Assembly (NCBI GenBank): GCA_964017195.1
Contig: OZ024888.1
Coordinates: 18,640,201-18,704,200, forward strand
Direction of reading: 5' to 3'
Length of the DNA stretch: 64,000 nucleotides
Origin: Siderastrea radians
Lineage: Eukaryota > Cnidaria > Anthozoa > Scleractinia > Rhizangiidae
Each line of letters starts with the position of its first letter. The stretch's first letter is position 1. The position numbers were made by a program, and so were the translations under genes. A model generated the notes under the pieces. That model saw only the letters and a program-made list of their open reading frames with translations. It was not told the DNA's origin and ran no database searches. Shown here piece by piece: positions 1-64,000 of the stretch.

Positions 1-87
1 ATATTTGCTCGGAAGACAACTCTTGCTTCTTCAGACCTTTGAAGTGCAAATTTGTTGAGCTATGAAGAGAACAGAGTAAATTTCAGG

Positions 88-498
88 TTATATGAATGTT
101 TCGTAAGTCCTGAAAACCAATTCAAAAGCACTTAAATACAAACAAACCTTTTTTCGACTAAAACGATTTCGTCTCAGATAGTAGAAAATGCTTGCCAATG
201 CCAACTCCGATCCCGTTTGGGAATAAACATCAGCCACTTCTGAAAGCGTTTTTTCAGGGTGTTCTAGCACTGCTTCAAAAATCAAAAATTCCACGTGCGG
301 GTGCATGGCCACACTGTTTATGGGTCTTCCAATTGCGTTCGCTTTGACTGTACCGTAATTTAACACTTTCGACACATAACGCTCGATAGTTCTTGGGCAC
401 ATTTGCAAAACCGCTGCCACTTCATCCACTTCATATCCCAAGATTTCCTTCATCCAAATGGCTCGCCATCGTAGGTCCTCACTGAACGGGCGAGGCAT
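88..498 (-). CDS. Transposase-like helix-turn-helix exon
   Basis: The reading frame starts at an ATG (498) and encodes a paired/homeodomain-like HTH region of the kind found at the N-terminus of Tc1/IS630-type transposases. Seen: an N-terminal MPRPFSEDLRWRAIW segment, a recognition-helix-like CPRTIERYV, then a second helical part ending in RRNRFSRKK. No DDE catalytic motifs are present. A good splice donor (AAG|GTTTGT) occurs with the exon ending at 148, so the residues after about position 117 are probably intron and the catalytic exon would lie beyond base 1. It may be a mobile element or a domesticated gene; the sequence cannot tell which. Confidence 0.5.
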   Translation of the reverse strand: MPRPFSEDLRWRAIWMKEILGYEVDEVAAVLQMCPRTIERYVSKVLNYGTVKANAIGRPINSVAMHPHVEFLIFEAVLEHPEKTLSEVADVYSQTGSELALASIFYYLRRNRFSRKKVCLYLSAFELVFRTYETFI

Positions 499-596
499 GG
501 CTGGTTTTGATGGGTTTATTTATAAAAAATCCCACATAACCTTGCAGTCCTGGCTTTTAGCTTTGAGCTTTGATCCGACAACGTTAATTGAAATAG

Positions 597-599
<3 letters not shown>

Positions 600-643
<44 letters not shown>
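600..643. repeat. (TA)n microsatellite
   Basis: About 22 uninterrupted TA units. Reading frames through it on both strands give only alternating Tyr-Ile and are not genes. Confidence 0.98.
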
Positions 644-647
<4 letters not shown>

Positions 648-763
648 GTTACGGGTCTCGCAAACAATGCAAATCCTTGACCAAATGCAACAGTTAACTA
701 AATTGACAATAACCGTTAATTCACTTTTCGCACAAACACAAGCAACAAAGGCCAACACAATAT

Positions 764-1030
764 CATAGCTCTGGATTCTGGCCCTGTGGAGCGGACACAA
801 GATGTGCATGCTGCAAGACATATGGACATGTTATGCAGACAGTGACAAGCACTACTACAGAAAAAAAAATTACACTACAACAACGCACAACGTGCCGAAC
901 TAGTAACGTCATATATTTGATCGAATGCAGCAAATGCAATAATCAGTATATAGGCGAAACAAGAAACCCCACTCATCGCCGGGTAAATCAACACCGCAGT
1001 GACATTAACGCTGGACGTTTTTTCCTTGCG
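764..1030 (+). mobile_element. Penelope-like element fragment, GIY-YIG domain
   Basis: An open segment encodes the cysteine-rich linker (a PCG, then CACC pattern) followed by NVIYLIECSKC and QYIGET, then RxxQHRSDI. This is the linker plus GIY-YIG nuclease arrangement at the C-terminus of Penelope-like retroelements. The frame is open upstream of the first ATG (833), so the start is not real. The reverse transcriptase part is absent and the coding match fades after about 1030, so this is a dead 3' fragment. Confidence 0.75.
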
Positions 1031-2165
1031 AGCAACCCGGCGGGAAAAATGGACGAGAAAAATCACTTGGCAGCAAATTTAAATTAAGCAGAAATTCCAA
1101 CAGCGTCACCAACAAGCATCACCAACAGCGTCGTCTAACACAAGTCAAAATTGTTTGAAGAAACTGTGCAGAAATAGAAATTTAAGCATTAAGCGTTGTG
1201 TTTACAATTAATTTCTTTCATCGATCGTCCCGTCGATCATTGAAATTGAACAAACGGGAGGTTTTATCAGAAAGGATTTCCACTTCAAAACATCAAGACA
1301 AGACATAAAATAAAACACAGTGAAATGGGGCAGGAGCATTTAATAGAAGCTATCACACATTCATGGCGAGTCAGGTGCGAAAATCATGAAGCAGTCTAAG
1401 CAAGTACTAAAAAAATACAGCTGCAAACTACCAAGAAGGAAGGAAGAGCGAGATTGTTTTTCGGCTTTAACACGCAAAATTGACACTGGTTTACATGCAC
1501 TTGTTGTAGCTCTGTGTTCCAGCAGGTTTAAATGCTCAGATAAAAATCGGATGCCATGTAAACGGAGTTGAATCGCTTTTCCAGTTGTTTGAATGTTGTT
1601 TTTACCATTCCGTCCTCACCTTCTAAACCGAGAACAACTGCATTTTGCGCTTTGCGTTTAACAAACTATGATGGTGCATTCTAATGTTCCTCGCTACAGT
1701 AATCTTGCTTCTGAGCTGCATAGAAAATACCTCTTCAAGTTCAACTGTTCAAATTTGTTCTGCCTTCAGTTCGATCAAACACGCACACGATGGCTCCGTT
1801 GTGCGAACAGAGTACGAACTTGTTCAGTTTCAATTCCAGCAGCTATATGGTAAAATTGTACAGCTTCAATCCGCTTTGAACGATGATTACAACAATGTTC
1901 AGGAAAAATCAAACATGTACCATATTTCAGAGCCAATAATTAGAAGATTTTTTTCCAAAACGTGTGCGAATTTGTTCACTTTCGAGCAGTTTTCATTGAT
2001 TCATTCAGCTTTGCAATGAAACGCTGCAGCACTTCGCAAGGTTTTGGCGCCTTTTTCGTTCAGTCATGTGATCGATTCTTGTTCCGCTTAAATTTCTTTT
2101 CTCATTTTTCCCGTTCTTTCTTGATTTTTTCTTTAAATAGTGGTTAAGTTTTTAATAAAACATTA
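1031..2165. other. Intronic DNA, nothing recognised
   Basis: AT-rich sequence with only short frames (the longest, 1684-2019, has no recognisable motif). No RNA gene or clear transposon end was seen. Confidence 0.5.
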
Positions 2166-2265
2166 TTCTACTCGGGCTTGCTGGATATCAAATAAGTATA
2201 ACCAGCTCGGCGCTACGCGCCTCGTTGGTTATCTATCATTCGATATCCAGCGCGCCCTCGTAGAA
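2166..2265. repeat. Short foldback element
   Basis: Inverted arms at 2166-2189 and 2242-2265 share TTCTAC, then GCTGGATATC against its complement, around a GC-rich centre (GGCGCTACGCGCC). A similar design is seen at 5868-6018. It is probably a MITE-like palindromic repeat. Confidence 0.6.
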
Positions 2266-2335
2266 AAATTGTTAAATATAACGTAGAGCGTTCGGGGTGA
2301 AAATATGACTTGTAAAAAGTTGCGAGAACACTTAC

Positions 2336-2407
2336 AGAAACATTAAATCTTTTAGTTTGGAAAATACACCTTGACGTACTCTTTGAATCTGGTTGAAGCT
2401 AAGATCC
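2336..2407 (-). CDS. LRR exon (72 bp)
   Basis: The exon is bounded by acceptor TTAACAG and donor GTAAGTG. It is exactly 72 bp in phase 2 and encodes one 24-residue LRR unit beginning DLSFNQIQRV and ending KLKDLMFL. There is no stop codon. This is the most 3' LRR exon visible; the next exon of the gene would be beyond the left edge or of another type. Confidence 0.8.
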
Positions 2408-3019
2408 CTGTTAAAGCAGGAACGTTTGGAGACAGCCAAAGTTATTTTTTAAATCAGAATATTTGTGAAAAAAAAAAAAAAAAAAGAACTGTATCTTGAT
2501 ACCCATAAACACCTCGCAATGTTGGTTGACATGTACCTCTTATCGTTGGATTAGATTATTTTTAAAAGTGAGTATTTATAAGGATAAATACGTAGTATTC
2601 ATGTAAAGTTTCGTTAGTATTGGCGATTAAAGTGAAAAAGGTGTTGAAGTAACCAAGCGAAGAGGCTTTCAGTTGCTGTTTACCCAGCCTGTTTTTTTAT
2701 TTGTCCATTATATTTCATTTACATAAATTGATATATCTCTGCTACTTATTCCTTGATGGAAGCTCCGCTGTTAGCCTAGCCTGCCTATAAATACTACGCA
2801 TATTATTTTATCTTTTTGTTAAGAGACAACAGAAACAAACAAACACTAGCAATGTGGAGTAGATGTATTGTTGAACATTTTTTGTCTATTCCTCCTCTTT
2901 TTGAACGCCAAGTGTTCCCAGGTGTAGAAACGTCGTAATTAAGATAACTGACTAAAGCCAACTCTTACACCACCTATGCTATTGCCTTAACACCCTTGGG
3001 GTGAATTTGGTGTTGACTT

Positions 3020-3254
3020 AAGCGGCCTTCACACGCGTTACGTCAAACTAATGTTGGCCAACTCCTGTTGGCAAACTAAAATTAGTGTGTGTGAACGACA
3101 CAACAACATGTTGGCAAACTGTTGGCGAGAATAGAGACAAGTTCTATTTCTCGCCAACAGTTTGCCAACCGTGTTGTTGTTTCGTTCACACACACCAATT
3201 TGAGTTCTGCGAACACGAGTTGGCCAACATTAGTTTGACGTGTGAAGGTCGCTT
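3020..3254. repeat. Foldback MITE of about 235 bp
   Basis: Two arms of about 105 bp are near-perfect reverse complements. The outer ends are AAGCGGCCTTCACACG and its complement near 3240-3254. The arms carry repeated TGTTGGC and GTGTGTGAACGA blocks. No coding capacity; frames on both strands mirror each other because of the palindrome. Confidence 0.75.
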
Positions 3255-3371
3255 TACTCGAAATAACAACTCTATGCACGCGCTTGTGGATAAGAAGTTC
3301 CGTTTACTAAGGTTCGTGTTGCATTATTCTACAGCTGTCTTAGCTGTTAAAAACACGTTCAGTGAAAGTTA

Positions 3372-4344
3372 AGCGCCTCGGTAAAGGAAATTGACAACTG
3401 GTTTTTGTTCAGGACAGTCCTTGTTTTATATTATTCCCACCGTAAGCATGTAATAACAGCAGTGTGAAATTTTGTACTTTTGTATCGTTAGCGTTAAGCA
3501 AAAACCGTTTCGAACATTGCTTAAAAGTCTATGTAACTTAGACACTGAAATTACTTTAAGCCTGCTTTGTAATGCTTTCGCGACAGAACAGAAAAGAAAA
3601 CTGAAGAAAGACATGACCCATGACATTGCTATAAAGGTGCAGCGCTCTTATGAAGTGAACTATCAAGCCAGCTGGGAGGTGATCATTGGGTGAGTTCGTA
3701 ATATTCCCGTGAAAGAGGAATATATGAAAGAGAACCTGTCATATATGTGAATGATGATCGTCTATTTAACAATTATTTGCCGAAGGCGAGGTAAATATTT
3801 GCCAATATTTACTGAGCCTGAGGCGAATAATTGTTTCAGTATAATTTTGAGATGTGGACATCAAAGAGTAAAAAAGGGGCTAAAACTAGACAAACAACAC
3901 ACGAAAAAAGTAACTTAGCTTAGCGGCTGCGCCTTGAAATGTTATATTCACTGGGTAGCGTGGTGAATATAGCATTAAAATTATACTTAGTAATAAATAT
4001 TTATTGTGCAGTTCACATATATTACACATGCTCTTCTATTCCCAACATAGATTTAAGGGAATCTTTTTCAAATGCACACAACAATGTTGAGTTACGCTTC
4101 AACGATCACAGGAAAATAAATGTTTGGACCTGCTGACTCAAAACTTAGAAGTGTTTCACACTTCGCCCAGCAACTGCCCACTACACGCAACAGAATGTTC
4201 AAACAATCTCAACTTTTCGGGTCCAAAATTTCGGATGTTGTTGAACATCAATGTTGGGTGCGCTTGGATCAGGGACATTGCTATTTAATGTTGTGATCAG
4301 CTTTGGTGCATAATTGTTCTAAAACTATTTTATGTCATACGTAC
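3372..4344. other. Intronic DNA, nothing recognised
   Basis: AT-rich. The small frames at 3472-3693 and 3939-4136 have no recognisable domain. No splice-bounded LRR exon was found. Confidence 0.5.
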
Positions 4345-4416
4345 AGGTATTTTAATCTCCAAAAATTGGAAAATACACCCTCAGGAAGGTTTTCGATACT
4401 GTTTGAACTAATAAAC
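4345..4416 (-). CDS. LRR exon (72 bp)
   Basis: Acceptor TTTTGTAG and donor GTACGTATG bound a 72-bp phase-2 exon. Its 24-residue LRR unit begins FISSNSIENLPEGVF and ends RLKYL. It is open and matches the spacing of the other seven exons. The upstream intron (to 25362) contains Polinton 1. Confidence 0.8.
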
Positions 4417-4593
4417 CTACAAAATGACAACAGTAGTGAAGATAAAAACGAAAAGGGCAATGTCTTCACTTTGGGATAAGCAGCAGACTAAAGCAAAAGT
4501 GGGGAAAACAGATCTCTGCTTCTTTGCTCGATCAAAAAATTCTTCACCAAAAAGACACGTTTTTGCCCCAATTATGCACTCACCATTAACATA

Positions 4594-4860
4594 CCGAGTG
4601 GTTAGGGCGCCGGGCTTGAAATCTGGAGGTCCCGGGTTCAAGTCCCGCTCTGACCGCTGTCTGGAGTTGTTTCACGGCCGAGCCGGGTTTATCTCCTCGG
4701 CCACTCTTGTAAATAGCCAGCTGGTTTGCCTCCTGCCAGCTGGGATTTTTAACTTGTTATGTTCAGTTTGAAATATTTGTTTCTAAGGTTTAAATGCTCG
4801 GCCCCACTAGCACCTTGCTATAATCACTTGCCGAGGGTAAATAAAGGACATTATTATATA
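4594..4860 (+). mobile_element. tRNA-derived SINE
   Basis: The head has an A-box-like GTGGTTAGGGCGCC and a B-box GGGTTCAAGTCCC, so it derives from a tRNA (Ser/Leu-like head). A conserved-looking central body (CAGCTGGTTTGCCTCCTGCC) and an AT-rich tail ending in ACATTATTATATA follow. The head-body-tail order is that of a SINE. I cannot assign the family without a repeat library. Confidence 0.7.
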
Positions 4861-5072
4861 AACTGGAGTGTTTTATAGAGATTTCCACCACTGAGAAAAA
4901 TCGTAATTGGTACATGTAAAATTACGATAATTTTTACATGTGAAAATACGGCCAATCAGCTTTCGTGACGTCACGCAGCTTCTTTCGCGCCACTTTTGAC
5001 AACGGTTTGCCCATCGATTCTCTGTTCACTTGGCTCGTTTGGAAAAAAAGAAATAACTACTAACAGTTTACA

Positions 5073-5562
5073 ATGGCCTCGAGCAATACAGCCAAAAATT
5101 CGGCAAGTGAAAGATTCGTGTCCCTCACGGACGAAGATGTTGAAAGATTTGTCACAGCGGAAGCCAACAAAAACACTCAAAGATAGATGCACAGCGACGT
5201 AGTCTTGATGAAGTCGTTTTTGCTTAATGAAAACGAAACATGACAACTCCCAAGACATACCACCGCCAGAATTAAATGCTTACCTCAGCAGACTTCTATC
5301 GCCTGTGAGAAAGTCCGGTGATGAATATGAGCCAACAACACTCAGAGGAATTTATATCGCTTCTGTGAAGCGTTATCTGAAAACCCTACGCTACAGCGAG
5401 TCTACTATCGAAGGACAACGTTCAACAGTTGAATTGTTCGAGAGGCACTTTTTTAAGCGAATTTCTCAATTTAGAGACGACACTGTGGTTCAGTTTTTGT
5501 GGAGGCTTCGACAACGAGCGGCGAGTTGCGACTTTGCCGAATTTAATTCATATTCGGGTTAA
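5073..5562 (+). pseudogene. Crypton-like tyrosine recombinase remnant
   Basis: The first frame starts at ATG 5073 and carries FVSLTDEDVERFVTAEANKN before a stop. After a frame change the coding continues with HSDVVLMKSFL and then PPPELNAYLSRLL, YEPTTLRGIY and SVKRYLKTL. This is the N-terminal region of the Crypton-derived recombinase family (the type fused in KCTD1/ZMYM-like predictions in corals). The frameshift and stop make this copy non-functional, and the catalytic C-terminal part is missing. Confidence 0.6.
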
Positions 5563-5867
5563 TCGATATAAAGTGCTATTCTAGTCATTTACGTCGCAAG
5601 TTTAATCTGGAGCAAGAAGGTACCGTGACTTTAGATTGTCTACTAATGAATACGGACAAATAAAGCAGTAAAGAGCATTAATAATAAAATGAAAATAACA
5701 TAAAAGTAAAATTTTCATTGTGTTAATGAATGTATTTGAAAAAAGTTTGTTTGAATCAGTTGAACTAGAATTAAGCTTACTTTTATCTTCTGCCTTTACG
5801 CTTACTGCTGTTGCCTTTAAATAAAAATTGTCACAGTAATATTTTGGGCTTTTGTGTTTATATAATA

Positions 5868-6018
5868 AACACAATAATACATGGTTGCTTGGAGATATGG
5901 AATTTCCCTTCTCGTGTTCAATTCGATATCTCACTCGTTCGCTACGCTCACTCGCGAGATATCGCGTTGAACACTCGAAGAGAAATTCCATATCTCCGCG
6001 CGCCCATGTATTATTGTC
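5868..6018. repeat. Foldback element abutting Polinton 1
   Basis: Inverted arms: CAATAATACATGG near 5870 pairs with CCATGTATTATTG ending about 6017. The inner parts (GAGATATGGAATTTC, GTTCAA, GATATCTC) pair across a centre rich in CGCTACGCTC. The element ends within a few bases of the Polinton 1 target duplication. Confidence 0.65.
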
Positions 6019-6020
6019 TA
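6015..6020. repeat. Target site duplication, Polinton 1 left
   Basis: TGTCTA directly flanks the element; the identical copy is at 21159-21164. Six-bp duplications are the hallmark of Polinton integration. Confidence 0.95.
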
Positions 6021-6673
6021 AGTAGTTAGCAACTTGGGGCTACCAGCGCAGCGGTTAATTTTTGGAGAATCTTTGAGCTAATTTTTGAGCCAAATTTTCT
6101 GCTAAATTTCGAACAGGAAACTTTTCAGTGAGAATTCGAACACAGCGGTCAAATCCGTGGAGAATCTTTCAGTGAGAATTCGAACACAGCGGTCAAATCC
6201 GTGGAGAATCTTTCTGCTAAATTCGAACACAGCAGTCAAATCTTTGGTGAATTTTTGAGCGAATTTTTCTGCTAAAATTTAGCAACTTGAGGCTACCAGC
6301 GCAGCGGTCAGTCTTTGGAGAATCTTCAGAAGATTTTACCAACATTTCAGCAAACCTATTCGAATATTCCCACGCAATTTCACCAAAGATTTACCAACGC
6401 AGCGGTTAATTTTTTGGAGAATCTTTGGAGAATTTTTTGGTAAACTTTTCTGTTCGGGGGGGGCTACCAGCGCAGCGGTCAATCTTTGGCGAATCTTTTG
6501 GGAAACTTTTCAGCTGAGAATGCGAGCGCAGCGGTGAATCTTTTGTTGAATTTAACAGAAAACTTTTCTGTTAAATTTCAAAGTTCATTATGACCGTAAG
6601 CATAACTTGTTACACCATTTTTATGAATATATCTTTTATCATCAAAGCAGCTGAGTGATATTTTATTCACCAC
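6021..6673 (+). repeat. Polinton 1 left terminal inverted repeat
   Basis: Reverse complement of 20507-21158; the one-base length difference is a T6/T5 run near 6430. It contains repeated modules with GCAGCGGT (near 6050, 6143, 6192, 6302, 6398, 6473, 6530) separated by GGAGAATCTTT-type text, including a direct repeat of about 49 bp at 6131-6229. Its inner ~100 bp is the end of the PolB gene. Confidence 0.95.
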
Positions 6674-9600
6674 ATAGCTACCAATTTGATGTTTTTCACT
6701 TTTAATCATTCTCATCATGTGACGCATCTGTTTTTGGTTGAAAAGCGTATCTTTGTAATTGTCGTGTTGTATTTTTTGTTTTATCACATTCTTTTTTATT
6801 CCCTTTGCTGTGCGACCACCCTCTTTATTGTTTTTTATGTAAGAATACATTTTTGACCTCAAACCAACAAACTCAACGATTGGTATTCCTGCTACTTCGT
6901 CTTTGAATTTTCCAATAACTTTCTTGTTTGAGTTATCAAAAAATGGGCTATTCTTTGGATAATCACTGTTATCGAATAGATGTTTGTCTTTCCAAAAATC
7001 TTGATAAACATCATTTGCTTCAATCTCATAAGTCAGACTGTCAGTATCTGTGAACAGCAACCGAGCTTTTCCACCATACTGACTTTTGATGTAATTGTAA
7101 TGAAAATTATACATCAATGTTTTTGACAAATCTAGGATGCACATTCCAACATATGCCGGTCTGTTCAATATCAAAGTTGGTTTGATTTTATGAATGGCAA
7201 CTAAATCCTCATTAAATATTTTACTGCTCACGAAACTCGGTCTGCTGGCCCACTTTGATAATTTTTCTTTATCAGTCACAAGTCTGATGTCCTGACGCTT
7301 TCTCAAATTTTCCATCGTTTTTCCAAACACCGAATTGTTCATCAATTTGAAAAAATCCTTTTCAAAAGAGTTCTTTGCCTCTGATCTCTTTTTTGTGTTA
7401 AAATTGATGTAAGGTTTCAACCATGGACTCTGATCGAATTCGAGAGCTCTATGAATCTTTGTCAGTTTTAACCCCAAAGATAAATAGAGTTGCAAGTTGC
7501 GATAATGCAAAACATATCTCTCTTTATTTGACAACGTCGGTATCAACTTTTGAACCAGTCCAACCTTTACTCTAAATTTTTCAGCAATTTTTCGACAATA
7601 AGGTGACAACATATCTTCGGTCACTTTGATTTTTTCAGCGGCTAGCGGATAGTCGTTGTGGAGATCATGCAACTCATCTGGATATTCCAAATCAACCTCC
7701 AGTACCAATCCTTTTTCAGACTCATCATTATACTTGGATAAATCCACCTTTTCCTCAGCCAGCCATTCGAACCCACCTGTTGGAAGATATTGAATCATTG
7801 CCCAACCATAAAGATTATTTGCATCCAGATAGACGATGTATTTTGATGACTCCTCCGGATTGTAATTTTCGATATACTTGTTGTTTGCCTTTCCATATCG
7901 ATTGGCGATGTAACTGGTTCCGCCACGCATTCCTTTTTCAATGAATTGAAACATATCAACATCACTTATCAACTCCAATTCAGTTTTTGTCATTTTCAAC
8001 ATTGCATCCCAACTCAGACCGGGTGATGAAAAATAATGAGCAGGATCCAATCCATAGTATTGTTGACACGCTTTGCGAAAATTTTCAAAAACATCAGCCA
8101 ACAACAAAATATCCGATTGAAGATAGAGATTGTGATACTCTCCCATTGATGATAGACCAAATTCATTCCAAACATTTTGTGCATGTTGATACTCTTCATC
8201 TGTGATATGTTCATTATTCATAATACTGAAAAAATCTTCTTTCTTCGGTAACCTGCTGTCCTCAAACTTTTCAAAACTATTCATATAGTCATAAGGATAG
8301 ACACCTTTCTTTGTCATCAAACTCAATTGTTCGCCTTGAAATACTTGCCCCGTGTGTTTGAACGCATCGGCAGGAAGATTATTCACCAAATTACTCAATG
8401 ATGAGCTCATGAATTGAAAGCTGTCGATGAACACAAGGTTATTACCCAACATGAAGGCCATGTATTTCTCCATGTTACAGGGAATGGCATTTATTCTCAT
8501 CTCATATTTATTTCCTTCTTTATCAAAATACGCATTCTTTTTCACAATATTACCAATCTCTTGCATTATAAAGTGACTGTCATACCCCTTGAGATTGTGA
8601 AACACCACAGGTATTTTATTAGTTAATGAGTAATTTAGATTACAATCTTTGTGTGCTGAGCCTCTGTATTTGCCGGTGACATGGCAGTGATCTCTTACTT
8701 TAACATCATCTGTGATATAAGGTATCTTGCAGATGTGGCATTCTTCAGCTCTTTGGAAACTTTCCTCATCCTCGTCTGTCATTTCGAGAGGTTTTGTGAA
8801 GTATTCTGTATCAACCTTTTGGCAATATTTGACTTCAGCCAACATGTCCTCCATGAACTTCTGAATGGCCATTTTTCCTCTGTGAATTTTAATTGGTTTT
8901 GAAAATTTATCGTCATAACAGCAAACAACTTTATAACCATATCCACAAGCCGTATGTTTTTGATATTGTTCAGTGCAGGATTTTTGCGGAGCTTTTTCAC
9001 CAACTTTTTCACCAACTTTTTCACCAACTTTTTCACCAACTTTTTCGGTGATGGCTTCAAAATCAGCATAAATTACGAAAGGTGCAGGCAACTGTTTGTG
9101 ATAATTTTTGAATGCAATTTTTGATCCAGGTTCCGGCATTTTAATGGATTGTTTTCCATTAATTTCAATACAATCAACTTTGTGTTTTTCAAGATGCTCT
9201 TTTGAGTTTAAACATTGAAGACAATACATACAGAAATGTTTTCTTCCCTTGTGCTTCGTTTGATTGTACATAAATTTATTGAAATCCTTTATTAGGCAAT
9301 AATGTTGCACCTCTCCTTCGGTTATTAAGAGCAGATTCAAACAAGAGTTAAACTTTTCTTTTGAAATGCGAATTGGATACTTTTGCCCTTCTTCATAACC
9401 AAAGACATTAACATTGATACTGTTTTGTTTCTCTATTTTGTTGTATTGTTTTACAGAAACGGGAAACTTGATCCCCGAGTAATCCAATTTTTCTACATAT
9501 TTTTTATCACACTCTTTTATTCTCTGTGGATCTTTATTCTGTGGCAAGAGGTGACGAATGTGACACCAACGAAAACATTCATCGTCATTATTTTTCATGT

Positions 9601-10480
9601 TTATAATCCCTTTAGCTGAGTTCTGAAGCTTTTTGGGTAATGGAATATATGAAGAACCTCTGAGTGGTCTGTACTTTACAACATTGATGAAATGACCATC
9701 AACCGATTTAATTGTCCATGCTGATCCTTCTGAAATCCATTGCTGAATCTTATTTACAATCTGTTGTTGTGCTATCTGCAACAAGTTATCAATATCTGCA
9801 TCATTTGTTACTGTTTGTGGCTTTGCATTGAAATAAGCCTCCTTTTCAATCAACTTGTCTCCATTCTGTTTTTCAAACATAATCTTCAACGTTTCATTGA
9901 ATTTGAGACCTTTCATCTCATTCAGAATCTTCAATAGATTGTTCTTAATCACTGAACGGGTGTTTTGAAGTTGAATTAATGGGTCTTGTCTGTTTGTGAG
10001 ACCAATTTCATATGATCTTGTAAACCCTCGCAGGGCTTGTTCTTTTTGTATGAAAACAGGTTCAACCTCTTTAATATTTTCCAACCACTTTTTCCATCTA
10101 ATATTTTTTTTGTTTCGTTCTTCAATCTCTTTATCAGTATTTTTCAACCACTCTTCCCAATTAACAATGTTTTCAGTCGTTTTTTTTATCAGTTTTGGAA
10201 GATTATTCAGTGTTGTTGTGATAAATGTTGGTTTAAGGATGGGGACGTTAATTTCAGGAACTTTACCGAATAAACTTTGATCATTACCAAATAAAGCAGG
10301 AGACTTAACAGCGGGAACTTTACCAATTAAACCCGGAGGTTTGATAGCTGGAACTTTACTGAATAAACCAGTTGGCCTCAGAACTGGTGTTTTACCAAAT
10401 AACCCTGAGATTTTGATAGCGGGAGGTTGACGCAATTTTGATTTTTCTTTTCTTTGTGAATCCAAAATTCTTCTTTTCAT
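6578..10480 (-). CDS. Protein-primed family B DNA polymerase
   Basis: About 1,300 residues, the usual size of Polinton PolB; ATG at 10480. Domains in order: a repeated GLFGKVPAIKP-like N-terminal tract (residues ~15-85); a C2H2-like finger (CMYC...HKVDC, ~425-445); exonuclease motif I YADFEA (~470); a VGEK repeat directly after it; an endonuclease VII-like insert (CHIC...DHCHVTGKYRG...DCN, ~578-613); exo II HNLKGYDSHF (~627); exo III YLQSDILLLAD (~785); polymerase motif A YLDANNLYGWAM (~885); motif B NNSVFGKTMEN (~1045); motif C TDTDS (~1143). All catalytic motifs are intact. It copies the linear element using a protein primer (family knowledge). The last ~30 codons lie in the TIR. Confidence 0.95.
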   Translation of the reverse strand: MKRRILDSQRKEKSKLRQPPAIKISGLFGKTPVLRPTGLFSKVPAIKPPGLIGKVPAVKSPALFGNDQSLFGKVPEINVPILKPTFITTTLNNLPKLIKKTTENIVNWEEWLKNTDKEIEERNKKNIRWKKWLENIKEVEPVFIQKEQALRGFTRSYEIGLTNRQDPLIQLQNTRSVIKNNLLKILNEMKGLKFNETLKIMFEKQNGDKLIEKEAYFNAKPQTVTNDADIDNLLQIAQQQIVNKIQQWISEGSAWTIKSVDGHFINVVKYRPLRGSSYIPLPKKLQNSAKGIINMKNNDDECFRWCHIRHLLPQNKDPQRIKECDKKYVEKLDYSGIKFPVSVKQYNKIEKQNSINVNVFGYEEGQKYPIRISKEKFNSCLNLLLITEGEVQHYCLIKDFNKFMYNQTKHKGRKHFCMYCLQCLNSKEHLEKHKVDCIEINGKQSIKMPEPGSKIAFKNYHKQLPAPFVIYADFEAITEKVGEKVGEKVGEKVGEKAPQKSCTEQYQKHTACGYGYKVVCCYDDKFSKPIKIHRGKMAIQKFMEDMLAEVKYCQKVDTEYFTKPLEMTDEDEESFQRAEECHICKIPYITDDVKVRDHCHVTGKYRGSAHKDCNLNYSLTNKIPVVFHNLKGYDSHFIMQEIGNIVKKNAYFDKEGNKYEMRINAIPCNMEKYMAFMLGNNLVFIDSFQFMSSSLSNLVNNLPADAFKHTGQVFQGEQLSLMTKKGVYPYDYMNSFEKFEDSRLPKKEDFFSIMNNEHITDEEYQHAQNVWNEFGLSSMGEYHNLYLQSDILLLADVFENFRKACQQYYGLDPAHYFSSPGLSWDAMLKMTKTELELISDVDMFQFIEKGMRGGTSYIANRYGKANNKYIENYNPEESSKYIVYLDANNLYGWAMIQYLPTGGFEWLAEEKVDLSKYNDESEKGLVLEVDLEYPDELHDLHNDYPLAAEKIKVTEDMLSPYCRKIAEKFRVKVGLVQKLIPTLSNKERYVLHYRNLQLYLSLGLKLTKIHRALEFDQSPWLKPYINFNTKKRSEAKNSFEKDFFKLMNNSVFGKTMENLRKRQDIRLVTDKEKLSKWASRPSFVSSKIFNEDLVAIHKIKPTLILNRPAYVGMCILDLSKTLMYNFHYNYIKSQYGGKARLLFTDTDSLTYEIEANDVYQDFWKDKHLFDNSDYPKNSPFFDNSNKKVIGKFKDEVAGIPIVEFVGLRSKMYSYIKNNKEGGRTAKGIKKNVIKQKIQHDNYKDTLFNQKQMRHMMRMIKSEKHQIGSYVVNKISLSCFDDKRYIHKNGVTSYAYGHNEL
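8994..9046 (-). repeat. In-frame 12-bp repeat (VGEK) in PolB
   Basis: Near-identical 12-bp units (plus strand ACCAACTTTTTC) encode consecutive VGEK units immediately after exonuclease motif I. Being in frame, it lengthens a surface loop rather than breaking the gene. Confidence 0.9.
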
Positions 10481-10541
10481 TTTATTGTATAACAATATTT
10501 TTTAAATATTTTTCATTTCAATTTTTACGAAATGAAAAAAT

Positions 10542-10850
10542 TCAAGCAAAAGATAATATTACCCTATTTCCATTCTTATCCACAAACTCATTTCCACAGT
10601 TTACGTAATAATGAATCGAACCGTATTTTTTACCCAACACTTTTGAACACTGATAGATGCTTTTGTATTTTGTAACAACCTGTGTGTCAACATTGGTAAT
10701 CAACACCTCCTTCCCTGTTGGTTTGTATAACACTCCTTCATCAAGATTTAACACTTTTGCCAGCTCTATTTTTGAGAGCTTCTGTGCATTTTTGATTTTT
10801 TTTCCAACAGCCATTTTTCGAATTTCTTGATAAGTCATGAATGTTGTCAT
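10542..10850 (-). CDS. Small NUMOD1-like DNA-binding protein
   Basis: 102 residues from ATG 10850. The C-terminal half has KYKSIYQCSKVLGKKYGSIH, resembling the short HTH-like NUMOD1/IENR1 modules that accompany homing endonucleases (small residue-rich helix, LG turn, second helix), followed by a glycine/asparagine turn. The N-terminal half is basic and helical. No nuclease domain is attached. It lies 62 bp upstream of PolB in the same direction. The DNA-binding role is inferred from the motif only. Confidence 0.6.
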   Translation of the reverse strand: MTTFMTYQEIRKMAVGKKIKNAQKLSKIELAKVLNLDEGVLYKPTGKEVLITNVDTQVVTKYKSIYQCSKVLGKKYGSIHYYVNCGNEFVDKNGNRVILSFA

Positions 10851-10887
10851 TTTATTATATTATAAGAAAATATTTTTAAATTCATTT

Positions 10888-11802
10888 TCACATCAGATCA
10901 TTAATATCTACCCAGGAATTGAATTTTTCTGGGTAACCGCTCCACTTCACCAAAGCTTTACCTTTTCGAGCGTCTCGTCGAATCACTTTCTCAATACGGT
11001 AAACGTCTTGAACAACCTTCTGCATCTCCTGTTCATAAAAAGAACCTGATATCTCCTCACCACTGAGATCTTTGAGTCTGTAAGTGATCGGATTGGTGTA
11101 TTGTATCTTGTCAACTGTGAAAACTTCTTCTGTCCAATTGGCTGTGTATCCTTTGTCAAAGACAGGACGTTTGTACTTAGATATTCTGACCTTATCACCG
11201 ACTTTGAACTTTGGTTTTTGTCTTGATGTTTCCATATCACCGTACAGATTAAAGTAAACAACTCCTTCATTTTTCTTTTTACTTGCTTCTGTAGGTGTCA
11301 TCTTTGTGCTTGAATGTCTGGTATTGTTATACTGTTTCACTAATTTGGGTAACATTTCAAGATACTGTGTATTACCTTGAACAGTAAACTGCTTCCACAT
11401 CTTGGTTTTGATTGTACGGTTCCATCTTTCACAAACTGACGACTTTTCTTCATTCTCAGTTGAGTACAAGGTTATTTTATTCTTATCAAGTAGTTCCTTA
11501 ACATGTTTGTTATAATACTCTTTGCCTTTGTCTGTCCAAATATATTGTGGTTTTCTACCTTCTTTGAATATTGTTTTGAATGCTTGAGCAACAGTTTCTC
11601 CTTTTTTATCCTTCAAAGGAATGATCCAACCGTATTTAGAGAATACATCTAGAACCATAAGAAGATATCTGTAGCCAGCGTTCCATCGACTGAATTTTTG
11701 CATCTCAACGATATCTGAACACCATGTCTCGTCAATATGGTTAACAATTACTCGCCGCCGGGTGAAGTTACGCTTTATCGGTTTATGAAGCTCATCAGCC
11801 AA
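10888..11802 (-). CDS. Polinton integrase (RVE fold) with chromodomain
   Basis: A retroviral-type integrase core with the acidic triad in TWCSDIVEM, IWTDKGKEY and SVCERWNRT (D30, D91, E125 counted from 11802). A C-terminal SH3-like segment (KFKVGDKVRI) is followed by a chromodomain (VYRIEKVIRR...VKWSGYPEKFNSWV). It inserts the element with 6-bp duplications (family knowledge). Oddity: there is no in-frame ATG before the core. The frame is open back to a stop near 11876, overlaps the end of the PLA2 gene, and codon 11800-11802 is TTG. Translation may use a non-AUG start, reinitiation after the PLA2 stop, or an unseen exon. Confidence 0.9.
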   Translation of the reverse strand: MADELHKPIKRNFTRRRVIVNHIDETWCSDIVEMQKFSRWNAGYRYLLMVLDVFSKYGWIIPLKDKKGETVAQAFKTIFKEGRKPQYIWTDKGKEYYNKHVKELLDKNKITLYSTENEEKSSVCERWNRTIKTKMWKQFTVQGNTQYLEMLPKLVKQYNNTRHSSTKMTPTEASKKKNEGVVYFNLYGDMETSRQKPKFKVGDKVRISKYKRPVFDKGYTANWTEEVFTVDKIQYTNPITYRLKDLSGEEISGSFYEQEMQKVVQDVYRIEKVIRRDARKGKALVKWSGYPEKFNSWVDINDLM

Positions 11803-11837
11803 TTTTTCTTGCCAGTTTTCTTCACTCGACGGCCTTT

Positions 11838-12449
11838 TCAGTTTAAACCAAGACCAAGTTTTTGCTTTGTGTTAATCATATTTCGTGCCATCCAATGACC
11901 CCATTGTCTCTCATTATAAGGAACAGAATCCAACGCTTTGACCATTTTCCTGTCGGCTTTGTTCTTACATTTTTTATCATCTTTACAAACTGTATAATCG
12001 ACGTCATGTTGCATCGCTATGGCATCGGTCTTACCCGTTGGTTTGTCATATATCTCGAGTATCTCTCCTGTTTTTGGATCCCATCTCACCTGATTTTCAA
12101 GGTCATTGTAGGGGCCTGTGTATCGATGCCCTGGAAGAGTCCAACCCCCTTTTGGTTTAGGGAGTTTTCCAATGGCTTTATGAATGTCAAGACCACCTCC
12201 ATCCAAATCCTTTCTATCGGTTTTATACTTTCTATTTGGTCTGATTTTAGTGGATAATTGATCAAGCATCTCTGATCCTGTTTTTTGAATGAAAGGAGTT
12301 GCTCTTTCCAAAGCATAATCGAGAGCCTTTTTCTGCAGTTTTGGGTTCCTCAAAGCTTCACTACCGTAATAACGCCCCATTTCAACTGCTTTTTTTCCAA
12401 GCCAAGGAATACCGTGTTGAATTAACATATCAGTGCCGGTCGATGCCAT
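11838..12449 (-). CDS. PLA2-domain virion protein
   Basis: 203 residues from ATG 12449. The C-terminal half is a parvovirus VP1-like phospholipase A2 domain: calcium loop YTGPYND (~110-116) and the catalytic helix MQHDVDYTV (His148-Asp149). The first ~80 residues are helical and basic. An LDGGG at ~82-86 just before the domain fits an adenain-type cleavage site, which would release the enzyme. In related viruses such domains help virions breach membranes; that role here is inferred. The same domain, shorter, is at 44702-45061 in Polinton 2. Confidence 0.85.
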   Translation of the reverse strand: MASTGTDMLIQHGIPWLGKKAVEMGRYYGSEALRNPKLQKKALDYALERATPFIQKTGSEMLDQLSTKIRPNRKYKTDRKDLDGGGLDIHKAIGKLPKPKGGWTLPGHRYTGPYNDLENQVRWDPKTGEILEIYDKPTGKTDAIAMQHDVDYTVCKDDKKCKNKADRKMVKALDSVPYNERQWGHWMARNMINTKQKLGLGLN

Positions 12450-12648
12450 TGTATCCAAAATGCCCGCCCCCTCGGACGGGCCAATTAGTTTCCCTGATTT
12501 TTCACAAATCTTGTTTTAGTTATGCCGCATTCAGCGCATGTGCAAAAAAACATTAGTCGACCGTTTTTTGCATATTTAAAGCCCGAAGGTTCGACACACT
12601 CAGTTTCTTTTCTTTGTTTCACGCAATACGTTTTCATTTACAATATGG
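12450..12648. other. Intergenic, Polinton 1
   Basis: Contains a GCCCG...CGGGC hairpin at about 12460-12480 and a TATTTAAAG box near 12572. No gene seen. It probably holds the promoter of the PLA2 gene and the 3' end of the protease unit. Confidence 0.5.
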
Positions 12649-13224
12649 TCATAAAATTTTTTCAAAATATCTTTCAATGAATCTCTCATTTTTCATGGTA
12701 TCATGAACATCAAAAACTTGCAAAAGGTTGAAATAAGACGAACCTTTATTCATCTCATTCAAAAAGTATAAACAAAAGTATCCACAAGTCGTTGTATTCA
12801 AGGCTTGTATCTGGTTATTTTGATGAATTAGAGTGAGATTTTTTTTCTTTGCGTGATTTACAATTTCTTGAAATGGTGACAACCCAAAGCTGTCAAAATA
12901 ATTAATTTTCCCATTCTTGACATGTGTTGCAACCCAATGACTTCCACTCATGTATGACGGCTCAAGATTGAAAATGAATAGCGCCATTTTGTGGTTGTGT
13001 GGAGCAGTTTGGTCTCTTGACAACACACCACCTTTGTCTATTGGTATTTTAAGATGGCGACACCATTTTAACAAATCGTGGTTGCTCAAGGGTATTTCTT
13101 TGTGGAATTTCAAAGGATTGTTCCGAGGAGTGGAATCCCATTGAATGGACTGTTTTTCCCTAGAAGCAACCCATTTCCCAACTTTTTTTTTTTTCCTCCA
13201 CCTGAAAAAGAGTTTTCTTCCCAT
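12649..13224 (-). CDS. Adenain-like cysteine protease
   Basis: Up to 191 residues from ATG 13224. Catalytic His in SGSHWVATH (His96), acidic residue in YFDSFG (Asp111) and Cys in TTTCGYFCLYF (Cys147), the order of adenovirus protease (family C5). The conserved body begins at IPLSNHDLLKW (~44). The first ~40 residues overlap the end of the neighbouring core-protein gene (13110-13922) in another frame and may not be translated. It should mature virion proteins at the xGG sites described for 13110-13922. Confidence 0.88.
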   Translation of the reverse strand: MGRKLFFRWRKKKKVGKWVASREKQSIQWDSTPRNNPLKFHKEIPLSNHDLLKWCRHLKIPIDKGGVLSRDQTAPHNHKMALFIFNLEPSYMSGSHWVATHVKNGKINYFDSFGLSPFQEIVNHAKKKNLTLIHQNNQIQALNTTTCGYFCLYFLNEMNKGSSYFNLLQVFDVHDTMKNERFIERYFEKIL

Positions 13225-13922
13225 GTTCCAAAAAATGGAGGTGGTGGTTGATACACTCCAATTCTAGGGGCTGATCCACCATCTTTTTTAGGAGGTTTTC
13301 CAATTCTTGGAACTCCTCCTGAACCACCCACCATCTTTTTGAAAGCTTCAAGAGCGAGTGGAACACCGATCGACGCAAGAAGGGTACCGAGAAAACCACC
13401 AGTTTGTTTTTTCGTGGGTTTTATATGTACACCGGAACCGGTTTGAATGGCATTGATAATATCTCTTTTCTGTTTTTCACTCAAAAGATGTTTATTTGCG
13501 ATGAGTTGATTTATTTTAGAATTTGGAATGAGAAAACCACCAGTTTGTGAACCACCGGATATCTTTTTGACCACTTGAGATGCTCCTTCGGAAGCGACAC
13601 CGGCGAGAGCCGACAATCCCAGTGTTTTTGCCAATGTCGGTCCAAAAGTTCGACCGAGTGACAAGATTGAACTCAAAAGTGAACCACCAACCTGTTTTCT
13701 GATGTTCGTTTTGGCCAGTTTTATTTCCATTCCTTTATTCATCGCGCGGTTTTTTTCCAACCTTTTAACGATCGTTGAAGGAACAAGAAGAGTATCACTT
13801 CCGCTGAGGGCATCATTTTTCAACCTCAGTGTGATTGTTTCACGGTTGTGAAAAGCTTTACTAAGTTTCGTTTTCTGATTCTCAGAAAGTGTTACATTTA
13901 TTTCATAAAGTTGAGTAGACAT
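13110..13922 (-). CDS. Conserved Polinton core/minor virion protein
   Basis: 270 residues from ATG 13922. The N-terminal ~80 residues form a conserved module (NVTLSENQKTKL, TITLRL, DTLLVPSTIVKRLEKN) common in Polintons and adintoviruses; the rest is glycine-rich with hydrophobic helices. Three Q-x-G-G sites (QVGG, QTGG, QTGG) precede hydrophobic residues and look like protease processing points. The C-terminal tail is proline-rich, then GGGKKKK. Likely internal to the virion and possibly membrane-active, like adenovirus pVI; this is an inference. Confidence 0.75.
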   Translation of the reverse strand: MSTQLYEINVTLSENQKTKLSKAFHNRETITLRLKNDALSGSDTLLVPSTIVKRLEKNRAMNKGMEIKLAKTNIRKQVGGSLLSSILSLGRTFGPTLAKTLGLSALAGVASEGASQVVKKISGGSQTGGFLIPNSKINQLIANKHLLSEKQKRDIINAIQTGSGVHIKPTKKQTGGFLGTLLASIGVPLALEAFKKMVGGSGGVPRIGKPPKKDGGSAPRIGVYQPPPPFFGTWEENSFSGGGKKKKLGNGLLLGKNSPFNGIPLLGTIL

Positions 13923-13999
13923 TTTATTTTATTAACGAAATAAAATAAATTCACGAAATTTTCGAAATCAGACAATCATAAGTTCATTTCCAACCTTGT

Positions 14000-14308
14000 T
14001 TAAAATCCCAGTGTTTTTGTCAATGACGGTCCATGAGTTTCACTGATTGATATGAATGAATCAAAATCTGTACCACTCATCGGCACTGAAAAGTTAATTT
14101 CACGAAATTTTATTTTCATTCCTTTTTTCATCGCGCGATTCTTTTCCAACCTTTCAAAGATCGTTGAAGGAACAAGAAGAGTATCACTTCCGCTGAGGGC
14201 ATCTTTTTTCAACCTCAGTGTGATTGGTCCACGTTTGAAAAAAGCTTGATTAATTTGCATTTTCTGAGACTCAGAAAGTGTTACATTTATTTTATGGATT
14301 TGAGGCAT
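14000..14308 (-). pseudogene. Truncated tandem copy of the core-protein gene
   Basis: Its first ~70 residues closely match the start of the 13110-13922 protein (VTLSESQKMQ, TLRLKKDALSGSDTLLVPST), after which it diverges and stops. The bases around 13967-14000 also repeat the last codons of the major capsid gene (compare 14355-14388). So a segment of about 385 bp spanning the capsid 3' end and the core gene 5' end was duplicated in tandem. It has an ATG (14308) and could still make a 102-residue protein. Confidence 0.75.
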
Positions 14309-14352
14309 CTTTTTATTTCAACGAAATAAAAAAAATCACGAAATTTTTCGAA

Positions 14353-15642
14353 TCAGACAATCATAAGTTCATTTCCAACCTTGTTGACAATAATCTCATT
14401 TTTGTAAAATACAATGGCATGAGCTCTCACATCGGCAGTCGGTGCCACATTCAATCTGTAGTTCAAAATCAGTTGTTTTGGATCCCGAGTGACAGACTCT
14501 TTTTGATAAGTCAGATCGAAATAAACAAGACCGTAAATGGATGCGAAATTGTGAATGTTCAACTGCGTTCCTGTGTTCAGATTATTCTTTCTGAAAGCAT
14601 AAGACATTAAATCGTTGAAGATTCTCGATTTCGAATCTGCATCATACTCCAATTCAGGATAAAAAGTACTGTTTCCATACTCCAAACGACACGATGCAAG
14701 AGAGCTATTGGTATCGGCTGCATTCAGCTTGAAAGTATCAAAAATGAAGGGGGTCCTTTCAGATTCCTCATTGTTCGGACCATTGGTTCTCTGCAGATAA
14801 ATGAATACATGTTCAACATTGTCGATGGCCGGACTTATTTGAAACATGTTTTGGACAGCTCTTGTATTCGCACTCTGAATATACATGTCTTTCATATACA
14901 TCCATTTGGTCGGTTTGAGAAAATCTTCCACGAATTCACTGTACACACTATCTTTAGGAACTATTTTTGGAAGCCAAAGATAAAATCGATTGACGACCAC
15001 TCGTCCATCATCTGCACCGGCCGCTTTGTGAATCAATTCATCGTCATCATTCAAGTCCAGTTCGAAAGTGAGCTGCATTGGAGGGAGCATTTTGTCTTCC
15101 AATTCCTCAAAGAAACTATATCTATTCAATGGAATGATCTCATTCACGCTTCTCGGTCCGCCGCCACCATTGTTCTGTTTCGCCTGAGTTAAAAGTCGCC
15201 TTTGTTCAAAACCTGAATTAGTATTCGCTGTTGTATTTTCCGTGTCAAGATACCAAAAACTATTTTTAGCAACCGATCTGCTGAAATCATCGCCGTATTC
15301 CAACAAATTTTTGACATTTACAACTCTGTGGATGTTATCACTATCATACACTATTTTACCGGCAGATTTGATGACCATATGTCTGATGAGAGAATGTGAC
15401 CCATTGATCATTGAAATTCGATCTGCCGCTGCAAAACCCGATCCATCGGCTTTCTTTTGAAGCTCTTTTGTCACCTCAAAATACCCGTTGAAATAATCGA
15501 AAAGAGTGGATCTGTCCGTTATTGTGAATTTATATCCTGTTTTCTTCTGATAATTATTGTTTCCGGGTTGTTCAATAATATTATCGAGAGAGAATCTAAC
15601 CATTTCATATCTCTGCACTTTATCACTTGTTCTGAAAGTCAT
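14353..15642 (-). CDS. Major capsid protein (double jelly-roll)
   Basis: 429 residues from ATG 15642. The order and text fit the Polinton/adintovirus major capsid protein: MVRFSLDNIIEQPG near the start, DYFNGYFEV, NVKNLLEYGDDFSRSVAKNS followed by FWYLD (~130-155), FELDLNDDDELIH, and a C-terminal ILNYRLNV strand. It forms the trimeric hexon-like capsomers (family knowledge). It overlaps the upstream small basic gene by 20 bp. No breaks. Confidence 0.88.
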   Translation of the reverse strand: MTFRTSDKVQRYEMVRFSLDNIIEQPGNNNYQKKTGYKFTITDRSTLFDYFNGYFEVTKELQKKADGSGFAAADRISMINGSHSLIRHMVIKSAGKIVYDSDNIHRVVNVKNLLEYGDDFSRSVAKNSFWYLDTENTTANTNSGFEQRRLLTQAKQNNGGGGPRSVNEIIPLNRYSFFEELEDKMLPPMQLTFELDLNDDDELIHKAAGADDGRVVVNRFYLWLPKIVPKDSVYSEFVEDFLKPTKWMYMKDMYIQSANTRAVQNMFQISPAIDNVEHVFIYLQRTNGPNNEESERTPFIFDTFKLNAADTNSSLASCRLEYGNSTFYPELEYDADSKSRIFNDLMSYAFRKNNLNTGTQLNIHNFASIYGLVYFDLTYQKESVTRDPKQLILNYRLNVAPTADVRAHAIVFYKNEIIVNKVGNELMIV

Positions 15643-16060
15643 TTATTTCAATGAAACTTTTTTTTGTTTTGTTTTTTTTTTTTATTTTATACCCCTCTCC
15701 AGAAATCATTCTATTCAACAATACGTTGTAATCTTCTTCTTTCGGAATTTGTTTTCCGGAAACCAATTCGTCCAATATTGCATCAACATCTTTCCCTTTT
15801 TGTTTCTTTTTCTGAAGGTCTTTTATGAAAAGATGGCCAGATTTTTCAACAACTTTTTCAACAACTTTTTTACCAATTTTGTCGCCAGCACTTTCTATCC
15901 CCGATTTCAAAGCTTTTTTGGCAACTGGCTTCAAAACTTTATTGACAATCATTTTAACCGGTTTGAAAATATTGTCCACAATCAAACCGGATCCTTTGTG
16001 TTTGTAAACAAATCTACCAAGACTTGGGTGATAAATTCTTTCGTAATGATATGACAGCAT
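15623..16060 (-). CDS. Small basic conserved virion protein
   Basis: 145 residues from ATG 16060. After YERIYHPSLGRFVYKHKGSG it has a lysine/valine-rich amphipathic helix region (KMIVNKVLKPVAKKALK, KIGKKVVEKVVEKSG) and a KKKNKTKK tail. The GSG motif plus basic helices recur next to Polinton capsid genes. A role in DNA binding or membrane association inside the virion is inferred from charge and position only. It overlaps the capsid start by 20 bp and lies 10 bp from the penton-like gene. Confidence 0.65.
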   Translation of the reverse strand: MLSYHYERIYHPSLGRFVYKHKGSGLIVDNIFKPVKMIVNKVLKPVAKKALKSGIESAGDKIGKKVVEKVVEKSGHLFIKDLQKKKQKGKDVDAILDELVSGKQIPKEEDYNVLLNRMISGEGYKIKKKNKTKKSFIEINDFQNK

Positions 16061-16069
16061 TTTTTATAA

Positions 16070-16834
16070 TTAACCGTTATTTTTTTTTTCTCTCAAAATC
16101 AGAGAAAACGATGTATCCGCGTCGTTTAAATCAATAATTCGTCGTTTTCCATCAGTGATGTATATCCGCAGGGCGTGTATCATATATTTATTAACTGGGT
16201 AATATTGAACTCTCAATGGCTCTTTGGTGAAAGCATAAGATGGTTGTAAATCATTTGTTCCAAAGGTGTAAATAATATCCGTTTCATGTTCATCAACAAG
16301 ACTCTCCGAAATAAGATCACAATGTATATTCAAAATCTCTGTATCTTGACTGAGATTCGGTGTGTAGTCGCCATCACTTGAACTGGTTAAAATTCGTTTA
16401 TTGAAACCAATCAGATCGCCGAAATTCGATGTTGTCAGGTCCAGCCGGTAGTTTGTTGCGAGATTTACTGTTGTTTTGAAAGTCGTGTTGTTGAATTTCA
16501 ATGTTATTGGATACGTGGTTGCGCTTGAAGTTGTTATTTTTGTCTGTTGCTTGATGAAATCATTGAAACTGACGTAATTCCATGTGCCCGGTGGGAAGAT
16601 TATATCTTTCCAAGTTTTTCCACCATCGGAAGAGTATTTTATTTTTTGGTTGTTCAACTCTGATGTGATATTGAACCATGTGAAAGACATGGATATAATT
16701 CGGCCTAAACCGAGTTCATATTGTCTGTTTGGATCAAGTATTATTGGTTGATTATATCTGATTGTGAAATCGCTGGGCTTATTTTTTGGTTGTTTCTTGA
16801 CGTTGTGAGAGGATAATACCAATGTCGTCTTCAT
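16070..16834 (-). CDS. Penton-like minor capsid protein
   Basis: 254 residues from ATG 16834. It matches the Polinton minor capsid (single jelly-roll, penton-like) family: LVLSSHNVKKQPKNKPSDFT, PIILDPNRQYELGLGRIISM, WFNITSELNN, then a GKTWKDIIFPPGTW strand pair and a conserved INIHCDLI-type region late in the protein. It would occupy the five-fold vertices. It is packed between the basic protein and the PPxY protein, all on one strand with gaps under 12 bp. Confidence 0.75.
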   Translation of the reverse strand: MKTTLVLSSHNVKKQPKNKPSDFTIRYNQPIILDPNRQYELGLGRIISMSFTWFNITSELNNQKIKYSSDGGKTWKDIIFPPGTWNYVSFNDFIKQQTKITTSSATTYPITLKFNNTTFKTTVNLATNYRLDLTTSNFGDLIGFNKRILTSSSDGDYTPNLSQDTEILNIHCDLISESLVDEHETDIIYTFGTNDLQPSYAFTKEPLRVQYYPVNKYMIHALRIYITDGKRRIIDLNDADTSFSLILREKKNNG

Positions 16835-16842
16835 TTATTCAT

Positions 16843-17808
16843 TCACATGAAAAAGTTTTTGTAAATTTTGTTGTATTTATCCTTGCTGATAATGTAATTT
16901 CTCAACAAAATATCGAGAATAGCAACACCCGTGTTTCTGAGTTCTATGCTATTATTACCGGCATCAATTGATCCGACTATCAATCCCAATTTTTTAATGG
17001 CTTCTTCAGGATTGATGAAAACTGCGACCGATTTTCCACCTCGTTTTGTTGTTTTTCTTTTGATTCCAGAACCTTTGAAACTCTTTAACTTATTTTTGTT
17101 GAAATCGATATAATCTTTGATAACTTTTCGATAGTCGTCGATAACCTTTCTTCTCAACTGTGCTTCAGATTGGCTTATCAAACCTTTGTTCAACTGCTTT
17201 GTAATTTGTGTTTTATAACCTGGAAGTTGCTGCCTTTTCATGACTGCATTTTGTATTTTCTTCGAAAGGAAAGAATGTCTTGTTTTTTCTGTCATATCTT
17301 CTCTTTCAAGTTGTGCTTCAATATCATCATAATTGGCCAATCCAAGTTCATCTAAAGCCTCATTTATTCTATCTTCTTCAAAAATCTCATAATCTGGGAC
17401 TTCATCTTCATCTTCATGTTGTTGCATATACTCAGGATCAATGTATATTTTCTTTTCCCCCATTTCCAACTCTTTCAGAACATCATCATAAGATGGTGGT
17501 TTTGGGACAAGCTGTTTGGTATTTTCCGGTTCATGAAACAAATCTTCGAGATTGTAATCCGGAACTTCATCTTCTAAATTGATGCCATAATCTGGAACTT
17601 CTGCTTTTTTCCTCAATCGTCTTTTCAAAGGTTGAGGTTGCGTCAATTCCTTCAAACCCGATGTAATCGGTTTAAAAAGCTTCTCCGCTTCGACATCACT
17701 CATTGTATCGGTTATTTTCTTTTGTTTCAACGTTTCTCTGACAGTATTAACATCTCGGCCAATTTTTGATCTTTTTTCGGCCATTTCTTTCCACTTTAGC
17801 AAACTCAT
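16843..17808 (-). CDS. Minor virion protein with PPxY and EVPDY motifs
   Basis: I chose ATG 17808 (MSLLKWKEMAEKRS); in-frame ATGs at 17826 and 17862 are possible, but the last lies in a hairpin. About 321 residues. Visible parts: three EVPDY repeats in the acidic middle, a late-domain-like PPSYDDV at 17499-17488 (adenovirus pVI carries PPSY for Nedd4-type ligase recruitment), a coiled region, then the conserved C-terminal block KRGGKSVAVFINPEEAIKKL and NNSIELRNTGVAILDILLRN, common to this Polinton/adintovirus group. The KRGG is a possible protease site. Structural role inferred. Confidence 0.7.
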   Translation of the reverse strand: MSLLKWKEMAEKRSKIGRDVNTVRETLKQKKITDTMSDVEAEKLFKPITSGLKELTQPQPLKRRLRKKAEVPDYGINLEDEVPDYNLEDLFHEPENTKQLVPKPPSYDDVLKELEMGEKKIYIDPEYMQQHEDEDEVPDYEIFEEDRINEALDELGLANYDDIEAQLEREDMTEKTRHSFLSKKIQNAVMKRQQLPGYKTQITKQLNKGLISQSEAQLRRKVIDDYRKVIKDYIDFNKNKLKSFKGSGIKRKTTKRGGKSVAVFINPEEAIKKLGLIVGSIDAGNNSIELRNTGVAILDILLRNYIISKDKYNKIYKNFFM

Positions 17809-17853
17809 TTTATTGAATTGAAACATTATTTTTCTTTCAATTAAATATGAAAA

Positions 17854-17882
17854 AACTCGCATAGCGTGTTGCTATGCGAGTT
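17854..17882. promoter_or_regulatory. Perfect 12-bp hairpin between divergent genes
   Basis: AACTCGCATAGC (17854-17865), loop GTGTT, then the exact reverse complement (17871-17882). It lies between the minus-strand virion block and the plus-strand ATPase gene, the only divergent pair in the element. An operator, transcript hairpin or bidirectional promoter part are all possible. Confidence 0.55.
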
Positions 17883-17914
17883 GTTTGAAAAAAAATTCTG
17901 TTGTGAATCAATAA

Positions 17915-18559
17915 ATGGAAATACCAAACTATGATGTAAAAGGTGATGAAGACAGTAATTTCACCCAATTATATCCTTATATGCCGGATAGATGCTTCAG
18001 AATGTTAATCTGCGCTCCCAGTGGAAGTGGTAAAACCAATCTTTTACTTCACATGATAAAAAAACCACTGTTATTTTATGATAAGATTCATCTGTACGCA
18101 AAAAACTTGCAACAAAACAAGTATCAGCATTTGTTGAAAGAATTTGAGCCTCTTTCGAAAAAATATGGTTATAATATCATTGAAGGGAGCAACGGTGAGA
18201 TAATTCCTCTTGATGAAATGACCGATGGAAACCAAAAATTGATCATTTTCGATGATTACCTCAACACCGGGCCCAAAAATGATCGAGAAATACGAAACTA
18301 TTTCACAAACTCGAGGAATAAAAATTGCAGCTGTATATATCTTTCTCAGTCTTTTTACAATACAGATAAAACCATCAGATTGAACTGTTCTCATCACTGC
18401 ATTTATGATTTTCCGAGCAAGAACGAACAAAGAATGATATGTCAAGAATTGAACGTTGATAAAGATGACTATCTCTTGGCAACAAATGAACCGTATACTT
18501 TTTTATATGTTGACAAGCCGAGAAAATTTAATGCAAAAAATTTTACTGAAATAATCTGA
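17915..18559 (+). CDS. Genome-packaging ATPase (FtsK/HerA superfamily)
   Basis: 214 residues. Walker A APSGSGKTN (~34-42), Walker B KLIIFDDYL (~108-116), then a sensor-like CIYLSQSFYNT. Size and motif spacing fit the A32-like packaging ATPases of Polintons, which drive DNA into preformed capsids. It is read divergently from the virion block and is followed after 11 bp by the fibre-like gene, so the two are probably coexpressed. All motifs intact. Confidence 0.92.
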   Translation: MEIPNYDVKGDEDSNFTQLYPYMPDRCFRMLICAPSGSGKTNLLLHMIKKPLLFYDKIHLYAKNLQQNKYQHLLKEFEPLSKKYGYNIIEGSNGEIIPLDEMTDGNQKLIIFDDYLNTGPKNDREIRNYFTNSRNKNCSCIYLSQSFYNTDKTIRLNCSHHCIYDFPSKNEQRMICQELNVDKDDYLLATNEPYTFLYVDKPRKFNAKNFTEII

Positions 18560-18570
18560 ATATTTAATAA

Positions 18571-20265
18571 ATGAGTTTTTACAATGGAGTATTGAATTTC
18601 AATCATTCCATGAATTCGAGAGGCCTCAGAGGCCTCAGAGGTTTACCTGGTATTGGATTTAAATTGGATGCTAATAATGATTATGATATGCAGAATAAAA
18701 AATTAGTGAATGTAAAACAAGGAACCAATAATAATGATGTAGTTACAAAAAGTCAGTTAGATAGTGAAATAGCTAAGATTCCAAGTGCGGATACAACTCA
18801 GTTTGTGAAAAAGACAGGAGCAACTATGAACGGAGACCTAATTTTACAACCACAGCCGTACCCAATTCATGGAAACACGAATAAAGCCATCTCTTATAAT
18901 GCAGCTCGGAATATATTCTTGAGTAAAAAAGAAGGCGGGTCTATGCTACAATCTTTAGACATGAACAACCATTTCATAACAAATATCAAAGACCCAGTTA
19001 ATTCAGATCATGGAGTAAATAAAAAGTATGTCGATAATCAGCTTGTGAAAAAATTAGATAAGGACACTACTATTGATATGAAAAATAATGCGATCACCAA
19101 TGTTAAATTTCCAGTAAACCAAAAAGACGTTACCACTGTAGAATATATCACTCAGAGAATCACTAACTCGCAAAAAAAATATCTCAAACTTGATGGCACA
19201 ACAAGTATGTCGGGAGACTTGAATTTAAATAACAATAAAATTGTTAACTTACAAACCGATTCAAAAAATTCGAAATCCGCAGTTAATGTTGAGTTAATGG
19301 AAAATGAAATAACAGATTTGAGAAATCTTCTCACTCAAAAAATTCATGAATCTCAGATCACTAGCTCGGGGAAAAAAGACGCCTTCAGATACTTGATGGA
19401 AAACGACGACGAATCTTCAAGTGAATCAAATATTCAGGTTTTGGGTATTGTTGATTTTCCCAATTCTCCGCATCAAATCAATAAAAAAGCTTACCAACTC
19501 AAACTCCTGTTTCAAAAAAGCTCGCCAAACCAGTACCAATCACGCCTCGGTTTCAACCTTTTCAAACTTCCAGTCGGTTACTATACTTTTGTAGTTGAAT
19601 GGTTTCCGCCGGAAATGAGTGAGTTGAGTGTTGCAGTGCAAGGCACTACGATTTCAATTTCTAATTATGCAACAAAAACATTCGAAAACTATACCAAAAC
19701 AGTTATCAATTTTCACCGATGGGGTAGCTCACCTCCACAATTTATTTATCTTGATCTATACGGTACAGTTACTTTTCCGTCACTTTTAACAATTGGACAT
19801 CTTATTGTTTATGGTGTAAAAGAAACAATTTCAAACGTTGACCCAAGTGTCTATGACACCGCTTTTGTAATTGAGAATGGAAAATTGGTGATGGAAACAG
19901 ATTTATCTTTAAACGGGCATAATTTGAGTGGTTCCGTTCATTACATAAATGGGTATTTAAATACTAAAAATGGGAACACATTTTTATTAAATGGTTGTGA
20001 TAAAATAATTATTCCAAATCATAGCCACATATTAACTATAACAGTGCTCTATTTCAAAGTCAAAAGTAAATATAAGCCTATTTCTTTAAAAGTAAAACAC
20101 AGTGACCATTTAACTCAATCAATCACTTACACTTCAACCCAATCAACTAAATCACAGACAATAAATATCAATTTAGTACTAGCGTTTGGTCATATGGGTG
20201 TGGAATTGGCTTCGGTTATGAAAAATCAAGAACTCTTAATGTTGATTGAATACAGAGTGCCATAA
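18571..20265 (+). CDS. Fibre-like protein with collagen-like start
   Basis: 564 residues. A short collagen-like run GLRGLRGLPGIG (residues ~18-29) is followed by several shaft repeats of the phage/adenoviral fibre type: MNGDLIL, LDMNNHFITNIKDPV then GVNKKYVDNQL, ITNVKFPVNQKDV, MSGDLNLNNNKIVNL (residues ~85-250). The C-terminal ~300 residues are beta-rich with no recognised family and would be the receptor-binding head. Repeats spelling (M/L)xGDLxLNNxKIxNL and VNKKYVD are typical of trimeric tail fibres. A host-attachment role is inferred from architecture. Confidence 0.75.
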   Translation: MSFYNGVLNFNHSMNSRGLRGLRGLPGIGFKLDANNDYDMQNKKLVNVKQGTNNNDVVTKSQLDSEIAKIPSADTTQFVKKTGATMNGDLILQPQPYPIHGNTNKAISYNAARNIFLSKKEGGSMLQSLDMNNHFITNIKDPVNSDHGVNKKYVDNQLVKKLDKDTTIDMKNNAITNVKFPVNQKDVTTVEYITQRITNSQKKYLKLDGTTSMSGDLNLNNNKIVNLQTDSKNSKSAVNVELMENEITDLRNLLTQKIHESQITSSGKKDAFRYLMENDDESSSESNIQVLGIVDFPNSPHQINKKAYQLKLLFQKSSPNQYQSRLGFNLFKLPVGYYTFVVEWFPPEMSELSVAVQGTTISISNYATKTFENYTKTVINFHRWGSSPPQFIYLDLYGTVTFPSLLTIGHLIVYGVKETISNVDPSVYDTAFVIENGKLVMETDLSLNGHNLSGSVHYINGYLNTKNGNTFLLNGCDKIIIPNHSHILTITVLYFKVKSKYKPISLKVKHSDHLTQSITYTSTQSTKSQTININLVLAFGHMGVELASVMKNQELLMLIEYRVP

Positions 20266-20306
20266 ACATTTTTTTCATTCATTATATATCACAATGCGGA
20301 ACATAT

Positions 20307-20500
20307 CAAAAGAACTGTCTAACGCGTTATAAAAACAATTGAAAAACTTCAAATACAAGTTCATCTGATATTACATGACAATCTGATGACTCATCGGGAA
20401 AGTCCCTGTGGTTTTCAAGACAAAAGAACTGTCTAACGCGTTATAAAAACAATTGAAAAACTTAATGACTCATTTCCTCGGGAAAGTCCCTGTGGACTAA
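20307..20500. repeat. 114-bp direct repeat after the fibre gene
   Basis: A block beginning CAAAAGAACTG occurs at 20307 and again at 20421. Each copy carries the perfect palindrome TAACGCGTTA (20320-20329, 20434-20443) and a later GGGAAAGTCCC. It lies between the fibre stop codon and the right TIR. Confidence 0.85.
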
Positions 20501-20506
20501 TTAAAA

Positions 20507-21158
20507 GTGGTGAATAAAATATCACTCAGCTGCTTTGATGATAAAAGATATATTCATAAAAATGGTGTAACAAGTTATGCTTACGGTCATAATGAACTTT
20601 GAAATTTAACAGAAAAGTTTTCTGTTAAATTCAACAAAAGATTCACCGCTGCGCTCGCATTCTCAGCTGAAAAGTTTCCCAAAAGATTCGCCAAAGATTG
20701 ACCGCTGCGCTGGTAGCCCCCCCCGAACAGAAAAGTTTACCAAAAATTCTCCAAAGATTCTCCAAAAAATTAACCGCTGCGTTGGTAAATCTTTGGTGAA
20801 ATTGCGTGGGAATATTCGAATAGGTTTGCTGAAATGTTGGTAAAATCTTCTGAAGATTCTCCAAAGACTGACCGCTGCGCTGGTAGCCTCAAGTTGCTAA
20901 ATTTTAGCAGAAAAATTCGCTCAAAAATTCACCAAAGATTTGACTGCTGTGTTCGAATTTAGCAGAAAGATTCTCCACGGATTTGACCGCTGTGTTCGAA
21001 TTCTCACTGAAAGATTCTCCACGGATTTGACCGCTGTGTTCGAATTCTCACTGAAAAGTTTCCTGTTCGAAATTTAGCAGAAAATTTGGCTCAAAAATTA
21101 GCTCAAAGATTCTCCAAAAATTAACCGCTGCGCTGGTAGCCCCAAGTTGCTAACTACT
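20507..21158 (-). repeat. Polinton 1 right terminal inverted repeat
   Basis: Mirror of 6021-6673. The inner end repeats the last ~30 codons of PolB without the rest of the gene, so it is a dead end copy. ACCGCTG occurs at least seven times (near 20645, 20701, 20772, 20870, 20985, 21030, 21124). Confidence 0.95.
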
Positions 21159-21164
21159 TGTCTA
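21159..21164. repeat. Target site duplication, Polinton 1 right
   Basis: TGTCTA, identical to 6015-6020. Confidence 0.95.
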
Positions 21165-21178
21165 TTTATTATTATTAC

Positions 21179-21228
<50 letters not shown>
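21165..21228. repeat. (ATT)n microsatellite
   Basis: Nearly uninterrupted ATT units directly beside the Polinton 1 target site. Confidence 0.95.
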
Positions 21229-21230
<2 letters not shown>

Positions 21231-21569
21231 TGTTTGAGTAGAGTTTGGTCAAATTAAAGTAATTCTTACAATCATGCATTCATTAGTTTGTGCAGTATAG
21301 GACGTTTTGTGCATTGTTACACAAAGAATAACAGAAGAGGACATTTCGTGAGCTTTGCATACTGGAATAGTAGTGTCGAACCTCTTGAACGGGTTCTATG
21401 TACAGTTCGGTGGTTCGCTTTAAGACTACTATGATGAAAAGAAATGTGAATTTTGTTCTCTTCATATTTCGAAATATAAGTACACAGTATTTACCATGCA
21501 ACGTTTCAGGCCAAAGTTCGAAAGGAAAGTTCGATTACTTAGACTATAAGTTTCGAATTCGGCTTGCAG

Positions 21570-21870
21570 CCATTACTCTGTTCAAAAATGGCGATTGCAC
21601 CAAAGAAAGCATCAATGAATTGCAAAGTTTTCATTCACAGTTCACCGAAAAGGGGTGGCGTTTATTTTAAGCGAAAAAGTTTTGTTTGCATGCACCGGAA
21701 GAAGACTCTTTTTGGAGACTCTGTTGTTTGCTCTCTGCATTTTACGGCCGAACGTTTCTGTCAAGCATTCTTTGAGAAAGGTGCAAAGAAATATTTAAAA
21801 CCAGGCTCAGTTCCAGCCATCAAGAAGAAAACATCAGCAACCACATCTGAGCGGGATCATCGAGTGATGA
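21570..21870 (+). pseudogene. Possible THAP zinc-finger fragment
   Basis: The frame from 21564 contains CKVFIHSSPKRGG, then VVCSLHFTAERF and KKYLKPGSVPAI, which resembles the second half of a THAP domain (CxxH pair, then the LKPxxVP box). The initial cysteine pair is not in the same frame and the frame ends near 21896. Probably a broken THAP exon; a P-element-like origin is possible. Confidence 0.45.
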
Positions 21871-21900
21871 GTGAATATTCACTTTGCCGTTTGTGCTAGC

Positions 21901-24900
21901 ATCACCTTAAGCTTACTACACGTACGGTGAGAACCACACTCCCCCGCTCACCTGAGAGATCCTTCGCTCGGTCATCTTGTGTATATATAAATTCCAACAG
22001 ATTTTCGATTACTTGCAGAGTATATACCTGTTCCCCTTTTCTGTATAGCCGCTAAGCCGGCTCTGCGATACGCAGAAATTGCTTATTCAACTTAGTCAAG
22101 CGGTACACGTTATGCAGAACATAACCAAATATCACAGTGCATTCCTCGTTATATAATTGTGTCCCGCTAAAACCTCCACAAGAAGAATATATTATTTGAG
22201 CCTTTTTTAAATTACTGAACCACAACAGAACATAACCGAACCGATCGGATCTGATCGAACTCCTTCTTTGAGATTCCCCGCTTATCACTAACCTAGTGAT
22301 GATGATGATGATGATGATAAACTTTATTAATGTGTCAAGGCCACATAGCCTGGAAAAATCCCATACTAATTTGGGGACACAATTAATAGATATTAAAAAT
22401 ATGTAGAAAGAAAATTTATAATACTTAGAGCTATATAAAATATTTATGATAGTCAGATATTAAAAATATTTATAAAGAGAATTTAACATACTTAAAGCTA
22501 TATAAAATAATGATAATGAGTAGATATTAAAAATATGTAAAAAGAGAATTAAAAATACTTAAAACTGTATAAAATAATTATGAGGAGCAGAGGGAACAGC
22601 CCTTGCAGCCATCATCTATGAGCAGACTAGTGATAAAAAACACGAGGTTACTCTACTTTGGGATCACTACGCTTATTTAGGCTCACGGATTTTGCCAATA
22701 CAAACCAACGTAAAAGTACAACGTGCTTTAAAATCAACGGGAAAATTCCTAAACTCGGTCTGTTTACCGATTCGAGTCACTTTGTCATTTTTTTTCAAGT
22801 CAGAGGAAACGCTCGTAAGCGATACATTTATCATTTGCATTTATTAGAAAATCACACAATAGATAATACGAGCGGCATTATCAGCTCGAACGAAATCGAG
22901 CGATCTTTACATCGAACTTAATCGAACGATAAAGTTCCATTTTGCTCGGTTATCGAACAAAATCGGACAGAAAATTTTTTGTGAGTTCGATTTTGTTCGA
23001 AAATCGAACCGAAATCCGAAATTAAGAGTGTTGATCCCGGCGGACGTGTGAAATAGAAACGCTACATCTTAACAATGTAGTCTTGCTTATGGTTGCATTT
23101 AGCATTATGAGATGAACTACAGTACAGTAAATGTCCGAAAGAGTAGATGGAGAGCTGGCCGCGCAGTCAGTGTTTCCATCAATCCAGACAATTTTAAGGA
23201 TGCGGCAAGCAAAGGAAATACGTCGTATGCTGGAATCGAAAGGAATCCATGCTAAAATAAGGACGTGGTAGCGCACTTTTGCCTTTTATGAGATGATATT
23301 AAAGACTGAAAACGACAAAATAGTGGCTGAAACTTATAGATTAATGGAGGCGTTATTCTAAATGAAGAAAAATATAGTTAGACTTGCAGCTGATCTGCCT
23401 ATGGACAATAATGAACGTTCGACGAAATTACATTTTTGCAGGCCTAGATATACCGGGAATTTAAACGGCGCGTCAAAAAATGAATATGAAGAAACGCAGA
23501 GTTGGAAAATATAGGGAACAGAACTTCAGACGGTCTTGCTTGTTTCGGCTAGACGTGCGTATTATCATATCATTAAGAGTTCAGAAATGTCGTTTCAGTT
23601 TGTTTGATTCACTTGTGAGTTAATTGACTTAATTGTGAGTTCGATAACCGAACTTAATCGAACTTAATCGAACGATTGATTTCGATTGGGTTTGAAAACC
23701 GAACGTTCGATTTGTTACGCCAGGTACACTGGGCCGATGCGTGGTTGATATGTTGTTGACTGCGTCGATCACCTTTCGACATCATTAAACAATCACTATC
23801 ACCTCCCGACACCTACTTTTACTACTCAGCGGCCGCAGTTTTTTCTGGTATTTTCTGGTATTTTCTGGTGTATTCATATTGCAAGTTTTTATACGCGGGG
23901 ACTCCAAATGGAAAAATGGTAAAATGGAAAATCAAATTTAATGTCATAGTGTAGGGGCTCATGTGCAAATTCTTGACGTCCACTTCGAATTGGAATCTGG
24001 AAGTGTTAGTTTTTATGGAGGGAGGAAAACTGGAAAATCCGGAGTAAAACTCTCAGAGCAAGGAGAGAACCAGCAACAAGCTCAACCCACATGCCAACCA
24101 CTGGATGCCTCCGCTCGGCCAAAACCCTGCAGAGGCAAAAATTCATTGAGCCTGTTCAACGCATTCCGGGTAGCCACTTCTCTCAGTATAAACGTGTTCG
24201 ATGTGGCGGGGTTTTCTGCAGTTACACAACTTTTTTGGAAAATCGCAGTTTATTCCTATTAATTCGGTGTTCGCACAATTACGCAGGTGATTTACGACTC
24301 CAGATTTACTTGAATTTATTTTCTTGACCTTTCGTCTCTCCCATAAAATTCTAATTGTATGTTAGGCCCAGCTTGGCTTTCTATATTCATTCAAAAGACT
24401 TTCATTTTGGTGTCATCTGGCCTTTTTTAGTAGCGGGAGCTTATTATTGAAGGATTTATTAATTTTAGGTCTCAAATCCTTCTAACTAGATTTCAGGATA
24501 CCGCAACAAAGCTATGAATATAACAACAACAAACTAAATCCAGTATCAAGAAAAAAAGGAAGAGCAAGAAACAATTCACTGATCCATTCTTTTTTCACAG
24601 ATGAGAAGTATTAAAATTTGCTGTATTATTGGAAGGATTTTAGCGTCTTTGATTTGGGATATTTGTTTGGCTTCTTGATCTATGCTTGCATTATTTGCAG
24701 CGGCTTACTCTTCAGTAGCGAGGGGCTCCATACTGTCATCGTATAGTGCGAATTCTGCGCGTTCCGGACTACGCCAAAAAAAAAAACTTTGTTCTTAATC
24801 ACTTTCAGAAGAACTAGACGACGCATTTGACGGAGAAGACATCCATATAATCAAGAGAGGATACAAAGGGTTATGTTTGGCTCTCTGTTCTTGACTCTCC

Positions 24901-25361
24901 GTTCTTCTCTTCTCTTCTTGAGACTTGAACATCACGAACAAAAATCACGTGATTAGATATGAAACTCGCTGCATGGCATTTCTCAGTTTGCGGACTGAGT
25001 AACGGAGGAAAGGTTTAATACGGTTTTCGGACAGTTATTCCTAGGCTGTGCAAGCATATATCTACCTGATTTATCGCGGTTCATATAATAATGCATCTGT
25101 TAAACATTCAGAAGTTTTAAAAAAGTTTAAAGCAAAACGGGAAATCTTCATCGTAGTAGCATTTTTAAAATATAACCGCTGAGACGACTTCATAAGCTCA
25201 AACGAGTTTCATTTCATTTGGGCAACATATTATTTGCCCAAAACTGATTGATACAATATGTCTACAAAGAACAGTGGGTGGTCCAACCATAAGCTTGGTT
25301 GTCTCCCCGCAATGAGAAAGATATCACTGAAAAGACATTAAAAATATCGAGCCAAACGTAC
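21901..25361. other. Intronic DNA with short repeats, no gene recognised
   Basis: A GAT microsatellite near 22296-22318 is followed by three 67-bp direct repeats (22388-22588). TTCGATAACCGAAC-type repeats occur around 22900-23010 and 23640-23710 and may be ends of an unnamed transposon. None of the open frames shows a domain. Confidence 0.5.
22388..22588. repeat. Three 67-bp tandem repeats
   Basis: Copies start at 22388, 22455 and 22522, each with AGATATTAAAAATAT and CTATATAAAAT-like text. Confidence 0.85.
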
Positions 25362-25433
25362 AGGCCCCTTAATCTTTGAAGACCGGCAAATATATCCACA
25401 GGAAGTCTCCGGATGATATTTGAACTCAGATCC
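25362..25433 (-). CDS. LRR exon (72 bp)
   Basis: Acceptor TTTGCAG and donor GTACGTTTGG bound a 72-bp phase-2 exon. The 24-residue unit begins DLSSNIIRRLPVDIF and ends LQRLRGL, a canonical extracellular-type LRR. Its downstream neighbour is 4345-4416, across Polinton 1. Confidence 0.85.
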
Positions 25434-25630
25434 CTGCAAAAAGTTATAACTTTAAAACTAAAACAGAAACGATAAACTTCTTTATAGTAAGCATTTCTTC
25501 TGCAGTTCTCATACATGATTTCCTGCCCAGCATAGTGTTAGACAACTTGTTCAACTGCACACAACTATGTTGAGTTGCGCTTCCACGATCACAGCAAAGA
25601 ATAAATGTTGGAACCTGTTGACTTAAAAGT

Positions 25631-26216
25631 TTAACCCTATTTAGCCTGGGGGGGGGGGGGGGGCACATTGTGCCCGCGCTGACTTTAACGAATTATTACT
25701 TTTAAACAGCTAGAGGAATTATTACCAAATCTTGTGACTTTTCCTAAAATTTATAAGAGAAATTTTCCTTTGTCAATGATGTGTCTATGATGATTGACGT
25801 TTCCATAGCAGCCGTCTACTCACGAGGTGTTTTGACTATTTTCCGTCTTTTTTCAGTCTTTTTTTCAGTTTTTCCCCTTCGTTTGTAAGAAGGTAATTCT
25901 TTACTTTTTGCACTTGTTTTAATTAAGTATGTTTCTAAGTACAAATTCATATATTTTTCGATGACGTCATTGTCAACTGTATGACTGTATGCTCGGGATT
26001 CAAGATGGCGGCTCAAAATTCAAAATGACTGCTTTGTGACATCATTGTGACGCCATAAAACGTCATAATCGGCACGTCATAAACCCCATCTGTTAAGCTG
26101 ATGACGTACTAAAAACGTGCTAAGTTTCATCACAAGAGCGTCAATACTTTTGAGATCTATAGGGGGGCCCCAGGCTCAGAAACTAAAAAAAAAGAGCCCG
26201 GGCGAAATAGGGTTAA
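25631..26216. mobile_element. TTAA-flanked MITE (piggyBac-like)
   Basis: TTAA at 25631-25634 and 26213-26216 flank a 578-bp unit whose ends are CCCTATTTAGCCTGGG and the imperfect complement of CCCTATTTCGCCCGGG. There is no coding capacity. A related end in the opposite orientation is at about 28440-28482. TTAA duplication plus CCC ends is the piggyBac pattern. Confidence 0.65.
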
Positions 26217-26877
26217 AGCGCTGAACACTTAGCCCAACATCCTGTTGCAACTGTGGATGTTGTTGACCACCACTAGATCAACGAGAATCAGCGAGATTAG
26301 TAGTAATAGAGGTACGAAGATAAGCCCGTTACTGCCTAAGCATTAGTGCGTAGTAGCCAGGTAAATATCTAGATAAATCATTGATAGTGGAGCTCCTTTC
26401 GGTGGCCGAAGGCTGCAAGAGCGGACCACCATACTCAAAGAAATTTGAATATATATGTATATCCATGCGAGTCAATTGTGATCGTCATCACGCGACCGTA
26501 CGACAGTACTGTGAAATGTTACCTTAAAATCGAACCACCTTTTTTGAGACTTGAAGTAAAAAAGATGTACTTTAATATGCTTCTCTGGAAGCTCTTCAAT
26601 TTCTTCTAAATACGACGTCCAGTTAAAGGCAGTTCCTCAGGTCTTTTCGTTTTCATGATGAGCTATCACGGGGAATGTATTCAGTCGAAGAATGTAAAAT
26701 TACCGTGCTGACCGAAAATGAAGCGTTCGAGAAACCAGAAGACATTTTGTTGACTTCAGACTTGCTATGAGTTAAGGGGCAAAGGAGCTCCGCTATTAAC
26801 TCGAATTATATAAAAAAAAACTTTGAACATTAGGTACAGCTGTTTCCAAGATATTTAAAGTATCAAACCAAACCTAC

Positions 26878-26949
26878 AGATGACTCAACCCTTTAAAGCT
26901 TGAGAATATATCTAGCGGAAGTATCCGAATTATGTTTGAGCTCAGATCC
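26878..26949 (-). CDS. LRR exon (72 bp)
   Basis: Acceptor TTTTTGCAG, donor GTAGGTTTGG; 72 bp, phase 2, open. The unit begins DLSSNIIRILPLDIF and ends FKGLSHL. Confidence 0.85.
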
Positions 26950-28848
26950 CTGCAAAAATAAGCATAACGTAAATGACGGTACAGTTCACATACATGATTT
27001 CGTACCCAACTCAGTGATAAGCGTAAACTGAGTGTGTGAAGCTGTTGACTCAATAGTTTGATGATCCCCTTTGTTAATAAGACTTCGAAGAGCCAGATGT
27101 TTGAAGTAATAACAAATAAATTTATGCCGATATTTTTGAGCTATATATTCATGTCTCATGCGATCTCGAGCAGATATACCGACTGCTAATACGACAAAAA
27201 ACGTCAAAAGCAAAATTGAAATGTTAAAAAGACAATGGCATTATAAGTGATAGGATTCCGTACTCAAATTAAGTTTCAAAACAAATGGGGCGAATTATTC
27301 AGAATGCTAAATAAAACAAGAGCATTTCTAGTTCTCATGCAAACGAATCACTCGTTCATTCGCTCGAGTAAACCAGATGCAAAGCCTTAGATACTTTTCA
27401 TTACCCTATAAAAGAAAATGCCACACTTGGAAGGGACAGCACACCTAATACGAGTGATTGCTTTAATTAATTGCTTGGAAAAACATCATTGAAACTATTC
27501 GTTAGATTCTGACTGAAACTGTCGGCTTTACTTTGAGTGAGATATTGTTCAACTCTATAACAGGTATTTGTTGTCACTTTCTTCCGGATTGTTTCAAGAT
27601 CCTAGACTTTGTGGCTACTAAGTTTCACGTTAAACGAAAAGGATTATGTATATTAACCAGGAAATGAAACACATGAACCTGACACTTTCCTTGTAAGTCT
27701 CCCCCACGTCATATATTTAAACTCTCATGTACGCAATATTATAAATGCAATGTAACGAATTCAAATTACTCAGGCACGATAAAATTCAAGGGTGATTAAA
27801 ATACGTTACACTAATGATGACGGATGTACCGTCGAAACATGTCTGCAAAATTATAACCAGTTGTTGTTTGTGAGAATATCTATATTTTTGCTGCTTTCTA
27901 GACCTTTTGCACTACTTTCATTTTGAAAGCAAAGGAAAGAGAAAGATCGTGCTATCATTAAACTGTAGTGGTCAATTTATCAGTTTTTTTTTTGTTTTTG
28001 ATTTTTTAAACTCTTTTAAATAAAAAAAAGTTGGAGTGCGTTTGTGCATTGTGAAGATGAAATTGTAATTCTCCTTAGTTGTTGGCCCCTAGAGTACAGC
28101 ACATTTCAATTGAGGTAACAATACGGTGAGGTTTTCAAACGGCGGCCATCTTGGATCCGCCATCTTGGACTTCTGGATTTTTCCAAAACTGACCAAGAAG
28201 TAACCAAACCCAATAAAAGAACACGAACACGATATTAAAATGTGAACCTTTGTCTTTTTAAAAAAAGGAAAAAATAAAGGTGTGAAAAAGTGGTTGGCAT
28301 GGTAATGTCACCTATGAAGGAGAAGCTGTTGCTATGCCGAATTGTTACCAGTTAAATCTGGGGAAAATGCACCAAGTTTGGTGGTTTTAGCTTGCTTATT
28401 GAAAAAAAAAGTTATAAACGTGCAAATTAAAGTAACTGCGGGCACAATCTCTCCCCCCCAGGTCTGAATAGGGTTTAAAAAAACGGCTTTCAGCCAATTG
28501 AGTTCAAGAAGAGTTCTCTTGAAACTACAGTTGTTCTCACTAACTCACTGAACACAACGCTGTACGTTGCTCTTGGTAACGACTTGACAGACTTTTAAAC
28601 GTAAAAACGGTTGTTTAGTTCAGCTTTAAATCTAGATCTTTCTGTCGCGGAAGTTGACATTGTTTCTTTTAACAATGAATTTTTGCTCAGGCAGAAGGCA
28701 TTGTACTGCTAACATTTTTTCGGAAAAAAAAAGGCTTTCGGGAGACTCCAAACACCCGTAAAGTATGGAGGGAAAATAATATATGTTTTTCGGGCGCGTA
28801 GTATAATTTGGGCGCTTTGAGGAAAGCCCAGAACTGTTTTCAGAAGCT
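26950..28848. other. Intronic DNA, no gene recognised
   Basis: AT-rich. It includes a sequence end at ~28440-28482 related to the MITE at 25631-26216. No frame with a recognisable domain. Confidence 0.5.
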
Positions 28849-29072
28849 TGTTTAAACGGAAGTTTCGTGACAGCATGTCATTGTTCATTGTTGTTAGCAT
28901 CACGAGATTTTTAATACTTGAAATCGGAGACGCGAGTGATTACGCAATGGGTTTTTCGGTTGAATCGAGAGAATGGGACGCGTTGTAACTTGAAGAGAAT
29001 AAAACAAGGATTTGTCGAGTACAAGTGAGTTATGAGTGGGTGAGTTTAGGTGTATCCAACAAGTTCGGTGCA
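28849..29072 (+). repeat. BEL/Pao 5' LTR
   Basis: Begins TGTTTAAACGG and ends AAGTTCGGTGCA; shares long blocks with 34127-34323, for example ACTTGAAATCGGAGAC and AAGAGAATAAAACAA. Confidence 0.8.
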
Positions 29073-29219
29073 TTTGTGGTGCCGGGACCAGGATCAGGGA
29101 AACGGCGGAGACAACAACAGAGGAATTCAATATTATTTGCGGTAAGATTTGGACTGACTGCGTGGCCGGAGTGGTAAAATAAACACATCCTGGAAGAAAG
29201 AAAGCAACCTTTAGAGGCG

Positions 29220-29956
29220 ATGGAGCGCCTAGAAAGAAACATCGATAGGGGGATTGCGAAATACTATATGGAGTATGGATTGAAATACTATATGGAGCTA
29301 GCTGACCAGCTTATTGGAAATAACGATTACATGGAGATGGAGATTGCCGTAAAACAAGAACCCCAAATAATCGACAAGATTATGGATCTTATTTCACAAC
29401 TGGAAGGAACGAAATTGGGCTTTGGAGTTTCGGCGCGAGATGTTCGACATTGGAAGAAGGACAAAACGAACGGTTTTTCCCTCTTCATACAGGAAAAGGA
29501 CAAAATTTGCGAGATACTGTCGGCTAGTCAAAGAGAAAGGACGGCGAAATCGAGAAACGAAATTGGGAGGCCAAACGAAGGTGCGAGGAGCGCGTGACAC
29601 GAGAACTACAACAAAAAGAGAAGGGATTCTGGGAAGAGAAGTTCAGAGCTGCGTTACGCGTGGCAGAGCAAAAGTTGGAGATGAAAAAGGCCGCGATAAC
29701 GACTCACGCGAAGCTTCCCAAGTTAAAGGTCACACCATTTAAGGGCACTTCATCAGATTGGGTCCGATACGAGAATATGTTCATCACGCAAGTCCACAGC
29801 CGACCAGATTCAAACGAAGAGAAATTTGGTTACTTGCTTGACATGGTCGCCCCCAAGGTAAGGAAAGAATTTCTTACCTTAACCCCGGTACCTTGGGCTA
29901 CAAAACGGAGTGGGAAAGATTACAAAAGAAATGCGGGCAAACTTAGCTTCATGTAA
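29220..29956 (+). pseudogene. BEL/Pao gag region
   Basis: Two frames make up this region. The first starts MERLERNIDRG. The second (from 29594) has AKLPKLKVTPFKGTSSDWVR and NEEKFGYLLDM, the conserved gag block of BEL/Pao elements (DUF1759-like). A frame change separates them, so no intact gag exists. Confidence 0.75.
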
Positions 29957-30387
29957 ATGCCCACATGGACGCAATCATAAACTTGACGTCAGTGAAAAAA
30001 ATAGTTTCGATAAAGTAAGAGATTTCTGAAAAAGAAATGAAAAGCTAGCAAAAATTACGATGCCTCGCAAACCTTGGGGGAGGCGAACATGTTGAGGGGG
30101 TTCGTGGTCACCACACTGAAGAAACTACCCCAAGTAAAACCCGACCTTGTTAGAGTAGACGATAACTGGGAGGAATGGGGCAAGAAAGCTTAAAAACTTA
30201 TCGAGAGTTTGCAAAAGTGGCTGAAAAGTCGAAAAAACACCATGCGAGCCTGTGTGACAGATATACCGTAAGCGGACCGAGTGACAGCAAAGTGTTCACC
30301 GCATACAGCCATGGCTCAGAAAATTGATCGTTACCAGCCATAATTCCGCTTAAGATTCTATGAGTCACCCTGTGGGCCTACTAAGGC

Positions 30388-30591
30388 ATGGGCTATGGCA
30401 GAAATTTTATATCAAGAGAAGCAATCGAGAAGCTGAGTCTGACGCCTACGCTCCTTGAGTTGCGCCAAATCGTAACTATCAACGGTGTCAAGAAACAGTC
30501 CACGCACATATTTGACGTGAGACTTGATTCCTTAGATGATAGAGCGAGTGAGCAGGTAGAAGTCACTGTGAGTAAGATGACGGATAATTAA
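30388..30591 (+). pseudogene. BEL/Pao aspartic protease region
   Basis: The frame includes ISREAIEKLSLTP and QSTHIFDVRLDSLD, typical of the segment after the retropepsin active site in BEL/Pao polyproteins. The upstream active-site part is interrupted. Confidence 0.5.
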
Positions 30592-30612
30592 CCCTAACCC
30601 AAACAATTTTAC

Positions 30613-31650
30613 ATGACAGCGAATGAAGGGTACCCTATACACTCGATCTTGGGTGACAGCACCTATTGCAAAATACGAACCGAGCAAACGTATAAGGGAC
30701 GTCCTAAAGACCCCCTTGGTAGAGGACACGTCATTTGGGTGGATCATACACGGAGGAGAGGAGTACACGGAAAACAAGTGTATGTACATCAAGGAAGCCA
30801 ACGGCTACAAGAGGGTGTACAGTCTAGACGTGTTGGGAGTGGAGGATAGAGCAGAGGATGGTCAGTTGGACGTCCTGAGTAGTTTCAAGGAGAGCATTAC
30901 AAGGAACGTAGACGGCCAGTACGAAGTGAGCGTGCCTTGGAATCCAGGGAGTTCCTTGTCTAGTTCCAGCCAACAGCCAAGCAGGAGACGCCTTATTAGA
31001 GTTGAGAAGAAGTTGAGTCAAAACCTGAAGTTGAGGGAGGGGTACGAGAAAATAGTGCGGGATCAGCTAGAGGAAGGGATAGTGGAGGTTGCGCCCGAAA
31101 CGCCGACCGGAGGGCGCACCTTCTAAATGCCACACAAACCAGTTGTTAGGGAGAGTGCGAGCACGACCAAAGTGCCAATGCTTTTTGAAGCCAGTGAAAA
31201 ACCTCACCCTCTGGCCAACAGTGTAAACGAATGTATGTACACAGGTTCATCATTGCACCCTTAACTGTGGGACATCTTGATCAAAGCACAAATGTCCACC
31301 TGTCTTGTTCTAGCGCATATTTAGAAGGCGTTCTTGTAGACTGGCGTCAGAGAGGAGGATAGAGACGCATTCCGGTTCCTGTTTAGCATAAATGGTAAAG
31401 AACAACACTTGAGGTTCACCAGAGTCCCTCTTGGAGGGGAAACAAGCCCATTTCTATTAGATGCTACCCCCAACTATCATTACGATAAGCAAAGCGAAGA
31501 GTTTCAAGAAACTGTCCAGGCCTTAAGGGAAAACAAGTTGATGAAGACCGGGGAAGAGGTTGAGGAACTAGAAAAATTTCAGCGCAAAGCAACAAGCCTC
31601 CTAGAGAGTGCGAAGTTTTCCCGTCCACAAATAAGAATCAGACGTTGAGT
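30613..31650 (+). pseudogene. BEL/Pao reverse transcriptase region
   Basis: The frame at 30623-31126 has EDTSFGWIIHGGEE, DVLGVEDR and KLREGYEKIVRDQLEEGIVE, the start of the Pao RT. After several stops, 31409 onward has FTRVPLGGETSPFLL followed by HYDKQ, the late RT motif. The catalytic aspartates are not readable in one frame. Inactive. Confidence 0.7.
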
Positions 31651-31902
31651 GCTTGGAAAGTGAAGATTCACCAAACCCTAGCAAGATACTCGGGACAGTA
31701 TGGGACAAGAGGGATGACATGTTGGAGGTACAAGCACCAGAGCCTCGTGACAACAGCCGTTAACCAAGAAGGGAATACTCAGCCACCTTACGACCCTCTA
31801 GGGGTGATTTCGCCTTCAACTGTGAAAGAAAAACAGATCTACGGGGACGCATGCGACGAGACAAAGGGGTAACACGAAAGGTTTAGACCGCCTGAGGAGA
31901 GG

Positions 31903-32376
31903 TTGACTCAAGTGGTCCAGTCAACTAAAAATGTGCGAGTTCCAAGAAGCGTAGCAAGAGGTGTTGGCCTGGCAGAGGGTGTACATCTTCATGTGTTTGC
32001 CGACGCAAGAAACACTGCAGGCTCCGCAGTAACCGTAGCCGTTGTCGAAGGCGCGACAGGAGTAGTCAAGCGTCTACTGACGTCAAAATCGAGAATCTCA
32101 AAACGAACCACGTCCATAGCGAGACTAGAGTTGGTGAGCGGACAGATGGCCTCAAACATAGTCCGGAATCTACACAACGCAATGAAACGATGGCCTATCG
32201 TCTCCATGACTGTAGGGATGGACAATATGGTAGCGCTGTATTGGATCACCAACCCGGGAAAAACTTGGAAGGTTTTAGTAGCAAACCGAGTCAAGAGGGG
32301 GGCGGAAATCACCAGAGACAGTCATCAACTGGACGTATTGTCCAACGGAGCAGAATTTGGCAGATCAGGGAAGTAA
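31903..32376 (+). pseudogene. BEL/Pao RNase H region
   Basis: The frame carries VHLHVFADARNTAGSAV, SRISKRTTSIARLELVSG and GMDNMVALYWI, the RNase H block of BEL/Pao (DUF1759/Peptidase A17-linked type). It is open for 157 codons but not joined in frame to RT. Confidence 0.7.
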
Positions 32377-32886
32377 AGGAGCTGGAATTCACAAGATGGA
32401 GACAGGAGGGTGGTTTATCGGACCAGAATGGTTATTAGACAAGAAGCATTGGTCGGATCAGCCGGATTTTGAATACACCAAGGACGTCAGCGATGAGCAC
32501 AAACCTATCAAGGAACAAAATCGTTATGCGAAAGATCACAAGCCCGATGAGTGGGGGACACTATTAGAGAGAAACAAGTATTGGAAAACCCTGCAATTAA
32601 CGACACGGGCGGGCACTGAGGTTCTTGAAAATTTCTTTTGTGAGACGACATAGACAAAGAAACTAACGGGCTATTTACAGCGGAGGAGATGGCAGACGCA
32701 AAGAATTTTTGGATCAAGAAGGTCCAGAGTAGTACGTCGCCAAATTTACAAGCACCTGGCTGGCCACTAGTCAAGGACGACGCAAGCATCATGATGTGAA
32801 GTGGAAGAATTCCCTGTTACAACCCTGTATACATTGAAGGAGGGCTTTCTGGCGAGAAACCTATCGCTCATACGTATGAGCAGATA

Positions 32887-33470
32887 ATGCAGCTGGGAGT
32901 TGCAAACACAATGGCAAGTATACGCGATGAATGGTGGATTCCAAAGCGGAGATCCAAGGTCAAGAAGGTGATCAATCAGTGCAACACGTGCAGGGTATTC
33001 AGCACCAAGCCCCACGACTCCACAACAACGACAGAAATTCCAAGCTTTCGGACGGAAGATAGGAGGCCGTTCGAGACAACTGATTTCGCTGGTTCCCTCA
33101 ACCACAAAATCACCAAGAAGGATCTTCACTTGTACAACCTCAAGAGCAGAACACCTAGAAATGACGAATCACAGACAGTGGAAGAGTTTTAAAGAAAAAC
33201 TTGATCCGTTCATTACCAGAGGGACAAGGCCCCGTCTCATCATTTCAGACAACGCCTCAGTATTCAAAGCTACCGCAAGCTGGATAAAGAACATACGGAA
33301 GAGCGAGAGCCTACAGGACTAGCTTGTGAGAGAAGACATCAGTTGGCAATTCAGCCTTTCCAGGTCCCCATGGTGGAGAGGAACGTATGAGTGAGTGATC
33401 AAGGACGTGAAGAAGACTCTTTACAAGACCTAACGGACAATGCTAAACTTTGAACAGCTTGAGACTGTGA
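32887..33470 (+). pseudogene. BEL/Pao integrase region
   Basis: Zinc-binding part WIPKRRSKVKKVINQCNTCR, then after a frame break RPRLIISDNASVFKATASW with the second catalytic Asp, and SPWWRGTYE around the catalytic Glu, with a stop next to it. Broken. Confidence 0.7.
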
Positions 33471-33564
33471 TCATCGACTTTGAGAAACATTTAAACAACC
33501 GCCCTTTGACACACTTCGAAAGTGACGGAGGGGAGGAACAAGTCTTAACCTCAAATGTGTTTAT

Positions 33565-34047
33565 GTGAGGCAGAACGCACACGTGGTAGAGGAGACAGAA
33601 GAAGACAGAGATAAAGCAAGCAAACTGCTCAAGAGACTGATGGAAGCCAAACAGCATGCCTGGAGAAGGTGGAGGCACGAATACATGCACAGCGTAATGG
33701 AAAGCCATCGAGTGAACAGGAAGACCGCCCCAGTACCGGACATTGGAGAAAACGTGTTGGTAATGGGAGATGAAAAGAACCGAGGGAAGTGGAAGAAAGG
33801 AAGAGTTTTGCACCACGTTCGAGAAAGAGATGTAATTATCAGGGTAGTAACTTTGCTGCACAAAGGCCATCACTTTTACAGACCACTAAGCTTAGTGTGC
33901 CCGCTGGAGATTAAGGGACCTGTGCAACTGAGGACGCATCCTTGCAGCCGACACCTAGGAGTCAACAGGCTGAGAAATCCAGGAACAGACGACAAGCAGC
34001 TGAGGCCGCTAAGGAGAAATACGACTGATTACGGCGGATTAGAATGA
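33565..34047 (+). pseudogene. BEL/Pao C-terminal DUF5641 region
   Basis: The frame includes RRWRHEYMHSV, VPDIGENVLVM and KWKKGRVLHHV followed by FYRPLSLVCPLE, the usual tail of BEL/Pao integrases. It ends 80 bp before the 3' LTR. Confidence 0.7.
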
Positions 34048-34126
34048 TAACTGAACTCTTTCTAGTCCATTTTAAGCTCGAACACTATTTCGGTAAAAAT
34101 CAAGTGACACTCAATTTTTAGAGGAG

Positions 34127-34323
34127 TGTAAACGGAAGTGTCGTGGCAGCAGGATCACGAGTTTTGAAATACTTGAAATCGGAGACACGAGTGATTATGC
34201 AATGGGTTTTTTTGGTAGAGAATAGGGACGCGTTGTAAACTTGAAGAGAATAAAACAACGATTTGTCGAGTTTAAGTGAGTTGTGAGTGCGTGAGTTTAG
34301 GTCTACCCCACATGTTCGGTACA
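34127..34323 (+). repeat. BEL/Pao 3' LTR
   Basis: Begins TGTAAACGGAAGTG and ends TGTTCGGTACA; homologous to 28849-29072. Confidence 0.8.
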
Positions 34324-35088
34324 TATTGCATAAATAAGCTTACACCCGTTAATTGTTTCGCTCATGGTTATTTCTCATGGTTATTTCGATCTCTAACTAG
34401 TGACCCACTGAAAGGAAATCGATATTAAAAACAAAATAGGCACCAAAGCATACCATAACCTCACTCGTAATTTCATATTTCGCTTTGACCGAATCAGGCA
34501 GACTATGTGAAGTCTTTAAATTGGCACAGAAATGTCATTCGTTTTAAATGAAGAAGCTAAAACATATAACAATATAAGGAACATAAAAATACTTCACAAC
34601 TGAAAAAGTATAAAGAGCTTCATTCTCAAGGACTTAATTGACCACAGAAAGGACTCTTCGATAGTTGGATAATTGGCAATCAGTCAGTACAACCCAATGT
34701 GCAGTGCCGAAGTACAACAAACTGGAGAAAACAACACCGACCCAGTCAAGAATAGTCGCGTTTTCTTATTTTCGAAGAAAACACACCATAAGTTGCGACA
34801 TGAGAACTGCTAAACGAAAAAAAATCTTGTAAATCACGCATTAAACTGCAGGAGATTTAGCTGAGATATCCTCAGATAAAAAAACAAGTAACTTATGTCC
34901 TCGAACAATGATTTCCTCCCTTCAAGCTCTCTGATGTACATGTCTTCTTTTCGCATCATCGAGTTTAAAATCCTTCAGCTCTTTTCCTAGCGAGAATCAT
35001 CGAGATGGATATTAAATATAAAATTAATTATTAATAATTCTCACCAGCTTTGATGTACTGTTTAAAACTTATATATTGTCGTACGTAC
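34324..35088. other. Intronic DNA, nothing recognised
   Basis: AT-rich, no domain-bearing frame or transposon end seen. Confidence 0.5.
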
Positions 35089-35160
35089 AGATCAACTAAA
35101 CTGGAAAGATTGGAAGATAAACCCACAGGAAGGTTTTCAATGCCGTTTGAACTAATAGAC
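35089..35160 (-). CDS. LRR exon (72 bp)
   Basis: Acceptor TTTTGTAG, donor GTACGTACG; 72 bp, phase 2, open. The unit begins SISSNGIENLPVGL and ends LSSLVDL. Its nucleotide sequence is closest to the exon at 4345-4416 (both use the TAG acceptor and ENLP), which suggests past duplication of exon sets. Confidence 0.8.
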
Positions 35161-35505
35161 CTACAAAATGACAACAGTAGTGAAGATAAGAACGAAAAGG
35201 GCTAGGGCCAACTCCGGGATAAGCAGCAGACTTAAATAAGGAAAAGTGGGAAAAAACAGGTCTCTGCTTCTTTGCTCGATCACGAAATTTCTTTACCACA
35301 AAGGCAGGTTTGCCCATTAGTGTAAGTTATTGCCCATTCGCTAATAATATGCATACCAACGTGTACGTATTTACTATAACATGTTATTTGCCTAACACCA
35401 ATTGAGAAAATACAACTACAGTAATACTGAGAACAGTGCGTGGTACACTTGTTTCCCCACAGAAACATCACTTAAAAGGTATTAAAAGTATCGAGCCAAA
35501 CGTAC

Positions 35506-35577
35506 AGCCGAGCTAAGTTTTTACAACTTGAAATTATATCCACAGGAATCATCCGAATGCTGTTTGAACTCAGATTC
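35506..35577 (-). CDS. LRR exon (72 bp)
   Basis: Acceptor TTTTGCAG, donor GTACGTTTGG; 72 bp, phase 2, open. The unit begins NLSSNSIRMIPVDII and ends CKNLARL. The upstream neighbour (60924-60995) is on the other side of Polinton 2. Confidence 0.85.
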
Positions 35578-36015
35578 CTGCAAAAAAGAGACACACACAA
35601 AAAACAAAACAAAAGAAAATCAATAACTTCAAAAGTGTAAGAAAAGACAAGAAACAAAAGACACTTCTTGCAACAGATCTTAACCCTTTATAGCCCAAAA
35701 AATTCACACTTTTTTAATCCAAAACTCGTTTATTGCATAATTAAGAATGGTACCGTAAACCAACGTGGAGAGTTAAAGGTAAAGTCAAAACAGTTAATTG
35801 AACGTCAATTCTTAACCAGTTAATGCCTAAAGAAGCACTTAAAGACAATTTAAGCGAAAATGTTCCATACTATGGGAATCTAAACAAGTTGATATTCATC
35901 AGTTAACGCCTCTTTGTCAGGTCGACTGATTTCTGCAATTCCTCTAGAATAGGTTTTTATTTAATAACACATAAGCATTACATGACTTTTATAATGGTAG
36001 TAGAACTGAGTGAAG

Positions 36016-36160
36016 TGCAATTTGGTCTGAAATCATACGCGTGATTTTAAAAAAATCGAACCAGCGCTGGGCGTTCGTTCGGTTTGAAATCACAAGTATG
36101 ATTTCAGACCAAAATTGGACGATACGAAGTTCAATTACCACTTTATTGCACCCATTTTGA
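36016..36160. repeat. Foldback element
   Basis: AAGTGCAATTTGGTCTGAAA and ATCATAC at the left pair with GTATGATTTCAGACCAAAAT at the right around a GC-rich centre (CAGCGCTGGGCG). No coding. Confidence 0.6.
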
Positions 36161-36479
36161 AATCAAAGTTTTTGTCAACTTCAATATTCATGTATCGACT
36201 TCAGGAAACCGGAAAGGCTATTACATAGATTATGCAAATGATCATGTCATGTGACAATACTGACTCGTTTGTAAACGAAAACAGTTTTTCAGTCATTCAA
36301 AGTTGTCACGCGGCTGAACGGATTTCTTCAGTTTGGCGACGAGCGTTTTTCTCATGCTATGGTTCGTAATCTTCTTGTTAGTCATAAGACAAGAAGCCAT
36401 GGACTTCATAATGGTGCGGATTGTATTTTAACCCACTCGGATTTGTTTAGTCGTTTACCTCTCCCTTGTTGGCGCAGGG

Positions 36480-36686
36480 TAATCGCCTTCACGTTGAGTA
36501 TTTCCTGGGAGTTGTGAAACTCCCTCGACAGTACGATGCTCACTGGATAGACTTTTTTCCTTTAAATATCTCTCAGTGGAACTCTGCCCGATTTTCAGGG
36601 ATTCTGGCTAGTAATTATCTAGTCCGTCCTTTTTCTTAACTTCTGCATAAAACTTGCTCAGGACCTTGTCAAGTTCTTCGGGCGCC
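36480..36686 (-). pseudogene. Crypton-like recombinase remnant
   Basis: From ATG 36686 the frame reads MAPEELDKVLSKFYAEVKKK and DG, then meets a stop; further on PESLKIGQSSTERYLKEKSL continues the same domain. This is the N-terminal core of the Crypton-like family also seen at 5073-5562. Broken. Confidence 0.55.
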
Positions 36687-37038
36687 ATTTTTTCAATGTT
36701 GATGTCAAGATGGCGGGAGGATCACCACGGATTAAAAATATTCATCCACTGTTTTGTCGAGCGCGAAGTATCTTTGTTTACTACAACAGACTTGAGCTTT
36801 TCCATATTTATTTTATTTATTTTTGTTTATTTCAACAATATTTAGACAGAGGTGCCCAGTTCGGCGAGGCTGGTTTGAATGGGGCTCTGTTTAACATAAA
36901 TTTACATACAAATAACATATTACAGAATACAAAATTTCAGATTACAAAAGTATTACCATAGTAACACTCAATTACTGTAAGCGATGTAATCTTCGTTTAA
37001 AATTACAGGAAATCTTGAACGTCCGCTGCTTCGTCTTG

Positions 37039-37236
37039 TTACATTGTCGTTGTTGTTTTGGTTTTGGTTCCGGTGGACTCGACACTGTTCGGAACTGCAG
37101 CAATATTTCGAGAAAAGAAGGCGATCATTTCGTTAAAACTGACATCAAAAGTTGGAAAATCATCTGCCAGTAATTGTTCAGCCGCAAGGAGATCAATGTC
37201 GTCGTTTAAGAACTGTATGTAGTTGAGTAGTTTCAT
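37039..37236 (-). CDS. Possible short exon, unknown
   Basis: 65 residues from ATG 37236, acidic and hydrophobic (LNDDIDLLAAEQLLADDF). A TTTTCCAG acceptor-like sequence lies just upstream. It could be the first coding exon of a transposase gene or chance; no domain recognised. Confidence 0.2.
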   Translation of the reverse strand: MKLLNYIQFLNDDIDLLAAEQLLADDFPTFDVSFNEMIAFFSRNIAAVPNSVESTGTKTKTTTTM

Positions 37237-37388
37237 CCATTTTTGTCTGGAAAAGGAGGAATTTGGGAAACATATATTGCAAAAAAAATTTCCCCAAAAT
37301 TGACTTTTTTTGCCCTATATTTTTCTCCAATCTGATTGGTTAGTGTAGGAAAGCAATGAAATTTGATTGGTTAGTATTATTTAGTTTT

Positions 37389-37394
37389 CAGTTT
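37389..37394. repeat. Target site duplication, Polinton 2 left
   Basis: CAGTTT, with the identical copy at 60227-60232. Confidence 0.95.
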
Positions 37395-37479
37395 AGTAGT
37401 AAAGGGCGCTCGTATGTGGCATATGGAGGCTCCTGATTGGTCGAGAGCAAATCAATGACGTCATGTCATTTCCGGTGGG

Positions 37480-37880
37480 GGAAACCGCTGACCAGTGGTC
37501 AAAATGGGATGGTGGGCTCATGCAACCGGAAGTCACGTGATTTGAGATGGGAAACCGCTGACGAGTGTGAAAAAGGGATCGCGGGCTCATGCAACCGGAA
37601 GTCACGTGATTTGAGATGGGAAACCGCTGACGAGTGTGAAAAAGGGATCGCGGGCTCATGCAACCGGAAGTCACGTGATTTGAGATGGGAAACCGCTGAC
37701 CAGTAGTCAAAATGGGATGGTGGGCTCATGGAACCGGAAGTCACGTGATTTGAGATGGGAAACCGCTGACCAGTGGGGAAAATAGGATGGTGGGCTCATC
37801 CAACCGGAAGTCACGTGATTTGAGATGGGAAACCGCTGACGAGTCTGAAAAATCGATCGTGGGCTCAAGGTGGGGGAAAA
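37480..37880. repeat. Six 69/70-bp tandem units in the left TIR
   Basis: Units each contain TCACGTGATTTGAGATGGGA and AACCGCTGAC(C/G)AGT; TCACGTGA starts near 37533, 37602, 37671, 37741 and 37811. The mirror copy is at 59740-60140. Confidence 0.95.
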
Positions 37881-38051
37881 CCGCGGAGAAAACGCGGGCT
37901 CAAAGTCCAAAGTCCAATTTCTTGAACGTGGGTGACCCATCTATGGCCCATATATGAATTTGATATGGTTTTGAAAACAACACGAAATAAAAATAATATT
38001 TTTTATTAAATTGGTTTTTACAAGAACTGAGAAATGTTTTTGGAGTGTTCC

Positions 38052-38270
38052 TTAATGTTCAATAGAGGGTCCCCACCATTGTTTTTGACATCGAGTTATT
38101 CTTCGCCATTGGTTGTTGTCACGAATCCATTGTTGTAATTGACGTCGATGATTTCTCATTAAAGGTATGGCAAAGGAACTGTAGAATGGGGGTGGTGGTG
38201 GTGGCGCCCAATGTTCTCGATCACACTGTTCACATTCGATGATCTTGTTGGGGCTTTCACTGGTATCCAT
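38052..38270 (-). CDS. Small Cys/Trp-rich protein, unknown
   Basis: 72 residues from ATG 38270, overlapping the PolB stop by 14 bp. It has a CEQC pair near the start, a run of prolines, then a basic segment RNHRRQLQQWIRDNNQWRR and a late Cys with WW. I do not recognise it. Because it lies in the TIR, an identical gene (59351-59569) sits at the other end in inverse orientation, so this is the only gene present in two intact copies. Confidence 0.5.
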   Translation of the reverse strand: MDTSESPNKIIECEQCDREHWAPPPPPPFYSSFAIPLMRNHRRQLQQWIRDNNQWRRITRCQKQWWGPSIEH

Positions 38271-41200
38271 AAGGGTAGGTCTGGAAGGTGACAGGATCTA
38301 CCACTCTCTTGTCGAAGACCAACTGATACTGTTTGTACTCGGGGAAGGTGTACAGTAGGTAGTGCTTGGGATCCCGGACGATCTGGTGTGTTTTGATGAT
38401 TTGGGTTTGTCTGGGTTTCAGGAGGGGTTTCTTGATTTCGTCGAGGACATTCTGACGCATGACGTCATAGTTGAGTTGCGCGTGTCCTTCACTGTTGAGT
38501 CGGAACCCTCGCACCTTGCATTCTACCTTTCCTTTATTTGAAGAATATCCATAATTCTTGGGTCCTCCGCTGACGAATTCTTGGATGTATTCATCATGAT
38601 CTATTTCGGAGGTGAAGTCCCCTAGATAGCAACCCAAGGTAGGTTTGAATTGAGCGGGTGTTTCCTCCAGGTAGATGACGGAATCCGTATCAAAGTAGAG
38701 GACTCTTTCTCCTAAGGCTTCCAGGGCGGTATAGAGTTTGAGCCGAGCATGGCAGGTGGTGAAGCAGGCCACAAAAATGTTGAGGTTGGGTGAAACGCGG
38801 ATGTCCTCTTTTTGATTTTGGTAGTGCACCTCCACCATATCGTCATTGATGACGGAGACGTGACGGACGTCCAAGACATCACTATCCAAGAAACGATGAA
38901 AGACCTGTGGATCATGAAAGGCTTGAATTTGGGTCTTGTTGAGGCGTTGTCCAAATTTGCCCCACATGGAGTTGAGCATGAGTTTAGCTAGGGTACGCAG
39001 GCCCGGGTTCTTCTTGATGTTGTCGTACTCTAACTGGATGCCTTCATGCAGGAAATACTGTTCGATGTAATGTTGTTTTTGTTGTTCCGTCATGTCATCC
39101 TTAGGCCACCCACTGGCTTCTTGTTTGATTTTGAGCCAGGTGTTGACATAATCGGCGAAGAGGCCCTCACAGGTTTCTTCAAAATGCCAGGCTTCATAGA
39201 TGTATTGGACTTGGTACCCCAATTCAACGGCTTTGACTAATTCCGGGCTGCACCAGGTACTGGTGAGGGCGCGTTGTTGGTCGGAGTGATGGCAATGATA
39301 GGATCTGTCCAAAAGAGGTTTGTCCATTTCTTCTTTCACACAATGGGCACAGAGGGGAAAGAGTAGTTTGTCGCCATGACGGTAAGGCAGCACGGGATGG
39401 TACAATTCACGGGGAGGCAGGATTTTGCATTGGATGAGTCCAAAGTACTGGTGGATGTCCGTGTGACCTGGGGCGAAGATGATTTTCGGATGTCCTTTGG
39501 GGTATACAGAGTTCTTGTTGACCCACGGGTACAAGGAGGTGACATCGATGTAGTGAATTTTTTGGCCAGGGGTGATATGATGGTAGAGTTTGATAGCATT
39601 GGTACGACCTCCACAGAAAGCCTCTCGAGGTTCAAGGGGATGGATGAAGTTGAGTTCCCGGACGAAGGCGTCGATCTCTGGGTGGGTGTCTCGGAGGTGG
39701 TCCCATTCACATCCCCACATTTGAAGGACGTTGTACCCTTGGTCGGTAAGTTTTTGGACTTTGTCTTGGGTGGCGTCATAGACGTCCTGCATGGTCCGAT
39801 CATGGTTGCGGGGATGTTTTTCGTAGCGATGAGGATAACAGACCGGGCATCCGTGGGTGAAACAGCCTTGAAATTCGTAGACGGTATGGGTGTCGGGGCA
39901 ATAACCATCCACATGGATGTTGGTCCCGGGGATCTTATACTCGCCTTGATTTCGGGCATGTTGAATGTACTGAGGCTCTGGATGGGCATTGGCCAGTAGA
40001 TCAGCGGGGGTAAGATCTTGGAGGGCGCGTTGACGTAGTTGGTGATCGCACCAGGTTAACCATTGAATGGCTGGGAGGGAGTGGTTGATGTGGTTGTTTC
40101 TCCACCCCTTCGGACCGGCGGGTTCACTGGCAATACTGTTGGGGATCATCCGGTTCATACGTAAATCTCGATTACAAGCCGAGGCAATGGTAACGTGATC
40201 AAAGGGATTGAAGCCGGTCAAGTCTTCAAACATGCGTTTGAAAGTCAGACATCCTTGTTTCAAGAGTCGTACATCGGAACTGCAATAGGCCAATAACTCT
40301 TGTTGAAAATGAAACACCACACCCTGGTCGCGTTGTTGTTGATGCCAGGTTTCAAAGGCTTGTCTTCCTTCGAGTGTCATGGTCTCGGGCATGTAGTAAT
40401 CGCGTGAGGGGAGGATGCCCACGTACTGTTGATGGTCAGGTATGTTGAACTTGTGGGGGAAGTACCCTTTGCAGAGTTCGGTCAAGCCAAAGGTTTTGGG
40501 AAACGCGGAGAGGGGCATCTGGAAGAAACTCATCGAATCGATGAACCGGATGCGGTCATGTTTAATTTCTAAGAGTTTACATCCGTTGCGGAGTTGTTGG
40601 ACGATCCGGTTGTCCCCATAGTATTCTTGGATGATAAAGAAGCCGTCGTACCCCTGGAAGTTATGAGCGATGACATTGACTTGACGGGTATCGTGGAGCG
40701 TCAAGGTATCCAGCCATTCCAGAAAGTCACGGATACAAGTGAGACCTGGGAAAGGCTTGGGTTCATCGTTGTCTTCGGTTTCGGCCACGACGAGATTGGC
40801 AAGATGTTTTTCCTGGGGTTGCATGGCTTCGATATCAAAGAAGACGTGTAAGGGTGGCAGGTCATCCTCGTCCTCGGAAGAGGAGGCAGGGGGTTCGGCG
40901 GCGGCGGCACCTCGTTTGGCGCGAGGACCTTTTTGACGGGTCCTCTTTCTCTTCTTCTTTTGGTCTTGAGGTTTGGGGGCTCTTTGTATAAAACAACGGT
41001 GGTCCTCGGCGTCCACGTACTGATGACAAGACGGGCAGTCTATGTGGAAACAACGGTGACGTTGAATGCGGGACAAGCCTACATTTTGTTGATAACAGTC
41101 AGGGCATCGGTATCGTTGAGAGCACACGGAGGAGGTCTGGAGGCCCGTGATGGGTTTGCCCGCATGGGTCTTGCTGGCATGGGCTTCCTTACACGCGGGT

Positions 41201-42444
41201 CCAAAAAAGTCTCGATGACACGACCCGCAACGTTGAGTGGCTTTCAGGTGTCGGGGGTACGCATATTGAAAGTCCGGACAATCTTTCTGTCGACAGGCTC
41301 CACACACCTTGGTCTTGGTGCATCGATGCCGTTCCTCATGGTCATAGGGTTTCCAACAATCCGCACACACATAACTGGACCCAAAAAATCCTGGCAATTT
41401 GGTGATGACATCATAATGGTCTTGGTTGTGCAACAGGATCAGTTGTTTGTCTCGTGGGGGACCAAATGTCGTGATGTGAAACGATCGCTGCGCATCGACC
41501 AACAGGATCTGGTAACCGGTGAGGGAGGGAGCTTGACTGAATTGGGTCAAGGCATCATACCCACAGGGACCGAAGGGTACCTGGGCTTCATTCTGGAGGT
41601 CCCAAGCGAGGGTTCTCTGCAGGGGCCTTCCTTTGCAGATGCTGTTGTAGTTCGGGTGCTGGTCCACGCGAGCTTTGGCGACCACAAGGGCTCTAGCACA
41701 ACAGAGCTCATCATCATTTTGAATGCGGATGACCGACCGTTTGTTGGTTGTCAACAGGGTCATGGTGGGATGGCCTGGTTTCCCACGACGGGGTCTGCCG
41801 GTACCTTGAGGCGCATGATGAACTTGCGTGATGGACACTTGAAAGGAATCGTCCATTTCAAATTGTTCGTTGCTGTTGAGGGCTTGGGCTAAACGTTGGA
41901 ACAGAGCTTCCACCCGTTCTGTGTCTCGGCGCCATTCCCCTGCCCGTAATCCCCATCCCTGAAAATTATTGTGCAGGCGATCGGAGGCGATGGTAAAGTA
42001 GAGTCGATCTTGATCGTGGAGGTCAGGCGTGGTGGTTAACACTTGATGGACGGCTCGACGTAATCCCTCTTGGAGAGCATGGGTTATATTTTGGCCTGGA
42101 AGCAAGTTCCCCCTTTGACGTAACTGGGTCTTGAAATGACGTTCTTGTACCCCCATGCGATCACTCTTCCGATTCACAAAAGGTTCTAAGTCAAATTGGA
42201 AGGTAACGTGTTCAGAGGGATCCAATCCACCCCCACTTTGTTCCCATTGGTCCAAGGCCTCTTGACAAATGGCGTCGTCACTGTCCGTCATGTTTTCGAG
42301 GCAAATTAAAGGTCCCACACAGGAATGTGTTGTCTCTTCTTCTTCTGGCTCTGTATCCGACATATCTAATCCGAGCATGGCTAAAACCTCATGGTGGGCG
42401 AGGCCACTTGGCCCCGCCACATCGTCGTCTTCTTGTGAGGACAT
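38257..42444 (-). CDS. Protein-primed family B DNA polymerase, OTU-like N-terminus
   Basis: 1,395 residues from ATG 42444. N-terminal part: a Cys in DELCCARAL (~243) and a His in DHYDVI (~341) with strands between, an OTU-protease-like arrangement. Next is an array of zinc knuckles (CADC...CGAC...CGSC...CPDC...CPSC, ~360-490), a basic linker, exo I FFDIEAMQ (~537), exo II AHNFQGYDGFF (~594) and exo III YCSSDVRLL (~720). A VDGYCPDTHTVYEFQGCF insert (~843-860) is followed by motif A YIDVTSLYPW (~964), motif B LNSMWGKFGQR (~1157) and motif C YFDTDSVIY (~1250). Complete and apparently functional. Its 3' third lies in the TIR. Confidence 0.95.
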   Translation of the reverse strand: MSSQEDDDVAGPSGLAHHEVLAMLGLDMSDTEPEEEETTHSCVGPLICLENMTDSDDAICQEALDQWEQSGGGLDPSEHVTFQFDLEPFVNRKSDRMGVQERHFKTQLRQRGNLLPGQNITHALQEGLRRAVHQVLTTTPDLHDQDRLYFTIASDRLHNNFQGWGLRAGEWRRDTERVEALFQRLAQALNSNEQFEMDDSFQVSITQVHHAPQGTGRPRRGKPGHPTMTLLTTNKRSVIRIQNDDELCCARALVVAKARVDQHPNYNSICKGRPLQRTLAWDLQNEAQVPFGPCGYDALTQFSQAPSLTGYQILLVDAQRSFHITTFGPPRDKQLILLHNQDHYDVITKLPGFFGSSYVCADCWKPYDHEERHRCTKTKVCGACRQKDCPDFQYAYPRHLKATQRCGSCHRDFFGPACKEAHASKTHAGKPITGLQTSSVCSQRYRCPDCYQQNVGLSRIQRHRCFHIDCPSCHQYVDAEDHRCFIQRAPKPQDQKKKRKRTRQKGPRAKRGAAAAEPPASSSEDEDDLPPLHVFFDIEAMQPQEKHLANLVVAETEDNDEPKPFPGLTCIRDFLEWLDTLTLHDTRQVNVIAHNFQGYDGFFIIQEYYGDNRIVQQLRNGCKLLEIKHDRIRFIDSMSFFQMPLSAFPKTFGLTELCKGYFPHKFNIPDHQQYVGILPSRDYYMPETMTLEGRQAFETWHQQQRDQGVVFHFQQELLAYCSSDVRLLKQGCLTFKRMFEDLTGFNPFDHVTIASACNRDLRMNRMIPNSIASEPAGPKGWRNNHINHSLPAIQWLTWCDHQLRQRALQDLTPADLLANAHPEPQYIQHARNQGEYKIPGTNIHVDGYCPDTHTVYEFQGCFTHGCPVCYPHRYEKHPRNHDRTMQDVYDATQDKVQKLTDQGYNVLQMWGCEWDHLRDTHPEIDAFVRELNFIHPLEPREAFCGGRTNAIKLYHHITPGQKIHYIDVTSLYPWVNKNSVYPKGHPKIIFAPGHTDIHQYFGLIQCKILPPRELYHPVLPYRHGDKLLFPLCAHCVKEEMDKPLLDRSYHCHHSDQQRALTSTWCSPELVKAVELGYQVQYIYEAWHFEETCEGLFADYVNTWLKIKQEASGWPKDDMTEQQKQHYIEQYFLHEGIQLEYDNIKKNPGLRTLAKLMLNSMWGKFGQRLNKTQIQAFHDPQVFHRFLDSDVLDVRHVSVINDDMVEVHYQNQKEDIRVSPNLNIFVACFTTCHARLKLYTALEALGERVLYFDTDSVIYLEETPAQFKPTLGCYLGDFTSEIDHDEYIQEFVSGGPKNYGYSSNKGKVECKVRGFRLNSEGHAQLNYDVMRQNVLDEIKKPLLKPRQTQIIKTHQIVRDPKHYLLYTFPEYKQYQLVFDKRVVDPVTFQTYPYGYQ

Positions 42445-42683
42445 GATCAGATGAACTGACTGGAGCTCGGGGTTGGTTTTTTATAGAGAACCAAAATGTC
42501 ACGTGGGAGGGGAAGGAGCCAATCACTAAATAGGGTGCCCCCTAGAGAGGGGGTGCCCTAGGGAGGGGTGGGACGGGGTGGGGGGGACCCCCCTCCCCCC
42601 TCTCTAATTAGGGTCCATGGGGCATCACGGGAAGGAATAAGTCCCTATAAAAGAAATCGAATCGCCGGCGGAGTCATCTCAAA
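42445..42683. promoter_or_regulatory. Divergent promoter region, Polinton 2
   Basis: Separates PolB (minus) from the plus-strand acidic/basic gene pair. TATAAAAA on the minus strand (42478-42485) is 34 bp upstream of the PolB ATG; TATAAAAG on the plus strand (42646-42653) is 31 bp upstream of ATG 42684. The middle is a G/C-run-rich tract (42530-42600). Confidence 0.7.
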
Positions 42684-43088
42684 ATGGACTCTCACCATGA
42701 GAATTTGTTAAAAGAGTTTGAAACGTTTGAAGCGGATTTAGAAGTGGATGAGATTTTGAAGAAAGTCAAGGAGGAGTTGACACTGGACTCAAGTGTCACT
42801 GAGTTTGGGGAGAAGCTGAAAGAGAGGGAGCAGCTCAAAGGGGCAGCTCAGGCAACCCGGGCAGCACGAGCCACTTACTTCCATCAGCTGTGCTACCCTC
42901 AATACACCTGTGACTGGTACATCCAGGGCCTCGACTTCTGCTGCCCCTATTGGCGCTATGAGTTTAAGCGCCCAGCTACCCCTCCGCCAGCACCGCCCCC
43001 CTCGCCCGAGGTCTCCCGTAAGCGAGGGCCTCCGTCGCAGCAACCGACAACGCAGGACGTACCGATCAAACAACGACGACGACGTTGA
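42684..43088 (+). CDS. Acidic protein with Cys/Trp cluster, unknown
   Basis: 134 residues from ATG 42684. The acidic helical N-terminus (LKEFETFEADLEVDEILKKV) is followed by a striking cluster HQLCYPQYTCDWYIQGLDF then CCPYW (~70-95), and a proline-rich then RRRR end. It is not a family I can name; the Cys/Trp spacing could bind zinc. It overlaps the next frame (43088 back to at least 42958) and might be its N-terminal part if a frame change or splice exists. It has its own TATA box. Confidence 0.6.
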   Translation: MDSHHENLLKEFETFEADLEVDEILKKVKEELTLDSSVTEFGEKLKEREQLKGAAQATRAARATYFHQLCYPQYTCDWYIQGLDFCCPYWRYEFKRPATPPPAPPPSPEVSRKRGPPSQQPTTQDVPIKQRRRR

Positions 43089-44247
43089 CTCTGACCCAGA
43101 CGACGTTGACGACAAGGACGAGGACTATGTCCCTGACGACAACGACCTTAACGACTCTGAGCCAGACGAGGACTTGGACGACATAGACTATGACCCTGAC
43201 GACGACGAAACGACAGAGTTACTGACGAAAGACGAACGACGACGGAGACGGAACGCTATCAAAAAAGCTAGGTACAATGCCCGCTACCCAGAGAAAGCCC
43301 GAGCGAGGAATATTCGCAAAAAAGCCAACTACCGGCACAAGTACCCTGAGAAAGTGCATGCTGCCAAAAAACAATACGTAGAACAATATGCGGATCGAGT
43401 GCGGGAGTCCAAAAGGCGTTATGAGGAGACGCATAAGGAGGAACGGCGTGCCGCCAAAAAACAATGGGCCCGAAACAACCCAGCAAGTCGTGCCGTAAGC
43501 GATCGGAAGTATAAAGAGAAAAACAAGGAACGTATCAGACTCCGAGATCGAGAGTATCGTCAAAAGAATCGTGCACGAATATTGGCCTACAACAGAATGT
43601 ACAACAGAAGTGAAAAAGGAAGGGCGGCTCGTCGGAGTTATTATGCTGCGAACCGAGAGAACCTGCTGGCGCAAAGAAGAGAGTACTACTGGGATAACCG
43701 CGAGAAGATCCTGGAGAAATCAATAAGGTACTACAACAAAAGGAAGAAGGAGGTGTCTCGTCCCAAACCACTGCGGGTGGTATTGACTGATTGTAGAACG
43801 CAACCTTCTCTGGAAACGTATTTGAATGACTTTTGTGCCTCCTTACCTTCTGTAGAGAGACAGAAAACGGAAGAGAAAATCAAAGCATTGGGACCCTTGA
43901 AATTGACCATTCCCTTGGAGGACTTTATAAAAACCATACCGAAAACCTTTGAGAACATTTCTTTTTCTGAATCATTTCTTGAGGATTATACTCTCACGGA
44001 TATGGATTCGGGGGATGCGCAAGTCATGGACCCCCCTGACTTAAGCCCCCCTGACTTGGACCCCTCTGACTTGGAGGACTTTTCGTCTTTGTTGCAGAAC
44101 ATATCGCCTGACGAGTGGACCGAGTTACTGAGGGATGTGGAGGACTCTTGTTCCTTTGATCTGGAGGCATTGGTGCCCCCCGAAGACCTCGTTCATGACA
44201 TGTCACCCGACGAGGGGGTGGATTTAATGTATGATTTAGTAATGTAA
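42958..44247 (+). CDS. Repeat-rich basic protein with acidic flanks
   Basis: 429 residues from the first ATG (42958); the frame is open earlier. An acidic Asp-rich stretch precedes a ~190-residue, very basic region made of about ten degenerate 15-22-residue units (NARYPEKARARNIRKKA, RHKYPEKVHAAKKQY, KEKNKERIRLRDREYRQKNR), predicted helical. The C-terminus is acidic with repeated PPDL motifs and SPDEW/SPDEG. Such Tyr/Asn/Pro-Glu-Lys repeats occur in several metazoan element-linked proteins; function unknown, nucleic-acid binding plausible. Transcribed divergently from PolB. Confidence 0.6.
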   Translation: MSLSAQLPLRQHRPPRPRSPVSEGLRRSNRQRRTYRSNNDDDVDSDPDDVDDKDEDYVPDDNDLNDSEPDEDLDDIDYDPDDDETTELLTKDERRRRRNAIKKARYNARYPEKARARNIRKKANYRHKYPEKVHAAKKQYVEQYADRVRESKRRYEETHKEERRAAKKQWARNNPASRAVSDRKYKEKNKERIRLRDREYRQKNRARILAYNRMYNRSEKGRAARRSYYAANRENLLAQRREYYWDNREKILEKSIRYYNKRKKEVSRPKPLRVVLTDCRTQPSLETYLNDFCASLPSVERQKTEEKIKALGPLKLTIPLEDFIKTIPKTFENISFSESFLEDYTLTDMDSGDAQVMDPPDLSPPDLDPSDLEDFSSLLQNISPDEWTELLRDVEDSCSFDLEALVPPEDLVHDMSPDEGVDLMYDLVM

Positions 44248-44701
44248 AACATTTTTCGTTTCCGTATTTGACAGAACATGCCATCGTGACATTTGTGGTA
44301 GAACGATCAAAGAGACAGTGACATTTTTTTATCAACGTGGATCATTTTTTGTCTACATCACAAGGGGTTCTCCAGAATCCTGTTTGAGACAGTACAATGA
44401 ACTTGGTCGCAAGAGGCAATGAACTTGGTCACAAGGAGTTCTCCAGAATCCTGTTTGAGAATCCTGTTTGAGACACGAACTATAGAAGACTACAGAACTG
44501 CAGAATAACAATCAGACATTGTCATTTATTTATTTGTCAACAAGGTATATAGGGGGTCTATACCTCAATGGGTTCTCCAGAATCCTGTTTGAGAATCCTG
44601 ACACGACATCTTTGTTTTGAGACAGTACTAAGGAACCAATCAGACATTTTCATTTTTTATTGACACAACAAATGGTAGGGGGGTGTCATTAAAGTGTTTT
44701 T
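44248..44701. other. Convergent intergenic region with direct repeats
   Basis: TTCTCCAGAATCCTGTTTGA occurs at about 44368, 44439 and 44573, with partial copies. It lies between convergent genes and probably holds both 3' ends. A minus-strand frame at 44024-44335 is a shadow of the plus-strand gene. Confidence 0.6.
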
Positions 44702-45061
44702 TTACAATTTTAAACGTTTCTTGGCTTGCATGATTTTCTTGACCACCCGTTCCGTCTTGGTTTTCTTGCCGGGTAATTTATCAATGGCTTGGATCATCTT
44801 GGTATCGGCTTTCCATTTGTCTTGCAAATTCTTGGCACGGCTGTAATCAATGTCGTGTTGTTTCGCAATCCGGTCCAAGCGATTTTTACCGGGGTCCCCA
44901 CGTTTGAGACGTTTGGCTAAATGCGTCCCAGGGCCCATGTATTGATAGCCAGGCCAATGAAATTCTTTGCCGGTTTTAGCAATCCATTTTTGGACATCCA
45001 AGGCCCCTCCGCGTTGGGTGCGTTTCCGTTTGATACCCCTTCTCCTCCTGTGGGTGGGCAT
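44702..45061 (-). CDS. Short PLA2-domain virion protein
   Basis: 119 residues from ATG 45061. A very basic leader ends in TQRGGALDV (16-23); then WPGYQYMGPGT (~36-46) gives the calcium loop, and AKQHDIDYSRA (His69-Asp70) the catalytic helix of a parvovirus-type PLA2. The C-terminus is lysine-rich. The QRGG|A position aligns with LDGG|G of the Polinton 1 PLA2 protein, so both may be cut just before the enzyme domain. It lies 3 bp after the neighbouring gene and is likely packaged in the virion (inference). Confidence 0.82.
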   Translation of the reverse strand: MPTHRRRRGIKRKRTQRGGALDVQKWIAKTGKEFHWPGYQYMGPGTHLAKRLKRGDPGKNRLDRIAKQHDIDYSRAKNLQDKWKADTKMIQAIDKLPGKKTKTERVVKKIMQAKKRLKL

Positions 45062-45064
45062 CGT

Positions 45065-45724
45065 TTACTCACTGTCGTAATCCAATCGACGTCGTAACTT
45101 TTTGCCTCGGTGCCAATCTTCCCAACCGGGTAAGGGTTTTAATGCTTGCACTTCACGGGAGACGCCTTTGCCTTTGCCTTTGCCTTTGCCTTTGCCCCAA
45201 GGACTCTCAGCTATCTTTTTTTCCAAGGTCTTGCGACGTTCTCGAATGGTTTCTAAACGCGATTGTAGATCCCCTCGACTAGTGGATGGGCTCCCTTTCT
45301 TGACAATGGGAATCTTACTAGTGGTGGCTGCTCCTTTGCCTTTCTTGGTGGTTGGGGTAATGGTAGGTTTGGGCGTCGACGGGCTGCCTTTTATCATGCG
45401 CTTCAACCATTGTTCCACGGGCCCCGTCACCAAATCCCCGGCTTCTTCTTCTTCGTCTTCGCCTGGCGGGGCCCCCGGGGCACCCACTCCCACGCCTCCG
45501 GGAAATTGACGAATGCGTTTGGTTAACTTGATTAATTCTTGACTCAACGGTTTGGTTTGAGCATTGACCAGGGCCGGGGGTAATTCGGGATTGGCCAACA
45601 AGACATGTTTTTTAGCGGCCAGCGTCGCGGCTTTGTTCAACAAGGCATTTTCGGTGAGTTCTCCTTTGTAATATTGAACGAGTTGTTCCAAGTCCTTGTG
45701 GGGAATCATGTAGACCTCATCCAT
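45065..45724 (-). CDS. Conserved minor virion-like protein, unknown
   Basis: 219 residues from ATG 45724. The N-terminal ~75 residues look conserved and helical (MIPHKDLEQLVQYYKGELTE, NKAATLAAKKHVLL, LIKLTKRIRQFPGG). Then comes a low-complexity acidic/Pro/Thr/Ser region and a KGKGKGKGKG run encoded by a short repeat at 45170-45196. The block resembles a small protein family found beside PLA2 genes in cnidarian Polintons (memory of family, not a search). It overlaps the next upstream gene by 19 bp. Confidence 0.55.
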   Translation of the reverse strand: MDEVYMIPHKDLEQLVQYYKGELTENALLNKAATLAAKKHVLLANPELPPALVNAQTKPLSQELIKLTKRIRQFPGGVGVGAPGAPPGEDEEEEAGDLVTGPVEQWLKRMIKGSPSTPKPTITPTTKKGKGAATTSKIPIVKKGSPSTSRGDLQSRLETIRERRKTLEKKIAESPWGKGKGKGKGKGVSREVQALKPLPGWEDWHRGKKLRRRLDYDSE

Positions 45725-45945
45725 GGGGGTTGACTACACTCGGAGCAAAGTTCCCCGTCTTCTATCTCACGGCAGCTCTCACAAAGGCGGGACCTCAACA
45801 TATGTTGGTACTCTCGATACAACAGGTGATATTTATGCTTCCAATAATGACACTCGTCTTTCCACTGGTCGGTGGCCCGATTGGCCTCTTGTAACAGGGT
45901 GATCCATGTGGCCAGGGTTAACGGGTCGGTCGAGCACATTGACAT
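45706..45945 (-). CDS. Small protein with two CxxC pairs
   Basis: 79 residues if ATG 45945 is used; the frame extends further but without an ATG. Helical and aromatic (YWKHKYHLLYREYQHML), then CESCREIEDGELCSECSQ, two CxxC pairs spaced like a small zinc ribbon. Overlaps both neighbours slightly, as is common in this block. Function unknown. Confidence 0.55.
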   Translation of the reverse strand: MSMCSTDPLTLATWITLLQEANRATDQWKDECHYWKHKYHLLYREYQHMLRSRLCESCREIEDGELCSECSQPPWMRST

Positions 45946-46244
45946 AACACCTCGTGAAGTCCTTGAAACAAACCGCGTCCTTTTTGTTGAACCAACCACG
46001 CCCGACGTTTTTTGACGGAATGTCGACGACGTCCCAAATCGCGTAGCACCTTTTTATAGGGTTGAAGTTTAGCCAGCATGGGTGGGGTGACGGGAATCTT
46101 GTTTTTTAAGAAGTTCAAAACCAATTCACTCACAGCATTGATTTGATCGGCATTGGCATGTTGTAACAACTCTTGACGTTTGGAACCATTGGCTTCTTGT
46201 AACATGGACCGTAAAAACGGTAATTGACGTCGAAGACGTTGCAT
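45918..46244 (-). CDS. Conserved small basic Polinton protein
   Basis: 108 residues from ATG 46244. Pattern: LRSMLQEANGSKRQELLQHA, INAVSELVLNFLK, LTP-like PVTPPMLAKLQPYKK, VLRDLGRRRHSVKKRR, LVQQKGRGLFQGL. This resembles a small protein found in many cnidarian and arthropod Polintons, whose usual ending is QKGGFL; here the end is QKGRGLF. Role unknown, probably a virion component. A TATAAAA box on the minus strand lies at 46296-46302. Confidence 0.65.
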   Translation of the reverse strand: MQRLRRQLPFLRSMLQEANGSKRQELLQHANADQINAVSELVLNFLKNKIPVTPPMLAKLQPYKKVLRDLGRRRHSVKKRRAWLVQQKGRGLFQGLHEVLCQCARPTR

Positions 46245-46247
46245 CGT

Positions 46248-46415
46248 TTATCGGTGACGACGACGATAGCGTTGATTGGCTTTTTGGATTGTGCGTTTTA
46301 TACGTTTATCCGTTTCCAAGGCCACGGCTTTCCCCAATCCTACCATGGCAGGGACCAATAGGTTTAAAAAACCGCCTCGTTGACGACGACGGCGTCGTCT
46401 TCTCCTCCTCACCAT
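46248..46415 (-). CDS. 55-residue pX-like basic protein
   Basis: ATG 46415 to TAA 46248. Nine consecutive arginines, then QRGGFLNLLVPAMVGLG, then a basic tail ending RRRH. The Arg-rich leader plus GG followed by a hydrophobic helix resembles adenovirus core peptide X/mu organisation. It overlaps the upstream gene by 7 bp (46409-46415). The high Arg content could be partly due to the CGT-rich composition, but the frame, ATG and overlap fit the block. Confidence 0.55.
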   Translation of the reverse strand: MVRRRRRRRRRQRGGFLNLLVPAMVGLGKAVALETDKRIKRTIQKANQRYRRRHR

Positions 46416-46738
46416 GGTCGACCCGTCAATAGACGTTGAAGGGCTTTGTCTTGTTTGATGAGGTCTTGCGTCTCTTTATAGCCTTGACGGGTATTGCGTT
46501 TGAAATCGGACCACCAACCCCCACCTCGTTGTCGTCGGTAATGTTGTACATTATCGGTAATGCCTTTCAAGGCTTGCCCGCCTAATTTGCCTAAAGCCAG
46601 TCCAAACCCAGGCGCAGGGCCTGAGAGAAACATACTCATACCATGGGCAATTTTATCCACCAAACGGGGTTTGCGACGCATTAAAGCCCCTCCTCGTTGT
46701 TTCCTTTTTCTGCGTCGTCGTCGTCGTTGGACGGCCAT
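46409..46738 (-). CDS. Basic virion-like protein with two GG sites
   Basis: 109 residues from ATG 46738. Basic leader VQRRRRRRKRKQRGGALMRR; a hydrophobic middle (FLSGPAPGFGLALGKLGG); a second site YRRQRGGGWW; then a helical end (DLIKQDKALQRLLTGRPW). Two QRGG sites suggest processing into three peptides by the element's protease. A TATA-like ATAAAAA (46772-46778, minus strand) lies 34 bp upstream. Confidence 0.6.
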   Translation of the reverse strand: MAVQRRRRRRKRKQRGGALMRRKPRLVDKIAHGMSMFLSGPAPGFGLALGKLGGQALKGITDNVQHYRRQRGGGWWSDFKRNTRQGYKETQDLIKQDKALQRLLTGRPW

Positions 46739-47343
46739 GGTTCTAAGAGTGTCGGACTGGGAGGGAGCGGCTTTTTATGGATCCAGTAGTCTTTGGGTTT
46801 CAAGGGACGAGGACATCCATCTACATAGCATAGAGCTTCCAAGGGTTGGTAGACAAAATGACGATGGTACTCTTGGAGACATCGTTTGGGTAACGGAGGG
46901 GTGAAATCCACAATGGTATCATCCAAGGTTTGCATCTTGATTAAAAATCCTTCCAGGTCCTCCAAGGGGACACCTCGCACATAGGTTTTCAATTCGGTCA
47001 AGGCTTTGGCATAGGTGGTAAACGCAAATCGACTCATGGTCACTTTAAATCGGTACTGTTTAAAATCATTCCATCCTTTGACCACGGTGCCCACCGCCGC
47101 CAAACACGCTACCAACGTACTGTTCTCCAAAAGGGGGCCAGCAATCATGCCCGCGGCCATCAGGAGTAAGGCCAGGCCATTGAACAAGGCATTGATACAC
47201 TTGTAATGATTCAACATTTTGCGATAACACCACCATTGTTGATGGTAAAAGGCATACAAGGAATCCATGCGTTGTAACAAATCCGGTGGGAAGGGGATGC
47301 CAGGACGTCGAGATCCATTCAATAACGACACGACGGTTTTCAT
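46681..47343 (-). CDS. Two-helix membrane protein (SLATT-like), unknown
   Basis: 220 residues from ATG 47343. Two hydrophobic segments, INALFNGLALLLMAAGMIAG and NSTLVACLAAVGTVVKG (~48-90), flanked by long amphipathic helices (YAFYHQQWWCYRKMLNHY before; YAKALTELKTYV after). This layout resembles SLATT-type membrane proteins. The acidic C-terminus overlaps the next gene by 58 bp. Function unknown; perhaps a virion or replication membrane protein. Confidence 0.55.
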   Translation of the reverse strand: MKTVVSLLNGSRRPGIPFPPDLLQRMDSLYAFYHQQWWCYRKMLNHYKCINALFNGLALLLMAAGMIAGPLLENSTLVACLAAVGTVVKGWNDFKQYRFKVTMSRFAFTTYAKALTELKTYVRGVPLEDLEGFLIKMQTLDDTIVDFTPPLPKRCLQEYHRHFVYQPLEALCYVDGCPRPLKPKDYWIHKKPLPPSPTLLEPWPSNDDDDAEKGNNEEGL

Positions 47344-47345
47344 CC

Positions 47346-48257
47346 TCACGGCGAGACCCGGGACGACGAGGTTTGTACGCTCGGGGCGCCTCCTTGTTTA
47401 TAACTGGTCACAATGCTATTGGTCATGGTCACATTAGCAATTTCACGTCCTTGGGCCAATTGTTCTTGATCTTGTAATAGCATCCGTAAACGTCGTTGTA
47501 AATCGGCTTGACGCAAGGTACGTGGGGGTGTACTATCGCTCCAAGATCCTCGAGGGGTAGCTGGATTGGAGGCAGGTGTCAAAGGCGACGTGGGGGTATT
47601 TCGTCGTCGTCCTCGTATGCGTCTCGGGCGTCGTCCACGACGACCCCCTCCACCACCACCACCACCACCACCACCACCACCACCACCACCGCCGCCGCCA
47701 CCGCCGCCACCGGCGCCACCGGCGCCACCAGCACCTCCACCACCACCACCACCACCAGCACCAGCAGCACCACCACGTCCAGCACCCCCACCACCACCAC
47801 CACGTCCAGCACCCCCACCACCACCACGTCCACCGCCACGTCCACCACGTCCGCGTCCACCACCACCACCTCCGGCACCCGCGGCTGTCAATAATCGGGC
47901 GCTCCCCTGACTAAGTGGGGTTCGCGCTCCGGACGACAAGCCAGCGCTCCCCCTACTAAGCGGAGTGTCCACGGAAGACGGCGGGGTAGTCTGGGGGCTA
48001 CGGAACGACTGACTTCCTGGGCTTCCTACCCCCGCGGGGGAAGAGGTTCTATACGCCGAAGGGGAGGGCAACTGGTCCACATACGCGATCATGTCCTCGA
48101 CGGTCATTTGATCAAAGGCTTGGTCGATCAAGCTTGAGTCCCCTGTATCCAAAATTTCCTGGATGGTGCCTGGGGACACTTGGTTGCTGCCGGACGCTCC
48201 GACCCCCGCAGGGGTCGTGGTATCGTACGATTGCGGAGGTTGACGGTCATCGGCCAT
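47346..48257 (-). CDS. Polyglycine/RGG-rich protein
   Basis: 303 residues from ATG 48257 (MADDRQPP). The N-terminal ~120 residues are Ser/Pro/Thr-rich with two TPAGVG/SPAGVG motifs and short acidic helices (VEDMIAYVDQL). Then comes ~110 residues almost entirely Gly with Arg and Ala (RGRGGRGGGRGG), then RRGRRPRRIRGRRR, then a Ser/Thr-rich tail and a helix (ADLQRRLRMLLQDQEQLAQ). The Gly tract is encoded by GGT/GGC triplets forming a microsatellite (plus-strand ACC run, 47640-47880). RGG-box RNA binding is possible but unproven. TATAAA at 48297-48302. Confidence 0.55.
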   Translation of the reverse strand: MADDRQPPQSYDTTTPAGVGASGSNQVSPGTIQEILDTGDSSLIDQAFDQMTVEDMIAYVDQLPSPSAYRTSSPAGVGSPGSQSFRSPQTTPPSSVDTPLSRGSAGLSSGARTPLSQGSARLLTAAGAGGGGGGRGRGGRGGGRGGGGGAGRGGGGGGAGRGGAAGAGGGGGGGGAGGAGGAGGGGGGGGGGGGGGGGGGGGGGGRRGRRPRRIRGRRRNTPTSPLTPASNPATPRGSWSDSTPPRTLRQADLQRRLRMLLQDQEQLAQGREIANVTMTNSIVTSYKQGGAPSVQTSSSRVSP

Positions 48258-48297
48258 GCTCACTCTCTTTTCCGGTTCCAAAGGGGGTGTCGTGCCT

Positions 48298-48969
48298 TTA
48301 TACTCGCTTTTGATAGGTGCGCGTCCATCCTTCGTCTTTTAACAGGTGACTCAACAACCGTTGTTGATCGGAGGAGGCGGGATGTAAATCTAACATCAAA
48401 TAGCCATACGGGCGGGTGGTGGCTTGATGAAACGTCTCCAAGGTGTCTTTCCAGGTCGTCGGAAACGATTGCAGCATGACATTGCGTACCCCTAATTGAT
48501 CTCGGGGATTCTTGAATGCCACAATGTAATGCGCATTGCGGGATATACTTTTGGCATAGCGACCCACGGGAAACATGTCTTGGCACAAGTAGAGCACCGT
48601 CACCCCTTGATGATGTGAATGTTTGGTGAATAAATCCAACACGCGTTTATCGTGACTCCCTTCATCCATTAAATCATCCAAGACCAGGACCCCCTGTCCT
48701 TGAGGAAACCATTGGACCAACGCGTCATGATCGGGAATCCCTTCGTGAAACACCACCCCATGATCTTGCATGCCTCGAAATCGATCTTGCCACGCCCCAT
48801 AACAATAATGCACTTGGGTCGGTGGGGTGTCAAACAACTCGGGGTTGTCTACCAAGAGTTTTTCCGTAAACGCGGTTTTGCCACATCCCGACGGGCCCAC
48901 CACCAAGATAGAGGAGGGAGTATGAAAACGAAATGGTTTCCCCGTTTGCATGATGATGATACTACCCAT
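48298..48969 (-). CDS. Genome-packaging ATPase (FtsK/HerA superfamily)
   Basis: 223 residues from ATG 48969. Walker A VVGPSGCGKTA (~23-33), Walker B GVLVLDDLMD (~92-101), sensor region VTVLYLCQDMF. Motifs and size match Polinton packaging ATPases; counterpart of 17915-18559 in Polinton 1, though here on the same strand as the capsid genes. The Pol III terminator of the tRNA-like gene ends only 5 bp before its start codon. Confidence 0.92.
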   Translation of the reverse strand: MGSIIIMQTGKPFRFHTPSSILVVGPSGCGKTAFTEKLLVDNPELFDTPPTQVHYCYGAWQDRFRGMQDHGVVFHEGIPDHDALVQWFPQGQGVLVLDDLMDEGSHDKRVLDLFTKHSHHQGVTVLYLCQDMFPVGRYAKSISRNAHYIVAFKNPRDQLGVRNVMLQSFPTTWKDTLETFHQATTRPYGYLMLDLHPASSDQQRLLSHLLKDEGWTRTYQKRV

Positions 48970-48973
48970 TTAG

Positions 48974-48982
48974 AAAAAAAAA
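48974..48982 (-). terminator. RNA polymerase III terminator
   Basis: Nine Ts on the minus strand, 13 nt beyond the 3' end of the tRNA-like gene. T4 or longer is the normal Pol III stop signal. Confidence 0.75.
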
Positions 48983-48996
48983 GGCACCTTTTTATT

Positions 48997-49081
48997 GGAA
49001 TCGGTGGGACTCGAACCCACGCACGACCCAATCGCTATCCTGGATTAAAGGCCAACGCTCTACCGACTGAGCTACGACTCC
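48997..49081 (-). tRNA. tRNA-like gene with Pol III A and B boxes
   Basis: 85 nt, read on the minus strand. Acceptor stem GGAGTCG/CGATTCC pairs fully (one G-U); D arm GCTC-AGTCGGTA-GAGC; T arm GTGGG-TTCGAGT-CCCAC. A box TAGCTCAGTCGG and B box GGTTCGAGTCC match the Pol III consensus exactly. The middle is odd: the anticodon stem is only TTGG/CCAG around an 8-nt CCTTTAAT loop, followed by a possible variable arm GCGA-TTGGG-TCGT. If the first T of the loop is U33, the anticodon is UUA. It lies between the protease poly(A) region and the ATPase gene. It could be a working tRNA, or a VA-RNA-like regulatory transcript. Confidence 0.8.
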
Positions 49082-49109
49082 GACACACTTTTTTTCCAAC
49101 AAATTTTAT

Positions 49110-49649
49110 TTAATCATTCCGTTGATGATACGGATGACAACAAAGTTGATACCATCTGGCTTCTTGGCCTACAATCAATTGTTGAACGCGTTGACCGGCT
49201 TGATGGTCATTGCTTACATAATCATGATCGGAAAACTCATTTAAAAAGTCTTGCAAGGTCCGTCCACGGGCTTTGGCTTTCAAGTACAACAAGGCGTAAT
49301 CCCCACAACTCTTGCTTGAAATGGCTTGGAGGGACTTGCCATTGGTCACCACATACTTCCAATGTTTCACCATCCAAGCTTGGAACGGGGCGGCTTGCAC
49401 GTACGTGTCCATGGGCAAAGCATAACTGTCGAGGATTTCACACACGTTTCCCTCGGTCCACACCCCTAACCAATGTTGTCCGGGTTGATCGTGCGGGTCG
49501 GTGTTCACAATGTACCCTTGGGGTGGGGTCTTGACAGGACGCTTGGGTAAACGATCACAGGCCACCGTTCCGTAAAAGACAGGTTTCAAGTGGGGGTCGT
49601 CTCGGGCTAAATAATCCAACTGGACATTATTCAAGGCCACGTGTTCCAT
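49110..49649 (-). CDS. Adenain-like cysteine protease
   Basis: 179 residues using ATG 49649, which begins 4 nt after the capsid gene stop; the frame is open a further 25 codons into the capsid gene. Catalytic His in GQHWLGVW (His59), Asp in EILDSYALP (Asp74), Cys in SSKSCGDYALLYL (Cys115): the adenovirus protease order and spacing. An AATAAA-type signal lies at about 49100, before the tRNA-like gene. Likely substrate sites are the (Q/M)RGG motifs in the neighbouring small proteins. Confidence 0.88.
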   Translation of the reverse strand: MEHVALNNVQLDYLARDDPHLKPVFYGTVACDRLPKRPVKTPPQGYIVNTDPHDQPGQHWLGVWTEGNVCEILDSYALPMDTYVQAAPFQAWMVKHWKYVVTNGKSLQAISSKSCGDYALLYLKAKARGRTLQDFLNEFSDHDYVSNDHQAGQRVQQLIVGQEARWYQLCCHPYHQRND

Positions 49650-49653
49650 TTCT

Positions 49654-51054
49654 TCAGTGTTGGTAAATGTTGTACAACACGGCTCCGTTGCGGTCAATCT
49701 CCAGCAAGTTCTCAAATTCTCCATAGACGAGCACGGTTATATTGACACCGGGGGCGGCTCCAAATTCCAAGACCAATTGTAAATCGCCCGTTTGCTTGGG
49801 GTTGAGGTTTTGACTGTCAGCACATCCATTGGCCACATTGTCAAACATGTACAAGGTACAATTTTTAGCTTGGCCCCAATCTCCTAGTTCTACCATGTTG
49901 CCTTTCTTTTTGCACCAAGCCCCACTGGCTTGCAGAAAACGGAAGTAGCCCAAGTTATCTCGGCTGCCATTGTTGTGCACTAACTGCAGGGTTTCATAAG
50001 GGTATTCTTCTCCTCTGACAATCTGTTTAATGGAGCTCAGTCCAAATTTCTGGAAACAGAAAGGATCTCGGGTCACATCTCCATTGAAGCCTCGGCTGTC
50101 CAGTAACCCCACAATCAATCGGTCCGGTATTCTGTTTTGAAACAGGTTAGGGATATCAAAGCGGACCAGGTTGTCTTGCATGGTGAACGTACGGATTTCA
50201 CTGCGGACGGTCGGGTAGGTAGCCACTTGGCCTTCATTGTGTCTTTTTTCAGATATACTCTGGTAGATGGCGTCATTCAAACGCAGTTGGCAGAGATGAA
50301 ACCGTAGTTTCACATCCCCTTCCATCAATCGACCAGCTAGAGCCACTCCATTGAAAAACAGGCTGGGACCATTGAAATGAAATTTCATCTTGATTTCGAT
50401 GCCAGGCACCAACAGTTTGCCGATATGAAACACTTCCAGGTGCGGGGTAAACACCAGACTGTGGGTAAGACCTCCAGCATACTTGGCGGTTTCGGCTACC
50501 ATGGCGTCCAAGGCCCCTTTGTGATTGTCACTGAGACCTTGCCAGGCTACATGGTCTCCTGCTTTGTCGGTGTTGTTGGCCGTCCATTGGGGTGGGAAAT
50601 CCACTTGATTGTACCATCCTTGGGGTCCTAACACGGTCTTGCCATCTTCTCGATCATAATTCAGCAAGGTTTCCAGGTAAGCTTTGTAATGATAGGTGTC
50701 GGATTGTGGACTGATCAACGTGCCATTCAATTGCAAGTCAATTTGCTTGATGATGGAATGGGCCAAATTGTTGACGGGCCACAATTTCTGATTGGCCACC
50801 AAGTTATCGTTCGTACTCTTTTGCAATCTCAATTCCATGGTAAAGTAACTGCGTCCCAAATCCACAAAATCGTCTAATCCAGGAATGATGAATTCCATGG
50901 GATTGATACCCGTGGTGGTGGGTTGAATGGTAACCATGCGATAGGCATTGATGCTAATGTCGGTCGGTGGCACCTTGAAAATCCGTAACGCCGAGTTGAC
51001 GGTCGCTTCGGAACGCTCGTGAGCCGGGGCGGTTTGTGTACTCACGTCAGGCAT
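49654..51054 (-). CDS. Major capsid protein (double jelly-roll)
   Basis: 466 residues from ATG 51054. Family text: ALRIFKVPPTDISINAYRM, NPMEFIIPGLDDFVDLGRSY, then FTMELRLQK, the QLNGTLISPQSDTYHYKAYL region with ETLLNY (~125-145), and a C-terminal LVLEFGAAPGVNITVLVYGE. This is the hexon-like Polinton capsid protein, from a clearly different lineage than the one at 14353-15642. TATAAAAA at 51103-51110 precedes it. Intact. Confidence 0.92.
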   Translation of the reverse strand: MPDVSTQTAPAHERSEATVNSALRIFKVPPTDISINAYRMVTIQPTTTGINPMEFIIPGLDDFVDLGRSYFTMELRLQKSTNDNLVANQKLWPVNNLAHSIIKQIDLQLNGTLISPQSDTYHYKAYLETLLNYDREDGKTVLGPQGWYNQVDFPPQWTANNTDKAGDHVAWQGLSDNHKGALDAMVAETAKYAGGLTHSLVFTPHLEVFHIGKLLVPGIEIKMKFHFNGPSLFFNGVALAGRLMEGDVKLRFHLCQLRLNDAIYQSISEKRHNEGQVATYPTVRSEIRTFTMQDNLVRFDIPNLFQNRIPDRLIVGLLDSRGFNGDVTRDPFCFQKFGLSSIKQIVRGEEYPYETLQLVHNNGSRDNLGYFRFLQASGAWCKKKGNMVELGDWGQAKNCTLYMFDNVANGCADSQNLNPKQTGDLQLVLEFGAAPGVNITVLVYGEFENLLEIDRNGAVLYNIYQH

Positions 51055-51056
51055 GT

Positions 51057-51290
51057 TTAACGTCGTCGTCGTCGTCGAGTGGTACCCCGTCGTCGTCGTG
51101 AGGGGTTTTTATACCGTCGTCGTCGTGCTAAACGTTGTCTCAAATCAAACCCGGGGACTCTCATCACCTCGGGACTTAACCAACCGCCACGTTGTCCTCT
51201 CCTGAGTTTCCAAAACGGATACAGGCCACCCCATTGAGACAACCCTCGATTACTGCGAATCCGTCGAGGTCGTGAATGCACGGGATCCAT
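51057..51290 (-). CDS. Small arginine-rich virion protein
   Basis: 77 residues from ATG 51290. Basic, with RRGQRGGWLSPEVMRVPG in the middle (a QRGG|W site) and an Arg-rich tail. It fits the adenovirus core-peptide style. Directly upstream of the capsid gene, whose TATA box lies inside this gene. Role inferred. Confidence 0.5.
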   Translation of the reverse strand: MDPVHSRPRRIRSNRGLSQWGGLYPFWKLRRGQRGGWLSPEVMRVPGFDLRQRLARRRRYKNPSRRRRGTTRRRRRR

Positions 51291-51292
51291 GT

Positions 51293-51619
51293 TCACACGC
51301 CCAAAATATCACGCGCCCGTTTGGTTTGTTTGGGAAATAAGGCCGTGGCTACCCGCACGGCGTCTTTTACGCTCTTATGACTCAACGCTTTCTTGGCTTG
51401 TTTGGTGATTTCTTTTTTGATGACTTGTTCGGCTTTGCGTTTGACACCTCGTGATAACCCCGTTGTCAAGCCTCTCTTGATATTACTAGGCAGTTTTAAA
51501 GGATTTCGCGTCCTTATAAGACCTTGCAACCCCCCACGCATCAGATCCGTCATCAATCCTTTGCCTTGTTGATCATACCACTCGTCGGTTCGAAATCGTG
51601 TCAAACTTCCCCCACGCAT
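51293..51619 (-). CDS. Basic virion protein starting MRGG
   Basis: 108 residues from ATG 51619; the five codons before it lack an ATG. MRGGSLTRF at the very start and DLMRGGLQGL at ~25-34 are two GG sites. The rest is helical and Lys/Arg-rich (KRKAEQVIKKEITKQAKKAL). Similar in style to adenovirus pVII-type DNA-condensing proteins. TATAAAAA at 51673-51680. Confidence 0.55.
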   Translation of the reverse strand: MRGGSLTRFRTDEWYDQQGKGLMTDLMRGGLQGLIRTRNPLKLPSNIKRGLTTGLSRGVKRKAEQVIKKEITKQAKKALSHKSVKDAVRVATALFPKQTKRARDILGV

Positions 51620-51685
51620 GGTTGTCTTCTTCACCAGGGATAAACGTTTTGTCTGTGCTTCATGGGACCCCCTTTTTATACCGTC

Positions 51686-51916
51686 TCACATGAGATTGCA
51701 CGTAAACGATTCCCCCGCATAGCGTTTTCGTTTTCCTTGGCGGATTTCCTCCATGCGTTTCAAATGCGATTTTCTGGCATTCTTTTTAGCTAACTTTTCT
51801 ATCCCTTTGGTGATGGACCAAGCGGTTTTAGGAATCCCGGCAATCACCGCGTTGATCCCTTCGCCCTCTTGGGGACGTCGTCGGCGTCGTCGTCGTCGTC
51901 GTCGTTTCGGAGGCAT
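51686..51916 (-). CDS. Small basic protein, pX/pVII-like
   Basis: 76 residues from ATG 51916. MPPK then ten Arg, PQEGEGINAVIAGIPKTAWS, then a Lys/Arg-rich helix (KKNARKSHLKRMEEIRQGKR). An ATAAAAAAG TATA-like box at ~51946-51954 lies about 31 bp upstream. A DNA-condensing role is inferred from charge. Confidence 0.5.
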   Translation of the reverse strand: MPPKRRRRRRRRRRPQEGEGINAVIAGIPKTAWSITKGIEKLAKKNARKSHLKRMEEIRQGKRKRYAGESFTCNLM

Positions 51917-51950
51917 GATTGACTGGGGGTTCCCTTCTCGTCTCTCTTTT

Positions 51951-53003
51951 TTATGCCTTTTTGAAGTGTAACGTGACAATGGTATGACCTTCACCAAACT
52001 TGACCAAGTCTCCTCCTCTACCAATCGTTTCGGCCACTTGAACATGAATCATTTCCACCACCTCGTTACGAAGAGACATGTATTGAATGTGCAACGGTTC
52101 AAAGTACAGGGTGCCTCGTGCTTGTCGCTTGTACTGGATTTCACTCAACAAATCGGTCACGCGATTGCCCACCACCGTGCTGCCTGCCACGTCGGAGTAC
52201 ACGTGCAAGGATCGTGTGGGTTCCCCCACCACCGCTCGAAACGCCACATTCAAGTTGGTGAAACGCCAATTACAGCTCATACTCAATTGTAAATAATCCG
52301 GTAAAATAGAACGCACCGTCCAAAAGACCGCGTTCCCCTGACCGTCGGTGACATCCTTCCAATCGTTGTCAACGGCTGGTTTTGTCATGTTGGGGACTTG
52401 ATCCCCGATGAATTCTTGTTGTAAGTTGGGTCCCAACATCAACACCGTGTCAATTTGACGTAACCATCCCATCTTGAGAGCCAACTTGGTGTAGATGGTC
52501 AGGGTTGGTGTTTTGAGGCCACAATGGCAGATATTCGTGTTGTCAATGAGCAGATCTTCGCCTTCCCACTTGAACTTGATGTAGGTGTGTTTGCCTTGAT
52601 CATTGGTAAACCGACCCCCTTGAATGGCCAATTCCATACGTTGTTGTTCCAAGTGAACAATGATGGCTTTCATGAAACTCACGCCATCCACCACCCAATC
52701 CAAATCTTTCACGTCATTGATGATGGTTCGCGCAAAGTCTGCTCGCGAGGTCATTTCCCCGTCTTTTCCATTCGGTTTGGGATAGGTTTGGTCCCAGGAC
52801 ACCCCCATGACGTACCCATTTTTCTTCACCAACTCATACAAATTGACGCGCGCATCCGGTAAGGAAATGGCACTCAACCCCACTTGCCATCCACCCCCTG
52901 TGAGTTGTAACGGTTGAGGTAGACGAATCTTGAAGGAATTGGCTTGGTTGTTGGGAAATTCACGTCGGTTGGAATGACTGGGTAACGTCACGTAGAACGA
53001 CAT
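51951..53003 (-). CDS. Penton-like minor capsid protein A
   Basis: 350 residues from ATG 53003. MSFYVTLPSHSNRREFPNNQ, KIRLPQPLQLTGGGWQVGLS, AISLPD and late motifs RSLHVYSDV, GNRVTDLL, PLHIQYMSLRNEVVEMIHVQ identify the Polinton minor capsid family (single jelly-roll, vertex protein). It is paralogous to the next gene (53015-54055), with matching motifs throughout. CTTTAAAAG at 53031-53038 lies about 28 bp upstream. Confidence 0.78.
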   Translation of the reverse strand: MSFYVTLPSHSNRREFPNNQANSFKIRLPQPLQLTGGGWQVGLSAISLPDARVNLYELVKKNGYVMGVSWDQTYPKPNGKDGEMTSRADFARTIINDVKDLDWVVDGVSFMKAIIVHLEQQRMELAIQGGRFTNDQGKHTYIKFKWEGEDLLIDNTNICHCGLKTPTLTIYTKLALKMGWLRQIDTVLMLGPNLQQEFIGDQVPNMTKPAVDNDWKDVTDGQGNAVFWTVRSILPDYLQLSMSCNWRFTNLNVAFRAVVGEPTRSLHVYSDVAGSTVVGNRVTDLLSEIQYKRQARGTLYFEPLHIQYMSLRNEVVEMIHVQVAETIGRGGDLVKFGEGHTIVTLHFKKA

Positions 53004-53014
53004 CTTTGTCTGCT

Positions 53015-54055
53015 TCACACCACCACCTCCCTTTTAAAGTGGAGGGTCAGGAGGGTATGCCCTTCGCCAAATTGGGCGAGATCCCCATTGATTTCGGCCA
53101 TTTGCGTTTCCACGATTTCCACCACTTCATTGCGTACCGGGACATATTGAATATGACGCGGTTCAAAGTGCGTGGTTTCTTTGGGTTGGTACTTGATTTC
53201 TCGTAAGAGATCCGTGATGCGACCCCCTACCATACTACTGGTCCCTACATCACAATACACGTGCAAAGGACGCACCGAGGGAAATTCCAACGAGGGCCGA
53301 AAGGTCACGTTCAAATTCACAAACCGCCAATTACAGGTCATACTCAAGTTCATATAATCCCCATCCACTTTCCAAAAGGCGGGTTTATTGCTGCCATCCA
53401 GGACATCCGACGGTGTAGGAATCGAGTCCGAATGAAATTCTTGTAGGATATTGGGTCCCAATCGATATACTCCCGTCGACACTTGTTCAATCCATCCCAT
53501 TCTCAAGGCCAAGGTTCTGCCCCATTCCACGCGGGCCACTTGTCGTTTGTAATCCACATTGACGGTATTCAACACCAAATCCCCGTCGGAGGTCCATTCA
53601 AAGGTCGGGTACAATTTGACGCCATTGTTCTCGGCCCATTTGTTGAGGGGTTGGGTTTGTTTGGCACGGCTTTGCTCGTACCGGTACACCAGTTGATGAA
53701 ACAAGTGCGATCCCGTCGACGAGGCCAATTCCTCTTTCATATCCCGGCCGTAGGTAAAGAGTTCGCGACGTTGATGCCACCAGACATCGTTGCCTTGATC
53801 GTCTTTGTCATGCACGCGTTCGTGCCATCGTACATACAACAGAGGGTGGGATTCGCCCACGCCTCCTTCTTCCGCCACCGCCGGAATGGTGGGTAAGGAT
53901 AAACTCGCCATGCCCACCATCCATCCGCGTCCCATAAATCGAATGGGTTTCGGCAACCGGTTTCGGAACTGATGGGCTTTGTTGCCCGGAAACTCCTTGG
54001 TACTCGCATGACTCATCAACGTCACGTAAAACGACGAATTGGGGACGAACGTCAT
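53015..54055 (-). CDS. Penton-like minor capsid protein B
   Basis: 346 residues from ATG 54055. SSFYVTLMSHASTKEFPGNK, NRLPKPIRFMGRGWMVGM, RPLHVYCDVG, GGRITDLLREIKYQ, PRHIQYVPVRNEVVEIVETQ. It aligns along its length with 51951-53003, so the pair arose by tandem duplication and has since diverged. Polinton 1 has one such gene. The two proteins might form hetero-pentamers or separate vertex types (inference). Confidence 0.75.
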   Translation of the reverse strand: MTFVPNSSFYVTLMSHASTKEFPGNKAHQFRNRLPKPIRFMGRGWMVGMASLSLPTIPAVAEEGGVGESHPLLYVRWHERVHDKDDQGNDVWWHQRRELFTYGRDMKEELASSTGSHLFHQLVYRYEQSRAKQTQPLNKWAENNGVKLYPTFEWTSDGDLVLNTVNVDYKRQVARVEWGRTLALRMGWIEQVSTGVYRLGPNILQEFHSDSIPTPSDVLDGSNKPAFWKVDGDYMNLSMTCNWRFVNLNVTFRPSLEFPSVRPLHVYCDVGTSSMVGGRITDLLREIKYQPKETTHFEPRHIQYVPVRNEVVEIVETQMAEINGDLAQFGEGHTLLTLHFKREVVV

Positions 54056-54058
54056 TGT

Positions 54059-55189
54059 TTAGTCGCGTCGTCGTCTTTTGGATGGCTTGGGTGGACTTGT
54101 CTTTTTCCTCTTGGGTGGCTGGAGAGAGGTCACGTCTCCGCGGGCAATCCAACTATTGTACTTGTCGGGCCACCCTTTCCACTTGACCAACCATCGATCT
54201 TTTTGACGCTTAAGTACCTTTTCGATGCGAAATACATCGGACACGTGGACTTTTTGTAAATCCTCTTCATAAAACGTGCCTTGGACGGGGGTGTCATCCC
54301 ATTCGTGAATCTTATAGGTGGGCACGGGGCCCTGGATCACACGATGCACCACAAACACTTCTTCGGTCCAACCAGGTAAATAACCTTTTTCAAACGTCCG
54401 ATGAATCTTGTTGAGACGCACCCGATCGCCTACTTTGAATTGAGGTTTTTTCTGTCTTTTCAACCGTTGGCCGTACAATCGTTTCCACACCGCTTCTTCG
54501 TTGTCCCACGTCACGTCTTGAGGGGCCATACCAATACTTCGATGACGGGTGGCATTGTACCCTTGCACCAACTCGGGTAAGACATCGTCAAAGCGTAAGG
54601 TGTTGGCCGCGGTAAAATAACGATACAACCGTTCTTTCAAGGTGCGGTTAAATCGTTCCACCACACTGGCTTTGGCATCGCCTTCGGTGGAAAAATGATG
54701 AATCCCTTGCTCGTCGAGCCATCGTTGAAACGTCCGATTATAAAATTCTTTCCCCCGATCCGTTTGCAATCGATTAGGGTGACGTCGTCCTTCTCTCACA
54801 ATCTTCTCAAAGGCTTTCACGAGGGCCACCCCCGTTTTGGTTTTCAAGGGTTGCACCCACGCGTACTTGGACAAGACATCCACGACCGTCAACAAGTAAC
54901 GTAGGCCCCGATTATATTTGGCCAACGGTTGCACTTCCACTAAATCTGTCACCCATTGATCATCTAACCCTCCTACGATCACGGGGACGGTGGGAAAACG
55001 ACGACGTCGCGGTTTATGTAACGTGTAGGCCAAATCCTGTTCCAACACCCGTTGGACTTTTTTCAAAGGGAGACGATGGGCTTTAGCAAACCGTTGCACG
55101 CCTCCTAAACTGCCGGGGGCTCTCGGATCGTGGTAACGATTCAACCATGATGGGGTGTGTTTCTTTCGAGGGGCCATACGTTCTGGCAT
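54059..55189 (-). CDS. Polinton integrase (RVE fold) with chromodomain
   Basis: 376 residues from ATG 55189 (a second ATG at 55177). N-terminal zinc-less helical region, then catalytic D82 (WVTDLVEVQ), D144 (LQTDRGKEFY) and E178 (SVVERFNRT). SH3-like segment (QFKVGDRVRL), chromodomain (VFRIEKVLKR...LVKWKGWPDKYNSWI) and a Lys/Arg tail. The chromodomain may direct insertion to particular chromatin. Intact; consistent with the exact CAGTTT duplication. Confidence 0.93.
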   Translation of the reverse strand: MPERMAPRKKHTPSWLNRYHDPRAPGSLGGVQRFAKAHRLPLKKVQRVLEQDLAYTLHKPRRRRFPTVPVIVGGLDDQWVTDLVEVQPLAKYNRGLRYLLTVVDVLSKYAWVQPLKTKTGVALVKAFEKIVREGRRHPNRLQTDRGKEFYNRTFQRWLDEQGIHHFSTEGDAKASVVERFNRTLKERLYRYFTAANTLRFDDVLPELVQGYNATRHRSIGMAPQDVTWDNEEAVWKRLYGQRLKRQKKPQFKVGDRVRLNKIHRTFEKGYLPGWTEEVFVVHRVIQGPVPTYKIHEWDDTPVQGTFYEEDLQKVHVSDVFRIEKVLKRQKDRWLVKWKGWPDKYNSWIARGDVTSLQPPKRKKTSPPKPSKRRRRD

Positions 55190-55491
55190 TCATCCCATAA
55201 CGTCGATATGGTGGGGACCGTGTGGGGATGCGCCTTTTGAATGATTCGATACCAACGCCACGCCTCTGGGTGGGCTTTTAACCATACGACAAACACCACC
55301 CATCGATACAGGTTACGATCCACGTGGGTTTCTTCAAAGACGTGGAGAGGGTGTGCGTCCTCGGGACAGGGAGGAATCGGGATGGGGGGTCCGGGTTGGC
55401 GATCATATAACACTTGGCACAGGGATTGCTGGCATTGCCATTGTCCCAGGGACCAGAGAGACTCCCACGCATCACACACAACAGCCTCCAT
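55141..55491 (-). CDS. Trp/Cys-rich small protein, unknown
   Basis: 116 residues from ATG 55491. Rich in Trp, Cys, His and Pro (WESLWSLGQWQCQQSLCQV, PPCPEDAHPLHVFEE, LYRWVVFVVWLKAHPEAWRW). It overlaps the integrase start by 49 bp. Not recognised. Codon composition and an ATG near the cassette start make it plausible. Confidence 0.45.
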   Translation of the reverse strand: MEAVVCDAWESLWSLGQWQCQQSLCQVLYDRQPGPPIPIPPCPEDAHPLHVFEETHVDRNLYRWVVFVVWLKAHPEAWRWYRIIQKAHPHTVPTISTLWDECQNVWPLERNTPHHG

Positions 55492-55535
55492 GGACTAAAT
55501 AAAAAATTTTATTCCTACTCCTTTTTTAAAACCAT

Positions 55536-56423
55536 TTAAAAGAGACCTAGACGGCCATAACTGACGGTCTCGAGATCTTTCTGCCAGTTCTCCACACTGT
55601 CACTGTACTTGGGGGGTGGTGGCGCTGGAGCCACCATCATTTCTTGACGGTTCTTGAGCTCTTGAATTTCTCGCAACAATTGTTTCTCATAATCTGTCAG
55701 GGGGCGATCCTCTTTCCTAGGAGCTCGAGGAGGCGGCCCTGGGATGTCATAGCCCCGCTTGGGATATCCTTGCGCATCCCGGGTAGACAAAGGAGATTCA
55801 GCTTGTTGGTCGGCTTTCTTGGGCGGGTTGTCATGAAACCAACTCCAGTACTTGGGACCCAAGGGTTGATCGGCCCACCGGAAGAAGGCACACGTTTTCT
55901 TGGAACAATTCAGAAACAAACGATCGGGGTTCTGGGTTGAATGGCTCTGTTGCAGCGTGGCGGGTTCCCGGCAAAAGCACTGCAAACAAGTCCACATGTC
56001 CAACACTTCTAAATGAGGTTGACTATACACCGCTTTCATATACTCCAGGGCTTGATCTTGACCACAAAACAGCAAACAGGGTTGGATGGGACATTTCACA
56101 TACTTCCATCCCTTTTGAGATTCTCGGGCCTCCAAACGCACGTCATGGCAAGGGCATACCATATAGTCCACCTTTTCCTTGTTGTCTTTGATTGGATGAT
56201 GGCCCACCTCATTGTCAAACACGGTCATCAGAGTGAATGGGGGTGTAGATTGCTCCGCCATGTCATTCAATTCTTTCATCATATCTTCCACCGCCGCTCG
56301 GGTATCTTCCACCACCTCGCGTACCCCCGGATCACAGTCCACGGGCGTCATCGTTTGAATAGTCTTCTTCTTCTTCTTCCCCTCTGGGGGATGGATTGTC
56401 TTTCTCTTCCGATCGACTGACAT
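55536..56423 (-). CDS. Protein with two GRF-type zinc fingers
   Basis: 295 residues from ATG 56423 (MSVDRKRKT). An acidic helix region, then finger 1 CPCHDVRLEA...KYVKCPIQPCLLFC (~90-120) and finger 2 CFCREPATLQ...FLNCSKKTCAFFRW (~150-183). The GRF pattern (CxC, ~20-25 residues, C, 5-6 residues, C, then FFxW) occurs in topoisomerase III, APE2 and NEIL3 and binds single-stranded DNA. A Pro-rich, then coiled segment follows (LTDYEKQLLREIQELKNRQE). TATAAAAA at 56458-56465 is 35 bp upstream. Possibly an ssDNA-binding helper of PolB. Confidence 0.7.
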   Translation of the reverse strand: MSVDRKRKTIHPPEGKKKKKTIQTMTPVDCDPGVREVVEDTRAAVEDMMKELNDMAEQSTPPFTLMTVFDNEVGHHPIKDNKEKVDYMVCPCHDVRLEARESQKGWKYVKCPIQPCLLFCGQDQALEYMKAVYSQPHLEVLDMWTCLQCFCREPATLQQSHSTQNPDRLFLNCSKKTCAFFRWADQPLGPKYWSWFHDNPPKKADQQAESPLSTRDAQGYPKRGYDIPGPPPRAPRKEDRPLTDYEKQLLREIQELKNRQEMMVAPAPPPPKYSDSVENWQKDLETVSYGRLGLF

Positions 56424-56457
56424 CGTGCTCACTATTTTCACCCCTACCACCGAACCC

Positions 56458-56465
56458 TTTTTATA
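56458..56465 (-). promoter_or_regulatory. TATA box of the GRF gene
   Basis: TATAAAAA on the minus strand, 35 bp upstream of ATG 56423; same placement as at PolB (42478-42485) and the capsid gene (51103-51110). Confidence 0.6.
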
Positions 56466-56633
56466 CCTTGGACCCTTGGCTCTCATTGGTCAGCTTATCC
56501 TATCCATATAAGGACTTGTTATCTTCCCATTGGTCAACTTGTTATGACCTTATAAGGACCTCTTGTCTTCCCATTGGTCCGTTGTCCCTATTTAAGGAGC
56601 TCACTTGGTCCTCCGACTCGTCATTCCAAGTAG

Positions 56634-56858
56634 ATGGACTACTACCAAGATCTCAACCGAGACGACTTTGCTTCCACCGAAGACTATTTGGCTGAACGGG
56701 TCAAACGAGGTCTAGCAGCGGGATTCACGTTCCAACAGTGCCGACAGCACCACGTCATTGATTTCGGTTTGGCCTTAGGGTTGACTCCCACGGAGATTCT
56801 AGCTATTGTAGGTCCAGACACCGGCTACGTATTTAAATGCCCCCCAACATCGACATGA
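56634..56858 (+). CDS. Small protein upstream of the SLOG frame
   Basis: 74 residues from ATG 56634, with a TATTTAAG box at 56589-56596. Acidic helix (YYQDLNRDDFASTEDYLAER), then a hydrophobic part (DFGLALGLTPTEILAIVG). It ends 22 bp inside the SLOG frame, at a CCCCCC run (56840-56845). It may be the SLOG protein's own N-terminal part, made by frame change, or a separate small gene. Not recognised. Confidence 0.5.
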   Translation: MDYYQDLNRDDFASTEDYLAERVKRGLAAGFTFQQCRQHHVIDFGLALGLTPTEILAIVGPDTGYVFKCPPTST

Positions 56859-57532
56859 TTGGAGAACACGATGTGGATGCCTTGGAACTGCAAGTGGGTC
56901 ATGGCCATGTGGTCTACACAGGGGGAGCCAAAGGTACGGATGCCCTTGTGGAACAACAGGCCAAACACTTTGGGATGCAACTCGAAGTCCTGGTCCCCCC
57001 GAACCATCCTCGAGCCACGTTCATCACCCCTTCTACGGTGGAAGTGCTGATGTTGGCCAACCCTCATCTTCACCAAGCGGCAGAGAAACTAGGGAAACGA
57101 ATGCCCAGTCATTTTTACACCCTGCAATTGCTGCAACGCAATTATCAAATTGCCAAGAAAGCCCATACCATCTATGCCTTTGGCATTTTGGAACCGGATC
57201 ATAAACGCGTGAAAGGGGGTACCGGTTGGACCGTGCAATTGGCTATGGATCAAGGCAAACCCGTCTACCTCTTTGACATACCCAGTCAAACGTGGTACCG
57301 TTCGGACCATTACTACCAAGTCAACGAGAATGCCGCCACCCTGGTCACTGGCAGTCAATTTGTCCCTTGGGGACCCAAAAAGCCCACCCTTCATCAAAGC
57401 AGTGCCGTGGTAGGATCCCGGGAGGTGGACGACAAAACCCGAGCCGAAATTCAAGCCTTATTCAACCGCACGTTCTGTCTCCCCGAGAACATTGATCAAT
57501 TACGTATGGAACTGGAAGACTTTCATTTGTAA
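56837..57532 (+). CDS. SLOG-fold (YspA/LOG-like) nucleotide-binding protein
   Basis: 231 residues from ATG 56837. Seen: HVVYTGGAKGTDALVEQQAK (~25-44), the glycine-rich nucleotide-binding loop of SLOG proteins; VLVPPNHP; IYAFGILEPD; GGTGWTVQLAMDQGKPVYLF; and near the C-terminus AVVGSREVDD (190-199), which looks like the first strand plus GSR motif normally found before the GGA loop. SLOG proteins bind nucleotide derivatives such as ADP-ribose products and occur in signalling and defence systems (family knowledge). On the plus strand, opposite to the virion block. Confidence 0.7.
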   Translation: MPPNIDMIGEHDVDALELQVGHGHVVYTGGAKGTDALVEQQAKHFGMQLEVLVPPNHPRATFITPSTVEVLMLANPHLHQAAEKLGKRMPSHFYTLQLLQRNYQIAKKAHTIYAFGILEPDHKRVKGGTGWTVQLAMDQGKPVYLFDIPSQTWYRSDHYYQVNENAATLVTGSQFVPWGPKKPTLHQSSAVVGSREVDDKTRAEIQALFNRTFCLPENIDQLRMELEDFHL

Positions 57533-57808
57533 TGATTTTAGTTTTTACTTTTTCAATCTGTACATAGACCCTTTTTAGTTTTTATTTTTTCCAATTGTAG
57601 TTTTTTTCCAATTGTAAATAGGCGCGCCCCTGCGTGGCAACAAGACAGACCACTCTTTGTAAAAACATCAACTCTTCTTTTTAATTAAAAAATTTTAAAA
57701 AACTGACATCACTGGTTTTGTACTTGGTCATAAATAATGTCTCTTGACTCACATGCGTCTTGACTCACAATAAAAAACTCAACAGGCATAAAAAATGTTC
57801 AAGTCCCT
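57533..57808. other. AT-rich intergenic region
   Basis: Convergent 3' ends of the SLOG gene and the gene at 57809-58195; T-rich, with an AATTGTA repeat and a GGCGCGCC block near 57622. No gene seen. Confidence 0.5.
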
Positions 57809-58195
57809 TCAAACAAACAAAACACGTCGTACACGATTGGCTCGTTCCCGTCTGTCCCGTTCCTCCGCTTTCTTCACTTCCCTGTAAAAATGACTGATGG
57901 TCAACCAAGCATTTCCGCAGTAAAGTTCCGGCAGATGCGCCGCCATATAAAAATTAAGTTCCTCAAAGAGCGCCATACTAATTGGCCAATATTTCTCCTC
58001 CCGGGTTGCCACTATACGGCGCTCAATAAAAGGGATGATTCGATTAGCCAGGGCTCTCTTTAACCTCTGGTAGGTGACTGCGTGAAGAGGAAGCCCATTC
58101 TCTGGCTCCACAAAACAGAGTAAAAATAAACGAAGGAACGCCTCCACACGTTGCCGATTCAGGGGGCGCCATGACTCCTCCCGTCTCTCGTACAA
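57809..58195 (-). CDS. Basic helical protein at the TIR edge, unknown
   Basis: Up to 128 residues. Arg/Glu-rich helices (RQRVEAFLRLFLLCFVEPEN, LKRALANRIIPFIERR, HFYREVKKAEERDRRERANR). No ATG occurs near the beginning; the 5' end falls exactly at the inner boundary of the right TIR (58195), and the frame runs on into it. The gene may have lost its start when the long TIR was formed. Not recognised. Confidence 0.4.
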   Translation of the reverse strand: MYERREESWRPLNRQRVEAFLRLFLLCFVEPENGLPLHAVTYQRLKRALANRIIPFIERRIVATREEKYWPISMALFEELNFYMAAHLPELYCGNAWLTISHFYREVKKAEERDRRERANRVRRVLFV

Positions 58196-59364
58196 AAATC
58201 CTGCCTCCCCGTGAATTGTACCATCCCGTGCTGCCTTACCGTCATGGCGACAAACTACTCTTTCCCCTCTGTGCCCATTGTGTGAAAGAAGAAATGGACA
58301 AACCTCTTTTGGACAGATCCTATCATTGCCATCACTCCGACCAACAACGCGCCCTCACCAGTACCTGGTGCAGCCCGGAATTAGTCAAAGCCGTTGAATT
58401 GGGGTACCAAGTCCAATACATCTATGAAGCCTGGCATTTTGAAGAAACCTGTGAGGGCCTCTTCGCCGATTATGTCAACACCTGGCTCAAAATCAAACAA
58501 GAAGCCAGTGGGTGGCCTAAGGATGACATGACGGAACAACAAAAACAACATTACATCGAACAGTATTTCCTGCATGAAGGCATCCAGTTAGAGTACGACA
58601 ACATCAAGAAGAACCCGGGCCTGCGTACCCTAGCTAAACTCATGCTCAACTCCATGTGGGGCAAATTTGGACAACGCCTCAACAAGACCCAAATTCAAGC
58701 CTTTCATGATCCACAGGTCTTTCATCGTTTCTTGGATAGTGATGTCTTGGACGTCCGTCACGTCTCCGTCATCAATGACGATATGGTGGAGGTGCACTAC
58801 CAAAATCAAAAAGAGGACATCCGCGTTTCACCCAACCTCAACATTTTTGTGGCCTGCTTCACCACCTGCCATGCTCGGCTCAAACTCTATACCGCCCTGG
58901 AAGCCTTAGGAGAAAGAGTCCTCTACTTTGATACGGATTCCGTCATCTACCTGGAGGAAACACCCGCTCAATTCAAACCTACCTTGGGTTGCTATCTAGG
59001 GGACTTCACCTCCGAAATAGATCATGATGAATACATCCAAGAATTCGTCAGCGGAGGACCCAAGAATTATGGATATTCTTCAAATAAAGGAAAGGTAGAA
59101 TGCAAGGTGCGAGGGTTCCGACTCAACAGTGAAGGACACGCGCAACTCAACTATGACGTCATGCGTCAGAATGTCCTCGACGAAATCAAGAAACCCCTCC
59201 TGAAACCCAGACAAACCCAAATCATCAAAACACACCAGATCGTCCGGGATCCCAAGCACTACCTACTGTACACCTTCCCCGAGTACAAACAGTATCAGTT
59301 GGTCTTCGACAAGAGAGTGGTAGATCCTGTCACCTTCCAGACCTACCCTTATGGATACCAGTGA
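58171..59364 (+). pseudogene. Truncated PolB copy in the right TIR
   Basis: 397 codons. Apart from eight new N-terminal residues it is identical to the end of 38257-42444. It holds polymerase motifs B and C (DTDS) but lacks the exonuclease domain and motif A, so it cannot polymerise. It exists because the TIR extends into PolB. The ATG at 58171 lies just outside the TIR, so a 45-kDa fragment could in principle be made. Confidence 0.9.
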
Positions 59365-59569
59365 AAGCCCCAACAAGATCATCGAATGTGAACAGTGTGA
59401 TCGAGAACATTGGGCGCCACCACCACCACCCCCATTCTACAGTTCCTTTGCCATACCTTTAATGAGAAATCATCGACGTCAATTACAACAATGGATTCGT
59501 GACAACAACCAATGGCGAAGAATAACTCGATGTCAAAAACAATGGTGGGGACCCTCTATTGAACATTAA
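59351..59569 (+). CDS. Second copy of the small Cys/Trp-rich gene
   Basis: TIR copy identical to 38052-38270 (72 residues, CEQC near the start). Since both TIRs keep it open, it is present as two intact genes pointing outward. Confidence 0.5.
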   Translation: MDTSESPNKIIECEQCDREHWAPPPPPPFYSSFAIPLMRNHRRQLQQWIRDNNQWRRITRCQKQWWGPSIEH

Positions 59570-59739
59570 GGAACACTCCAAAAACATTTCTCAGTTCTTG
59601 TAAAAACCAATTTAATAAAAAATATTATTTTTATTTCGTGTTGTTTTCAAAACCATATCAAATTCATATATGGGCCATAGATGGGTCACCCACGTTCAAG
59701 AAATTGGACTTTGGACTTTGAGCCCGCGTTTTCTCCGCG

Positions 59740-60140
59740 GTTTTCCCCCACCTTGAGCCCACGATCGATTTTTCAGACTCGTCAGCGGTTTCCCATCTCA
59801 AATCACGTGACTTCCGGTTGGATGAGCCCACCATCCTATTTTCCCCACTGGTCAGCGGTTTCCCATCTCAAATCACGTGACTTCCGGTTCCATGAGCCCA
59901 CCATCCCATTTTGACTACTGGTCAGCGGTTTCCCATCTCAAATCACGTGACTTCCGGTTGCATGAGCCCGCGATCCCTTTTTCACACTCGTCAGCGGTTT
60001 CCCATCTCAAATCACGTGACTTCCGGTTGCATGAGCCCGCGATCCCTTTTTCACACTCGTCAGCGGTTTCCCATCTCAAATCACGTGACTTCCGGTTGCA
60101 TGAGCCCACCATCCCATTTTGACCACTGGTCCGCGGTTTC
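59740..60140. repeat. Six 69/70-bp tandem units in the right TIR
   Basis: Mirror image of the array at 37480-37880, each unit with TCACGTGA and CAGCGGTTT. Confidence 0.95.
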
Positions 60141-60226
60141 CCCCACCGGAAATGACATGACGTCATTGATTTGCTCTCGACCAATCAGGAGCCTCCATAT
60201 GCCACATACGAGCGCCCTTTACTACT

Positions 60227-60232
60227 CAGTTT
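60227..60232. repeat. Target site duplication, Polinton 2 right
   Basis: CAGTTT, identical to 37389-37394. Confidence 0.95.
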
Positions 60233-60923
60233 GATTGGCTAAAAAAAGGATGCGATTTAGAGCCAAAAATTGTGCGATTCATGAATATATCGTACTGTTG
60301 AGAGCCAATTAGATTGCAAGGATCACCAGTGATTTCAAAATGTGTGTAATAAATTTGTAAACTGTTCAGTCTTGCCTTACTTTGATACGTTCTGAGTTCA
60401 GTAACGTGCAAAATAACACTTAGTCAATACCATTCTTTGCTCCTACGTGCGGTTAGTACAAGCGACCAGGAAGTACGAGGTCAGAGTGTCTGGAAGGGGA
60501 CTCGTGGGACTGGACAAACAGTTACATAATTCAGTCGAAAATGTTTGTTTCTTTTTGTGCTTTCATAATTATCCGATTTCTCTTGCATCCCCCTAGTAAA
60601 TAGAACAGTTTTCAACTGTGTCGAAAAATCAGAACGAAAGTAATTACTCTTACCAATCACAACAGAAGAAAAAACAAAATGACCAAATCAGAAATCAAAG
60701 CAAATAGAAGTAACGAGCGTCAAGCAAAGCGAAATGCGTGCAAGCAAGTCACGATTAGTTTTGGTTTGACTTCGGTTTGGTTAAGAAAGTGGCGCGAACG
60801 TTTTTATCCAACCAGAGAACTAAGTAAAGCAAAACCAACGCAAATATGACATTACGTTCGACACTCATTTGAAAACTGCTCTATCCACTCGTCTGTTGCA
60901 ACCCTTGTCAAAGCCATACGTAC
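60233..60923. other. Intronic DNA, nothing recognised
   Basis: Host intron between Polinton 2 and the LRR exon at 60924. AT-rich; no domain-bearing frame. Confidence 0.5.
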
Positions 60924-60995
60924 AGTGTTTTCAATCTTGTTAGACTGGAAAATACATTAACAGGAAGTCGATCAATGTTGTTTGAACTTAAATCT
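60924..60995 (-). CDS. LRR exon (72 bp)
   Basis: Acceptor GTTTTTCAG, donor GTACGTATGG; 72 bp, phase 2, open. The unit begins DLSSNNIDRLPVNVF and ends LTRLKTL. Its downstream intron (to 35577) contains Polinton 2. Confidence 0.85.
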
Positions 60996-61189
60996 CTGAA
61001 AAACAATGACACTTTTTTATTCCTCTCCTAATCATTTTCGCCATACCATTGGGAGAACAAAAATATATCCTAACATTGTGAGCCCTATTAAATCTAACAG
61101 GCTTTTGTTAATCGTAAAGTGTATATAATTTGTCTCACGATGTGGTCAACTTAAGTTGAAGATCGCTGTCTTAATCACTGCCAATATTA

Positions 61190-62260
61190 TTGTAATTTCT
61201 TCACTATTTACAGTGCGGCTACTCCAACCGGGCCAGTTGGAAGACAACTGACCAATCGCGACGCTAATTGAAAACAAAAGATAGCAAAGTTTTTTTTGTA
61301 AACAACCAATAATGTTGAAGCAGGCAGACAATGCACGTTCGAAAAAATTTGACACCGTGACCTCTGATAATGACCGCTCGGAAAACTGTCACGTCTACGA
61401 TTGGTTGCTTTCGATCCTAAATGTGCTAAATTTTGAGCAGAACCAGAACATTGAGATGTGGAATTCGCAATTGATACTAAAATTTTCGTCCATAATCAAA
61501 TCTTAAACAATTCTTTCGCTTCAGCAGTTCAGCTAATGCATCAGTTTGTTTGTAGAACAAACCTTTTCCGAAATGAAATTCGGTAACGCAACAAACCTGC
61601 TTGATTCTGATAAGCGTTCGCTCAGCGCAGCGAGTATAAACAAACACAGATCTAAAGATAAATATCGACATTTGCGCCATTTGCTCGTTCAATTATAAAC
61701 GGAGGTCCCCAAACCTCCGTATTCACTAAGTGCTTTTTGAATCAACAGGTGCTTATCATTGATGTATTGATTCTGGCTTCTGCAGCCCTTTCGCAGCCGC
61801 GGTCTCAATACCGCAAGGAAATCCAAATCCTTTATGTGAGCGTGGTTCAAGTCTGCAACGCAATCTCGTAAATTATAGCTGGGAATGTCGGCAACTGTTG
61901 CCAAACTCTTGATTCAATGTTACTTGTATTTTCTGGGCAAAAGCCACTTTGGAAACATTTACATTTACAATAAGCGTATAGCTTATGTGACGCGTAAAAC
62001 TATCCGCCAGATTTCAATCGTAGCGGGTCACCGAAGCTAACCAATAAAAAATGCGGCTATTTCCCGAGAGGTCCACAGAATGAGACAGTTTCAAATTTAT
62101 TTAGAGATTTATTGTCTAGATCCTTCAACGTTATTGGTTAGTTTATGAAAAATGTTGCCTTCTTTTGTTCTCAATTAGCGTTATGATTGGTCAATTTTCC
62201 TCCAAGTGGCCCGGTTCGAGTAGCTGCACTGTAAACTCTATTACAAATTATGTTCAGATT
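61190..62260. repeat. Inverted repeat pair of about 140 bp
   Basis: 61190-61325 and 62118-62260 are imperfect reverse complements (shared AATTAGCG, GATTGGTCA, TGGCCCGGTT, GCACTGTAAA, ATTGGTT) separated by ~790 bp of unique DNA with an ACGGAGGT/ACCTCCGT hairpin at 61702-61720. Either the ends of a non-autonomous DNA transposon or two inverted copies of one repeat. Confidence 0.55.
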
Positions 62261-63379
62261 CACACTGAAGATGGCAGACGTATGTGCCGAAACATGTACG
62301 TAAAACTTAAAAACGTCGTGTTAGTCATTAAATTAATCAGAAAAAAGTAAAGGATTATCTCCTTCTTACAAAAGAAGGAGGCTTGATTTTGGAAATAGCC
62401 AGTAATCTGACATTTCCAAGGTCAAACAGTTTCGAACACGGATTGAACAACTGTAGTGGCGATGCCGGAAAGCGGAATGACAAAGAGGAAATAGATAACG
62501 CCATTTCATGCTTTGCCCAACTCGCAAAAGCACGACAAGGATGTTGTTTTGTCAAGCAACAAGGCTTTTGTTTTTTCACCCAATATAAAGACCGCCTCTG
62601 AAAGCGGTAAGCAATATAAGGCTGGAGATAGTTCGGAGATTTTTTTGGCTCTTTTTTTTACTGTAATACCTGCCAAATGATGGACGGCATTTTCCCTCTC
62701 TCATTTGTTATTTTGTTGTTCTTATTCACATTCCCATCCCCGTTGCTATTCCTATTAGCATTCCTTTTTTTTATTCCTATCCTTCTTCCTTCTTAATCCT
62801 ATTATCAGCTTTTTAATTCTTATTTCTGTTATTATTCAAGCGCACGAACCAATAAAATGAATTGTACTGTTCATATATCAATAAATTGTTTACTGGATTT
62901 GTTCACTTTTTCTTTTTGGCCTTGCGATACTTCTATGGAAGGCAAAATAAAGATTTCTACGATAGAGTGAAATTATAGACTTTTATATTTGTGCTCCCCC
63001 AATATATACATTTTTTGACTATCCAATTTAACAACTTTTAGCTGATCCCAATAATATAAGGGTCGTACTTGGTTGAGTTTGAATCGCCTTATCTTCAAAG
63101 AGGGTTGCTGTCACTGGTCTTTTCATCGAGATAGATATTGCTCATAGAAAGTATAGATCTTGAAATCAATGTGGAAACTCCTGAAGAGTATAAAAGACCC
63201 TTTGTTTGGAAAAGACAGTTGTTATATCACCAGTAATTACATCTCCTCACGCCAACCTACGTTGACATACTTAGAACAAACAAGCCTTAATTCCATGTTT
63301 ACATAACTACTAATGGGGACAAAAAAAGCAAAAGAAGGCTTTATTAATAAGTTATTAGCAAATATCGTTGCAAACGTAC
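62261..63379. other. Intronic DNA, nothing recognised
   Basis: Includes a CTCCTTCTT/AAGAAGGAG hairpin at 62360-62382 and a T/C-rich stretch near 62690-62830. No gene seen. Confidence 0.5.
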
Positions 63380-63451
63380 AAATATCGTAACATTTTAACA
63401 CCAAGAAATACACCCGCGGGAAATCTCCTGATGTTGTTTGATTTTAGATCC
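63380..63451 (-). CDS. LRR exon (72 bp)
   Basis: Acceptor TTTTCGCAG, donor GTACGTTTGC; 72 bp, phase 2, open. The unit begins DLKSNNIRRFPAGVF and ends VKMLRYL. The most 5' LRR exon visible. Confidence 0.8.
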
Positions 63452-63770
63452 CTGCGAAAAGAATGGAAATTTTCATGTTATGAATCATACGGGTGCCTTT
63501 TCATTTTGCTAGTGGGACTCTGGTGGTACTGGTGCCTCAAAAAGAGGATTAATGGTAGGTCAAAAATATTTGGGAAAATAAGTATTCTTTTCTCTGGTGA
63601 GCTTAGCCTCATTGGAGACTTATTACTCCCTGGGCGTGCGCGCGCTCACAGCGCACGCAAATGACGCAGCAAATCGTGCGCAGTAAGGATGCGTAATGCA
63701 ATACAGGGGAATGACCTTAAGTGCCAGTTATCCGAATGGCAGCCCCTTGTCTGAGTAATAAGCCTGCGTG

Positions 63771-63828
63771 CAGACGTCTGCTATTTCCTTCGCTTCAGGC
63801 GGAAGCAGAGGAAATAGCAGACCTCTGC
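63771..63828. repeat. Hairpin of about 20 bp stem
   Basis: GCAGACGTCTGCTATTTCC pairs with GGAAATAGCAGACCTCTGC around a short GC-rich loop. Probably a foldback repeat. Confidence 0.6.
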
Positions 63829-63879
63829 ACGAACAAGATCCTCCACTAGGATCCTTGTTGTTCGTCAGTATTCTCAAAG

Positions 63880-64000
63880 ATCATGTTAGGGTTCCTTGAG
63901 TACCGTTGCCAGGTCCTTGAGGATCCTTGCAGGGTTCTTGAGGATTAGAGGTGGAGATCCTCAAGGTTCCCATCAAGATCCTCATGCAGATCTTTTCAAG
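63880..64000. repeat. Degenerate GGATCCTTG/CTTGAGG minisatellite
   Basis: Interspersed GGTTCCTTGAG, CCTTGAGGATCCTTG and GAGATCCTCAAGG units that run to the window edge. Confidence 0.6.

Follow-up and report, generated by a model that had tools for sequence, protein, structure and literature searches.

A single clade of Polintons in the genome analysed here bears, between its protease and packaging ATPase genes, a tRNA-like gene that keeps its acceptor, D and T arms nearly unchanged among copies but has, in place of the anticodon arm, a centre which differs between copies. We consider this gene, with a probability of about 0.57, to encode a noncoding RNA of tRNA origin and Pol III type, which acts in the style of adenovirus VA RNA or of the TMERs of gammaherpesvirus 68 (MHV68); it is probably a virus-style regulatory RNA rather than a true tRNA. 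The analysis started from one copy, found in a stretch of DNA of 64 kb which is here called the window, and was extended to the genome to which the window belongs.

The tRNA-like gene and its Polinton

The Polinton which carries the gene (37395-60226) looks intact, with identical terminal inverted repeats (TIRs) of 2032 bp and the target site duplication (TSD) CAGTTT. DNA polymerase B (PolB), integrase, capsid protein, ATPase and protease, situated between TIRs and accompanied by a 6-bp TSD, identify it as a member of the Polinton/Maverick elements. Its features are listed below in window coordinates, with the strand in brackets where one applies.

37389-37394, left target site duplication CAGTTT, read from the sequence
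37395-39426, left TIR, 2032 bp, 100% complementary to the right TIR, contains the 3' end of PolB
38257-42444 (-), DNA polymerase B, 1395 aa, Pfam PF03175 with E 2.2e-43
48298-48969 (-), packaging ATPase, 223 aa, next gene on the downstream side of the tRNA-like gene, weak Pfam matches below cut-off, some homologues with PF04665
48974-48982 (-), T9 run, Pol III terminator-like, after the 13-nt trailer
48983-48995 (-), 13-nt trailer ATAAAAAGGTGCC, identical in 60 of 72 copies
48996-49081 (-), tRNA-like gene, 86 nt, by Rfam and ARAGORN
49007-49017 (-), putative B box GGTTCGAGTCC, read from the sequence
49021-49056 (-), centre of 36 nt replacing the anticodon and variable regions, with a weak predicted hairpin at about 49025-49053
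49063-49074 (-), putative A box TAGCTCAGTCGG, read from the sequence
49110-49724 (-), adenain-like protease, 204 aa, adjoining the tRNA-like gene on the upstream side, homologues P0329 and P0331 with PF00770
49654-51054 (-), double jelly-roll major capsid protein, 466 aa
54059-55189 (-), retrovirus-type integrase, PF00665 with E 1.2e-13, and a possible chromodomain, PF00385 with E 1e-4, just under cut-off
58195-60226, right TIR
60227-60232, right target site duplication CAGTTT, read from the sequence

The C-terminal coding part of PolB is present twice because the 2032-bp TIRs include the 3' part of this gene. Pfam gave no match for the window protease itself (49110-49724), NCBIfam gave only matches below cut-off for the seven proteins searched, and a sequence search of solved structures with the capsid protein returned none. 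Among viral contigs no relatives were found, whether by ATPase, capsid alignment, tRNA pattern or ATPase alignment. Each TIR holds five tandem repeats of 69-70 bp (37479-37867 and 59754-60142). An ORF at 46681-47343 (-) shows weak similarity to SLATT_1 (Pfam E 4e-4 and NCBIfam E 9e-5, both under cut-off), a domain known from prokaryotic defence-associated effectors. Two further ORFs are situated on the strand opposite to that of the virion block, one at 56837-57532 (+) with weak similarity, under the Pfam cut-off, to DprA (DNA_processg_A), and one at 42958-44247 (+), charged and 429 aa long, with no match in Pfam or NCBIfam. The window also contains a second Polinton (6021-21158, ~15.1 kb) with terminal inverted repeats of ~0.65 kb and the TSD TGTCTA, whose ORFs, judged by length and letters, include a PolB-like protein of 1300 aa and an integrase-like protein; the Rfam scan gave no tRNA match in it.

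The Rfam tRNA model (RF00005) matches 48996-49081 on the minus strand with 52.0 bits (E 2.8e-8 for the whole 64-kb window), well above the gathering score of 29 and sufficient to place the gene in the tRNA structural family, and the scan with the whole of Rfam gave nothing else at gathering level in the window. ARAGORN found a single gene in the window, coinciding with the Rfam match, and reported it as 'tRNA-???' with a two-base anticodon. All three stems are complete (acceptor 7 bp, D 4 bp, T 5 bp), and the discriminator base is not followed by an encoded CCA. The distance from D stem to T stem, 23 nt in a class I tRNA, is 36 nt in this gene, and the anticodon region is non-standard. The A and B boxes, identified by the consensus of such boxes, form together with the T9 run a type 2 internal promoter with a T-run terminator, as in the VA RNA and TMER kind of Pol III RNAs. 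The T9 is the longest T run in the whole Polinton on both strands. This promoter and terminator anatomy suggests that the gene is transcribed by Pol III. On the coding strand the gene begins 28 nt past the protease stop (49110) and is situated 26 nt ahead of the ATPase ATG (48969), with AATAAA motifs immediately before and immediately after it. A preliminary description of this DNA had already recognized full acceptor, D and T arms, A and B boxes and a T9 located 13 nt downstream, all fitted between the 3' end of the protease and the start codon of the ATPase. The sequence, RF00005 and ARAGORN agree with this, and the covariance model search which it had suggested points to the same site. It had not noticed that the anticodon arm is replaced and differs between copies.

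Residence in one Polinton clade

The genome searched was the window's own, 804.8 Mb in 439 contigs. Out of 796 candidates for near copies of a 151-bp interval around the gene, at least 40 were scored. A pattern consisting of an exact 17-nt part of the A box and an exact 11-nt part of the B box, at a spacing of 38-68 nt, matched at 534 places (250 + 284), while the reversed control pattern matched at 0. We fetched 70 of these copies, namely the first 30 of 100 matches listed and 40 picked by hand from the rest, with some repeats skipped. A protease match and an ATPase match flank the gene in all 70 (one of the protease matches has only 38% identity), and in the first 30 fetched copies the protease is upstream and the ATPase downstream. 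The gene is followed by a run of at least six Ts in 69 of the 70 copies and by a run of four in the remaining one. As these copies were chosen by their boxes, they cannot reveal loss of the boxes. A box-independent sample came from a genome search with the ATPase protein P0160, in which 150 of 1536 candidates were scored. On contig C1, for which the pattern list is complete, 23 of the 25 ATPases found by this protein search are accompanied by the gene, 14 at exact pattern places (matched by eye) and 9 with changed boxes or another spacing; the two loci without it are L129 and L130.

The number of exact matches and the common surroundings of the fetched copies argue that the tRNA-like gene is resident in these elements and not a chance insertion. 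This is in accordance with the preliminary description, which had held a chance host insertion to be unlikely and had proposed to look for the same gene between protease and ATPase in related elements. As evidence to the contrary it had named relatives lacking the gene together with a host SINE of the same sequence at unrelated loci, and what we found instead were three non-Polinton loci which share only the A and B boxes. The dispersal to unrelated places that is expected of a tRNA-derived SINE was not seen among the fetched long-centre matches, all 70 of which, out of 534, are in Polintons, and neither an A tail nor a SINE body was seen beside the gene.

The gene is nevertheless restricted to one clade, and other Polinton clades in the same genome are without it. 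At 20 loci upstream of ATPases the exact pattern has no match; half of these (10) possess the gene with inexact boxes (RF00005 38.8-52.8 bits), and the other 10 are without it. In an ATPase tree made of 17 tRNA-bearing rows (picked by hand from 73) and 7 tRNA-less ones, 24 rows in all, every tRNA-bearing row falls into one group with a support of 99/100. This group includes one tRNA-less copy, L146, which is the ATPase of locus L141 and has 92% identity to the ATPase of the window; for the remaining six rows without the gene the identity is 77-82%. In L141 (G000:C5:25237620-25238060) the motif AATAAAAAGGTG, which elsewhere follows the tRNA-like gene, stands directly after the protease stop, so this close relative represents either an empty site or a clean loss.

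Constraint on the gene was examined in the window and 39 near copies. Pairwise diversity among these 40 copies, whose selection by similarity over the 151-bp interval favours low values there, was 0.0055 over the whole tRNA-like gene, with 0.000 at each of its 25-nt ends, as compared with 0.028 and 0.037 in the two spacers and with 0.088 and 0.071 at third codon positions of the ATPase and the protease, respectively. Variable sites in the same copies number 2 of 86 in the gene against 120 of 404 at third codon positions (p 1e-9) and 10 of 53 in the spacer (p 0.001, which becomes 0.11 when singletons are dropped). No significant difference between the gene and first plus second codon positions was found in these copies (p 0.11).

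The variable centre

There are 53 distinct forms of the centre in the 70 copies, 35-42 nt long, and shorter centres are found in L121, L122, L126, L131 and L136. Types include GGATCCCC...GGGGATC, GGACCCCC...GGGGGTC, GGACTTGATC...GATTGGGTC and, in the window, GGCCTTTAATC...GATTGGGTC. Most forms are predicted to fold as a hairpin in which pairing is kept while the letters change. Pairing was counted in an alignment of 38 sequences, the window and 37 genes taken from the 55 distinct ones fetched (near forms were removed by hand), for a structure of our own choice, in which five outer central pairs were added to the acceptor, D and T stems; L098 was excluded from the count because a repeated GTGC shifts it out of register. 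Overall 98.2% of the cells are paired, a value reached by 0 of 500 shuffles and compared with 32-59% when the partner columns are slid by 1-3, and in the central helix 96% of cells are paired. Two-sided changes occur at two of the five pairs of this helix, and 4 of 500 shuffles reach two. The first of these pairs is U-A or C-G with U-G intermediates (C-G in 11 sequences), and the second is G-C or, in L048 alone, C-G. With L098 included there are four such pairs, two of them due to L098 only. The actual covariation score is reached by 0 of 500 shuffles, and the number of pair types is no richer than in shuffles, 325 of 500 of which reach the actual value. In all these comparisons relatedness of the sequences can by itself outdo the shuffles. 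The overall pairing, the covariation score and the two-sided pairs, with pair types unremarkable, point to structural constraint at the level of RNA, although covariation in the central helix appears modest.

Five of the 38 rows, including the window type, do not form the second central pair. The window centre folds with -7.1 kcal/mol and a z of 0.03, no better than shuffles, as is also the case for the centres of L050 and L103. For the 5' half of the window centre, several 3' halves from other copies are better pairing partners than its own one, and the minimum-energy fold predicted for the window RNA is not that of a tRNA, because the D arm pairs with the centre. A guide directed against its own element was rejected as a candidate function: the longest match of the centre to its own element is 10 nt, 164 of 300 shuffles have one as long, and no guide-like match beyond chance was found there.

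The gene could instead act at the level of DNA, if the A and B boxes were to bind TFIIIC and so separate the transcription units of protease and ATPase, as an insulator or road-block, with the RNA as a by-product. The position of the gene, fixed between two genes of the same strand, is in agreement with such a role, as are the AATAAA motifs on both sides of it and the fact that the 25-nt ends which hold the boxes are its most constant segments. The same role, however, predicts that pairing in the centre is unconstrained, which is difficult to reconcile with the almost complete pairing and the two-sided changes of the central helix. Halves of different centre types also pair worse when swapped, since among all arrangements of arms from seven hand-picked type representatives only 2 of 5040, the real one counted, pair equally well, and in 37 of 38 sequences the acceptor stem changes solely between G-U and G-C and between U-A and U-G. 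We therefore regard a role at the DNA level as unlikely.

To compare the centres with the flanking genes, centre types were assigned by scripted motif rules and mapped on an ATPase tree of 73 copies. The tree requires 24 changes of type, the minimum possible being 6 and shuffled labels requiring 31.5; some clustering of types on the tree remains, as 0 of 200 shuffles was as low as 24. When only well-supported branches are counted, the changes they force are fewer, namely 9 (type A), 5 (type B), 4 (type W) and 4 (type E). Among 72 copies, pairs in which ATPase and protease each reach 97% identity have the same centre type in 16 of 44 cases (0.36), exactly the proportion in all pairs (925 of 2556, 0.36). 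Very recent copies tend to share it, as seen in 4 of 7 pairs at 98% and 3 of 3 at 98.5%. In the 70 pattern copies the distance between centres correlates with flank distance at a rho of 0.11 for the ATPase and 0.16 for the protease, while the ATPase and protease distances correlate with each other at 0.82; for 29 gene windows of 40 columns the correlation is 0.16-0.72, with a median of 0.44 and one window below 0.17. The 44 pairs with both flanks within 3% have a mean centre distance of 0.23 and identical centres in 4 cases, as compared with at most 0.043 for every gene window. Centre types are thus distributed with little relation to the genes beside them. This decoupling could be due to local exchange, by gene conversion from one constant arm to the other, to general recombination, or to selection that has replaced the centre repeatedly.

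Function, origin and known systems

If the gene is a regulatory RNA gene of the VA RNA or TMER kind, host Pol III would transcribe it into an RNA of ~105 nt, whose tRNA-shaped body would provide stability and recruit host tRNA factors; candidates are La, RNase P/Z, exportin-t and tRNA- or dsRNA-sensing proteins. While virions are being made, the RNA would then decoy or modulate factors of the host, much as adenovirus VA RNA does or the tRNA-like portion of an MHV68 TMER. By analogy with these systems the hairpin may be the effector or specificity part, and it would diversify through conflict with the host or with rival Polintons. It is a tentative idea, and one we hold to be rather unlikely, that Polinton lineages of one genome bear different hairpin types as specificity modules upon a shared tRNA-like carrier, and that these types are exchanged as cassettes between near-identical elements. 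If so, the RNA might serve recognition between elements (superinfection exclusion, or recognition of own products or genome) or it might track a fast-changing host factor. It would amount to an RNA typing system, of which our literature search found none for Polintons.

The gene could also act as tRNA punctuation, with RNase P and RNase Z cutting a read-through RNA and so freeing the 3' end of the protease message and the 5' end of the ATPase message. Its orientation and the short distances to the protease stop and the ATPase start fit this well, and the acceptor and T arm, which RNase P and Z require, are among the constant parts. Punctuation, however, needs no Pol III terminator, and the T run is kept in nearly all copies. 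It also leaves the diversified centre unexplained, and other Polinton clades manage without such a gene, for which reasons we find it quite improbable.

The anticodons which ARAGORN assigns differ by copy (Gln, Ser, Gly, Glu, Cys, or incomplete), which argues against decoding. A constant anticodon in an arm with a 5-bp stem and a 7-nt loop was not found among the 53 centres of the 70 copies. Type E can be drawn with such an arm, TTTGG-ACTTGAT-CCAGA, followed by a long variable arm, and this form may be the ancestral one; by inspection, types A, D and F and the centre of L131 are better suited to a long hairpin. An ordinary decoding or suppressor tRNA was rejected, as the window loop is readable as UUA by inspection but other copies have another or no full anticodon. 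An intron reading was rejected as well: the intron modes of ARAGORN gave nothing credible (a 496-nt candidate which wraps round the piece of 500 bases and, once the threshold was relaxed, a spurious candidate of 79 nt in another part of the piece), and splicing, by inspection, restores no 5-bp anticodon stem. A functional tRNA, be it ordinary or suppressor, whose anticodon arm is unusual or interrupted by an intron, would be comparable to the tRNAs of Polinton-like viruses (PLVs) and would explain why ARAGORN reads some copies as tRNA-Gln(TTG) or others; tRNAs of PLVs are reported in PMC12220804. With an 'anticodon' that varies or is incomplete, no fixed 5-bp/7-nt arm and no intron reading that restores one in the window, it is nonetheless very unlikely.

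As for the origin of the gene, the A box part at normal tRNA spacing occurs at 8 places in the genome, which are three host tRNA-Lys(CTT) genes, three non-Polinton loci (L118, L119 and L125) and the two short-centre Polinton copies L121 and L122. The three non-Polinton loci are tRNA-derived and repeat-like, e.g. GGCCTTGTAGCTCAGTCGGTAGAGC..., resemble each other beyond the tRNA part and are a SINE family by their look; they share just the A box and B box with the Polinton gene and differ from it in acceptor stems and centres. The Polinton gene and tRNA-Lys have GGTCGTGGGTTCGAG in common (in L121 the extra CGTG is absent), and on the 3' side the Polinton gene and L125 have CCCACCGA in common. 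Capture from tRNA-Lys and capture from a repeat-like locus of the L125 type are both possible. A functionless hitch-hiker, i.e. a tRNA relic or SINE fragment fixed in the progenitor, is disfavoured and highly improbable, for although these non-Polinton loci have the same A box and L141 resembles an empty site, the constraint is far above that of third codon positions (the contrast with the spacer being weak without singletons), pairing is kept, the T run is retained and the gene is present in nearly all ATPase-selected copies of contig C1.

The analysis goes beyond the preliminary description in that hundreds of copies have a conserved tRNA-like carrier with a diversified and apparently exchanged hairpin. 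Such an RNA points to RNA-based conflict or regulation in Polintons, and the many natural hairpin types within one genome are a ready series for structure-function work. Titles and abstract openings of open-licence papers yielded no tRNA-like noncoding RNA of Polintons proper. PMC10741620 holds Polintons to be near the root of many large eukaryotic DNA viruses and discusses virophages with tRNA genes.

Among known systems, tRNA-derived SINEs share with the Polinton gene the Pol III boxes and the tRNA origin, and repeat-like loci with the same A box are present in this genome, but the Polinton gene is without A tail or SINE body and always stands between protease and ATPase in the fetched copies. 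PLVs and virophages, as related elements, carry genes of the tRNA family, 558 in one collection (PMC12220804), and those named there have amino acids assigned and are discussed as decoding. The Polinton gene, in contrast, has no constant anticodon and one fixed place in the copies examined. TMERs (vtRNAs) are transcribed by Pol III and have a tRNA-like 5' structure, to which they add miRNA hairpins and a triplicated A box. In the Polinton gene the hairpin instead replaces the anticodon arm, and only the 13-nt trailer separates the body from the T run.

Polintons are related to adenoviruses. Rfam includes a VA RNA family, and no VA family was found at gathering level in the window, where the scan with the whole of Rfam gave RF00005 only, or at E up to 1 on 48800-49300. 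No sequence homology to VA RNA was seen. The analogy to VA RNA and MHV68 drawn in the preliminary description stands in the sense of 'works like'. VA-I is a viral RNA which Pol III transcribes from a type 2 promoter (PMC8223928), and VA RNA is described in PMC6599070 as a structured noncoding RNA, here of a distantly related double jelly-roll virus. According to the latter source VA RNAs are abundant and sabotage the host machinery which senses dsRNA, VA-I being an inhibitor of PKR. VA-I is described as built of a terminal stem, a central domain and an apical stem, whereas the acceptor, D and T arms of the Polinton gene fit the Rfam tRNA model. The comparison makes it testable whether Polintons, like adenoviruses, make a Pol III RNA alongside their virions.
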